Origin: an uncultured Mycoplasmatota bacterium
GTDB taxonomy: Bacteria > Bacillota_I > Bacilli_A > RF39 > UBA660
Assembly (NCBI GenBank): GCA_947646095.1
Contig: CANSFI010000016.1
Location: 1-38,574 of the forward strand
Length of the DNA stretch: 38,574 bases
Reading direction: 5' to 3'
How positions within the stretch are numbered: position 1 is the stretch's first letter; each line of letters begins with the position of its first letter. The position numbers and the translations under genes are program-made. Positions 1-38,574 of the stretch are shown piece after piece. The notes under the pieces were generated by a model. That model saw only the letters and a program-made list of their open reading frames with translations. It ran no database searches and was not told the origin of the DNA.

Positions 1-69
1 CATAAATAATATTAATAATGAGTATAAAATTCCTGATATAGCAAATCCTTTATTATTCATTTTTTTCAT
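1..69 (-). CDS. Prepilin-like protein, N-terminal fragment
   Basis: Only the first 23 codons are in the window; the gene runs off the left edge. The start is supported by a GGTGAGG ribosome site a few bases upstream. The visible peptide is a short Lys/Asn-rich leader, then KGF and an unbroken hydrophobic stretch (AISGILYSLLILFM). That layout resembles type IV prepilin or pseudopilin leaders, cleaved between G and F by a PilD/ComC-type peptidase, although the Glu usual at +5 is not present. It could equally be an ordinary membrane anchor. The family call is inference from the leader only. Confidence 0.5.
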   Translation of the reverse strand, partial: MKKMNNKGFAISGILYSLLILFM

Positions 70-138
70 TATACCTCACCTTTTTAATTATATATAAGAC
101 TAGTTTATATATTAAAATTATAACATAAATTTTGATAC

Positions 139-172
139 AAAAAAATCCTTAAGATTTTTCTTAAGAATTTTA
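139..172 (-). terminator. Intrinsic terminator after nrdG
   Basis: Two CTTAAG arms separated by a short AT loop, extended by A/T pairs, lie just past the nrdG stop. The minus strand ends in a T run (A run at 139-145). It closes the nrdD-nrdG operon. Confidence 0.7.
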
Positions 173-175
173 ATA

Positions 176-748
176 CTATATATATACATAATTTTTATCA
201 TGATCTAAAACTGAAATATTAGTTGTTATATCGTTTTCTATATATCTTTGTACTAAAACAACTTTATTTTCATCCAAACTCTTTTGAACATCAATTATTC
301 TTTGATTAGTACTGCCTGCAAAGATACAATTTAAACTTTTTTTATTAATTTCAAATTTACCATCTACTAAAACATCTATTGTTTTTAGAAATTTCATAAT
401 ATCTTTTTTATATCTTGCTAATCCTAATAATTTTTCAAAAGTAAATCCTGTATAACACCAAATGTTATATCCCTTACTTTTAGCATAATTAGCTATAAAA
501 GCACATTCTTTAGGTTGTATAAATGGGTCACCACCTGAGAAAGTAATTCCTGTTTGACCTTCTAGTTCATCGATTATATTATAAATTTCTTCTAAATCTA
601 CTAAAGCTCCGCCTTCAAAATCATGTGTTTCTGGATTATGACAGCCTTCACAATTATGAGGACAACCCTGCGTCCAAATAACAGTTCTAATTCCTTCACC
701 ATCAACAATACTATCAGATTGAAGATAAGCCGCTAATCTAATTTGCAT
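176..748 (-). CDS. nrdG: Anaerobic ribonucleotide reductase activating protein (radical SAM)
   Basis: This 190-residue protein is the activase that uses S-adenosylmethionine and a 4Fe-4S cluster to place the glycyl radical on class III ribonucleotide reductase. The cluster motif CxxxCxxC is at residues 29-36 (GCPHNCEGC) and a GGDP motif typical of radical SAM activases follows near residue 73. Its length is normal for NrdG. Its ATG overlaps the stop codon of the preceding small glycyl-radical ORF (TAATG), which implies translational coupling and a shared nrdD operon. The start MQIRLAAY and the order nrdD-small ORF-nrdG are consistent with this role. Function is confident from motif and context. 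Confidence 0.93.
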   Translation of the reverse strand: MQIRLAAYLQSDSIVDGEGIRTVIWTQGCPHNCEGCHNPETHDFEGGALVDLEEIYNIIDELEGQTGITFSGGDPFIQPKECAFIANYAKSKGYNIWCYTGFTFEKLLGLARYKKDIMKFLKTIDVLVDGKFEINKKSLNCIFAGSTNQRIIDVQKSLDENKVVLVQRYIENDITTNISVLDHDKNYVYI

Positions 749-915
749 TAAGCTGATTTTTTGTTTGAAATTACTTCTTTGATTCCAGTATGTTTTACAC
801 GATCACATTCTTCAGCTCTTTTCCCGTTGTTAAATCTTGAAATATCTCCTGATAAATAACCTGTTACTCTTCTAATTCTTTCAAATTTAATTCCATTTCC
901 TACTATTTTTTCCAT
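748..915 (-). CDS. Separate 55-residue glycyl-radical domain of class III ribonucleotide reductase
   Basis: The 55-residue product contains RIRRVTGYLSGD at about residues 13-24, then RFNNGKRAEECDRVKH. This is the C-terminal glycyl-radical segment of NrdD enzymes, and Gly19 is the expected radical-bearing glycine. Normally it is the tail of NrdD itself. Here the large nrdD ORF ends in TAG 12 bases upstream, a strong site (AGGGAGG) follows, and this ORF opens with its own ATG. The ATG is in the same frame as nrdD, so a single readthrough of TAG would also give a full-length enzyme. The stop overlaps the nrdG start. Either a two-chain enzyme or a nonsense interruption could explain it; the good ribosome site favours two chains. 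Confidence 0.85.
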   Translation of the reverse strand: MEKIVGNGIKFERIRRVTGYLSGDISRFNNGKRAEECDRVKHTGIKEVISNKKSA

Positions 916-927
916 AATTTCCTCCCT

Positions 928-3234
928 CTAACAATTACAATTATTATTTAATCTTTCCATTGGTATTCCTTCAAATTCTTTTCGACCACATTTTGGACAA
1001 ACATCTCCAATAATACCCACATATCCACAAACTGGGTCTCTATCTACTGGATGATTAATAGCTCCATATCCAATTCCAAGTTCTTTCATTAATCTAATTA
1101 CGGATTCAAATGCTTCAACATTATTTACTGTATCACCATCTAATTCAATATAGCTAATATGTCCACCATTAGTTAAATTATGATAAGGGGCTTCTAATTT
1201 TAGTTTATTTTTAATACTTATATTATAATGAACTGGTATATGAAATGAATTTGTATAATATTTTTTATCTGTTACACCTTTTAACTTACCATATATAGCT
1301 TTATCAATATCAACAAATCTTCCACTTAATCCTTCAGCAGGAGTTGCGATTAATGTAAAGTTTAAATTATATTCTTTAGCATACTCATTACATCTATTGC
1401 GCATAAATTTAATAATTTCTAATCCTAATTTTTGTGCTTCTTCACTTTCTCCATGATGTTTACCAATTAAAGCTTTTAATGTTTCAGCAAGACCAATAAA
1501 TCCTATTGTTAAACTACCATGTTTTAAAATTTTTCTAAGACGATCATTTGGTCCTATTTTTTCACCACCAGACCAAAGCCCTTGTTCAATTAAGAAAGGA
1601 AAATTATAACTATGTTTACTGCATTGTATTTCAAATCTTTCTAATAATTGATCCTTAACTAAATCCATTAATTCAGCAAGTTCTCCATAGAAAGCTTTCA
1701 TATCAGCTTTTTCTCTTTCTTTTAACACGATACCATGTTTGATACCTAGTCTTGGTAAATTAATTGAAGTAAATGATAAATTACCACGTCCACCAGTTGT
1801 TTGATTATCTAAATCAGTAACATCACTCATTAAACGAGTACGACATCCCATATAACCAACTTCTGTTTTATAATCACCTTCTTTATAAAATTCTAAATTA
1901 AATGGTGCATCTAGGAAGGAAAAATTAGGAAACAATCTTTTAGCTGATACTTTACAAGCTAATTTGAATAAATCATAATTTTTATCTACTTTGTTATAGT
2001 TTATTCCTTCTTTAACTTTAAATATTGATACTGGAAATATAGGTGTTTCTCCTTTACCTAAACCTTCATCGATTGCTAATAAAAAGTTTTTAATAACCAT
2101 TCTTCCTTCCTCTGATGTATCTGTTCCAAAATTAACTGAAGAAAATGGTACTTGAGCTCCTGCTCTAGAATGCATTGTATTTAAATTATGAACAAAAGCC
2201 TCCATTGCTTGAAAAGTAGAACGATTTGTTTTTTGCAAAGCTTTTTCATAACTTTTTTCAAATAGTTTTCTTAATTTTTCACTTTCCTTATAGAAGTTAC
2301 TAAAATCATCTATATTAACTTCTATTGAATTTAATTTATCTATTTCTTTAGCTACTCTATCCATATTAACAAAATCTAATAATGATTCAAAATCTAAATA
2401 ATCATAAATTTGTTGTTTGAATTGTTTTTTGAATGTTTTAAGTACTCCTGGAGCCATATAATAATCAAAAGCTGGTATACTTTGTCCACCATGTTGATCA
2501 TTTTGATTAGATTGAACTGCTATTGCTGCTAGAGCAGAATAACTAATAATATCTTGAGGACTTCTTAAATAGCCATGGCCTGTAGAAAAACCGTTTTTAA
2601 ATAATTTATCTAGTTCTATTTGCATACAAGTTGTTGTACCCATCGATAAAAAGTCCATATCATGTATGTGAATTGCCCCACTATCATGAGCTTCACTAAA
2701 TTTATTTTTCATTAAATATGTTTTAGCAAATTCTTTTGATACAGTTGAACCATATTGTAACATTGTCCCCATAGCTGTATCTCCATCAACATTAGCATTT
2801 TCTCTTTTGTTGTTATCTTCATTCGCAGACTTAAGCCCCAAACCTTCGATTGTTTTTAAAAATTTATGTAGCTTCTTTTCATCTGAAAATAATTGACGAG
2901 ATTGATTTCTTCTATCTCGATATTCAGAAAAATGTTTATAAACATCTGCATAGCCCTTCTTTTGCAATGATTCTTCTATTAAATCTTGTATTTGTTCAAT
3001 CTTTATTTTTTCTTCACCTTTAAATTCTTTTTCAATTCTAGAAATTACTTCTTTATATACATGTTGGATATCTTTTTCTGTGTATTTAGTAACTTCATCA
3101 TCTTCTTCTAAAACTTTAACATTGTCAAATCCTTTTTTGATAACTAAAGCTATTTTTGAACCATCAAAATCTACCTTTTTTCCTGTTCTTTTGACTACTT
3201 TTAAAGTTGTCAACAATTCTTCTTTGACTACCAT
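928..3234 (-). CDS. nrdD: Anaerobic ribonucleoside-triphosphate reductase, catalytic chain without its glycyl-radical tail
   Basis: This 768-residue protein reduces ribonucleoside triphosphates to deoxy forms without oxygen. An N-terminal ATP-cone occupies roughly residues 10-105 (KVVKRTGKKVDFDGSK onward). The NrdD barrel follows, with GRGNLSFTSINLPRLG and the conserved NHPVDRDPVCGYVG near the end. A zinc-site region (CGY...CPKCG) is close to the C-terminus, and the chain stops at NNNCNC before the glycyl-radical loop, which is encoded by the next ORF. The chosen start has GGAGGG at proper spacing; an in-frame GTG 15 bases upstream is less likely. First gene of the operon with nrdG. Confidence 0.92.
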   Translation of the reverse strand: MVVKEELLTTLKVVKRTGKKVDFDGSKIALVIKKGFDNVKVLEEDDEVTKYTEKDIQHVYKEVISRIEKEFKGEEKIKIEQIQDLIEESLQKKGYADVYKHFSEYRDRRNQSRQLFSDEKKLHKFLKTIEGLGLKSANEDNNKRENANVDGDTAMGTMLQYGSTVSKEFAKTYLMKNKFSEAHDSGAIHIHDMDFLSMGTTTCMQIELDKLFKNGFSTGHGYLRSPQDIISYSALAAIAVQSNQNDQHGGQSIPAFDYYMAPGVLKTFKKQFKQQIYDYLDFESLLDFVNMDRVAKEIDKLNSIEVNIDDFSNFYKESEKLRKLFEKSYEKALQKTNRSTFQAMEAFVHNLNTMHSRAGAQVPFSSVNFGTDTSEEGRMVIKNFLLAIDEGLGKGETPIFPVSIFKVKEGINYNKVDKNYDLFKLACKVSAKRLFPNFSFLDAPFNLEFYKEGDYKTEVGYMGCRTRLMSDVTDLDNQTTGGRGNLSFTSINLPRLGIKHGIVLKEREKADMKAFYGELAELMDLVKDQLLERFEIQCSKHSYNFPFLIEQGLWSGGEKIGPNDRLRKILKHGSLTIGFIGLAETLKALIGKHHGESEEAQKLGLEIIKFMRNRCNEYAKEYNLNFTLIATPAEGLSGRFVDIDKAIYGKLKGVTDKKYYTNSFHIPVHYNISIKNKLKLEAPYHNLTNGGHISYIELDGDTVNNVEAFESVIRLMKELGIGYGAINHPVDRDPVCGYVGIIGDVCPKCGRKEFEGIPMERLNNNCNC

Positions 3235-3268
3235 AAACTTACCCTCCACTACTATTTTTTACACTTTC

Positions 3269-3274
3269 ATTATA
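3269..3274 (-). promoter_or_regulatory. Likely -10 box for the nrdD operon
   Basis: TATAAT on the minus strand, preceded by TATAC, sits about 35 bases upstream of the nrdD start. No convincing -35 at 17-bp spacing is seen and I could not identify a clear NrdR box pair. Confidence 0.4.
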
Positions 3275-3289
3275 GTATAAATAAATATA

Positions 3290-3610
3290 AAAAAGCAACA
3301 AAAATTTGTAACTTTTTTTAACTTTTTTTGGCAATTTTTCAAAAGCCTTTTATTTTCAATACTTTTTTGTTTTTTTAACTTTTTAAAATTTTACGCTTTT
3401 ATAATTTTTGGATTTTTTTCTTTTTTTAATTTTAACTTTTACAAAGTAAAATGGTGTTTTTTGTTTTATTTTAAAAGACAAATCTAGATTTTGTATGTTA
3501 TCTGGTTTTTTTAATTTTTTTAATTTTTACGTTTTTTTAATTTCTTTTGATTTTTATTTTTTCAGTTTTTTCTATTTTTTAATTTTCTATTTTATTAAAT
3601 AAAACATATC
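3290..3610. other. T-tract-rich divergent intergenic region
   Basis: The roughly 400 bases between nrdD and the deacetylase gene contain no gene. The plus strand is dominated by runs of five to eight T separated by AAC, AAT or ACG, as a degenerate repeat of the type TTTTTTAAC/TTTTTTAAT. The strand asymmetry is strong. It probably holds the promoter of the rightward gene (TATAAT at about 3612) and may be curved or nucleosome-free DNA; no other element is recognised. Confidence 0.5.
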
Positions 3611-3650
3611 TTATAATATGCTCTAATATACTTAAATAAAGGTGAATAAA

Positions 3651-4883
3651 ATGTACAAAAAAATATTAATTATTTTCTTAATTTTCTTAATATCAGGTTG
3701 TTCAAAAGAAAAGCCAAAAACAAAAACTGTAATTGAATACGATGATGATGTAAAAATTGCTATAAATTATCCAATAACTAATATTAGAAAAGTTGACAAT
3801 TACATTTCTAATTATATAGATAACGTTTATAATGAATTTAAAAATAATAATGATGAAATTAAATCAAAGGAATTAAATATTAGTTATTCCTATGATTTAA
3901 TTGATAATTATATAAGTATTACCTTGACTTCATTTATTTCAGTTAATACTGAGGCTCACCCTACAAATGAAGTTTACACAATTGTATATGATAAAAACAA
4001 AAATAAAGTTTTAACTCTTGGAAATTTAATAAATGATAATTTACTAAAATCAGAAATACCAAAATTAAAGAAACAGTTAATAGAAAAATATAAAAGTTGT
4101 CTTATACTAGAAAGGATTGATTCTAAAATTAACACTGATTTAAAAAATTACAACTTATTTTCAATAGATAAAAATAATATCAATATATTTTTTAATCCTT
4201 ATGAAATTACTAATGGCTCTTGCAATATAATTAGTTTAACTATACCATTTAAAAATAATTCAAAGATAGAAGAGGTCATTGAGATTGTACCTAACATTAT
4301 TGATTTTGATTTAGAAAAACCAGCTATTGCACTAACTTTTGATGACGGTCCAAGTGTTTATACAAAAAAAATAATCAAACTTTTAAAGAAGTATGATGCA
4401 GTTGGAACATTTTTTATTATTGGAAATAAAGCTGAACAATATAAAGACACTTTAAAATTAATGTATGAATATGGTAATGAAATAGGAAATCATTCTTATG
4501 ATCATAAATGGTTAACCAAATTAAATGACGATGATTTAAGTGAAGAAATCAATAAAACACAAAACATAATAAAAACAATAACTGGATTTACTCCTAAACT
4601 ATTTAGACCTACATATGGTTCTGTAAATAATCGATTAAAAAAAGATATTAATTTAGATTTCATAATGTGGGATATAGATACTAGGGATTGGGAAATCAAA
4701 GATTATAAAAAAATTGCTTCTAAAACGCTTTCTAGTATTAAAGATGGTGATATTATTATAATGCATGATATACATGAAAGAACATACAAAGCATTAGAAA
4801 TTATACTACCAAAATTAAAAAAACAAGGTTTTCAATTTGTAACAGTATCACAGTTAAAAGAACTAAAAGATGTTATTAATTAA
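3651..4883 (+). CDS. PdaC-like polysaccharide deacetylase lipoprotein
   Basis: This 410-residue exported lipoprotein probably removes acetyl groups from peptidoglycan sugars. It starts with a signal sequence ending in the lipobox LISGC. Residues about 30-220 resemble the DUF4163/DUF3298 region of Bacillus PdaC (EAHPTNEVYTIVYD, LTLGNLIND). The C-terminal NodB domain shows TFDDGPS (catalytic and metal Asp pair), GNHSYDH (metal His pair), RPTYGSVN and MWDIDTRDW, so it looks active. The start is the ATG with AAAGGTG seven bases upstream; an upstream GTG lies inside that ribosome site. It is followed after 11 bases by a small membrane gene, probably in one transcript. Confidence 0.88.
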   Translation: MYKKILIIFLIFLISGCSKEKPKTKTVIEYDDDVKIAINYPITNIRKVDNYISNYIDNVYNEFKNNNDEIKSKELNISYSYDLIDNYISITLTSFISVNTEAHPTNEVYTIVYDKNKNKVLTLGNLINDNLLKSEIPKLKKQLIEKYKSCLILERIDSKINTDLKNYNLFSIDKNNINIFFNPYEITNGSCNIISLTIPFKNNSKIEEVIEIVPNIIDFDLEKPAIALTFDDGPSVYTKKIIKLLKKYDAVGTFFIIGNKAEQYKDTLKLMYEYGNEIGNHSYDHKWLTKLNDDDLSEEINKTQNIIKTITGFTPKLFRPTYGSVNNRLKKDINLDFIMWDIDTRDWEIKDYKKIASKTLSSIKDGDIIIMHDIHERTYKALEIILPKLKKQGFQFVTVSQLKELKDVIN

Positions 4884-4894
4884 TATAATTTAAT

Positions 4895-5278
4895 ATGAAT
4901 GAATTAGAAGAAAAATTAAAAATTATTGATATACAATTAACTGGGTCCATACTTTTTATTGTAAGTTTAATTGTTACAATTATTTTGACATATAATCAAA
5001 GACAATATACATTACATCAAAAGCCACTCTTTAATACTAAACAAACTTATATTATTAGTAACTTAAATCGTATTTTATCTTTAACTATTGTTTTAATGTT
5101 TTTATATTCAAGTTATGAATTAAGAGAAATCTCTAAACAAAAAGAAAGTAATGTTAAATTAAATGATTTAGATGTTTTTGCATCCATTTTATCAGTGGTA
5201 AGTGCGATTATTGTTTTATATATTACAGCTAAATCTCCTGTGGAAGATTCTCTAGATATTGAAAATCCTAATATTTAG
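4895..5278 (+). CDS. Small membrane protein of unknown function
   Basis: The 127-residue product has three hydrophobic segments, at about residues 15-35 (GSILFIVSLIVTIILTY), 55-75 and 92-112, separated by short charged stretches. I do not recognise a family. No clear ribosome site precedes the ATG, but the gene begins 11 bases after the deacetylase stop and is followed 24 bases later by the glycosylase gene, so it is likely translated by coupling within an operon. Confidence 0.6.
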   Translation: MNELEEKLKIIDIQLTGSILFIVSLIVTIILTYNQRQYTLHQKPLFNTKQTYIISNLNRILSLTIVLMFLYSSYELREISKQKESNVKLNDLDVFASILSVVSAIIVLYITAKSPVEDSLDIENPNI

Positions 5279-5302
5279 TATTAAAATATTATTGGTGATA
5301 TT

Positions 5303-5785
5303 ATGAAAGTTTGTCATGAATTTAAACCTATATATGATACAAATTCTAAAATATTAATTCTAGGATCAATTCCTTCTGTAAAATCTAGACAAATTGGTTT
5401 TTACTATATGCATCCTCAAAATAGATTTTGGAAAATATTGCAATCTTTGTTTAATGTAAACATTGGTAGTATTAATGATAAAGTAACATTTTTAAAAGAT
5501 AACAACATTGCCTTATGGGATGTGTTAAAATCATGTCAAATAAATAATTCTGATGATTCTAGTATAAAAGATATTGAAGTTAACGATATTAATTTAATAT
5601 TAAACAATAGTCAAGTTACTCATGTTTTTACAACAGGAAAAAAGGCCTATGATTTATATCAAAAATATTGTTATCCTAAAACTGGTATAGAAGCTATAAA
5701 TCTACCATCAACAAGTGGGGCTAATTGTAGAATTTCTTTTGACAAATTATTAGAACAGTATCGGATAATAAAAGAATATTTATAA
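5303..5785 (+). CDS. Hypoxanthine/uracil-DNA glycosylase of the deoxyinosine glycosylase family
   Basis: The 160-residue protein belongs to the uracil-DNA glycosylase superfamily. The motif ILGSIPSVKSR near residues 19-30 followed by YMHPQNRFW near 40-48 is characteristic of the small deoxyinosine (hypoxanthine) glycosylases, which excise deaminated bases from DNA in base-excision repair. The second loop, LPSTSGANCR near residues 135-145, fits the DNA-intercalation region. Its length is typical. A GGTGATATT ribosome site supports the ATG. Substrate (inosine versus uracil) cannot be told from sequence alone. Confidence 0.85.
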   Translation: MKVCHEFKPIYDTNSKILILGSIPSVKSRQIGFYYMHPQNRFWKILQSLFNVNIGSINDKVTFLKDNNIALWDVLKSCQINNSDDSSIKDIEVNDINLILNNSQVTHVFTTGKKAYDLYQKYCYPKTGIEAINLPSTSGANCRISFDKLLEQYRIIKEYL

Positions 5786-5931
5786 CTAAAATCTAGATTC
5801 GTTATCTTGCTGATATGTTACTTTTAAAGACTATATTAATAAAAATTATGTTATCTATGTAAAGCTAATAACAACTAATATTTTATAGAATTAATCATTA
5901 CTTTTTATCATAAAATTAAATAGGTGATATT

Positions 5932-6387
5932 ATGAATGTGAAAAATTTAATTATGAATATTGCTATCCCGCTAATTTTAGGTACTATTATAGGCTTATTA
6001 ACTTCTAGTTTTAATAATTATTCTAATCTTAATTTACCATCCTTTGCACCATCTGGAATTGTCTTTCCAGTCGTATGGACAATTTTATACATACTAATGG
6101 GAATTTCGGCATATATAGTGTCTAAAAGTAATTCATACTCTAAAAGAAAATCATTATTTATTTATAAAGTACAATTAATTGTCAATTTACTTTGGAGTAT
6201 TATATTTTTTATATTTAATTTTAAAATATTAGCTTTTATATGGATTTTATTACTATTATATTTAGTAAGTATTATGATCAAAAATTTTTATAAAGTTTCT
6301 AAAATAGCAAGTTTATTACAAATACCTTATTGGTTATGGTTAGTATTTGCAAGTATTTTAAATTTATATATTATTTTTATAAACTAA
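5932..6387 (+). CDS. tspO: TspO/MBR family tryptophan-rich sensory protein
   Basis: This 151-residue membrane protein has five predicted helices and the TspO signature PSFAPSGIVFPVVWTILY at about residues 36-53, plus a late helix (IPYWLWLVFASILNLYII). TspO proteins bind tetrapyrroles and related ligands and act as stress-linked sensors or transporters. TAGGTGATATT precedes the ATG. It stands alone after a 146-base gap in which I see no gene, and is followed by a strong bidirectional terminator. Confidence 0.88.
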   Translation: MNVKNLIMNIAIPLILGTIIGLLTSSFNNYSNLNLPSFAPSGIVFPVVWTILYILMGISAYIVSKSNSYSKRKSLFIYKVQLIVNLLWSIIFFIFNFKILAFIWILLLLYLVSIMIKNFYKVSKIASLLQIPYWLWLVFASILNLYIIFIN

Positions 6388-6450
6388 TCTATTAAAATCA
6401 TTACATAAAATTAAATATTGTTAAAAATTTTGATTGCATTTATAAATATA

Positions 6451-6485
6451 AAAGAATCAATTATGTTTCATCAATTGATTCTTTT
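6451..6485. terminator. Bidirectional terminator between tspO and the broken Rpn gene
   Basis: AAAGAATCAAT and ATTGATTCTTT form a perfect 11-bp stem with a short loop. T runs exist on both strands, so it can end tspO and the opposing pseudogene. Confidence 0.75.
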
Positions 6486-7075
6486 ATATTCGTAATTTCT
6501 TTTTTATTTAAACCAGTTATTTTTGGTATAAACTGGGTATCAACATTTTCTTTTAACATTGATATAACGGTATCTTTTTTAGTCTGTTTAATGCCTTTTT
6601 TAAACCTTTTGATATTCCTTCTTCATATCCTTCTCTTTTACCTTGATCTTTTAAAGCCCATTCTTTATCATATGATTCTAATATAAGTTCATCTCTACTA
6701 ACATAAGTTGCTTCTTTTATATATTCTTCCATCTCTTTAATATCCTTTCCTAGTTTTATAGATTCTTCTATATTTGGTTCTATTAATCCTAATATAAATT
6801 TTTCTCCTTCATTTAAGCTTTCTATACCACTAGTATACTATTTTTTTCTTATATTTAGTATATATATTTGTACCATTATTATTTACTTCTATATTTATTG
6901 ATATTCCTCTTATATTTGCTACATAATCACATCTTAATGATACATCTTTTTCATACTCTTTATCTAATTCATTTTTTGATAATCTTAAATTTTCTAATGA
7001 TTTTTTATAATTTATATTTAAATAGTATGATAATAATTTACATGAATATTTTATTTTTTTACTTTCAAATTTTTA
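6461..7075 (-). pseudogene. Broken Rpn-family / PD-(D/E)XK nuclease-type transposase gene
   Basis: Minus-strand frames give pieces of one protein separated by stops and shifts. The N-terminal piece (about 7075-6838) contains LDKEYEKDVSLRCDYVANIRG and INIEVNNNG and ends at TAG. The next piece (about 6838-6590) reads LGKDIKEMEEYIKEA, then SRDELILESYDKEWALKDQ, GKREGYEEGISKGLKKA. After a further shift the tail reads KKDTVISMLKENVDTQFIPKITGL. The repeated EG(x)xxG tail and closing helix are typical of recombination-promoting Rpn nucleases. The active-site core is incomplete and at least two frameshifts are present, so it is not functional as read. Confidence 0.75.
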
Positions 7076-7142
7076 TTATCTATTTACCTAATTTTTAATT
7101 TTTTATTTAGTTTTATTTTATTTTGTTTAAAGCTAACAAATT

Positions 7143-9335
7143 TTATTTCTTTAATACTTCTATATCTTTATTATCAAAAATATTAAATCTTAAACTATTT
7201 ACTCCCATTTTAAAATATTCATTATGATTAGTTAAATTCCTATATTTATAATTATAAATATACATTAAATCATTTTTTATAATAATAGGATAAAAATTAT
7301 TGAATCTATCTCTTAGATAAGAACATCCATCTACTTTAAAATATTTATTTAAATTAAATTTGCTGACCATTATCTCCTCTTTAGAATAAACAATTAATTC
7401 CAGATTAGGATTTTTATTATATCTTTTATAATATGAATTAATTAATTCCTCTATTTGACTATCATTAAGTTCATACGATAAAGTTACTCTTTTAACATTT
7501 AAACTATGTAAAAAAGCCACACTATATGAATTAACAACATTTAAACTAAAATCAGATATAATATCATTATAATAATTAATACTACCTAATTCTCCTATAA
7601 GCAAAGGATAATCATAATTTTTATAATTGTTTATTACTCTATCTAATTTTAATACCTTTCTCTTATCATTTATCCTTTCATATAAATCTAAATTATCTAT
7701 ATAAATTATTTTAAAATCTTCATCTTTTATTTTTGTGTATTGTTCTTTATTATTAACTAATATAGTATATATTCGTTCTTTTTTAAAATCAGGCACTTTA
7801 ATATAATAATCTTTTTTTACATATTCTTTTTTAGCTAATCTTTTTTCATTCAAAATATTAATAGCTTCTCTTCTAAGTTCGTTTAACTCTTTAATAGATA
7901 CAAATATATCTTTATCTTTATTTACTTTTAAATTTTCAAGCTCATAGACAGTTGAACCTAACTTACTTAATTGTTCTTGTATTTTATCTAAACTTATAGG
8001 TGCCGTTTTTGATTTTTCCACAATTCCACCATAAACTGAAACTTTATTTATTCCATCATTTACAACTAAATTCATTGGTTTTCCAATACATAAATTAATT
8101 TCACCATCAATTAATACTTTTCGAAAACTATTTTTTAATTCATTTTCTATCTTTTTATTTAAAAGATAATCAGTTGTTTTTAAAACAGTTGAACCTTTCT
8201 TAACCGCTTCTTTCACCTTTATAGATATGACATCATTTTTATAAGCATTAGTTACTTTTTTACCATTTTTAAACATACTAGTTAAAATTAAGCCAGTATC
8301 TTTTTCACCTAAAAATCTAATCCCATCATTTATATTTAATTCATCACTTAACTTAATTAAAGCATTATTTTTATTAACATTTATAACTTTACCAATTTCA
8401 ATTCCTAAATGATTGGGTCTAAAAGGATTAATAAAGTTATCATTTTCTTCATTAAATAAAAAGCCTTTGATGAATAAACGATTAAATATTTTTTTTAAAT
8501 TTTTTATTTCTTCCTTAGTAATATTTACTTTGCCAGTTTTTAAATAAGAATCAATAGCTTTTCTATATAAACTAGTTACCATATAAACATAACTAGGACT
8601 TTTCATTCTACCTTCTAATTTAAAACTATCTACACCAATATCAATTAAAGTACCAACATTTTCTAAAGAATTTAAATCTTTAGTGCTTAGCAAATATTCA
8701 TCTTTATTTAATTTCTTACCATCATGAATAAAATCATATTTTAATCTACAAGATCCAGCACAACTTCCACGATTACCACTTCTACCACCAATTAAACTGC
8801 TCATTAAACACTCACCAGAATAACTAATACAAAGGGCTCCATGAACAAATACTTCTAATTCTATATCAGTATTTTCTTTTATATTTTTTATGGTCAAAAA
8901 GTCAGTTTCTCGTGCAATAACACATTTCTTTACACCTAAACTTTCTACAAATTTTACTCCTTCTAAATTATGAATATGCATTTGAGTAGAAGCATGTAAT
9001 TCTAATTTAGGATAAGTTTTTCTAACTAAATCCAACATTCCAATGTCTTGTATAATTAAAGCATCTATATTATTTCTATATAAAAAATCTACATAATCCA
9101 TAAACTCTGAAACTTCATTTTCATAAATCAAAGTATTTACTGCAACATAAATTTTAACCCCATATAAATGAGCATAGTTTATAGCTTCAATTATTTCTTC
9201 ATTATTAAAATTTTTTGCGAAAGTCCTAGCCCCAAATTTATAACCGCCTAAATATACTGCATCAGATCCTGCCAAAACAGCGGCTTTTAAACTTTCCATA
9301 TTTCCCGCTGGAGCAAGTAATTCTGGTTTTTTCAT
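7143..9335 (-). CDS. U32 family peptidase / RNA hydroxylase-like protein
   Basis: This 730-residue protein starts with MKKPELLAPAGNMESLKAA and AVYLGG, the hallmark of the U32 family, which includes RlhA and TrhP enzymes that hydroxylate rRNA or tRNA. The segment HGALCISYSGECLMSS at about 166-182, then GNRGSCAGSCR at about 188-198, carries the Cys residues that bind the iron-sulfur cluster. A long C-terminal extension (about 400-730) is the DUF3656-type region seen in the larger members. GGTGATATT precedes the ATG. Old peptidase annotations exist for the family; RNA modification is the better-supported role for close members, but which RNA is unknown here. Confidence 0.88.
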   Translation of the reverse strand: MKKPELLAPAGNMESLKAAVLAGSDAVYLGGYKFGARTFAKNFNNEEIIEAINYAHLYGVKIYVAVNTLIYENEVSEFMDYVDFLYRNNIDALIIQDIGMLDLVRKTYPKLELHASTQMHIHNLEGVKFVESLGVKKCVIARETDFLTIKNIKENTDIELEVFVHGALCISYSGECLMSSLIGGRSGNRGSCAGSCRLKYDFIHDGKKLNKDEYLLSTKDLNSLENVGTLIDIGVDSFKLEGRMKSPSYVYMVTSLYRKAIDSYLKTGKVNITKEEIKNLKKIFNRLFIKGFLFNEENDNFINPFRPNHLGIEIGKVINVNKNNALIKLSDELNINDGIRFLGEKDTGLILTSMFKNGKKVTNAYKNDVISIKVKEAVKKGSTVLKTTDYLLNKKIENELKNSFRKVLIDGEINLCIGKPMNLVVNDGINKVSVYGGIVEKSKTAPISLDKIQEQLSKLGSTVYELENLKVNKDKDIFVSIKELNELRREAINILNEKRLAKKEYVKKDYYIKVPDFKKERIYTILVNNKEQYTKIKDEDFKIIYIDNLDLYERINDKRKVLKLDRVINNYKNYDYPLLIGELGSINYYNDIISDFSLNVVNSYSVAFLHSLNVKRVTLSYELNDSQIEELINSYYKRYNKNPNLELIVYSKEEIMVSKFNLNKYFKVDGCSYLRDRFNNFYPIIIKNDLMYIYNYKYRNLTNHNEYFKMGVNSLRFNIFDNKDIEVLKK

Positions 9336-9428
9336 AATATCACCAGTTAGATTATATCACAAAAATATCAATTCTTAACTAATGTTATATATAGTTAACG
9401 GTTATATTTCTCTATACTAGAAAAATAT

Positions 9429-9466
9429 AGTATTAAATAAATATAGTAGTTATATTATTTAATACT
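9429..9466 (-). terminator. Terminator overlapping a stop codon
   Basis: AGTATTAAAT and ATTTAATACT form a 10-bp stem around an 18-base loop, with minus-strand T residues following. One arm contains the stop of the deacetylase-like gene. Confidence 0.55.
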
Positions 9467-10304
9467 CATTTAATAAAGTTTCCAAATTAACAATATTTAA
9501 ATCTCTTGATTTTATATAATTTATAATTAAATCCAATTCTTTAATTAAACTATCATTTATTTTAAACGAAATAATAATACCATTTTTTAAATTATTTTTA
9601 ACATTAATTAATGGGTAATTTTCAATTTCTACTGTAGGTTTTATAATATAGTCTTTTTGTAAAGTGCAATTTTCTAAATTTCTACTATTTTCATTTTTAT
9701 AACAAAAGCTAATATTTTGCTTACCAATCTTTTTTATTATTGTATCCATCCAAACAAATGAACTATTTTGATAATCTAAATTGTAACTCAAATTACCTAC
9801 ATTATGATTATTATTTATCAAATTTATTACTTTATCATTATTGTTTTCAAACCAATTTCCATCAACAAAGAAATTGCCATATATTTTATTATTATTTAAA
9901 ATATCTAAAATCTGTTTAATGTCCGATCTTTGATCAACTAGAAATATTAAACTAACTTCTTTTTTATTATCATTACCACCAATTATATATTTATCTAAAT
10001 TATTTTTTAATAATTGTTTAGGCTTAATATATTTATACTTAAAATATCCATCATTAAAAACACCTAATTTACGCATTTTACTATAACTAGAATTAATATC
10101 TACTTCTCTACCACTTATTCCAGGTATAATAGTATTATCTTTAATAATAGCTTCCTCTACCTTTTTATAATAGTTTGGTGCTTCTGCTTTTATTTTTATC
10201 ATAATATCATCTAATTCTTTGACTACACTAGTAGTTCTTTCAGTATAAAAAAAACTAAATCCTATTAAAGTTAATAATCCAATATATTCAAAAAACTTCT
10301 TCAT
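9459..10304 (-). CDS. Deacetylase-like secreted protein lacking NodB catalytic residues
   Basis: The 281-residue protein begins with an N-terminal signal or membrane anchor (FFEYIGLLTLIGFSFFY). From about residue 115 it follows the beta/alpha pattern of NodB polysaccharide deacetylases: VSLIFLVDQRSDIKQILDIL, NNNKIYGNFFVDGNWF, then NNNHNVGNLSYN. In active enzymes these places read TFDDGPS, ATFFV and GNHSWSH; here the Asp pair and both metal His are absent. It is therefore likely a non-catalytic binding or structural relative. The start codon lies inside a hairpin with the upstream sequence. Family assignment is moderate and rests on pattern spacing. Confidence 0.6.
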   Translation of the reverse strand: MKKFFEYIGLLTLIGFSFFYTERTTSVVKELDDIMIKIKAEAPNYYKKVEEAIIKDNTIIPGISGREVDINSSYSKMRKLGVFNDGYFKYKYIKPKQLLKNNLDKYIIGGNDNKKEVSLIFLVDQRSDIKQILDILNNNKIYGNFFVDGNWFENNNDKVINLINNNHNVGNLSYNLDYQNSSFVWMDTIIKKIGKQNISFCYKNENSRNLENCTLQKDYIIKPTVEIENYPLINVKNNLKNGIIISFKINDSLIKELDLIINYIKSRDLNIVNLETLLNEY

Positions 10305-10336
10305 TATATCACCTATTTAAATATATGAAGAAGTTT
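10293..10336 (-). promoter_or_regulatory. Hairpin enclosing the ribosome site and start codon of the deacetylase-like gene
   Basis: On the minus strand AAACTTCTTCAT is the exact complement of ATGAAGAAGTTT, a 12-bp stem. The 20-base loop holds the ribosome site (AGGTGATA), the start ATG is in the second arm, and six T follow. It reads as an intrinsic terminator for the upstream aminopeptidase gene that overlaps the next start codon. Confidence 0.6.
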
Positions 10337-10348
10337 TAATTTTAAGCC

Positions 10349-11458
10349 CTATTTTAAGTTATAATTTAAATGTTCTAATTCTTTCAATACAAATTTACCA
10401 TTTTTTCTTATTAGTACATCGTCAAAATATATTTCTCCACCACCATATTCTTCAGTTTGAATTAAAACCATATCCCAATGAATAGCTGAATCGTTACCAT
10501 TTTTAGCATCATCATAGCATTTGCCAGGAGTAAAATGAATACTACCAATTATTTTTTCATCATATAAAATATCTCCCATTGGTTTAGTAATTAAAGGATT
10601 TAAACCTAAAGAAAATTCTCCTACATATCTAGAACCTTCATCTGTATCAAATATCGCATTCAAAGATTCATTATCATTATCACAAGTGGCCTCAATTATT
10701 TTTCCATCTTTAAATGTTAAACTAACATTATGATAAATATTTCCTTGGTATGGTGATGGTGTATTATAAGTGATTTTGCCATTCACACTTGTCTTTATTG
10801 GAGCAGTATAAATTTCACCATCAGGTATATTACTAGTTCCACAACAAGGAATAACTGGAATATTTTTAATACTAAAACTAATATCAGTATTAGGAGAAAC
10901 AATGCGTACTTTATCTGTTTGCTCCATCAATTTTTTTAGTGGTAATATATCATGTTCCATACTTGAATAATCAAAATTCATAGCTTTAATAGAATAGTTT
11001 TTATACTCATCATATGGCATACCTATTTTATAAGCATCAATTAATGATGGGTAATTAAGAAGTACCCATCTTCTTTTGTTAATTCTTATATCATCACTTT
11101 TAGCAGTTTTACTGCCTATTTCTTTTCTTATAGAAGAATTTATATATTTGCCTTCATACTCATTTTCTGTATACCTAATATTTATAAAAACATCATAATT
11201 ATCAACTTCTTCTTTTTTATGACGTGCAAGTTCATCTACTCTTTTAGAAGTTGTAAGTTCTGTAAGTAATGAATTTATTTCATTATCAATAATTCTAACA
11301 AAAGGAATTCCTTTTACTTTAACAATATCTCTAATTAATGCCTTAACTAAAAATTTAGGCTCAAGACCATTAGTAGATATTAAAACTCTATCGCCTTCTT
11401 TTATTTTTACACTATAATTTACAATTGTACTACTTAATTTTAGTAATTCATTCTCCAC
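10349..11458 (-). CDS. M29 family aminopeptidase
   Basis: This 369-residue cytoplasmic metallo-aminopeptidase resembles AmpS/AmpT. Features include KIEATCDNDNE, SRYVGEFSLGLNP (metal Glu), GSIHFTPGKCY (metal His) and SAIHWDMVLIQ (His and Asp of the two-metal site), in the order expected of M29. The start is taken as GTG at 11458, seven bases after AGGGTG; longer in-frame starts run into the opposite-strand gene and lack a ribosome site. It is divergent from the small Tyr/Pro-rich gene with only 55 bases between, so promoters must overlap. It is followed by the deacetylase-like gene. Confidence 0.87.
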   Translation of the reverse strand: MENELLKLSSTIVNYSVKIKEGDRVLISTNGLEPKFLVKALIRDIVKVKGIPFVRIIDNEINSLLTELTTSKRVDELARHKKEEVDNYDVFINIRYTENEYEGKYINSSIRKEIGSKTAKSDDIRINKRRWVLLNYPSLIDAYKIGMPYDEYKNYSIKAMNFDYSSMEHDILPLKKLMEQTDKVRIVSPNTDISFSIKNIPVIPCCGTSNIPDGEIYTAPIKTSVNGKITYNTPSPYQGNIYHNVSLTFKDGKIIEATCDNDNESLNAIFDTDEGSRYVGEFSLGLNPLITKPMGDILYDEKIIGSIHFTPGKCYDDAKNGNDSAIHWDMVLIQTEEYGGGEIYFDDVLIRKNGKFVLKELEHLNYNLK

Positions 11459-11512
11459 TTTTTTCACCCTTTTTCTATAATTACATAAAATACCTATGAA
11501 AGGAGGCATACT

Positions 11513-11722
11513 ATGTATCCTAACCAATCTTATTATTATAATCGTCCTAATAGACCTAATAGACCAAATTTCCCAAACACATTTAATGATGATCGCATTG
11601 GATTTATTGGACCATTTATTTTAGGTGGAATTACAGGTGGATTACTTGCTCCAGCATTTTACCCTAGACCACCATATTATAATCCTTATCCTCCATATTA
11701 TTATGGACCATATTACAGATAA
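11513..11722 (+). CDS. Small Tyr/Pro-rich membrane or surface protein
   Basis: The 69-residue protein has an N-terminal region with repeated NRPNRPNRPN, a central hydrophobic Gly-rich segment (FIGPFILGGITGGLLAPAF), and a C-terminus of alternating Pro and Tyr (PPYYNPYPPYYYGPYY). A very strong ribosome site, AAAGGAGG, precedes the ATG. Such compositions occur in spore-coat and cell-surface proteins of Bacillota, but no specific family is claimed. Its own terminator follows, so it is monocistronic. Confidence 0.75.
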   Translation: MYPNQSYYYNRPNRPNRPNFPNTFNDDRIGFIGPFILGGITGGLLAPAFYPRPPYYNPYPPYYYGPYYR

Positions 11723-11730
11723 TATACATT

Positions 11731-11755
11731 TTAGCAGTCGTAAGACTGTTTTCTT
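11731..11755 (+). terminator. Terminator after the Tyr/Pro-rich gene
   Basis: AGCAGTC-GTAA-GACTGTT hairpin followed by TTTTCTT. Confidence 0.7.
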
Positions 11756-11801
11756 ATTATATTTCTATTGTTTTTATGATAAAATTATAACAGGTGATTT
11801 T

Positions 11802-12668
11802 ATGAAGACTTGGATTAAGATTTTAATTGGATTTTTAATTTTTATTGGTATTATAGGAATTGTTTTTTTATATGCATTATTTATTGGATCAAAAGGATTA
11901 AAAGTAAAAGAATATAAACTTGAAGTAAATAATTTACCAGAGGAATATCATGGTTTAAAACTTATCCATATCTCAGATATTCATTATGGGGAAACAATAA
12001 ATAAAAAAGAGTTACAAACTTTAAAAAACAAAGTAAATGAACTCAAACCTGATATTATTGTATTTACTGGTGATATTTCAAGCAGCGGATTAACAAATGA
12101 ACAAATAGAAGAAGCTAGTAAAATAATGAATGAAATGCATGCTACTATAGGTAAATATGCTATTAAAGGAAATCATGATTATGACTTTAAAAAATGGGAA
12201 TTACTTTTTGATAATTCAGGATTTAAAAATCTAAATGATACATATGAGGTTATTTATTTAAATAAATCTAAACCAATTGTTTTATCAGGCATTAGTACTA
12301 ATCTATATGGAACAAAGAATATTAAAGACAAAATTGAACCAATCATGAATTATCTTAATGGTTTTAATGAAGATAGTATAAATAAACCTGTTTATAGTAT
12401 TTTATTACTACATGAACCTGACTTTATTGAAGAAATAGATTATAATAAATTTAATTTAGTATTATCTGGACATTCTCATAATGGTCAAGTAAGATTACCA
12501 TTTATTGGTGCTTTATACACTCCTATAGGATCTAAAAAATACTATGATGAATATTACAAAATTAATAATACTGATTTATATATATCAAGTGGAGTTGGAA
12601 CAACTATATTAGGTGTTAGACTATTTAATAGGCCATCATTTAATTTCTATCGTATTACAACAAAATAA
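11802..12668 (+). CDS. Membrane-anchored metallophosphoesterase
   Basis: The 288-residue protein has one N-terminal membrane helix (ILIGFLIFIGIIGIVFLYALF) and a calcineurin-like phosphoesterase domain. The metal motifs appear in order: HISDIHYG (DxH), FTGDIS (GD), KGNHDYDF (GNHD) and SGHSHNGQV (GHxH). The layout is that of the YkuE/YpbG group, whose substrates are uncertain and may be lipid or cyclic-nucleotide phosphoesters. CAGGTGATTTT gives the ribosome site at 11802; a longer reading upstream has no support. Convergent with the lipoprotein gene through a shared terminator. Confidence 0.88.
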   Translation: MKTWIKILIGFLIFIGIIGIVFLYALFIGSKGLKVKEYKLEVNNLPEEYHGLKLIHISDIHYGETINKKELQTLKNKVNELKPDIIVFTGDISSSGLTNEQIEEASKIMNEMHATIGKYAIKGNHDYDFKKWELLFDNSGFKNLNDTYEVIYLNKSKPIVLSGISTNLYGTKNIKDKIEPIMNYLNGFNEDSINKPVYSILLLHEPDFIEEIDYNKFNLVLSGHSHNGQVRLPFIGALYTPIGSKKYYDEYYKINNTDLYISSGVGTTILGVRLFNRPSFNFYRITTK

Positions 12669-12691
12669 AAATGTGGAATTCCACATTTTTT
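12667..12691. terminator. Bidirectional terminator
   Basis: AAAAATGTGG and CCACATTTTT are separated by AATT in a near-perfect palindrome between two convergent genes. Confidence 0.85.
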
Positions 12692-13235
12692 AATAACTAT
12701 AAACACCATTTAATTTGGCTTCATTTTCTTTAGATAAATCATCAATTATCCACTCATCATTAACTTTAGTAAGTGTTAAATCCATTGTATATTTTACTTT
12801 TTCTTTAGCTGTTTTTAATTTATCAAGTCGATAATCTATATACTTAGATTCACTATATTCATCATTTTCTAGAAATTCATCTGGATGCTCTGTTTTATAA
12901 CCTTCTGATTCAGACATAATTTTAGAATAATCTATAACTTCTATTTCTACTGTTACTGTAGCTGAATTTCCATCGATTTCTTCCTCTTTTATTTTATAAC
13001 TCATTTTTTGATAATTAGATTTAATAATATCACGATATTTATCACGTTGATCATTGTTAAATAATGTTTCTGAATCGATTACAGAATCTAAACTATCTAA
13101 TACATCATCATCTAAAGTTTGATATTTGTTTAAAAATGTTTCAACTTTCTTAGTTGGAGTATTATCAAGTTTTTTTCCCATATCACATCCAGTTAATATT
13201 AAAACTAAAGCAAATGCACAAAAAATTTTTTTCAT
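12690..13235 (-). CDS. Lipoprotein with NTF2-like/DUF4878-type domain
   Basis: The 181-residue secreted protein has a signal peptide ending in the lipobox ILTGC. The mature part begins with KKVETFLNKYQTLDDDVLDSL and contains alternating strands ATVTVEIEVIDYSK, KVKYTMDLTLTKVND and EWIIDDLSKENEAKLNG. This cone-like fold with a closing Trp-Ile-Ile-Asp-Asp strand resembles DUF4878/DUF5105 lipoproteins. Its role is unknown. AAGGAGG precedes the ATG. Confidence 0.75.
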   Translation of the reverse strand: MKKIFCAFALVLILTGCDMGKKLDNTPTKKVETFLNKYQTLDDDVLDSLDSVIDSETLFNNDQRDKYRDIIKSNYQKMSYKIKEEEIDGNSATVTVEIEVIDYSKIMSESEGYKTEHPDEFLENDEYSESKYIDYRLDKLKTAKEKVKYTMDLTLTKVNDEWIIDDLSKENEAKLNGVYSY

Positions 13236-13288
13236 AATTTTCCTCCTTGTTTATTATTTTAACTAATTCATTTTAATTTATACATTTT

Positions 13289-13924
13289 TTAGTTAATTGA
13301 AATCAATTTAAAAAAATCATACATTGTTTTTTCTACTTTTTCATTATCTATTGCTTTTTTTAACTTATCCAAAATTATGTTTACAGAGTCTTGTTTTTCA
13401 TCAAAGCATTCAAAATATAAATATTTGAGTTTTTCATTTTCCCTATTTTTTTCTAATAATTTCAAAGATTTTAATAAATAATTCATTTTTTCTACTTGCA
13501 TTCTCGTTTTAAAATTATTTTTTTCTCTTATTTTTATAATTTCAAATTCTACATTTGTTTCACTACATCTATTACATACTTCAATAACTTCTTCTTGTTC
13601 GTCAACTAATAATTTACTTAAATATTTATTGATACCATCTCTAGTAAATTTAACAGCTATTACATCATTACAATCACTAAATAAAGCAGCATATTCCACT
13701 TTTTCTATATCTCTACTAGTAAATTTTTCAGTTCTATTTTCTATTTTTTTTAAAAAATCAATATCAATTTTTACACTATAATCTTTTATCTTTTCTAATA
13801 CTTCTGTCTTAACTTTAAAAAGTGGCATTTTTCTTATATGGCTTACATTATCACTAACATTCCATTCATAAAAGTCATATAAATTATTATTAAAATTAAC
13901 TAAAATATCATATATAAAATTCAT
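13289..13924 (-). CDS. DUF3603-like protein
   Basis: The 211-residue soluble protein begins NFIYDILVNFNNNLYDFYEWN and continues IRKMPLFKVKTEVLEKIK. This matches what I recall of the DUF3603 family found in Bacilli, including the later AALFSDCNDVIAVKFTRDG strand pair. A helical C-terminus with KMNYLLKSLKLLEKNRENEKLKYL follows. Function is unknown. Its start overlaps the preceding membrane gene by 17 bases, indicating an operon. The call is moderate and unverified by alignment. Confidence 0.6.
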   Translation of the reverse strand: MNFIYDILVNFNNNLYDFYEWNVSDNVSHIRKMPLFKVKTEVLEKIKDYSVKIDIDFLKKIENRTEKFTSRDIEKVEYAALFSDCNDVIAVKFTRDGINKYLSKLLVDEQEEVIEVCNRCSETNVEFEIIKIREKNNFKTRMQVEKMNYLLKSLKLLEKNRENEKLKYLYFECFDEKQDSVNIILDKLKKAIDNEKVEKTMYDFFKLISIN

Positions 13925-14132
13925 TTTTTTCTCCTCCCGATATGAAAACTGTAATGCCCATTAAAATTATTCCTAATGCAAAGTATAGGCATTCTAATTG
14001 TCTACTTATAAAATTAACATATTCCAAAAAATTATACCCTATTGTAAGTAAATTTAAATAACTTATAATATAAACACTGCCAATAACAGTTAATCCAAAT
14101 CCTGTTAAAAACAAAAATACTCTAACAAGCAT
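13908..14132 (-). CDS. Small two-helix membrane protein
   Basis: The 74-residue product has two hydrophobic segments (about residues 3-28 and 48-67) and a short acidic C-terminus. No family is recognised. It overlaps the DUF3603-like gene, and an AGGTGG-type site precedes the ATG. Confidence 0.65.
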   Translation of the reverse strand: MLVRVFLFLTGFGLTVIGSVYIISYLNLLTIGYNFLEYVNFISRQLECLYFALGIILMGITVFISGGEKNEFYI

Positions 14133-14172
14133 ATAACCACCTATTAGAGTTTATTATTTTTTTTAAATAAAA

Positions 14173-14427
14173 TTACTTTGTATTATTATCTTCAAAAAAT
14201 TTATCTATTCTAGTATTTAAAACTATTGAAATTTTATAAAGTAATTGTAATGATATTCCTTCTTTAGCTCCAGTTGATTCTAGTCTTCTAATAAATTCAT
14301 ATGAACAATCACAATCAAGAGCCAATTGTTCTTGAGTTATATTAGAAGCAATTCTATATTTTCGAATATTTTTAGCAATTACTTTTTTAATTTCAGGATT
14401 AAAATAAAATTCTCTCTTATACTTCAT
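14173..14427 (-). CDS. XRE-family regulator
   Basis: The 84-residue DNA-binding protein carries a helix-turn-helix at about residues 20-75: IRKYRIASNITQEQLALDCD, CSYEFIRRLESTGAKEG, ISLQLLYKISIVLNTRIDKFF. It has no extra domain. It is divergent from a second small XRE gene across 124 bases, so cross-regulation of the shared intergenic region is likely. Confidence 0.8.
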   Translation of the reverse strand: MKYKREFYFNPEIKKVIAKNIRKYRIASNITQEQLALDCDCSYEFIRRLESTGAKEGISLQLLYKISIVLNTRIDKFFEDNNTK

Positions 14428-14551
14428 ACTACACCTATTTCTTAAAACAAATATATTTTCTCACAAATGGCTAACTAAAAATGTAAAGTTGTGCTTAACT
14501 ATAATTAAATTTTATGATAAAATATAATCAGAAAGGATTTAAAATAATAAT

Positions 14552-14770
14552 ATGAAAAATAAAAATCATAAAGCTTTTGAAACTTTAATAGAAATAAGAA
14601 AAAATAATAATTTAACTATTAAACAAATGGCAGATAAATTAAATATTAGTAATGCCTTTTATTGTCAATTAGAAAATAGGTCTAGACGCCTATCATATGA
14701 TATGGCAGTAAGAATTTCTAAAGTATTTGATTCTAAACCAGATAAAATTTTTTATAATGATTTCAATTAA
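14552..14770 (+). CDS. XRE-family regulator
   Basis: The 72-residue protein is essentially a lone helix-turn-helix domain (IRKNNNLTIKQMADKLNISN, AFYCQLENRSRRLSYDMAVRI). GAAAGGATTT precedes the start. In the divergent region a TTGTGC/TATGAT pair could be its promoter. Confidence 0.8.
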   Translation: MKNKNHKAFETLIEIRKNNNLTIKQMADKLNISNAFYCQLENRSRRLSYDMAVRISKVFDSKPDKIFYNDFN

Positions 14771-15295
14771 TATAAATTTATTTTAAGAACTATTTAATTT
14801 TTTGTTATCCTTAGTTTAAGAAACATTATAGAATTATCTTTTAATGAAAAATATAATAAACAAAACAAGTCAAGTAATTATTTAACTAAACATGGCTATA
14901 ATTATAAATTAAATACAATTGAAGAAATTTGAAATTTACTGCCAATCATTGGAATTGAAACTATAGATTCGAAAAAATATACATTATCAAAAAGATGAAC
15001 TATAAGTAGTAATTAATATTTATATTAATAAAAAGGATTGTAAACTTGTTTAAAGAATGCAATCCTTTTATTTTTAATTATATATTTTTTATAGTATCTT
15101 ATGTAAATTATCATTTGATGGCGAATTTAAATCATAATTTTAACAAAATAAATTTATATTATACTTTTTTCAATAAAATGACTAAATGTAATTACATAAT
15201 CTATATAATAGTGGCAAAATACGATTAATTAAAAAAGGACTATAATAGTAAAACAAAGTCATTTCAAGAAAATGAACTAAAAAAATACGAAAAAA
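14771..15295. other. Gene-poor region with a decayed coding remnant
   Basis: About 525 bases without an intact gene. A plus-strand frame at about 14809-15016 reads like protein (SSNYLTKHGYNYKLNTIEEI, then NLLPIIGIETIDSKKYTLSK) but is broken by two TGA codons and has no start. A hairpin terminator ends it at 15031-15070. The remaining 180 bases are AT-rich with nothing recognised. Confidence 0.5.
15031..15070 (+). terminator. Hairpin terminator
   Basis: AAAAGGATTG pairs with CAATCCTTTT around a 20-base loop, followed by ATTTTT. Confidence 0.7.
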
Positions 15296-15314
15296 AACGT
15301 TGAAAATCAACGTT
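15296..15314 (-). terminator. Terminator of tRNA-Ala
   Basis: AACGTTGA-AAA-TCAACGTT hairpin with minus-strand T run, 12 bases past the tRNA 3' end. Confidence 0.8.
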
Positions 15315-15326
15315 CAAAAAACTAAA

Positions 15327-15403
15327 TGGTGGAGAATAAGGGATTCGAACCCTTGACCTCCACGGTGCAAACGTGGCGCTCTAGCCAGCTGAGCTAATTC
15401 CCC
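15327..15403 (-). tRNA. tRNA-Ala (anticodon UGC)
   Basis: Cloverleaf of 77 bases with encoded CCA. Acceptor GGGGAAT pairs with ATTCTCC (one G-U), the D arm is TTAGCTCAGCTGG, the anticodon loop TTTGCAC gives UGC, and the T loop is GGTTCGAATCC. It has its own promoter and terminator. Confidence 0.95.
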
Positions 15404-15419
15404 ATATGAAACTGTTAAT

Positions 15420-15448
15420 ATCATAACATACAATAATTAACTTGTCAA
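15420..15448 (-). promoter_or_regulatory. Sigma-A-type promoter of tRNA-Ala
   Basis: On the minus strand TTGACA (15448-15443), a 17-base spacer and TATGAT (15425-15420) lie just upstream of the tRNA. This is nearly consensus. Confidence 0.85.
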
Positions 15449-15772
15449 TCATTATTTCTTAAATTTTTGTAATAAAATTAAAGGATTTGTTGTTCAAATA
15501 AAGAATAATATTTATAGACGATAACACGAACTAAGTAAGTTCTATAATATTTGGTAGTACTGGATTCTCTTTTGACTAAGAAAGAACTTAATTAAAGTTC
15601 CTAATCTCTAAATGGTCAGGAAAACAGGTCTGATTTAAGTTGTTTACTAAAAATTTAGAAATACAGTTTTCCCATTGAAAATCAATTATAAAGCAATAAA
15701 TATGTTTAAAATTGTTTAACCAAATTTAAAAGATTTGGAATTTTTAAGTGGTAAATAAGATGTAATACATTA
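15449..15772. other. Element left-end region without genes
   Basis: About 325 bases without a coding frame I can support. It contains the proposed left attachment site at 15613-15628. Bases 15629-15772 would be the element terminus; a near-palindromic TACTAAAAATTTAGAA lies at about 15645-15660. Confidence 0.5.
15613..15628. repeat. Proposed left attachment site (tRNA-Pro 3'-end copy)
   Basis: TGGTCAGGAAAACAGG matches the tRNA-Pro 3' end at 34365-34380 (TGGTCGGGAAAACAGG) with one difference, in the same orientation; 10 of the 12 bases CTCWWAATGGTC that lead into it also agree. tRNA-Pro is transcribed leftward, so its 3' end faces the element, as expected for an element inserted at a tRNA 3' end. 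Confidence 0.65.
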
Positions 15773-16453
15773 TTAAGATTTAAAAGATTCTATCCTTTCT
15801 TTTTCATTTTCAGATAAAATTCTTAGCCAGTTTGCCAAACCTTCTACATCTTTATTCCTTAAGAATTCAAAATATGTTGTTCTTTCTTCCTTTGGAATAA
15901 CAATAGGTGGAATATTATTTTTTAATAATTCAAAATTAATTAATAATCTTCCTGTTCTACCGTTGCCATCCTCAAAAGGATAAATACTCTCAAATTCTAA
16001 ATGATAATTGGCAATTTTATAAAAAATATCTGTGTTTTCATCATGATTGTAATTATAAACAAAATACATCATTAAATTATTGACTTGCTCTGGACTTGGA
16101 GGAATATGTTCGCTTCCTCTTATCATTACTCTAACATTCCGATACCCTTTTGTATCTTTGATATCTTGATTTATTACTTCATTCATTTGTTTAATAAAAT
16201 ATTCATCTAAATCTAATTCATTTTTTTGTAGTTTATTAAATAAAATCAACATTGCTTTTTTATGATTAATTGCTTCATAGATTTCTCTCGGTTCCTTATT
16301 GTTAATTTTAAAACTGTTATCATTGAAAAGAATAGCATAGGTTTCTGCATAGGTTAGTGTACTACCTTCAATTGCATTAGAATGATATGTACTCCTCGTA
16401 ATAATATCTTCTAAATATTCTTTATTTTCGCTAATAAAATCAATTATTTTCAT
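15773..16453 (-). CDS. Fic-domain protein with Tyr in place of the motif His
   Basis: The 226-residue protein has the Fic fold used to transfer AMP or other phosphate groups to target proteins. The core is YPFEDGNGRTGR at residues 158-169; active Fic enzymes begin this motif with His, here it is Tyr158. An N-terminal SNAIEG at 25-30 matches the inhibitory helix consensus (S/T)xxxE(G/N), as in class II Fic proteins. The partner strand IRGSEHIPPSPEQV (about 111-124) resembles the flap that holds the target. It lies at the left end of the mobile element and may be cargo or a toxin relative. GGAAGTGG precedes the ATG. Confidence 0.88.
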   Translation of the reverse strand: MKIIDFISENKEYLEDIITRSTYHSNAIEGSTLTYAETYAILFNDNSFKINNKEPREIYEAINHKKAMLILFNKLQKNELDLDEYFIKQMNEVINQDIKDTKGYRNVRVMIRGSEHIPPSPEQVNNLMMYFVYNYNHDENTDIFYKIANYHLEFESIYPFEDGNGRTGRLLINFELLKNNIPPIVIPKEERTTYFEFLRNKDVEGLANWLRILSENEKERIESFKS

Positions 16454-16790
16454 AGTCCACTTCCTTTCTAACTGTTAATAGTATATCATATGTATGATAA
16501 AAATTTGAACAAAAGATTTATCTACCACTTATTTTTTATAAACCTTTTTAAACATAATTAAACGATTATAAATACTTTTAGACTTATTGATTCAAAAGAA
16601 AAACAGGATTAACCTGTTATAATCTAAATGGTCCGAATATAAAGCCCGTTTCCAACTTTTAAGCGTCTTTGCTTTATTCCTTTCTTCTGCAAATTTTCTT
16701 TAGAACTTCCTGTAAAATTCCTTTTGAAATTCAACAAGTATATTCTATCATTTTCCTGTTAAATAAGTCAATTAATTTTAAGTCAAATTT
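16454..16790. other. Intergenic region between recombinase and fic
   Basis: About 337 bases. It holds the terminator of the large recombinase (16594-16618), a second AATCTAAATGGTC sequence at 16621-16633 resembling the bases before the left attachment site, and otherwise AT-rich DNA with no supported gene. Confidence 0.5.
16594..16618 (-). terminator. Terminator downstream of the large serine recombinase
   Basis: AACAGG-ATTAA-CCTGTT hairpin; on the minus strand it is followed by TTTTTCTTTT. Confidence 0.65.
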
Positions 16791-18416
16791 CTAAGTTATG
16801 ACTCTCAAATACAAAAGACCATTTTTTTCAGCAAAATTATTACTTTCAATCTTGATTATTTTAAAGACATCTTTAAGTACATCAGGAGTTAAGTATTCTC
16901 TTTGATTGTAACCATCAATAACCTCAATATTGTATTTATCACGTAGCACTTCAATATATTGCTCTGCCTTTGCACGACTTTTATAAGTCGTTAGATTAAT
17001 TCTACCATCACATAAAGGTCTATCTAATATATTTTGCTTAAATAAATCTGTAATTTGTTTTAAATAGCGAGGTCTTGCGTTTATTTGTAGTAACTCAATA
17101 GTTTTTTCACCCCTAATTGTACGTTGCTTGAGTTTTATTGTATCAATAAACTCATAAATAAAGTCACATTTTTCTTCATAACTTATCGCTTTCCATATAC
17201 CATCTAAAAAATTATAATTATCAATCTTTTGGTCTATTGCTAAAGTATCAAAAGCATATCTAATTGTATTATCAGTTTTTCCATTCTTTAATTTTTCTAA
17301 CATATCGTCATCAATTGGAATTAAGTTATCATGGGTTATTAAATAAAACTGCAATAGTCCAGACAATTTTTTTATAAGCGTTTCTTCAATTAAATCTTCC
17401 CTAAAACGTGTCTTACAATCTTTACACTTATAGTATAGATACTCTTTGCCATTAGGTTTTTTAGTACCATTACATGCCATAATTCTACCACATTTTGGAC
17501 ACACTAACTTTTGCATAAATAAATATTTTTTATTACGATAATAGTTTCTACTATTTCTTTCAATATTTACCTGACAATCTTCAAATATTTCCTTACTAAT
17601 AATAGGTGGTATATGCCCTGTCTTTTCTTTCCCATTTACCTCTTTATTTTTCTTCTGTGATTCATATACACCATAATAAACCTTATTATTTAATATCGTA
17701 CCAATAGTACAATCACGCCAACTTTTCCGTTTCTTTGTTACTTCTCCGGTATGTTTATCTCTTCTAGTATATGTAACAAAACTATATTTTTCTTCCATTA
17801 TATTGGCTATTTGCTGATATGTTTTTCCTTTTAAACATAAATCAAATATTTCTTTTACAATAGGTGCAGTTTCTTCATCTATTAAATAAAGTTTACTATC
17901 TTTATCTTTCTTATATCCAAAAGGAATTGGTCCACCATAATGTCCTTTGTCTATAGCACCTTCAATTCCAATTTTAGTACGTTGTCTTATTATATCTCTT
18001 TCAAACTGGGCAAAAACACCTAATATATACATTATCATTCTTCCTGTAGGAGTCGTAGTATCAAATTTTTCTAAAACGAATTCAAAACCACAATTATATT
18101 TGTCAGTATCTTTAACAAATTGAACAAAATCACATAAATCTCTAGTCATTCTATCAAGTTTAAGTGCTATAATTTTATTAAACTTTTTTTTCTTCATGTC
18201 TTCCATCATTTGATTAAATGCCTGTCTTTTAGAAGTTTCACTACCACTAAAGCCCTCATCAGAATACACTTTGTATACAGTATATCCAAAAGTTTCACAA
18301 TAATTTCTCATTATTCTTTCCTGTTCATCAAGGCTATGACCATTAGCAACTTGTTCATCGGTAGATACCCTTTTGTAGAGTGCTACTATAATTTTTTTAC
18401 TGCTATCATCAAACAC
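16791..18416 (-). CDS. Large serine recombinase (integrase)
   Basis: This 541-residue site-specific recombinase probably drives integration and excision of the element. The resolvase domain begins IVALYKRVSTDEQ, with catalytic Ser18, and has ALKLDRMTRDLCDF and the GRMIMYILGVFAQFERD helix. A recombinase domain follows (PIPFGYKKD, IVKEIFDLCLKGKTYQQIA), then a zinc ribbon (CPKCGRIMACNG and CKDCKTRF at about 310-340) and a C-terminal DNA-binding region. The start is GTG at 18416, eight bases after GAGGTG. It is the third of three recombinase genes read leftward and is intact. Confidence 0.92.
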   Translation of the reverse strand: MFDDSSKKIIVALYKRVSTDEQVANGHSLDEQERIMRNYCETFGYTVYKVYSDEGFSGSETSKRQAFNQMMEDMKKKKFNKIIALKLDRMTRDLCDFVQFVKDTDKYNCGFEFVLEKFDTTTPTGRMIMYILGVFAQFERDIIRQRTKIGIEGAIDKGHYGGPIPFGYKKDKDSKLYLIDEETAPIVKEIFDLCLKGKTYQQIANIMEEKYSFVTYTRRDKHTGEVTKKRKSWRDCTIGTILNNKVYYGVYESQKKNKEVNGKEKTGHIPPIISKEIFEDCQVNIERNSRNYYRNKKYLFMQKLVCPKCGRIMACNGTKKPNGKEYLYYKCKDCKTRFREDLIEETLIKKLSGLLQFYLITHDNLIPIDDDMLEKLKNGKTDNTIRYAFDTLAIDQKIDNYNFLDGIWKAISYEEKCDFIYEFIDTIKLKQRTIRGEKTIELLQINARPRYLKQITDLFKQNILDRPLCDGRINLTTYKSRAKAEQYIEVLRDKYNIEVIDGYNQREYLTPDVLKDVFKIIKIESNNFAEKNGLLYLRVIT

Positions 18417-18436
18417 AATTTTAACACCTCGATTTC

Positions 18437-18904
18437 TTACTTTTTCTCTTTTTTAAGTTCTTCTCCAAATTCTGCAAAATATTTAATCAAACTAGTAAAC
18501 AATTCCCCAGATGGTTCTGAAGTATCTATCCCATCACGAATACACTCTACATCACAATTATATTTTTCAAATTCTTTTAATAGTTCGTAAAAACCAATCG
18601 CCGTACGATTTAATCTATCCATTTCTGTTACAACCAACTTTGTAAATGCTCCTTTTTTCATATCTTCTAACATTTCTTGAAATGCTGGTCTATTAAGATT
18701 AATTCCACTATACCCATTATCTATATAAGATTTAAAAATTTTATATCCCTTTTTATCACAATGACGCTTTAATAGTTTGTTTCTTTCTTCTATCATTACA
18801 CTATCTTTTTCTGCACTACGATTGTATGTTGCAACTATTACTTTATTTTCTTCCATTTCAATACCCCTTTTTCTGTTAATATCATCTATATTTGACTTTT
18901 TCAT
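18437..18904 (-). CDS. Truncated serine recombinase with altered active site
   Basis: The product of up to 155 residues contains only a resolvase catalytic domain. Compared with the Y-x-R-V-S core of active enzymes it reads VATYNRSAEKDS, so the nucleophile position is Ala and a Ser sits one place earlier. The later VTEMDRLNRTAIGFYELL and LIKYFAEF segments are kept, and it stops before the recombinase and zinc domains. A shorter start (MEENKVIV, at 18856) has a good AAAAAGGGG site; the longer start also has AAAGGA. It may regulate or dimerise with its intact neighbours, or be decaying. Next gene starts 21 bases later. Confidence 0.8.
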   Translation of the reverse strand: MKKSNIDDINRKRGIEMEENKVIVATYNRSAEKDSVMIEERNKLLKRHCDKKGYKIFKSYIDNGYSGINLNRPAFQEMLEDMKKGAFTKLVVTEMDRLNRTAIGFYELLKEFEKYNCDVECIRDGIDTSEPSGELFTSLIKYFAEFGEELKKEKK

Positions 18905-18911
18905 TATTAAA

Positions 18912-19538
18912 TCAGTTCCTTTCTATTTTTTGTTCTTTTAGCAATCTATAAAATTTATTTGGCTTTAGCCCTAATTCTTTTTGAGCCTGTCTTCCAGTTA
19001 TCTCATTATTTTTCCATTTTGCAATAACTGTTGCCCATTCAGTAGGAATAGGAATAGAAGGTCTTCCATAAGGTCTTCCTGTTTTAGTTTTCTTGGTCTT
19101 CAAATATAAATCAATGCCCTCACGTTGTCTAGAACGTATGTAAGTTCTTTCCTGTTCTGCAACATAAGAAAGTAAAGCCAATATAATATCATTAATTACC
19201 TTACCCAGTAAATCTTTATATTTGCTGGTATCTAATATAGGCATATCTAAGACTCGAATATCTGCTTTAATATTCTTGGTGATGTCTCTCCATTCTTCGA
19301 GGATCATATTATAGTTTCTTCCAAGTCTGTCAATGCTTTTAATTACTAAGACGTCATTTTCTCTTAATGCTTTTTTCAAAATTTGGTATTGTTCACGATT
19401 AAAATCTTTCCCACTTTCAAAGTCAGTTAGAATGAAACGTGAGTCAACACCACTTTCAATCAACGCTTGTATTTGCCTATCCTCATTTTGACTAGAACTT
19501 GAACAACGAGCATACCCCCACGTTCTACTATCCACCAT
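18912..19538 (-). CDS. Small serine resolvase/invertase
   Basis: The 208-residue protein has an N-terminal resolvase domain (RTWGYARCSSSSQNEDRQ, with the active Ser in the CSSS run), the conserved VLVIKSIDRLGRNYNMILEEW segment, and a C-terminal Hin-like helix-turn-helix (ITGRQAQKELGLKPNKFYRLL). It matches the resolvase/DNA-invertase size class, acting on short crossover sites. The ATG at 19538 is preceded by AAAGGTGGTG; an extended reading upstream crosses a hairpin and is not used. An inverted repeat 66 bases upstream could be its target or a terminator. Confidence 0.9.
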   Translation of the reverse strand: MVDSRTWGYARCSSSSQNEDRQIQALIESGVDSRFILTDFESGKDFNREQYQILKKALRENDVLVIKSIDRLGRNYNMILEEWRDITKNIKADIRVLDMPILDTSKYKDLLGKVINDIILALLSYVAEQERTYIRSRQREGIDLYLKTKKTKTGRPYGRPSIPIPTEWATVIAKWKNNEITGRQAQKELGLKPNKFYRLLKEQKIERN

Positions 19539-19603
19539 TACACCACCTTTCGTATGAAATAAATTATATATGCCATCTTGCGAATAGGCACTCCCGAAAG
19601 TGG

Positions 19604-19661
19604 TTGAAAAAGTCCTAAAACTTATGAAATATTTCAGAAGTCTGTTATTGGACTTTTTCAA
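19604..19661. repeat. Nested inverted repeat upstream of the resolvase
   Basis: TTGAAAAAGTCC (19604-19615) and GGACTTTTTCAA (19650-19661) are exact complements. Inside lies the palindrome GAAATATTTC (19626-19635). It could be a resolvase crossover site or the terminator of the minus-strand operon that ends at 19740, since its minus strand ends in GGACTTTTTC. Confidence 0.6.
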
Positions 19662-19739
19662 ACATTCAAAACAGGTAATTTTATAGTGTTTCGAAAAGTA
19701 TACTTTGGGAACTACTGCAAAACACGAGTTATATATCTG

Positions 19740-20141
19740 CTATTTGACCTCTACTTTAATACAAATGCTTTCTTCTAGCAGTTCAACTTTATTGAAATCT
19801 CCATAATCATCAATCAAGTTAAATGGGAGATGATATTTTTCTGTTGGAGCATTTTCATAAATCAAATCCATTCCAGCAATAGCAAAATCAGGATTTAAAA
19901 TTTCTTCTTTGATGCAACTCTTAATTTTGGAACCGTCTATGTATAAATCAAAACTATCAAAAGTATAATTTGAAAAGCATTTTATAGTTTTATTATTACA
20001 GCATGATATTATCTTTTGAATACCACTAATCCTAAAACTCTTCAACTCTTCTCCTGATATTTTGAGTATAGGTTCAGGTCCTACACATACACTAAAATGG
20101 TCTCTTAGCCATATTTCCTTTATAATTTTTTGTTGTTCCAT
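19740..20141 (-). CDS. Hypothetical protein of the element
   Basis: The 133-residue protein is predicted to be mostly beta strands and has no signal peptide. Distinct segments are IWLRDHFSVCVGPEPILKIS, GIQKIISCCNNKTIKCFSNY and a C-terminal LLEESICIKVEVK. I do not recognise it. It is the last gene of a three-gene block, starting four bases after the previous stop with an AAGGAG site. The C-terminal SICIKVEVK resembles the end of the preceding protein (SIRIEIQLE), so the two may be distant relatives. Confidence 0.65.
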   Translation of the reverse strand: MEQQKIIKEIWLRDHFSVCVGPEPILKISGEELKSFRISGIQKIISCCNNKTIKCFSNYTFDSFDLYIDGSKIKSCIKEEILNPDFAIAGMDLIYENAPTEKYHLPFNLIDDYGDFNKVELLEESICIKVEVK

Positions 20142-20144
20142 TTT

Positions 20145-20507
20145 TTAATCATCTCCTTCTAATTGAATTTCAATACGTATAGACTCGCTATCACAAGAAA
20201 CTTTTGTCAGTTCCTTAGATTTGTTTATACCGCCTTTATGACACAAGATTTCTTTAGCACCATCATCAAATATTAATTCTATTTGGTAGACACCAAAAAC
20301 AGGTGCTAATATCCTATCTATATCTTTTTGTTCCATTTTTTTAATATCTAATGTCAAATCAAAGTAGCAAAAGGGAATTATTGGAGAACTTTTAAAGTCC
20401 TCCAATATAATATCTCCCTGTGAAAATTTCTGATTATCTCCTATTGTAAGGAAATAATCACAAGTGCAAGTTAATTGCACTTTTATAATCTCCTTACCCT
20501 CGTTCAT
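20145..20507 (-). CDS. Hypothetical protein of the element
   Basis: The 120-residue soluble protein is beta-rich (EIIKVQLTCTCDYFLTIGDN, IIPFCYFDLTLDIKKM, VYQIELIFDDGAKEILCHKG). No family is recognised. The start is the ATG with AAAGGAG seven bases upstream; it overlaps the end of the preceding gene by 14 bases. Translational coupling in a three-gene unit is likely, directly downstream of the leftward promoter of the regulatory switch. Confidence 0.65.
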   Translation of the reverse strand: MNEGKEIIKVQLTCTCDYFLTIGDNQKFSQGDIILEDFKSSPIIPFCYFDLTLDIKKMEQKDIDRILAPVFGVYQIELIFDDGAKEILCHKGGINKSKELTKVSCDSESIRIEIQLEGDD

Positions 20508-21132
20508 ATTTACTCCTTTCTGTGTCAATAATTTTATATCGAACATAATTATTTTCTCTAGTTTGAACTATTTTAACTTTAGTTCCTACTAAATATTGGC
20601 ATTTATCTGCAATATTCTCTGCTGTCTTTGAACCAATACAAGTTGTGTCAACTCTAAAGGCTTTTAACGTCTCTTGAAGACGCTTAAATTCAAAGTAAAG
20701 AAAATTTTTATTTGAAGAAAAAATATACTTCATTTTGATATGTTTTATATCTTCTTCTTCTTTTACGTCTATCAGCCAACACAGTATTGGGTATTTTTCT
20801 TTAGGTGTAAAATCTGTGATTATCTTCCTTACAATACCAAATCTTGGTATATCATCTTGTTCCAACTCATCCTCTACCTGTTCTAGGCTCTCCCACGTTT
20901 CTTCAAACAGTTGATTATCTGGAGACTCTGTACTTTCAAAATTATAATTAGGTACGTCATCTCCAAATATTTGTTTTTGCATATACTCATCTACGTTGAT
21001 ATTTTCAACTTTTTGAGGTATACTTGTATTAGATGGAATTTGAGTAACCCCATCGTCTGATATTGAATTGTTACCCATTAATTCAATATCTTTTTTTTGT
21101 TCTTCAACATGATTTTCCATATTATCAAACAT
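20494..21132 (-). CDS. Acidic protein resembling phage single-strand-DNA-binding (DUF669-like) proteins
   Basis: The 212-residue protein has an acidic, disordered N-terminal half (residues 1-105, many Asn/Glu/Asp) and a folded C-terminal part from FGIVRKIITDF to the end. That part has the strand order of DUF669-type proteins: KYPILCWLIDV, IKMKYIFSSNKNFLYFEFKR, an LQETLKAF helix, and VGTKVKIVQTRENNYVRYKI. In phages and integrative elements such proteins bind single-stranded DNA near recombination or replication genes. AAAGGAGG precedes the ATG at 21132. First gene after the leftward switch promoter. The family call is tentative. Confidence 0.55.
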   Translation of the reverse strand: MFDNMENHVEEQKKDIELMGNNSISDDGVTQIPSNTSIPQKVENINVDEYMQKQIFGDDVPNYNFESTESPDNQLFEETWESLEQVEDELEQDDIPRFGIVRKIITDFTPKEKYPILCWLIDVKEEEDIKHIKMKYIFSSNKNFLYFEFKRLQETLKAFRVDTTCIGSKTAENIADKCQYLVGTKVKIVQTRENNYVRYKIIDTERSKYERG

Positions 21133-21222
21133 GTTTTTTCCTCCTTTTCTTTTATTTTTAACCCCCTGATACAATACAGTACCCATTATTCTTTCATTTT
21201 CTTTAATCATCTCCTTTTTCAT

Positions 21223-21251
21223 TTGCACAAATGTATTGAATGTGATATAAT
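21223..21251 (+). promoter_or_regulatory. Rightward promoter toward the XRE repressor
   Basis: TTGCAC, a 17-base spacer and TATAAT (21246-21251). It points to the repressor gene with a leader of about 165 bases and faces the leftward promoter at 21336-21364. Confidence 0.6.
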
Positions 21252-21260
21252 GTTTTTATA

Positions 21261-21287
21261 ACGAAAGAAAAATATATCTACTTTCGT
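21261..21287. promoter_or_regulatory. Candidate operator
   Basis: ACGAAAG (21261-21267) and CTTTCGT (21281-21287) form an inverted repeat between two facing promoters. Repeated CACAAA/TTTGTG words flank it. Confidence 0.5.
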
Positions 21288-21335
21288 AACGAATTTTATT
21301 CACAAATCAACGTTCTAATATGTGCTTGTGTACTA

Positions 21336-21364
21336 ATATTAGCATAGTAGAAAACAAGTGTCAA
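21336..21364 (-). promoter_or_regulatory. Strong leftward promoter of the element
   Basis: On the minus strand TTGACA (21364-21359), a 17-base spacer and TAATAT (21341-21336). It would drive the DUF669-like gene block and possibly the recombinases. Confidence 0.75.
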
Positions 21365-21423
21365 TACTTTTGTGATTAAAAACAATATTTTTTTCACAAT
21401 ACGTTCGAGAGAGAGGGAAAATA

Positions 21424-21993
21424 ATGGAAAATGCCGATAAAAATGTGATTTTTGCTCAAAGATTAAATATTGAGTTGGATAAGTTAAAAATAACGCAAGG
21501 AGAATTTTGTAAAAAAGTAGATATTTCTACAGGAGCCTTATTTAACTATAAGACTGGTAAAAGACTTCCTGATATTGATAACTTAATTAAACTAGCAGAA
21601 GAGTTTAACTGTTCTACAGATTATTTACTGGGTCTTATAGACATAAAAAGTACTAATGATGATTACCAATTCATTCATAAACTTACTGGCTTATCAGATA
21701 AAGCTATAGAATATCTTAATAACTGTTATAATGAGACTACCAATCAAGAAGCAACTAGTACTAGCATTAAAACAATAAATTATCTTATAGAAAACGAGGA
21801 TAAATACCATCTAATCAAAAATCTTAATGATTTTATATGGCTCGGAAATTCAAAATATAATCAACAAGTAGATATAGAACAAGCAGTAGCCAAAGTCAAA
21901 ATAGATAAAGCCTTATTTAATATGGATAACGACATAAGAACATTTAATCTTTTAGAAGAAACACAAAAGGAAAAGAACAACGAGCAAAATTAA
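21424..21993 (+). CDS. XRE-family repressor of the element
   Basis: The 189-residue protein has an N-terminal helix-turn-helix (FAQRLNIELDKLKITQGEFC, GALFNYKTGKRLPDIDNLIK, CSTDYLLGL) and a helical C-terminal region of about 110 residues beginning YQFIHKLTGLSDKAIEYLN. This is the layout of phage- and ICE-type repressors. GAGAGGGAAA precedes the ATG. It is the main plus-strand gene in the element, divergent from the recombinase-side operon, and a terminator follows. Likely binds the inverted repeats in the 195-base region upstream. Confidence 0.85.
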   Translation: MENADKNVIFAQRLNIELDKLKITQGEFCKKVDISTGALFNYKTGKRLPDIDNLIKLAEEFNCSTDYLLGLIDIKSTNDDYQFIHKLTGLSDKAIEYLNNCYNETTNQEATSTSIKTINYLIENEDKYHLIKNLNDFIWLGNSKYNQQVDIEQAVAKVKIDKALFNMDNDIRTFNLLEETQKEKNNEQN

Positions 21994-22013
21994 AAAGCCA
22001 CACTAGGCTTTTT
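21992..22013. terminator. Bidirectional terminator
   Basis: AAAAAGCC-ACACTA-GGCTTTTTT between the repressor and the convergent minus-strand gene. Confidence 0.85.
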
Positions 22014-22408
22014 TATTTTTCTTCTAACCAATTGACAACAACTAAAACATTAACATTGTACTTATCCTCAAACTTCTTTAATGTATCTTTAACATAATGT
22101 AACCTCTTATTTTGAATAAAAAAATCTCGTCTTTTTGTCATCTTCAAAAAATCAATGAATACATAATCAGGCTTGTATTGAAGTATATACTTTTCTAATT
22201 CTTCAAGAGTAACAGAGGTATCATGTATAACAGTAACATTCTCTCTATTTAAAATTTCATATTTATTTAATAGGAACTGTTTAGAATAAAAGTAACTAAA
22301 ATATAAAATATGCTCATGATCCTGCACTCTATTTATGCAATCAACTAAGTATGACGTAATATTTTCTTTTTGTTCATTCTTTAAAAAAGAGATTTCGCTT
22401 TTCATCAT
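22013..22408 (-). CDS. DnaB-like RecA-fold fragment without Walker A
   Basis: The 131-residue protein matches the second half of DnaB-type ATPase domains: ILYFSYFYSKQFLLNKYEIL, then a Walker-B-like strand DYVFIDFLKMTKRRDF, then a helix VKDTLKKFEDKYNVNVLVVV in the position where DnaB has the LK-lA-kel-vPV strand. No P-loop (GxxxxGKS/T) is present. It could be a regulatory or decoy relative of the helicases encoded further right. RBS AGGTGG precedes the ATG. The match is by pattern only. Confidence 0.5.
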   Translation of the reverse strand: MMKSEISFLKNEQKENITSYLVDCINRVQDHEHILYFSYFYSKQFLLNKYEILNRENVTVIHDTSVTLEELEKYILQYKPDYVFIDFLKMTKRRDFFIQNKRLHYVKDTLKKFEDKYNVNVLVVVNWLEEK

Positions 22409-22442
22409 AGATTACCACCTACATTAATTATAAAGTAGAAAG

Positions 22443-22475
22443 CAAAAAATAACACTCATATAAACGAATGTTATT
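22443..22475 (-). terminator. Terminator after the DUF2958 gene
   Basis: On the minus strand AATAACATTC and GAGTGTTATT pair with one mismatch, followed by TTTTTT. Confidence 0.65.
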
Positions 22476-22483
22476 ACTAGTAT

Positions 22484-22810
22484 TTAATCGATTTTATATT
22501 TTGCTTGTAATTCTTCTAATGAAATAGGGATACTGTGGTGGATATATTGAATATCATATTTTAAACTGTGTAATTCATTAAAACTAACGTATCCAAACTC
22601 TGCCTCTAAGATTTTACAATAGCCAAAGAAAGTAAAGTCATCTTCTTCTTTATTTCCCTCTAAAAGTAACCAATACATATTTTGATTAGGGATAAAAACT
22701 TCGAGTATTACTTTTTTATCCTTTTTATTGTCTTGTGAATAAAGAGGATAATCTTTAAAAATATTACTTAATATGTCGGCATTTAACCATTTAATACTAT
22801 TGCTCATCAT
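22484..22810 (-). CDS. DUF2958 family protein
   Basis: The 108-residue protein carries the DUF2958 pattern: KVILEVFIPNQNMYWLLLEG, then DFTFFGYCKILEAEFGYVSF and NELHSL. DUF2958 proteins are common on plasmids, phages and conjugative elements of Bacillota; their biochemical role is not established. The start is the ATG-ATG pair after GAGG, overlapping the end of the upstream gene by 14 bases, so the two are probably co-translated. Confidence 0.75.
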   Translation of the reverse strand: MMSNSIKWLNADILSNIFKDYPLYSQDNKKDKKVILEVFIPNQNMYWLLLEGNKEEDDFTFFGYCKILEAEFGYVSFNELHSLKYDIQYIHHSIPISLEELQAKYKID

Positions 22811-23237
22811 CTGTAACCTCATATTCAAAAGTTGGTCTTATTTGCTCTTCAATAGGGTTGTTAAGAATTTCCTTTAAAAGATTTCTTTCATTTAGAGGTC
22901 TTATTTTATAAGTAATTATTTTTCTCATAGCACTTTGACACCTAGGATAATGCTTAAAATAAAATTTTAAAACAAAAATCAAATCATCTATATAGTAATG
23001 TTTTCCTTTATAACGAAGAAAGTCTTGTAATTCCTTATTTAATTTTTTAGTATCAAACCTATACAAGAAAATATTCATTTTTAAAAACGCATAATATAAA
23101 TCGAAATACTTATCAAGTAATTTGATGAGTAGGTCTTTGTCGATTACTCTTTCAGTGCTATAAATCTCATTGTACCTTAAATAATCTTCATCATTATGCA
23201 AATCATCTACCAATTTAATTACTGGGCTTATTCTCAT
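22797..23237 (-). CDS. Hypothetical protein of the element
   Basis: The 146-residue protein is mainly helical, rich in Leu, Lys and Tyr (LLDKYFDLYYAFLKMNIFLY, LKFYFKHYPRC) with an acidic C-terminus. I recognise no family. AAAGGAG lies at good spacing before the ATG, and the 3' end overlaps the DUF2958 gene. Confidence 0.65.
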   Translation of the reverse strand: MRISPVIKLVDDLHNDEDYLRYNEIYSTERVIDKDLLIKLLDKYFDLYYAFLKMNIFLYRFDTKKLNKELQDFLRYKGKHYYIDDLIFVLKFYFKHYPRCQSAMRKIITYKIRPLNERNLLKEILNNPIEEQIRPTFEYEVTDDEQ

Positions 23238-23310
23238 TTTTTAACTCCTTTCCCATAATCTGTTAATATTTTAATATCCGTTTATAAAAAAATCCCGCCT
23301 CTAAAAGAAA

Positions 23311-23340
23311 AAAGAACACATTTCTAATCTTTGTGTTCTT
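23311..23340 (-). terminator. Terminator after the ASCH-RsgI-like gene
   Basis: AAGAACACA and TGTGTTCTT stem with T-rich minus-strand tail (A-rich at 23303-23313). Confidence 0.75.
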
Positions 23341-23369
23341 ATATAAAATTGTCTTTTCATTACTTTATA

Positions 23370-24671
23370 TTAGTTTTGATATTCATTAGCCACAGACTCC
23401 CAACTTGTAATATGAATTAGACTACTTGTTGGATTAATTAGATTTAATTTTCTAAGAGGTAAAAATCTTGTATATTCTTCATCTTCGGAAAGTGGTAACT
23501 CTAACACCTGATTTTCTTGTTTATTAATCACTTCAACACCATCAACAGTTGCAGCAAAACCCTGGCCTTCACTAAGTATAAAATGTGTGTTTCCTATAAA
23601 AACATTCCAGTCATTTTGGTTCATTATAAGGTCATAGGCATTCTTATAATCATGTTTAATATTAAACTTATTAAATGTATTTGCAATTCGATTAAGTCTT
23701 ACTTCATAAGTAGCAATATCAGTTTTATTTGGGTCAGTTATAATCGAATCCATAATAAAATAACATTCTAATTCATTATTATTCATACTGCAAGAATACA
23801 CTTTACCGTAATCATTATCTTTTTTCAATTTATCCCATAAACTAGAGTAGTAATCATCATTGCTATTCTTTTTTATACCTTCATTGTTTTTTACATTAGA
23901 TAATAATTTGTCTTTCGTCTCTTGGTTAATAAATTCTATTGTTATGTAATCTCTATCTTCTATATTTAAATCAATAGTAGTTTTTATTTTTACACCGTTA
24001 GAAGTATCAAAGCCTTTATTTTTAACTAGGTTATACAAGTTATCAACACTTTCACTAATTGTCCTATTTTTAATATCAATATCATCATATATACTTACAC
24101 AATCATCATTTAAACAAGATACATTATTTACTTTATTATCCTTAATAGAAAGTACAAAAGATGGGTTAATCTCGATAAACACATAATCAGTTCTTTCTTT
24201 AGCAAGTTCATTTATAGTATTATTTATTTTTTTAGTGTTCATTTCATCTAGTTTATTTCTAACAAAACAATAACTTAAGAACAACAACACAAGGATCAAT
24301 ACACCTAGTAAAATTTTTCTAAATATATGTTTTTTAGGTTTTAACTCGATACCTAAAATACCATATTTCTTAATATCTTCTTTCTTATATTCCTTTACTA
24401 AATCCTCATAATTTGGAGTATATTTTTTCTTATATCCTAGTTGTTCTTTTTTCACGTTGCTAACTAAATCTTCTAAAGTAGGATAGGTATGTGTTTCTTT
24501 TACTGCTTTCTTAAATCTATCTACTTTACCTTGAATAACAACTTTTTCTTTACTTTTTATTTTAGTGTATTCTTCATCATTTAAACGAATAATAAGCGTT
24601 TGCTTTCCTTTTTTAATTTTTCTAAATTCTTCTTTAGATACCTTAATTTTATGTACTACATTTTTACTCAC
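23370..24671 (-). CDS. Membrane protein joining an ASCH domain to an RsgI-like outer domain
   Basis: The 433-residue protein has three parts. Residues 5-111 follow the ASCH pattern (EEFRKIKKGKQTLIIRLNDE, TKIKSKEKVVIQG, THTYPTLEDLV, EYKKEDIKKYGILGIEL), a PUA-like fold that binds RNA or nucleotides. One membrane helix lies at about 117-137. Outside, residues 160-235 resemble the RsgI anti-sigma-factor domain (YVFIEINPSFVLSIKDNKVN, ISESVDNLYNLVKNKGF), and a further 200 residues (235-433) are unassigned, with DWNVFIGNTHF near the end. The start is GTG with AAGGAAG upstream. The chain would link an extracytoplasmic signal to an intracellular nucleic-acid-binding domain. I know of no described protein with this order. 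Confidence 0.75.
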   Translation of the reverse strand: MSKNVVHKIKVSKEEFRKIKKGKQTLIIRLNDEEYTKIKSKEKVVIQGKVDRFKKAVKETHTYPTLEDLVSNVKKEQLGYKKKYTPNYEDLVKEYKKEDIKKYGILGIELKPKKHIFRKILLGVLILVLLFLSYCFVRNKLDEMNTKKINNTINELAKERTDYVFIEINPSFVLSIKDNKVNNVSCLNDDCVSIYDDIDIKNRTISESVDNLYNLVKNKGFDTSNGVKIKTTIDLNIEDRDYITIEFINQETKDKLLSNVKNNEGIKKNSNDDYYSSLWDKLKKDNDYGKVYSCSMNNNELECYFIMDSIITDPNKTDIATYEVRLNRIANTFNKFNIKHDYKNAYDLIMNQNDWNVFIGNTHFILSEGQGFAATVDGVEVINKQENQVLELPLSEDEEYTRFLPLRKLNLINPTSSLIHITSWESVANEYQN

Positions 24672-24705
24672 TCACAACCACTTCCTTACATATAATTATA
24701 CATTA

Positions 24706-25749
24706 TTATTTTAAATTTATATAGTTTGGAATTTCTAAACTTTCACTAACTTTATTATCATAATTTATATTCCACATATCTTTTATAAACTCATAATTAG
24801 TACCTGCATATTTAGTTTTTCTAAATGGTGTTTCTAATAATTTCTGTAAATCTTCTTTCTGTTCTTTATTTAGTTTATCATTTCTATTAAGAGAATGATT
24901 AAAATATTCTGCTTCATCAATTTTAATACAAGCATTAAATTTTTTTCCTTTTGTTTCTTCATCAACAAAATGAAAATGTGGATAACTTTCATAATCTCCT
25001 ACATAAAGATAAATGCTATAACCATTAATACTATCAATTAACCAAGACTCTGTTTCCCAACTATTTAAGTAATCGTGAATATCTTTGATATCCATATCAT
25101 TTCTTTCTGTATATTCTTTTAAAAAATCATAATGTCTTTTAATGAAATCTTGAACTCTTTTAAATTCTTCTTTAGATATTCCTAGTTGAACGTCATATAC
25201 AAGTTTAGGGTTCTCTTTATCAATGCTTACAGTTACATAATCTTCAAATCTTTTATTGTGTTGATGGGTGTTTTGCATAAGTAAAGTATATAAATCTCTT
25301 TCATCATCATACTCATTAACGTCACAATATAGAAATAAATCAACTGGAAGACTAGGATAATCTCTAGCACTTATCCCATTTACGAAGAAACCGTCAATTA
25401 CAGTAGGTTTAAATCTATTAATATCCGTATGTTCCATAATAGAGTAGTCAAAACCAACACCGTTTACTGTATCAATCAATATTTGATACTTTTCTTTAAT
25501 AAAATTTAGTACTTTCTTAAAATCTTTTTCTTTAACATTTAATTTTACTTCTTCTAATAATTTAGGTTTATACTTATCAATACTAATAGGAATTAAATCA
25601 TCTCCAGTAGTATATTTATTATAGTTATTTTGCATATAAATTATTTCTTGTTTATCATTATATTTTAACCATAATGTAATAGGTAGATTAGTGTTAGGGT
25701 AAATCTTACTTCCTTTTTGAACTAATATAATCATTGGTGTAAATTCCAT
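24706..25749 (-). CDS. Element protein with internal repeats and DUF4160-like C-terminus
   Basis: The 347-residue protein contains two related units. Each runs from a strand (LPITLWLKYN; LPVDLFLYCD) through IPISIDKYKPKLLEEVKLNV or VTVSIDKENPKLVYDVQLGI to a helix FKKVLNFIKEKYQIL or FKRVQDFIKRHYDFL, about 105 residues apart. The C-terminal 110 residues (YSIYLYVGDYESYPHFHF, FNACIKIDEAEYF, YEFIKDMWNIN) resemble DUF4160-type proteins, small proteins sometimes paired with antitoxin-like partners. Its ATG lies three bases after the CHC2 zinc-finger ORF, so it is in the same transcript. Function unknown. Confidence 0.6.
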   Translation of the reverse strand: MEFTPMIILVQKGSKIYPNTNLPITLWLKYNDKQEIIYMQNNYNKYTTGDDLIPISIDKYKPKLLEEVKLNVKEKDFKKVLNFIKEKYQILIDTVNGVGFDYSIMEHTDINRFKPTVIDGFFVNGISARDYPSLPVDLFLYCDVNEYDDERDLYTLLMQNTHQHNKRFEDYVTVSIDKENPKLVYDVQLGISKEEFKRVQDFIKRHYDFLKEYTERNDMDIKDIHDYLNSWETESWLIDSINGYSIYLYVGDYESYPHFHFVDEETKGKKFNACIKIDEAEYFNHSLNRNDKLNKEQKEDLQKLLETPFRKTKYAGTNYEFIKDMWNINYDNKVSESLEIPNYINLK

Positions 25750-25752
25750 AAG

Positions 25753-25986
25753 CTAATCACTTCCCAAAAATTTTTCCACTTTTTCATTTGTTTTAACTCT
25801 TTCATAATTCTTCGCAAAAGTTATTACATTACCAGTTGCACCACAACCAAAACATTTATAAATCTGTTTTTTTTGTGAAACAGATAAAATAGGTTTGCTA
25901 TCTTTATGAAAGGGACATATACCAAAATAATTTTTACCTCGTTTTTCTAGTGGTATATAATTTCTAATTACATCAACTATATCAAT
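25753..25986 (-). CDS. DnaG-type CHC2 zinc finger, overlapping the helicase in the -1 frame
   Basis: The 77-residue frame reads IDIVDVIRNYIPLEKRGKNY, then FGICPFHKDSKP, then KQIYKCFGCGATGNVITF. This is the N-terminal zinc-binding domain of bacterial primase (C-P-F-H, C-x-x-C ligands all present). No TOPRIM catalytic domain follows. It begins inside the last codons of the helicase gene, with no ATG, GTG or TTG in frame; an ATT at 25986 is the only candidate. The helicase frame passes through ATA AAA AAA GTA, where a -1 shift on A AAA AAA would enter this frame. Either a fusion protein by slippage, a single-base error in the A run, or an unusual start could explain it. Confidence 0.8.
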   Translation of the reverse strand: MDIVDVIRNYIPLEKRGKNYFGICPFHKDSKPILSVSQKKQIYKCFGCGATGNVITFAKNYERVKTNEKVEKFLGSD

Positions 25987-27188
25987 ACTTTTTTTATTTC
26001 TTCTATTTTATCATTTATCTTTTTCTCACATATTGTTTTTAATTTATTAAATGCAAACTCTAAATCTTCATGCTTATTAAAATATTCTCTAAAATCATAA
26101 AAAAAGTGAATAAAAAATCCTATTGAAACACCATATATTCCAAATGAATTTGCTATGAAAAGTCTGTCTATTGATGTTAACTCGATTGAAAGACATATCG
26201 CCATTTCCCTAGCCTCACTAACTCTATTAACATTTATCTTATTCTTCTCAAGTTTTTTAATACGCATTTTAAGATATTCGCTAGGTATATTATAATAATT
26301 CGCAACTTCTTCTTTAATTATATCTAAAATTTGTTTCTTACATTTTATATCAAGAACTCTTAATTCAGCAGTACACCCTTTTACATAACCTGTTTTTAAA
26401 CTACTTCCTTGTTTATAAGTTAGAGTATCTTTATTAAATAACAATTTTACTGTTCCAGTAGAACCACCAGTATTCTTAGCAACTATTAATTCAATGTCAT
26501 TCAAGTCATAATTAATGTTATAGTAATTCTCTCTATACAAGAATATAACTTTATCCATTTTTTGCATTATTCTTCCGTCATTATCAGTTAATTTATCTTC
26601 TCGCTCTTTTGTATTAGGTACTTTTATATTAGATAAATGCGTATCTACTATATCGGCTTTTTGCGTTATTTCTACGATTTTTTTTAAATCTGTTAAGATA
26701 GGTCTTTTATCTTCTCTTTCCTCTAAATCTCGAGATAATTGTGATAATACTATAACAGGAATATTTAATTTTATTGCCATTTTCTTTAGTTGCTGATATA
26801 CATAACATATCTCATCTATCCATCTATAACCTTTCTCATATCTTCGCCCATCATACTTATTACCAAACACAAGCTGAATACAGTCTATTATCACTAATGA
26901 AAGACTTGATGTCTCTTCACATATTCTTCTCATATCTTCTATTGAAAAACTGCAATCCTCTATAATCTCCACGTTTTTACCTGTCATTATCCATTTTAAA
27001 ATATTTTTACACTTGTCGAATGTAAAGAATAGTATTTTACTATTAGTCTGCGTAGATAAATTATTTACAATGTTATGAGCTAGTGTACTTTTACCCATAG
27101 AAGATCTTCCAGCAATAGTAATTAATTCTCCACCATTTAAACCGCCTATAATATTATCTAAATTTTCATAACCTGTTTTTAAATTCAT
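25977..27188 (-). CDS. DnaB-type ATPase fused to a DnaA domain IV-like DNA-binding region
   Basis: The 403-residue protein has two parts. Residues 1-255 form a DnaB-like RecA ATPase: Walker A GRSSMGKST at 27-35, Walker B LVIIDCIQLV at 98-107, VIVLSQLSRD at 146-154 and NTGGSTGTVKLLF at 239-251. There is no DnaB N-terminal domain. Residues about 286-392 match DnaA domain IV: ILDIIKEEVANYYNIPSEYL, VSEAREMAICLSIELT, IANSFG and a closing helix DLEFAFNKLKTICE. The DnaA signature GRDHTT is not conserved, so DNA specificity would differ. The CHC2 frame follows by -1 shift. Probable helicase/initiator of the element. Confidence 0.75.
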   Translation of the reverse strand: MNLKTGYENLDNIIGGLNGGELITIAGRSSMGKSTLAHNIVNNLSTQTNSKILFFTFDKCKNILKWIMTGKNVEIIEDCSFSIEDMRRICEETSSLSLVIIDCIQLVFGNKYDGRRYEKGYRWIDEICYVYQQLKKMAIKLNIPVIVLSQLSRDLEEREDKRPILTDLKKIVEITQKADIVDTHLSNIKVPNTKEREDKLTDNDGRIMQKMDKVIFLYRENYYNINYDLNDIELIVAKNTGGSTGTVKLLFNKDTLTYKQGSSLKTGYVKGCTAELRVLDIKCKKQILDIIKEEVANYYNIPSEYLKMRIKKLEKNKINVNRVSEAREMAICLSIELTSIDRLFIANSFGIYGVSIGFFIHFFYDFREYFNKHEDLEFAFNKLKTICEKKINDKIEEIKKVLI

Positions 27189-27221
27189 TTTAATTACTTC
27201 CTTTCAATCACTAATTATATA

Positions 27222-27355
27222 AAATTCACCAACCCAACCATTAATGCTAAGGTTCTACCATTTTCCCATTTCATATGTATTTGTCCCTCATCATTAAAGT
27301 ATAATTTCAAATACTTAAATTTATTAAAATCTTTCTCAATTATGTATATTTTCAT
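27222..27355 (-). CDS. Short ORF between helicase units, possibly frameshifted
   Basis: ATG at 27355 opens a 44-codon frame (MKIYIIEKDFNKFKYLKLYF onward). A shift near 27256 would continue as INGWVGEFYIISD, which reads more like protein than the actual ending, so it may be a broken 50-residue gene. AGTGGTTAG upstream belongs to the decayed CHC2 copy. Confidence 0.4.
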
Positions 27356-27358
27356 AAA

Positions 27359-27590
27359 CTAACCACTCCCAAAATATTTATCTACTTTTTCATTAAATTC
27401 AATTATGCCATAATTATTCACAAAATCTATTACATTGCCACTTGCACCACAACTAAAACATTATAAATTTGTTTTTCTTGTGAAATAGATAAAGTAGATT
27501 CGTTACCTTTATGAAAAGGATATATGCCAAATAATTTTTATCTTTTTTTATGAGATATAGTTACCTTGTATAATGTAATCTGTTATTTCT
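27359..27590 (-). pseudogene. Decayed second copy of the CHC2 zinc finger
   Basis: The sequence mirrors the intact CHC2 frame at 25753-25986 but is broken. It reads NYIS then a stop, then GIYPFHKGNESTLSISQEKQ and, after a missing base, CFSCGASGNVIDFVNNYG and NEKVDKYFGSG. The first zinc Cys is replaced by Tyr (IYPFH for ICPFH). Its position after a helicase-like gene repeats the order of the intact unit, so a helicase-CHC2 block was duplicated and this copy lost. Confidence 0.75.
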
Positions 27591-27592
27591 TT

Positions 27593-27778
27593 TTAATGTT
27601 TATACTTTTTTACTTTAACGTAAACACTATCATATTCCTTTTTCTCTAAATAACCAAGTTTTTGCATATCATCATAAGTAGGAATTTTATTTATATCTCC
27701 CCCTGATTTATTAATCATATAATTTGTTATATCTTTAAAAAACTTCTCCAAACTTTCCTCTGGTGTTAATTCTCTCAT
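27593..27778 (-). CDS. Small hypothetical protein
   Basis: The 61-residue product (MRELTPEESLEKFFKDITNY..., then IPTYDDMQKLGYLEKKEYD) is charged and probably helical. AAAGAG precedes the ATG. No family is recognised; it sits between a truncated helicase copy and the decayed zinc finger. Confidence 0.5.
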   Translation of the reverse strand: MRELTPEESLEKFFKDITNYMINKSGGDINKIPTYDDMQKLGYLEKKEYDSVYVKVKKYKH

Positions 27779-27817
27779 ATCAATAATCTCTTTCTAAATA
27801 TATTTAATTTTTCTTAA

Positions 27818-28462
27818 TTATGGAATAACCACTACTACAATATTTTTTACTGTATTTACTATTTTCATTCTGTAATCTTTATTCAAGGATGACTTATTAT
27901 TTTTATTTAAATAACTATCCCTATATAAAAATATAGTTCTATCACTATCTTGTAGTAATGAGATACTTTCTGTTAATTTCAAATGAGAAAAATCTTGATT
28001 TTCGTAGTTGGTCATATCTCTTGTTAATTGAGATAAGACTAATATAGGAACATTTAAATCTGTTGCTATACTTTTAAAAATTTGTGTAATATATTCACGC
28101 TCTTCTAATCTACTACCATTAAAAGATGAAGTATAAATAAGTTGCACATAATCTACTACTATTAAAGATAAATCTGTAGTCGATTCACATTTATTTTTAA
28201 TTTCCTCAATCGTTGTTCTAGGAGTATCTATAATCTCTATATTATCACTTGTTATTCTCTCGTTTAACAAGTCTTTTGGTGTTTCTAGGTTAAAGTATAG
28301 TATCTTATCTTTTGACTGTTTAAACGCATTATTTATTATGTTTAAAGCAAGAGTACTTTTTCCTACACCTGGTCGACTTGCTAAAGTATATAATTTTCCA
28401 TTTTCTAAACCACCTATAACTTTATCTAATTCTTCATATCCTGTTTTTAACATATAAATCAC
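27818..28462 (-). CDS. Truncated second copy of the DnaB-type ATPase
   Basis: The 214-residue frame is closely related to the first 240 residues of the larger helicase (LKTGYEELDKVIGGLENGKL; Walker A SRPGVGKSTLALNI; Walker B LSLIVVDYVQLI; VLSQLTRD; TIFLYRD). It ends KNIVVVVIP just where the intact copy reads KNTGGSTGTV. Shifting frame at that point gives SSGYSIIKKN before a stop, so a single-base loss probably truncated it; the DnaA-like part is gone. It may still fold and bind ATP. Lies directly after the PolC-like gene. Confidence 0.75.
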   Translation of the reverse strand: MIYMLKTGYEELDKVIGGLENGKLYTLASRPGVGKSTLALNIINNAFKQSKDKILYFNLETPKDLLNERITSDNIEIIDTPRTTIEEIKNKCESTTDLSLIVVDYVQLIYTSSFNGSRLEEREYITQIFKSIATDLNVPILVLSQLTRDMTNYENQDFSHLKLTESISLLQDSDRTIFLYRDSYLNKNNKSSLNKDYRMKIVNTVKNIVVVVIP

Positions 28463-28470
28463 TTCTTTCT

Positions 28471-29526
28471 TTAATTACATTCAATATAATTTTCTTTATC
28501 TAAAACGAATAAACACTCACTAACTGCTTGACCTCTACCAAATATAAACTCAATTTTAGAGAAAATATCTATAAAAATATCTTCGCAATTATGTTCTTTC
28601 ATAATTTTTACATATTTATCCCACAAATTTGGATAATTATTCCATTTATTCCTATATATGTAATTTAAGATTTCTAAAGCCATTTCTTTATCAATAGAAT
28701 GGTCTAAAAGATATTCTAAAATATCTTCACGAGTTGCTATTAAATTATTGATATTTATTTTTTCCTCTTTTACTAAATATTCTTGATTGTTTCTCCATAC
28801 ACTAGTACCATGTCCTACACTTTTTACTTTTATGTAATCACTTATTGTTTTAGGTTTTAATATACTAGCAATATCTTTTTCAAAATCAATATTTAAAACA
28901 TTTTCTATATCAACTTTATCATAATCAAATAGGTAATATTTTTCCCCAAATCTAACCGAAATATAATCATTAGTAAAATTTCCATAATTTTCAACTGTTT
29001 CAAAAATATTATTAATATTTAATCTAAAAGTAATATCTTTTTTTTCTTCATATAAAGTAGGTATAAATAAATAATGATTTTCTTCAAGTTGATTTCTTTC
29101 TTCAATCTCACATTTTTCATATGAACCTGCTACTATTCTTAATTTATCATAATAATTTTTTGATATAAAATCAACTAAACTAACAACATCAATACCAATT
29201 AAATCAACATTTATAGTTCTGTCTGTAATCAATTCATATGGTAAATTATATTCTAGGGGATTTACCTTACTTAAACCTAAAACATATAGTAATAATGAAT
29301 TATTAATCATACCTCTAAAATGATAATAAATGTTTTTGTTTTCTTTCTTAAACTTATGTAGAATTTCAATAATGAATAAATAACCTTTCTCATCAAATAA
29401 GTTTATTTCATTATGGCATCTTTTTAAAATTGCTTCTTCATTATATTTCTCGTAATATATTTTATCTAATTCATCAATTAAATAATCTTTTGCACTTAAA
29501 TTTAAATCTTCGTATTTATCCAACAT
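28471..29526 (-). CDS. PolC-derived fingers/palm remnant lacking catalytic DxD
   Basis: The 351-residue protein follows the polymerase core of PolC (Gram-positive replicative DNA polymerase III) in a shortened form. Residues 47-98 (GYLFIIEILHKF, RGMINNSLLLYVLGLSKVNP) correspond to the PolC stretch GFAVIYLISHKL...RGSVGSSFVAT...EVNPL. Residues 104-111 (TINVDLIG) take the place of PDIDLNFSG, so the first catalytic Asp is Asn. Residues 227-272 (TISDYIKVKSVGHGTSVW, ATREDILEYLL) match SGLSHGTDVW and CRDDIMVYLI, and SKIEFIFGRGQAV at 323-335 matches KKIKYMFPKAHAAA. Exonuclease, PHP and downstream parts are missing. Polymerisation is unlikely; a replisome-binding role is inferred. Confidence 0.72.
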   Translation of the reverse strand: MLDKYEDLNLSAKDYLIDELDKIYYEKYNEEAILKRCHNEINLFDEKGYLFIIEILHKFKKENKNIYYHFRGMINNSLLLYVLGLSKVNPLEYNLPYELITDRTINVDLIGIDVVSLVDFISKNYYDKLRIVAGSYEKCEIEERNQLEENHYLFIPTLYEEKKDITFRLNINNIFETVENYGNFTNDYISVRFGEKYYLFDYDKVDIENVLNIDFEKDIASILKPKTISDYIKVKSVGHGTSVWRNNQEYLVKEEKININNLIATREDILEYLLDHSIDKEMALEILNYIYRNKWNNYPNLWDKYVKIMKEHNCEDIFIDIFSKIEFIFGRGQAVSECLFVLDKENYIECN

Positions 29527-29541
29527 TCCTACTCATACTCC

Positions 29542-29952
29542 TTATTCTATTTTCTGTATTGCTCTAACCAATAATAATTTATTTTTTAACATTTCTTTCT
29601 TTATTTTCTTATCATCTTTTACTAATTCTAGAAGTCCTTCATATACAAAATCTATATCTGTTGTAATATTACCATTTATTCTATATTTTTCTTGTAAACG
29701 AATACTTTTAAATAGATTTCCAGTTTCAATAGTATTATTACCAACTACCAAAGCACTTATATTTTCTGTATCATCTCTTATACTAAGGATCATGAATATA
29801 GTATCTTCAAATTCATAAATATTCCTATTATCGATAATTACTTCAAAAGTAACATTTTTATCCTTATCTACGACATTTTCTATTTTCGAGATACGAGTAT
29901 TACTTGGAATATCAGTCTTAATATTTTTATATTTTACTTTACTTTTTATCAT
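29542..29952 (-). CDS. OB-fold protein resembling the PolC OB domain
   Basis: The 136-residue protein is strand-rich. The central segment VTFEVIIDNRNIYEFEDTIF, MILSIRDDTENISALVVG, then FKSIRLQEKYRINGNI and FVYEGLLELV matches the order of the OB domain near the N-terminus of PolC (TLLTFKITDYTNSILVKMF, VKKGMWVKVRGS). It is immediately upstream of the PolC-fingers-like gene (15 bases), so the pair looks like a split miniature PolC without exonuclease. An OB fold alone is common, so the PolC origin is inferred from neighbourhood and motif order. It is probably a DNA-binding partner. Confidence 0.5.
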   Translation of the reverse strand: MIKSKVKYKNIKTDIPSNTRISKIENVVDKDKNVTFEVIIDNRNIYEFEDTIFMILSIRDDTENISALVVGNNTIETGNLFKSIRLQEKYRINGNITTDIDFVYEGLLELVKDDKKIKKEMLKNKLLLVRAIQKIE

Positions 29953-29999
29953 TCATAATCACCCACAATAATTATTAAGTTTTTACCCTGACTCAACAA

Positions 30000-30893
30000 C
30001 TAACTATTAAGTAAATTTATCATTGTTTTAAAATCTCTAGCAGACTTCTGTATAATAGGTGTGTCATGTTTTTCTGCATTAACTATATCTTGGCATTGGT
30101 CTATTACTCTTTGCCATGCATCTATAGGATACTCGGTACATTCACTAGTTCCACCTGAGTTTAAATATTGAATACAATATTTTGCATTTTCAATACTTTT
30201 CTGATGTTTCGCACTTTCTTTTTGAGCCTCTTCTACCATACTAATTTTAAGAACTCCTGCGTAATCATTATATACATTTGGAATATTTAAACCAGAATAT
30301 ACGTCATATATACAACCACCTGGTACTGCTTTACACATATAATTCTTTAAAATATCTTGTTTAATTTCTCTTGAAAGAGAGTTTATTAAACCTGTATTTA
30401 TTCTAGGAGAGATTAAATCATTGCTCCAATAACGAGGTGTAGTTCTATTAAAACCAATAACCTCATTATTTCCATAATAAACAGCATTTCCTTTTATACT
30501 AAGAGTAGGTGTAGGTGTTGAAGTAGGTTGATTGTTTTCTGTTTTATTATTTTCTACCTTATTACTGTTTTCTGTTTTATTACTATTATTTTTCTTAGGT
30601 TGTTCCTTTGATTGATTTTTATCTTCTTTATTACTTTTATTATCATTAACTGATTCTTTATTTTCTTCAACAGGTTTCTCTTCTTTTTCATCTAGTTGTT
30701 CTTCATCTTCATTTATTTTTTCTTCCTCTTTACTTGGGACTTTTTCTTGTTTTTCTTCAACCTTTACATTATCTTTCATATTATTAACTATAATTGGTGT
30801 TGCTACTGCACCACTAACTACAACTGTACCAATTACAATTGAGGCTACTATATGGGTTTTAATCCATGCTCCTATTCCTATTAAAATATTCAT
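30000..30893 (-). CDS. Membrane-anchored exported protein with charged spacer
   Basis: The 297-residue protein has an N-terminal helix (IVASIVIGTVVVSGAVATPI), a long low-complexity Lys/Glu/Asn/Ser spacer (about 40-130), a PTSTPTPT linker and a folded C-terminal part of about 160 residues with four Cys (CKAVPGGC, YCIQYL, SECTEYP, DQCQDI). Orientation suggests the spacer and Cys domain lie outside the cell. No family recognised; it could be a surface or exclusion protein of the element. AGAAGTGA precedes the ATG. Confidence 0.65.
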   Translation of the reverse strand: MNILIGIGAWIKTHIVASIVIGTVVVSGAVATPIIVNNMKDNVKVEEKQEKVPSKEEEKINEDEEQLDEKEEKPVEENKESVNDNKSNKEDKNQSKEQPKKNNSNKTENSNKVENNKTENNQPTSTPTPTLSIKGNAVYYGNNEVIGFNRTTPRYWSNDLISPRINTGLINSLSREIKQDILKNYMCKAVPGGCIYDVYSGLNIPNVYNDYAGVLKISMVEEAQKESAKHQKSIENAKYCIQYLNSGGTSECTEYPIDAWQRVIDQCQDIVNAEKHDTPIIQKSARDFKTMINLLNS

Positions 30894-30962
30894 TTTTAAA
30901 TCACTTCTTTCTTTCTATAATTATAATCTAAAAAATAGATAAGCACACTGGCTAAAAACCAG

Positions 30963-31589
30963 TTACTTATCTATTTCATTTATTAGGTACATAAAAGTTC
31001 CTGATTTTTCATTATTTAAATTACTATATTCTTTCCAATTCATAGTATAAGTTCCTTTTAATGTGATAGGTTCTTCAAAACCATTTTTTGGAGTTTCCCT
31101 TTTCCAATTTAAAGTACCTGTTTTTACTGAATTTTCGTGAACAGAAAACTCCATATACTGAGAGTCTTCTCTTGGTTTATTCATATAAGATAAATCATTA
31201 GTTAAAAACACCGTATAACCTTTTTTAAACAATGGCTCGTTATCTCTAAAATCTTCTATTCTTTTAATATCTTTTACAGCACGATAGCAGTTTTCATTCT
31301 GAGCATTATCACTAGGCAAATCATATTCTATATTATCTACAATACCTTTAAATGATTTCCTTTTATATTTCAACTCAATAGGATAATACTCATTATCCAT
31401 AACTACAACAATATCTATTCCTTTTTTAGTATTAAAAGGTGCTGGATATTCTACTTTAACTCGAACATTATCATACATATCCTGTATAGTATCAACTAAC
31501 TCCTGTCTAAAATCATTCTCATCACGAAATATTTTCTTTCTTTTCCTTAACTCATCTAAAACCAAATATACATTGAAACCTATATCCAC
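30963..31589 (-). CDS. PD-(D/E)XK-type nuclease-like protein
   Basis: The 208-residue protein has the restriction-endonuclease-like core. An N-terminal helix with Glu30 (FRQELVDTI), a strand VRVKVEYPAP, then GIDIVVV (Asp59) and YPIELKYK (Glu72-x-Lys74) form the typical D...ExK active site. The C-terminal half is unassigned. Such proteins are usually DNA nucleases or resolvase-like enzymes, sometimes in defence. The start is GTG with AAGGAG upstream, downstream of a strong leftward promoter and a leader hairpin. It is first in the long operon that includes the PolC-like and helicase genes. Confidence 0.7.
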   Translation of the reverse strand: MDIGFNVYLVLDELRKRKKIFRDENDFRQELVDTIQDMYDNVRVKVEYPAPFNTKKGIDIVVVMDNEYYPIELKYKRKSFKGIVDNIEYDLPSDNAQNENCYRAVKDIKRIEDFRDNEPLFKKGYTVFLTNDLSYMNKPREDSQYMEFSVHENSVKTGTLNWKRETPKNGFEEPITLKGTYTMNWKEYSNLNNEKSGTFMYLINEIDK

Positions 31590-31634
31590 TTTTAAATCAA
31601 CTCCTTACTTTAAATCATAAAATAGTTACCATAC

Positions 31635-31655
31635 AAGCACGTCGCTAACGTGCTT
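31635..31655. promoter_or_regulatory. Leader hairpin
   Basis: AAGCACGT-CGCTA-ACGTGCTT, an 8-bp perfect stem in the 5' leader of the leftward transcript. On the plus strand it is followed by TT only; it could be an operator or mRNA structure. Confidence 0.6.
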
Positions 31656-31664
31656 TTCACACTA

Positions 31665-31694
31665 ATTATACCCTGAAAATGATATAATTGTCAA
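31665..31694 (-). promoter_or_regulatory. Leftward promoter of the replication/nuclease operon
   Basis: Minus strand TTGACA (31694-31689), an 18-base spacer and TATAAT (31670-31665). A plus-strand TATAAT at 31683-31688 abuts its -35, suggesting that the divergent XRE promoter competes. Three ATTTAC words lie at 31697-31723. Confidence 0.75.
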
Positions 31695-31741
31695 CGAATT
31701 TACAGTCAATAATTTACGATATTTACGGAGGTGTATAGGAC

Positions 31742-31954
31742 ATGAGATTAAATTTTAACGATTATGAACCTAATGAAGTCATCCGTATTATTAGAGAATG
31801 GACTGGACTTACTCAAGAAGAATTTGCAAAATCAATCAATAAAAAGAAAAGAACAATACAAGATTATGAGGCAGGAAAGTGCAGATACTATACAGAAACA
31901 CTAAAACAAATCTGTAAAATACATAATATAGAGATAATTATTAACAAGAAATAG
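31742..31954 (+). CDS. Small XRE-family regulator
   Basis: The 70-residue protein is a helix-turn-helix: EVIRIIREWTGLTQEEFAKS, INKKKRTIQDYEAGKCR, YYTETLKQICKIHNIE. GGAGGTG precedes the ATG. It is divergent from the leftward operon promoter, and repeated ATTTAC/GTAAAT words around its start and beyond make it the likely controller of that promoter. Confidence 0.8.
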   Translation: MRLNFNDYEPNEVIRIIREWTGLTQEEFAKSINKKKRTIQDYEAGKCRYYTETLKQICKIHNIEIIINKK

Positions 31955-31991
31955 TTATCTCTTTTTCTTTATTAAAATCACTCCATATAGT

Positions 31992-32111
31992 AAATTCTCT
32001 CGTAAACAATAAAATTTACTGAGTTCTAGGCAAATCAACATATTTATATGATTTAATCAAAATCGCTTGTATATGCTTAAATAAACTATGAATAATCATG
32101 TGTTATAGTAA
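31992..32111. repeat. 120-bp direct repeat, copy 1
   Basis: Ungapped match to 32509-32628, about 104 of 120 bases identical by eye, including exact blocks such as TAGGCAAATCAACATATTTA. Contains AATTTACTGAG and GTAAAC words also found at the XRE promoter. Confidence 0.85.
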
Positions 32112-32165
32112 ATCACTCATAAAAAAAATTAGAAAATCAGTATATTTCTAACTTTTCACTTATTT

Positions 32166-32474
32166 TTACTTCTTTAACCACTTTTTATTAAACTTCTTAT
32201 TAAATTCATCTTCAATATCCTCTAATCTCATAATTTTTCTATCACACAAACACTTAGATATATATTTAAATTTTGGAGTACCACACCTAACAATATTTTT
32301 ATAATATCTTATGAGAGCCTCGGGGGAATTCAATTTATATAGTTGCTGAACCGTACTCCTGATTATACTTGTTGCTTTCTTATCTCCTTGTCTATCAGCG
32401 AAAATCAACGCTCTAGTTAACATATTTTCTCTTATGAAATCTCTTATTTCATCACATTTTAGTTCATTTTTCAT
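32166..32474 (-). CDS. Small hypothetical protein between direct repeats
   Basis: The 102-residue protein is helical and basic (EIRDFIRENMLTRALIFADR, SPEALIRYYKNIVRC, EFNKKFNKKWLKK), with three Cys. No family is recognised. It is enclosed by two 120-bp direct repeats and stands next to the HUH Rep-like gene, so a DNA-binding accessory role is possible. AGAAGTGAT precedes the ATG. Confidence 0.6.
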   Translation of the reverse strand: MKNELKCDEIRDFIRENMLTRALIFADRQGDKKATSIIRSTVQQLYKLNSPEALIRYYKNIVRCGTPKFKYISKCLCDRKIMRLEDIEDEFNKKFNKKWLKK

Positions 32475-32982
32475 TTTTTATCACTTCTTTCTAATTTCTA
32501 ATATTTTCAAATTCATTCGTAAACTTTGAAATTTACTGAGTTTTAGGCAAATCAACATATTTATATGATTTAATTAAAAACTACTGTATACGATTAAATA
32601 AACTATGAATAATCATGAGTTACGGTAATGTTTTTGAGAAATTACCTAGTTTACTTAAGTTTTTCTACTCTTTAAACATTCTTAACATACATATTCTAAC
32701 AAGTTATTCAAAAGTTGCTTAATCGACTATATATCCGTATATATTTCCTAGTACATAACATTATTCTTTACCACCCATCTAGACTGATTTAAAAATTTTA
32801 TTAAGATTTTTTTTTAGATTTTGATGATAAGTATTAAAAATAAAAATTATATTTTTTTTAATATTATATAGTTATATGTTGTTAATTATATAGTAGTTTT
32901 TTCTAATCGATTCTAATATCACAAATCATTATAAAATAATAGAATACAATATTTTTCATGCTCACAATTTTTCTATTCTTAA
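32475..32982. other. AT-rich region: candidate replication origin
   Basis: About 508 bases without a gene, lying between the Rep-like gene and the small protein. It holds repeat copy 2 (32509-32628) and then a strongly AT-rich segment with runs of T and ATATTATATAG at about 32800-32900. An origin for the Rep protein is inferred; no nick site is proven. Confidence 0.45.
32509..32628. repeat. 120-bp direct repeat, copy 2
   Basis: Second copy, same orientation, 517 bases from copy 1, upstream of the 102-residue gene. The 24-base end block shared by both includes TAAATAAACTATGAATAATC. Confidence 0.85.
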
Positions 32983-33945
32983 TTACCCATTTTCACTTTT
33001 TCTTTTTTCTACATTTTGCTTGATTGCTTTTAATCTTCGCTTTTGCTTTTCCTCTTCAAATTTTCTAGTGTGTTCTTCATGAAACTGCTTATAATAGTCT
33101 AGCATTTCATTATAATATTGCTCTTCTTTCGATTTTTCGGCACAAGAAAAAGACCCGTAGTGAAATAAAGTATTAAGTCTTATCCGCTCTTCATGTAATT
33201 TTTTTAAATTTATACTAGGCTTTTTATCAAAGGAAATATATTCCCCAAAATCAACCTCTTTTTTTAACATTTCTTCTATTTCTTTTTCATATTCTTTCAG
33301 TTCTTTTTTAGTCATAACAGTATAGTTAACATTTATAAAAAACAAACTTTCTGATTGCTTGAAGATATATTCTGCGTATCCTGTATCACAATCACTATTA
33401 TAGACTTTTTTCTTTTCTTTTTTATTATCTTTTTTAGGCTCTTTTTCTTGTGTTTCTTCTAAAATTTCTTGTTCTTTTTTTCTTTCTTTATCAAGTTCCT
33501 TATTTTTAATAATCTCATCTAAATAATTAGGATCAAGCCCACTTGGATATAATCTAGGTATATCCCACCAATTTTTATTGATATATTTTTTAATCTTCTG
33601 TCTTACTGTTTCTCCAGGGCAAGATACTATTAAAACGTGCAAATGCCACCCATTATAAACATTACCAAGTTCTCCATTTTCCCCTAATACTCCATAATTA
33701 AGCTCTTTGATTTTATCGTCATCTGTTTCTACTTCTCTTATAATCGGAGGTTTACCAACTTTTCCGGTTTTTCCATAATAGTAATCTTTAACTGATTTTC
33801 CTATGATGTTACTAACTCCAATTACTCCCTCGCATTTATATTTACCAACTTTACATATATATTCGATTGCTGCTTTCAATTTTTCAGCATACTTACACGC
33901 CACCTCATAACTACAAAATTTATGGTTAATATCAATTTTACTCAT
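32983..33945 (-). CDS. HUH-type Rep/relaxase-like protein
   Basis: The 320-residue protein carries the HUH metal motif HLH at residues 101-103 (NGWHLHVLIVSC), followed by a Lys/Glu-rich coil (about 145-180) and then GYAEYIFKQSE with Tyr190/Tyr193 and Lys196, as in rolling-circle initiators (catalytic Tyr near an xYxxK stretch). It would nick one strand at an origin or transfer site. The chosen ATG has AAAGGAG seven bases upstream; an earlier ATG 21 bases before is possible. The C-terminal 130 residues are helical and charged. It lies at the element's right end, beside the direct repeats. Confidence 0.65.
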   Translation of the reverse strand: MSKIDINHKFCSYEVACKYAEKLKAAIEYICKVGKYKCEGVIGVSNIIGKSVKDYYYGKTGKVGKPPIIREVETDDDKIKELNYGVLGENGELGNVYNGWHLHVLIVSCPGETVRQKIKKYINKNWWDIPRLYPSGLDPNYLDEIIKNKELDKERKKEQEILEETQEKEPKKDNKKEKKKVYNSDCDTGYAEYIFKQSESLFFINVNYTVMTKKELKEYEKEIEEMLKKEVDFGEYISFDKKPSINLKKLHEERIRLNTLFHYGSFSCAEKSKEEQYYNEMLDYYKQFHEEHTRKFEEEKQKRRLKAIKQNVEKRKSENG

Positions 33946-33967
33946 CTTTGCTCTCCTTTTAGACATA

Positions 33968-34261
33968 TTAAGACTCCATACTCTTAATAGCCTTAAGCAA
34001 AGTATCTAATTGTTTTATAGTTATAGGCATGGTTCGATTATATAAGAATAAGTTATCTTTATCAAAGTATATCAATATTAACTTTTTCCCTTTTATAGTA
34101 ACATCTACTTTGTGGGGTTCAATAAAACTAATATTGGTATTTTCAACACCTAATATTTTACCTTGTGTAAAAATACATTTTGCATTATTAAAACTGCACA
34201 TTATTGATATTTTTTTCTCGAAACTGTCATTTTTACATAAATTTTCTACTAAAAAACTCAT
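33968..34261 (-). CDS. Small hypothetical protein at the element's right end
   Basis: The 97-residue protein is strand-rich (MCSFNNAKCIFTQGKILGVE, FIEPHKVDVTIKGKKLILIY). This arrangement vaguely resembles small YabP/YqfC beta proteins, but I would not assign it. It is the first element gene next to tRNA-Pro and overlaps nothing; its start is only 30 bases from the tRNA-Pro terminator hairpin, with no promoter in that gap that I can find. Confidence 0.55.
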   Translation of the reverse strand: MSFLVENLCKNDSFEKKISIMCSFNNAKCIFTQGKILGVENTNISFIEPHKVDVTIKGKKLILIYFDKDNLFLYNRTMPITIKQLDTLLKAIKSMES

Positions 34262-34290
34262 AATTTTTTTACCATTTTTTTAAAACAAAA

Positions 34291-34322
34291 AATCGCTTGA
34301 ATTCCTTTATATTCAAACGATT
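34291..34322 (-). terminator. Hairpin after tRNA-Pro
   Basis: AATCG-C-TTGAAT and ATTCAA-A-CGATT pair with one mismatch; minus strand is followed by TTTTTTG. It would end the Arg-Pro tRNA transcript but lies within the element if the attachment site is at the tRNA end. Confidence 0.65.
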
Positions 34323-34335
34323 TCTCATATGTTAA

Positions 34336-34353
34336 ACTCCAAAAGTTTGGAGT
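34336..34353. repeat. Perfect 18-bp palindrome beside tRNA-Pro
   Basis: ACTCCAAAAGTTTGGAGT, 11 bases from the proposed right attachment site, on the element side. Possible recombinase or excision-factor binding site. Confidence 0.6.
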
Positions 34354-34364
34354 GAAACTCATAA

Positions 34365-34380
34365 TGGTCGGGAAAACAGG
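34365..34380. repeat. Proposed right attachment site
   Basis: The 3' end of tRNA-Pro including CCA (TGGTCGGGAAAACAGG on the plus strand), duplicated with one change at 15613-15628. Confidence 0.65.
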
Positions 34381-34441
34381 ATTTGAACCTGCAACCCCTT
34401 GGTCCCAAACCAAGTGCACTACCAAGTTGTGCTATTTCCCG
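34365..34441 (-). tRNA. tRNA-Pro (anticodon UGG)
   Basis: 77 bases with CCA. Acceptor CGGGAAA/TTTCCCG, anticodon loop TTTGGGA gives UGG, T loop GGTTCAAATCC. Its 3' end forms one edge of the mobile element. Confidence 0.95.
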
Positions 34442-34448
34442 ATATATA

Positions 34449-34525
34449 TGGTGCGCCTGTCAGGAGTCGAACCCGAAACCTTTTGATCCGTAGTCAAACG
34501 CTCTATCCAATTGAGCTACAAGCGC
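34449..34525 (-). tRNA. tRNA-Arg (anticodon ACG)
   Basis: 77 bases with CCA. Acceptor GCGCTTG/CAGGCGC, anticodon loop CTACGGA gives ACG. Seven bases before tRNA-Pro, probably one transcript. Confidence 0.95.
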
Positions 34526-34561
34526 ACTTCATATTTGAATTTTTCCTCAAATACGAATATA

Positions 34562-34590
34562 ATTTTAACACATATTTATTATTATTTCAA
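34562..34590 (-). promoter_or_regulatory. Promoter of the Arg-Pro tRNA pair
   Basis: Minus strand TTGAAA (34590-34585), a 17-base spacer and TAAAAT (34567-34562). Confidence 0.65.
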
Positions 34591-34638
34591 TATATTTTAT
34601 TAAATTTATTATTAAAATATAACCTAATATTTAAATAA

Positions 34639-34656
34639 AACCGAATTTCTTCGGTT
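34639..34656 (-). terminator. Terminator of the Ser-fMet-Asp-Phe tRNA transcript
   Basis: AACCGAA-TTTC-TTCGGTT hairpin with minus-strand TTTTATTTA tail. Confidence 0.8.
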
Positions 34657-34666
34657 AAATACTAAA

Positions 34667-34742
34667 TGGTGGCTCCAGGTAGAATTGAACTACCGACACC
34701 AAGATTTTCAGTCTTGTGCTCTACCGACTGAGCTATAGAGCC
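34667..34742 (-). tRNA. tRNA-Phe (anticodon GAA)
   Basis: 76 bases with CCA; acceptor GGCTCTA/TGGAGCC, anticodon loop CTGAAAA. Confidence 0.95.
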
Positions 34743-34751
34743 AAAAATAAA

Positions 34752-34827
34752 TGGCGGTCCCGACGAGATTCGGACTCGCGATCTTCTGCGTGACAGGCAG
34801 ACGTGATAACCACTACACCACGGGACC
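34752..34827 (-). tRNA. tRNA-Asp (anticodon GUC)
   Basis: 76 bases with CCA; acceptor GGTCCCG/CGGGACC, discriminator G as usual for Asp, anticodon loop CTGTCAC. Confidence 0.95.
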
Positions 34828-34831
34828 ATTA

Positions 34832-34908
<77 letters not shown>

Positions 34909-34924
34909 ATATAAAAATATTTAA

Positions 34925-35015
34925 TGGCGGAGAAAGAGGGATTCGAACCCCCGCGCCGTTTCCGACCTCCCGGTTTTCAAGACCGGTCCCTTCAACCAGA
35001 CTTGGGTATTTCTCC
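34925..35015 (-). tRNA. tRNA-Ser (anticodon UGA)
   Basis: 91 bases with CCA and a long variable arm; anticodon loop CTTGAAA gives UGA. First gene of the leftward tRNA transcript. Confidence 0.94.
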
Positions 35016-35060
35016 ATTACCATTTTACAAAAGTTTATTCCTTTTGCAAGCGATATATGA

Positions 35061-35090
35061 ATTATATCATAACATTTTTAATAATGTCAA
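35061..35090 (-). promoter_or_regulatory. Promoter of the tRNA cluster
   Basis: Minus strand TTGACA (35090-35085), an 18-base spacer and TATAAT (35066-35061). Confidence 0.85.
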
Positions 35091-35199
35091 TATTTTTTCG
35101 TTTATTTATAAACAAAAAAATAAAAATTTGAAAACAATTACTAATTTAAGTGTTACTGTTTGTTAATAACTTCATATTTTATAATATAGGAGGCAAAAA

Positions 35200-36291
35200 A
35201 TGAAAATAGGAGTATATGCCATTTGCAAAAATGAAGAAAAATTTGTGGATCGTTGGGTTGATTCAATGAATGAAGCTGATGCTATATATGTATTGGATAC
35301 TGGTTCAACAGATAAGACTGTTAAAAAATTAAAAAAAAGAAATGTCAATGTCAAAACAGAAATAATTAAACCTTGGAGATTCGATAAAGCACGTAATATG
35401 TCATTAGAAATGGTTCCAAAAGATTTTGACATTTGTGTTTGTACAGATTTAGATGAATTATTCTTACCTGGATGGAGAAAAGAATTAGAAAAAATTTGGA
35501 ATGAAAATATCGATAGAGTTGCTTACAACTATAATTGGAGTTTAGATGAAAATGGTAAGCCACTAGTAAATTTTTACATTGAAAAAATTCATTCTAGAAA
35601 CAACTACATCTGGACACATCCTGTACATGAAGTATTAACCTGCCTTAAAGCTAACGAAAACAAAATAACTACTGAAAATATAACCGTAAATCACTATCCT
35701 GATAGTACAAAATCACGAAGTAGTTATCTTCCACTTCTCGAATTATCTGTAAAAGAAAATCCACTTGATGATAGAAATATGCATTATCTAGGTAGAGAAT
35801 ATATGTTTTATAAAAAATATAATGAAGCTATTGATACATTGATAAAACATTTGAAATTACCTACTGCAACATGGAAAGATGAAAGATGTGCATCAATGCG
35901 ATTTATTGCTCGCTCATATATTGGATTAGAAAGATTTGATGAAGCAAAAATGTGGTTAGATAAAGCTATTTTAGAAGCCCCATATTTAAGAGATCCATTA
36001 GTTGAAAAAGCTATTTTAGAATATAAACTTGAAAACTGGACAGAAGTAATAAAAAATTGTGAGAAAGCATTAAAAATAACTGATAAATATAAAAGTTATA
36101 TAAATGAACCTTTTAGTTGGAATAATACTATTTATGATTTACTTTCATTAGCTTATTTTTATACTAACAATATAGATTTAGCTATTTTAAACGTTAATAA
36201 AGCATTAGAAATGTCTCCAAATGATGAAAGATTAATTAACAATAAACAATTTTTTGAAAAAAGTATACAAAATAAAAAAGATGATTTATAA
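35200..36291 (+). CDS. Family 2 glycosyltransferase with TPR-like repeats
   Basis: The 363-residue protein starts with the GT2 nucleotide-sugar fold: IGVYAICKNEEKFVDRWVDS, AIYVLDTGSTDKTVKKL, FDICVCTDLDELFLPGW, which includes a DLDE metal motif. From about residue 190 the chain consists of helical TPR-like units (YLGREYMFYKKYNEAIDTL, RFDEAKMWLDKAILEAPYL, LAILNVNKALEMSPNDERL). Such enzymes add sugars to peptides, proteins or surface polymers. AGGAGGCAAAAA precedes the ATG. It stands alone between the tRNA cluster and the ABC transporter. Confidence 0.87.
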   Translation: MKIGVYAICKNEEKFVDRWVDSMNEADAIYVLDTGSTDKTVKKLKKRNVNVKTEIIKPWRFDKARNMSLEMVPKDFDICVCTDLDELFLPGWRKELEKIWNENIDRVAYNYNWSLDENGKPLVNFYIEKIHSRNNYIWTHPVHEVLTCLKANENKITTENITVNHYPDSTKSRSSYLPLLELSVKENPLDDRNMHYLGREYMFYKKYNEAIDTLIKHLKLPTATWKDERCASMRFIARSYIGLERFDEAKMWLDKAILEAPYLRDPLVEKAILEYKLENWTEVIKNCEKALKITDKYKSYINEPFSWNNTIYDLLSLAYFYTNNIDLAILNVNKALEMSPNDERLINNKQFFEKSIQNKKDDL

Positions 36292-36322
36292 TATATCACC
36301 TTTTTTTTATAACTAATAAATT

Positions 36323-36984
36323 TTATTCAGCAATCTTTATTTTACCATTTGATAATTCGTAGACTCTATCTACTTCCTTTTTTAAATTACTAGAGTGTGA
36401 AACAACTATTACACATTTATTATCCTTATGAGCAAGTTCTTTTAAAATATTAATTATTTCTTCTTCATTTTCTTTATCTAAATTACCAGTTGGTTCATCA
36501 GCTAAAATTATTTTTGAATTGTATGACAAGGCTCTAGCAATTGAAACTCTTTGTTGTTCACCACCAGATAATCTTAGTACTCTTCTATTTGCTTTTACTT
36601 CATCTATTCCAACTTTATTTAATAACTCTAAAGCCAATTTCTTTTTATTTTTATCTTTTACACCACTAATATTCATAGATAAAATAACATTTTCTAAGGC
36701 TGTATATTGGGGTAACAGATTATAATTTTGAAAAACTATACCTACTGCAGTACTACGATATTTTTCACGGCTTATATAATCTATATCTTTTCCATCATAG
36801 TTAATAATGCCATCTTTTGTTTTTTCTAAACCAGCTAGCAAAGATAACAAAGTACTTTTCCCAGCACCACTTTTACCATATATTCCATATAGAATACCAT
36901 TTTCAAAATCAATATTTATGTTTTTTAAAACGTCCTTTTTTTATCATAACTAAAATTAAGATTTTTTATTTCTAATATCTTCAT
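36323..36984 (-). pseudogene. MacB-type ABC transporter ATPase, interrupted by a frameshift in an A7 run
   Basis: The gene should start at 36984 (MKILEIKNLNFSYDKK) and continue VLKNINIDFENGILYGIYGK, SGAGKSTLLSLLAGLEKTKD. At GAT AAA AAA AGG the frame is one base short, giving an early stop. From about 36940 on the correct frame runs intact to 36323 with Walker A (GKSGAGKST), LSGGEQQRVSIARA, Walker B (ILADEPTGNLD) and the switch VVSHS. A single A added to the A7 run restores a standard 220-residue MacB/LolD-type ATPase. It is translated four bases after the permease stop. It may be a true lesion, homopolymer read error or slippage-dependent gene. Confidence 0.8.
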
Positions 36985-36987
36985 AAA

Positions 36988-38457
36988 TCACCCTCTATTT
37001 TGTAATATTTTATTTGGTTCATATTTATTTACAAACATAATTCCCACACTACTACTAACTATAGTTAAAATTAAACTTATTCCAAATAACTCTATAATTG
37101 TAATATAATCTATTTTTACATCTAATACATCAATATATTTAATATCTTTTTGCAAATTAGGTTCTTTCTTATCATTACGATTTCCAAAACCAGGTCTTTT
37201 AAATTCTTCACTTCCAAAATTATTAATTATATTATTTTCTTCTTCTGTAATGGAATTAATTTCATTTTTCAAGATAAAATTAGTTACTGGTTGTGATAAA
37301 ACAAAGCCAAATACAATACCAATTACTAAAGAAATTAGCGAAACCATAAATATTTCAGTTATTAATTGAAAATTTACTTTTAATTTGGTCATTCCTATAG
37401 CACGTAAAACACCTATTTCATATTTTCGTTCACGGATATTAAATAAATTAATTATTACTAATATGATACCTCCAACTATTAATATTATAATTAAAAAGGT
37501 AAATGAAAAACTAGAAATATTTTTAATTGGTTTTAAAGCAGAAGTTACTTCATCTTCATTAGTTGTCATTTTATAGTAATCACTTATTCCAAGTGAACGA
37601 ACTTTACTTTCAAATTTTTCTATCAAATCGCTATCAACATAAAATTTAGCATTTATACTACTACTAATTTTATAATCAGATATATCTTTTTCATCATTCA
37701 AAATTTTATTTAAAACTTCTAAATTAGTATATAATTGATTACTAGAATTAATAGACATAAAATCCATTCCATTATCATTAGTGGTAATAGAATATATCCC
37801 AATTATTTTTAATTCATAGGTAATATCTTCGTTACTAATATTTTTAAAAATAACTGTATCTCCTACTTCTAAGGAATTTTCACTAGCTAATTCTTCACTA
37901 ATAACAACTACATTATCATTATTATCTTTAGAAATCATTTCACCATCTAATAATTTTTTGTTTCCATTTATAAAATCTTCATTATAGGAAATATCTGAAT
38001 AAGCTATAATACTAAAGTTTCCTGTTGAAAAATTATTTTGTTTTTTCATAAATTCATCATCAGGTCCATGATTATCAGGACTTTTTTCATCAGTTTTTTT
38101 AAACAATTCCTCATGGTTTATATAATTTATACTATCACTATTAAGACTACTACTTAATGTATAATAATAACTATTAACTTCACTAAGTAAACCAATATCT
38201 GCTATATCATCTAATGTAAGTAATTCAAATTCTTCTTTAGTATTATCACCAGCATTTCTAAAATCCATAACATCTAAATTAAAACTAACCTCTAATGGAT
38301 TTGAATTTTTATAACTATTCACCAAATTATTGCCTGATTTATTAATGGTAAGAGTTATAAATGATCCTACCATAATAGTAGCAATAATTATTCCAATCAA
38401 AATATTCCTTCCACTAGATCTAATTATATTTAAATAAGCATTTTTTAATATATACAT
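36988..38457 (-). CDS. FtsX/MacB-type ABC transporter permease
   Basis: The 489-residue membrane protein has an N-terminal helix (ILIGIIIATIMVGSFITLTI), a large extracytoplasmic MacB_PCD-like region (about 40-310, with VVISEELASENSLEVGDTVI), then three helices at the C-terminus. The conserved FtsX stretch INLFNIRERKYEIGVLRAIG lies between helices, and the protein ends YEPNKILQNRG. It would work with the ATPase gene just downstream in peptide or lipid export or sensing. The start is the ATG with AAAGGAG eight bases upstream. Confidence 0.88.
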   Translation of the reverse strand: MYILKNAYLNIIRSSGRNILIGIIIATIMVGSFITLTINKSGNNLVNSYKNSNPLEVSFNLDVMDFRNAGDNTKEEFELLTLDDIADIGLLSEVNSYYYTLSSSLNSDSINYINHEELFKKTDEKSPDNHGPDDEFMKKQNNFSTGNFSIIAYSDISYNEDFINGNKKLLDGEMISKDNNDNVVVISEELASENSLEVGDTVIFKNISNEDITYELKIIGIYSITTNDNGMDFMSINSSNQLYTNLEVLNKILNDEKDISDYKISSSINAKFYVDSDLIEKFESKVRSLGISDYYKMTTNEDEVTSALKPIKNISSFSFTFLIIILIVGGIILVIINLFNIRERKYEIGVLRAIGMTKLKVNFQLITEIFMVSLISLVIGIVFGFVLSQPVTNFILKNEINSITEEENNIINNFGSEEFKRPGFGNRNDKKEPNLQKDIKYIDVLDVKIDYITIIELFGISLILTIVSSSVGIMFVNKYEPNKILQNRG

Positions 38458-38530
38458 AATTTCTCCTTTCAAAATAATTTTAATCTTATTGTGTGAAAAA
38501 ATTATGTTTATTAGGTGAAAATAAATAAAA

Positions 38531-38569
38531 AAAGAATGAAATAAATTTCATTCGCCACCCTAACGGGTG
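38531..38569 (-). terminator. Terminator at the right edge of the window
   Basis: GAATGAAA and TTTCATTC hairpin with a minus-strand T7 tail, preceded by a second small hairpin CACCC-TAAC-GGGTG (38556-38569). It ends a leftward transcript whose gene lies outside the window. Confidence 0.6.
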
Positions 38570-38574
38570 CATTT

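Follow-up and report, generated by a model that had tools for sequence, protein, structure and literature searches.

A gene on the reverse strand at 23370..24671 of the window, our term for the whole 38,574-nucleotide stretch analysed, encodes a 433-residue single-pass membrane protein made up, from the N-terminus, of an ASCH-derived domain, a membrane helix, an RsgI_M/SEAL domain and a variable C-terminus. The occurrence of an ASCH-derived domain and an RsgI_M/SEAL domain on one membrane protein is a confirmed observation, and the protein is best read as a variant SEAL-domain membrane protein and not as an RsgI. The sequence-only reading of this gene, an ASCH domain tethered to an RsgI-like sensor that couples an outside signal to RNA or nucleotide binding, was partly supported.

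Domain structure of the 433-residue protein

The open reading frame is intact, with 433 uninterrupted codons from a GTG start preceded by the stretch AAGGAAGTGG. Ahead of the membrane helix the reading frame has just one further ATG, GTG or TTG codon, GTG73, which lies within the ASCH-derived domain, and an internal start bypassing the ASCH part was therefore rejected. An assembly artefact or chance fusion was also rejected, since the search of other genomes proposed in the sequence-only reading recovered this architecture from two of them (L068, L069) and, from seven or more others, a diverged form. A promoter and terminator scan around the gene gave nothing above chance, and a hairpin was seen by eye 3' of it. 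The AF2 model of the protein, built from 17 sequences, contains a beta-alpha-beta barrel at residues 6-110 and then a long helix at 115-157, the first part of which is the membrane span (residues about 115-137; 24261..24329, reverse strand). A Lys-rich stretch lies before this span, and the N-terminus is predicted to be inside by the positive-inside rule, with a net charge of +15 ahead of the helix.

The cytoplasmic domain, residues 1-112 (24336..24671, reverse strand), was assigned from profiles and predicted structure. PHROG 19935, named 'RNA-binding protein', matched residues 5-111 with positions 3-112 of its 116 (E 9.3e-7). A model aligned from 30 stand-alone ASCH proteins of the same bacterial family, about 115 residues each, found the N-terminus at 66.7 bits (model positions 2-111), L032/L068 at 30.9 bits and L069 at 19.9 bits; the best protein outside the ASCH family among the ORFs searched reached about 13 bits. 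Comparison of the N-terminus with ASCH by hhalign gave a probability of 98.7 over 103 columns. Pfam ASCH (PF04266) did not reach the 433-residue protein, whose signature residues have changed; it was passed by both stand-alone relatives scanned (35-37 bits, cut-off 21.2), and PHROG 19935 by the one scanned. In Foldseek, the whole AF2 model had its best PDB matches in PH0355 and PF0455 (2z0t, 1s04), with E 5.4e-5 and a TM of 0.77 of the target for 2z0t, identifying a PUA-like barrel fold; among BFVD models it also matched viral proteins named as ASCH. Block pLDDT in this domain was mostly 66-84, with one loop at 51-63. Together, these profile and fold matches indicate that the N-terminal domain is ASCH-derived, as first proposed, and no match to the RsgI_N anti-sigma domain (PF12791) was found in the protein up to E 10.

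The conserved ASCH motif is GxKxxxxR (PMC5615036). The corresponding position reads GKQTLIIR in the 433-residue protein, with Lys changed to Gln, the conserved Glu to Ile, and Arg kept. In stand-alone ASCH proteins the Lys, Glu and Arg of G-x-K-T-I-E-L-R and the Lys-Arg after it are invariant (30/30); the 433-residue protein has Gln, Ile, Arg and then Glu-Tyr, and the signature positions are Gln, Ile and Lys in L068 and Gln, Val and Gln in L069. The signature Lys and Glu are thus changed in all three ASCH-bearing forms, and Arg is kept only in the protein studied here. In YqfB, Lys, Thr and Glu are catalytic (PMC9599836); of the two compared here, Lys and Thr, the motif Lys is replaced by Gln and Thr is present. 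The domain has thus lost the usual ASCH signature yet retains the fold. Its net charge is +15, where stand-alone ASCH proteins average -2, and eight fused domains range from +7 to +16. The dN/dS of the cytoplasmic domain was 0.23 for L045/L046, 0.32 for L068/L069 and 0.54 for L082/L083; the first two values indicate that it is kept and not decaying freely, and, judged from these ratios, purifying selection on the domain in relatives is shown. In fold, length and sequence pattern, residues 1-112 resemble stand-alone ASCH proteins (PF04266, PHROG 19935; 2z0t, 1s04; E. coli YqfB; ZmASCH), and they differ in being membrane-tethered and strongly basic, with the signature Lys and Glu replaced. Among other ASCH proteins, L022, L024 and L026 continue at the C-terminus into sequence resembling a Nudix hydrolase (GHVDNDESDMECLHRELSEEAG), and L028 has two ASCH-like domains in tandem.

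The RsgI_M/SEAL domain, residues about 161-306 (23754..24191, reverse strand), was supported by Pfam, an alignment of relatives, AF2 and Foldseek. Pfam RsgI_M scored 32.6 bits over residues 162-258 (cut-off 25.3; E 1.4e-7), and the AF2 prediction was confident, with pLDDT about 91 over most of the domain. Foldseek matched the model to the B. subtilis RsgI ectodomain (8t9n; probability 1.00, E 0.012) and to the periplasmic domains of C. thermocellum RsgI2 and RsgI6 (8hdj, 8her); 8t9n and PDB ASCH proteins were matched separately within one search of the 433-residue model, and the model of a relative, L083, matched 8t9n at E 3.8e-4. These results bear out the earlier claim of one helix followed by an RsgI-like outer domain with the motif EINPSFVLSI, which is present. 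Pro170 is invariant and Asn169 occurs in 19 of 20 relatives in the alignment. In the family profile, Pro170 falls on the residue with which chain B of 8her begins, this being the autocleaved C-terminal chain of RsgI6; Asn169-Pro170 (24162..24167, reverse strand) thus aligns with the RsgI site and is a predicted autocleavage site. From this alignment, and as the primary paper reportedly describes, we take the RsgI_M cut to fall at Asn-Pro. Two Cys pairs are conserved in the domain (C186/C191 and C294/C303). The remaining outside region, residues 307-433 (23373..23753, reverse strand), is highly variable among relatives by alignment and unevenly predicted by AF2; no known domain was found there in Pfam, and no known outside ligand-binding domain was found in the 433-residue protein.

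Like B. subtilis RsgI and C. thermocellum RsgI1-9, the protein is N-in and single-pass, with an RsgI_M/SEAL outer domain, Asn-Pro and a variable C-terminus. Unlike them, it carries an ASCH-derived domain inside, has no RsgI_N and no SigI in the genome, and has no carbohydrate-binding module (no Pfam domain in 307-433). Since RsgI8 and B. subtilis RsgI also do without a polysaccharide-binding C-terminal domain, the last difference is not decisive. Bacterial SEAL-domain proteins, reportedly described by Brogan and colleagues in a 2023 PNAS study that PMC12203970 cites, are said to have a self-cleaving SEA-like outer domain by the membrane helix. The protein shares this outer domain beside the membrane helix, predicted to be self-cleaving here, and differs in its ASCH-type cytoplasmic domain, which we did not find described for such proteins in the part of the literature covered. 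That partial coverage, of ASCH with anti-sigma factors, membranes, SEAL or RsgI, held no description of the pairing; it agrees with the earlier claim that no such architecture is described and is weak evidence for novelty. The ASCH and RsgI_M pairing is recurrent and apparently undescribed.

Relatives, domain exchange and genomic setting

Relatives of the protein differ in their cytoplasmic part. Besides the ASCH-derived form (the 433-residue protein, L068 and L069), a diverged ASCH-like form of about 95 residues was found (L042/L086, L087, L045, L046/L084, L047, L082, L083 and L085), with a profile similarity of 94.7 to the ASCH-bearing forms and only 21 to stand-alone ASCH. The L083 model has the strand-helix order of ASCH and weakly matched the ASCH protein 3iuw (probability 0.89, E 0.21). 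L049 is one shortened form. Most other relatives have a short Lys-rich cytoplasmic tail, including the closest (about 60% identical), which have just ~20 Lys-rich residues inside, and close relatives in syntenic elements carry this Lys-tail form. On the outer-domain tree, the three form labels required four changes. Comparison of the region with the sister element L033 showed that DNA similarity runs over the upstream gene as far as 24698 and restarts at 24283 within the membrane helix; the ASCH-coding stretch between is unmatched in L033. Between L068 and L069, the inner domain has 0.48 synonymous differences per site and the middle part 0.20 (p 0.0002); this pair, alone in doing so clearly, suggests that the inner domain was exchanged by recombination. 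The cytoplasmic part is thus shown to be swappable, and the ASCH-derived domain would be an accessory output module, since SEAL proteins lacking it are found as well. A separate ASCH gene substituting in the sister elements was rejected: the listed ASCH-model matches do not include the additional 156-aa gene (family F39) that those elements carry. At L032 3838-6539, ASCH-bearing and Lys-tail forms are adjacent in one genome.

In four overlapping genome samples, of 386 (family), 385 (order), 395 (class) and 392 (phylum), a cytoplasmic ASCH-like domain on RsgI_M was seen only in the bacterial family of the host; such proteins also occur on named contigs of uncultured gut Bacilli. Other RsgI_M matches at class level mostly start with a short N-terminus that is hydrophobic and often lipobox-like, and they retain DINPS, as judged by eye. 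RsgI_M also occurs on lipoprotein-like proteins of several Bacilli families (L112-L137), which share the DINPS-type motif with the 433-residue protein and differ from it in their usually short or lipoprotein-like N-terminus, with no cytoplasmic domain.

The gene lies in a mobile-element-like block (16791..34261) that encodes three serine recombinases, two DnaB-like ATPases, a Pol III alpha-like fragment and an HTH protein, and is syntenic with L033 and L034 of other genomes. The ends of the block are approximate, a direct-repeat search for att sites giving only tRNA-like similarity. The upstream neighbour (24706..25749, reverse strand), which has a DUF4160 C-terminal part, lies 34 nt from the GTG start and is 86% identical in DNA in the sister element L033. 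L035 and L036, from two genera and another element type, have shared stretches that are 97% identical and include the short-tailed form. This sharing and the L033/L034 synteny indicate that the gene family travels. The co-occurrence with mobile elements raised in the sequence-only reading is clear in this window; it is not general, as the ASCH-bearing L069 lies among ordinary chromosomal genes, just ahead of a D-Ala-D-Ala carboxypeptidase gene and two spmA/spmB-like genes. None of the viral contigs searched encodes a relative of the protein.

Several other features of the block were noted. The serine recombinase genes adjoin one another at 16791-19661 (541, 155 and 249 aa), and similar sets lie near relatives in L034 and L039. 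The product of 28471-29526 (351 aa) weakly matches a DNA polymerase III alpha NTPase domain (E 1.1e-7) and is possibly a remnant or a divergent replication protein. A 327-aa protein at 32983-33966, without a Pfam match, contains GWHLHVLIV, reminiscent of HUH replication initiators. Two pairs of direct repeats lie between element genes, at 25744-25873 and 27350-27479 (130 nt, 76%) and at 31992-32111 and 32509-32628 (120 nt, 87%).

Possible functions of the inner domain

The host is a small-genome gut bacterium (1.38 Mb, 95% complete), in which the 433-residue protein is the only RsgI_M protein. RsgI_N was not found anywhere in the genome, the best genome-wide SigI match (TIGR02895) reached 37.8 bits against a cut-off of 185, and no sigma gene was found in the window, as the sequence-only reading had noted. 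The genome has eleven sigma-70 region 2 matches and one strong match to an RseP-type M50 site-2 protease (234.5 bits); the helix region of the protein shows no XAA-type ClpXP tag. Two adjoining sigma-70 paralogues elsewhere in this genome (L054/L055, G000:C17:21740-22911) have almost identical central stretches.

RsgI acts through autocleavage, RseP and then ClpXP (PMC12203970). The position of Asn169-Pro170 at the RsgI site and the presence of an RseP-type protease make signalling by regulated proteolysis possible. We tentatively favour, as plausible rather than probable, a model in which the ASCH-derived domain, standing where RsgI has its anti-sigma domain, is released from this SEAL-domain (RsgI_M) membrane protein by regulated proteolysis. 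The outer domain would cut itself at Asn169-Pro170, its halves staying joined non-covalently; a pull on, or disturbance of, the variable outer region would expose the stub to the RseP-type protease, whose cut would free the basic ASCH-fold domain. Freed or tethered, this domain would contact a partner by its surface, whether nucleic acid, RNA polymerase or another protein. Given the lost ligand-pocket signature and the strongly positive charge, such contact is a likelier mode of action than amidohydrolase activity or the reading of modified bases.

What speaks most against a central signalling role is the absence of the inner domain from close relatives. It is possible, though we doubt it, that the protein works only outside, as a surface receptor, adhesin or barrier, with the cytoplasmic domain a positively charged anchor or stop that passes no signal. 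The ~20 Lys-rich residues inside the closest relatives and the loss of the ASCH signature would fit this, as would the mostly lipoprotein-like or short-tailed RsgI_M proteins beyond the host family, which retain Asn-Pro where the N-terminal side was read; the motif alone does not imply transmembrane signalling. However, a folded domain of ~100 residues under purifying selection exceeds the needs of an anchor, and the ASCH-like form recurs in two clades. The proposed coupling of an outside signal was not upheld, given the lack of a known ligand-binding domain and of a folded cytoplasmic domain in close relatives.

That the ASCH-derived barrel is a disguised anti-sigma factor, binding one of the sigma factors of the genome as the RsgI barrel binds SigI, is unlikely. 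The topology is that of RsgI, whose N-terminal domain is also beta-barrel-like (PMC12203970), and the 1.38 Mb genome has eleven sigma-70 region 2 matches, but SigI, RsgI_N and a sigma gene in the window were not found and the domain is of ASCH origin by sequence. Still less credible is that the domain still binds RNA or a nucleotide, with an outside signal drawing it to the membrane or setting it free: ASCH and PUA folds generally bind nucleic acids (PMC7641849, PMC5615036), the domain is strongly basic and the L083 model too has the ASCH-like strand-helix order, but the signature Lys and Glu are changed in all three ASCH-bearing forms and basic charge is also expected beside a membrane helix. 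With these residues lost in a strongly basic domain, the RNA or nucleotide binding first suggested was not established.

Returning to release by proteolysis, a bolder form of it, which we think improbable, is a class of regulated-proteolysis receptors, carried and reshuffled by mobile elements, whose released cytoplasmic fragment would be an effector of ASCH fold that binds RNA or nucleoprotein, in place of an anti-sigma factor. More generally, the pairing would mark the RsgI outer domain as a general module that evolution combines with varied cytoplasmic outputs, in bacteria lacking SigI. The presence of the ASCH part in some syntenic elements and its absence from others amount to a natural swap experiment, and since DNA similarity restarts within the membrane helix, the role of the inside domain is directly testable.
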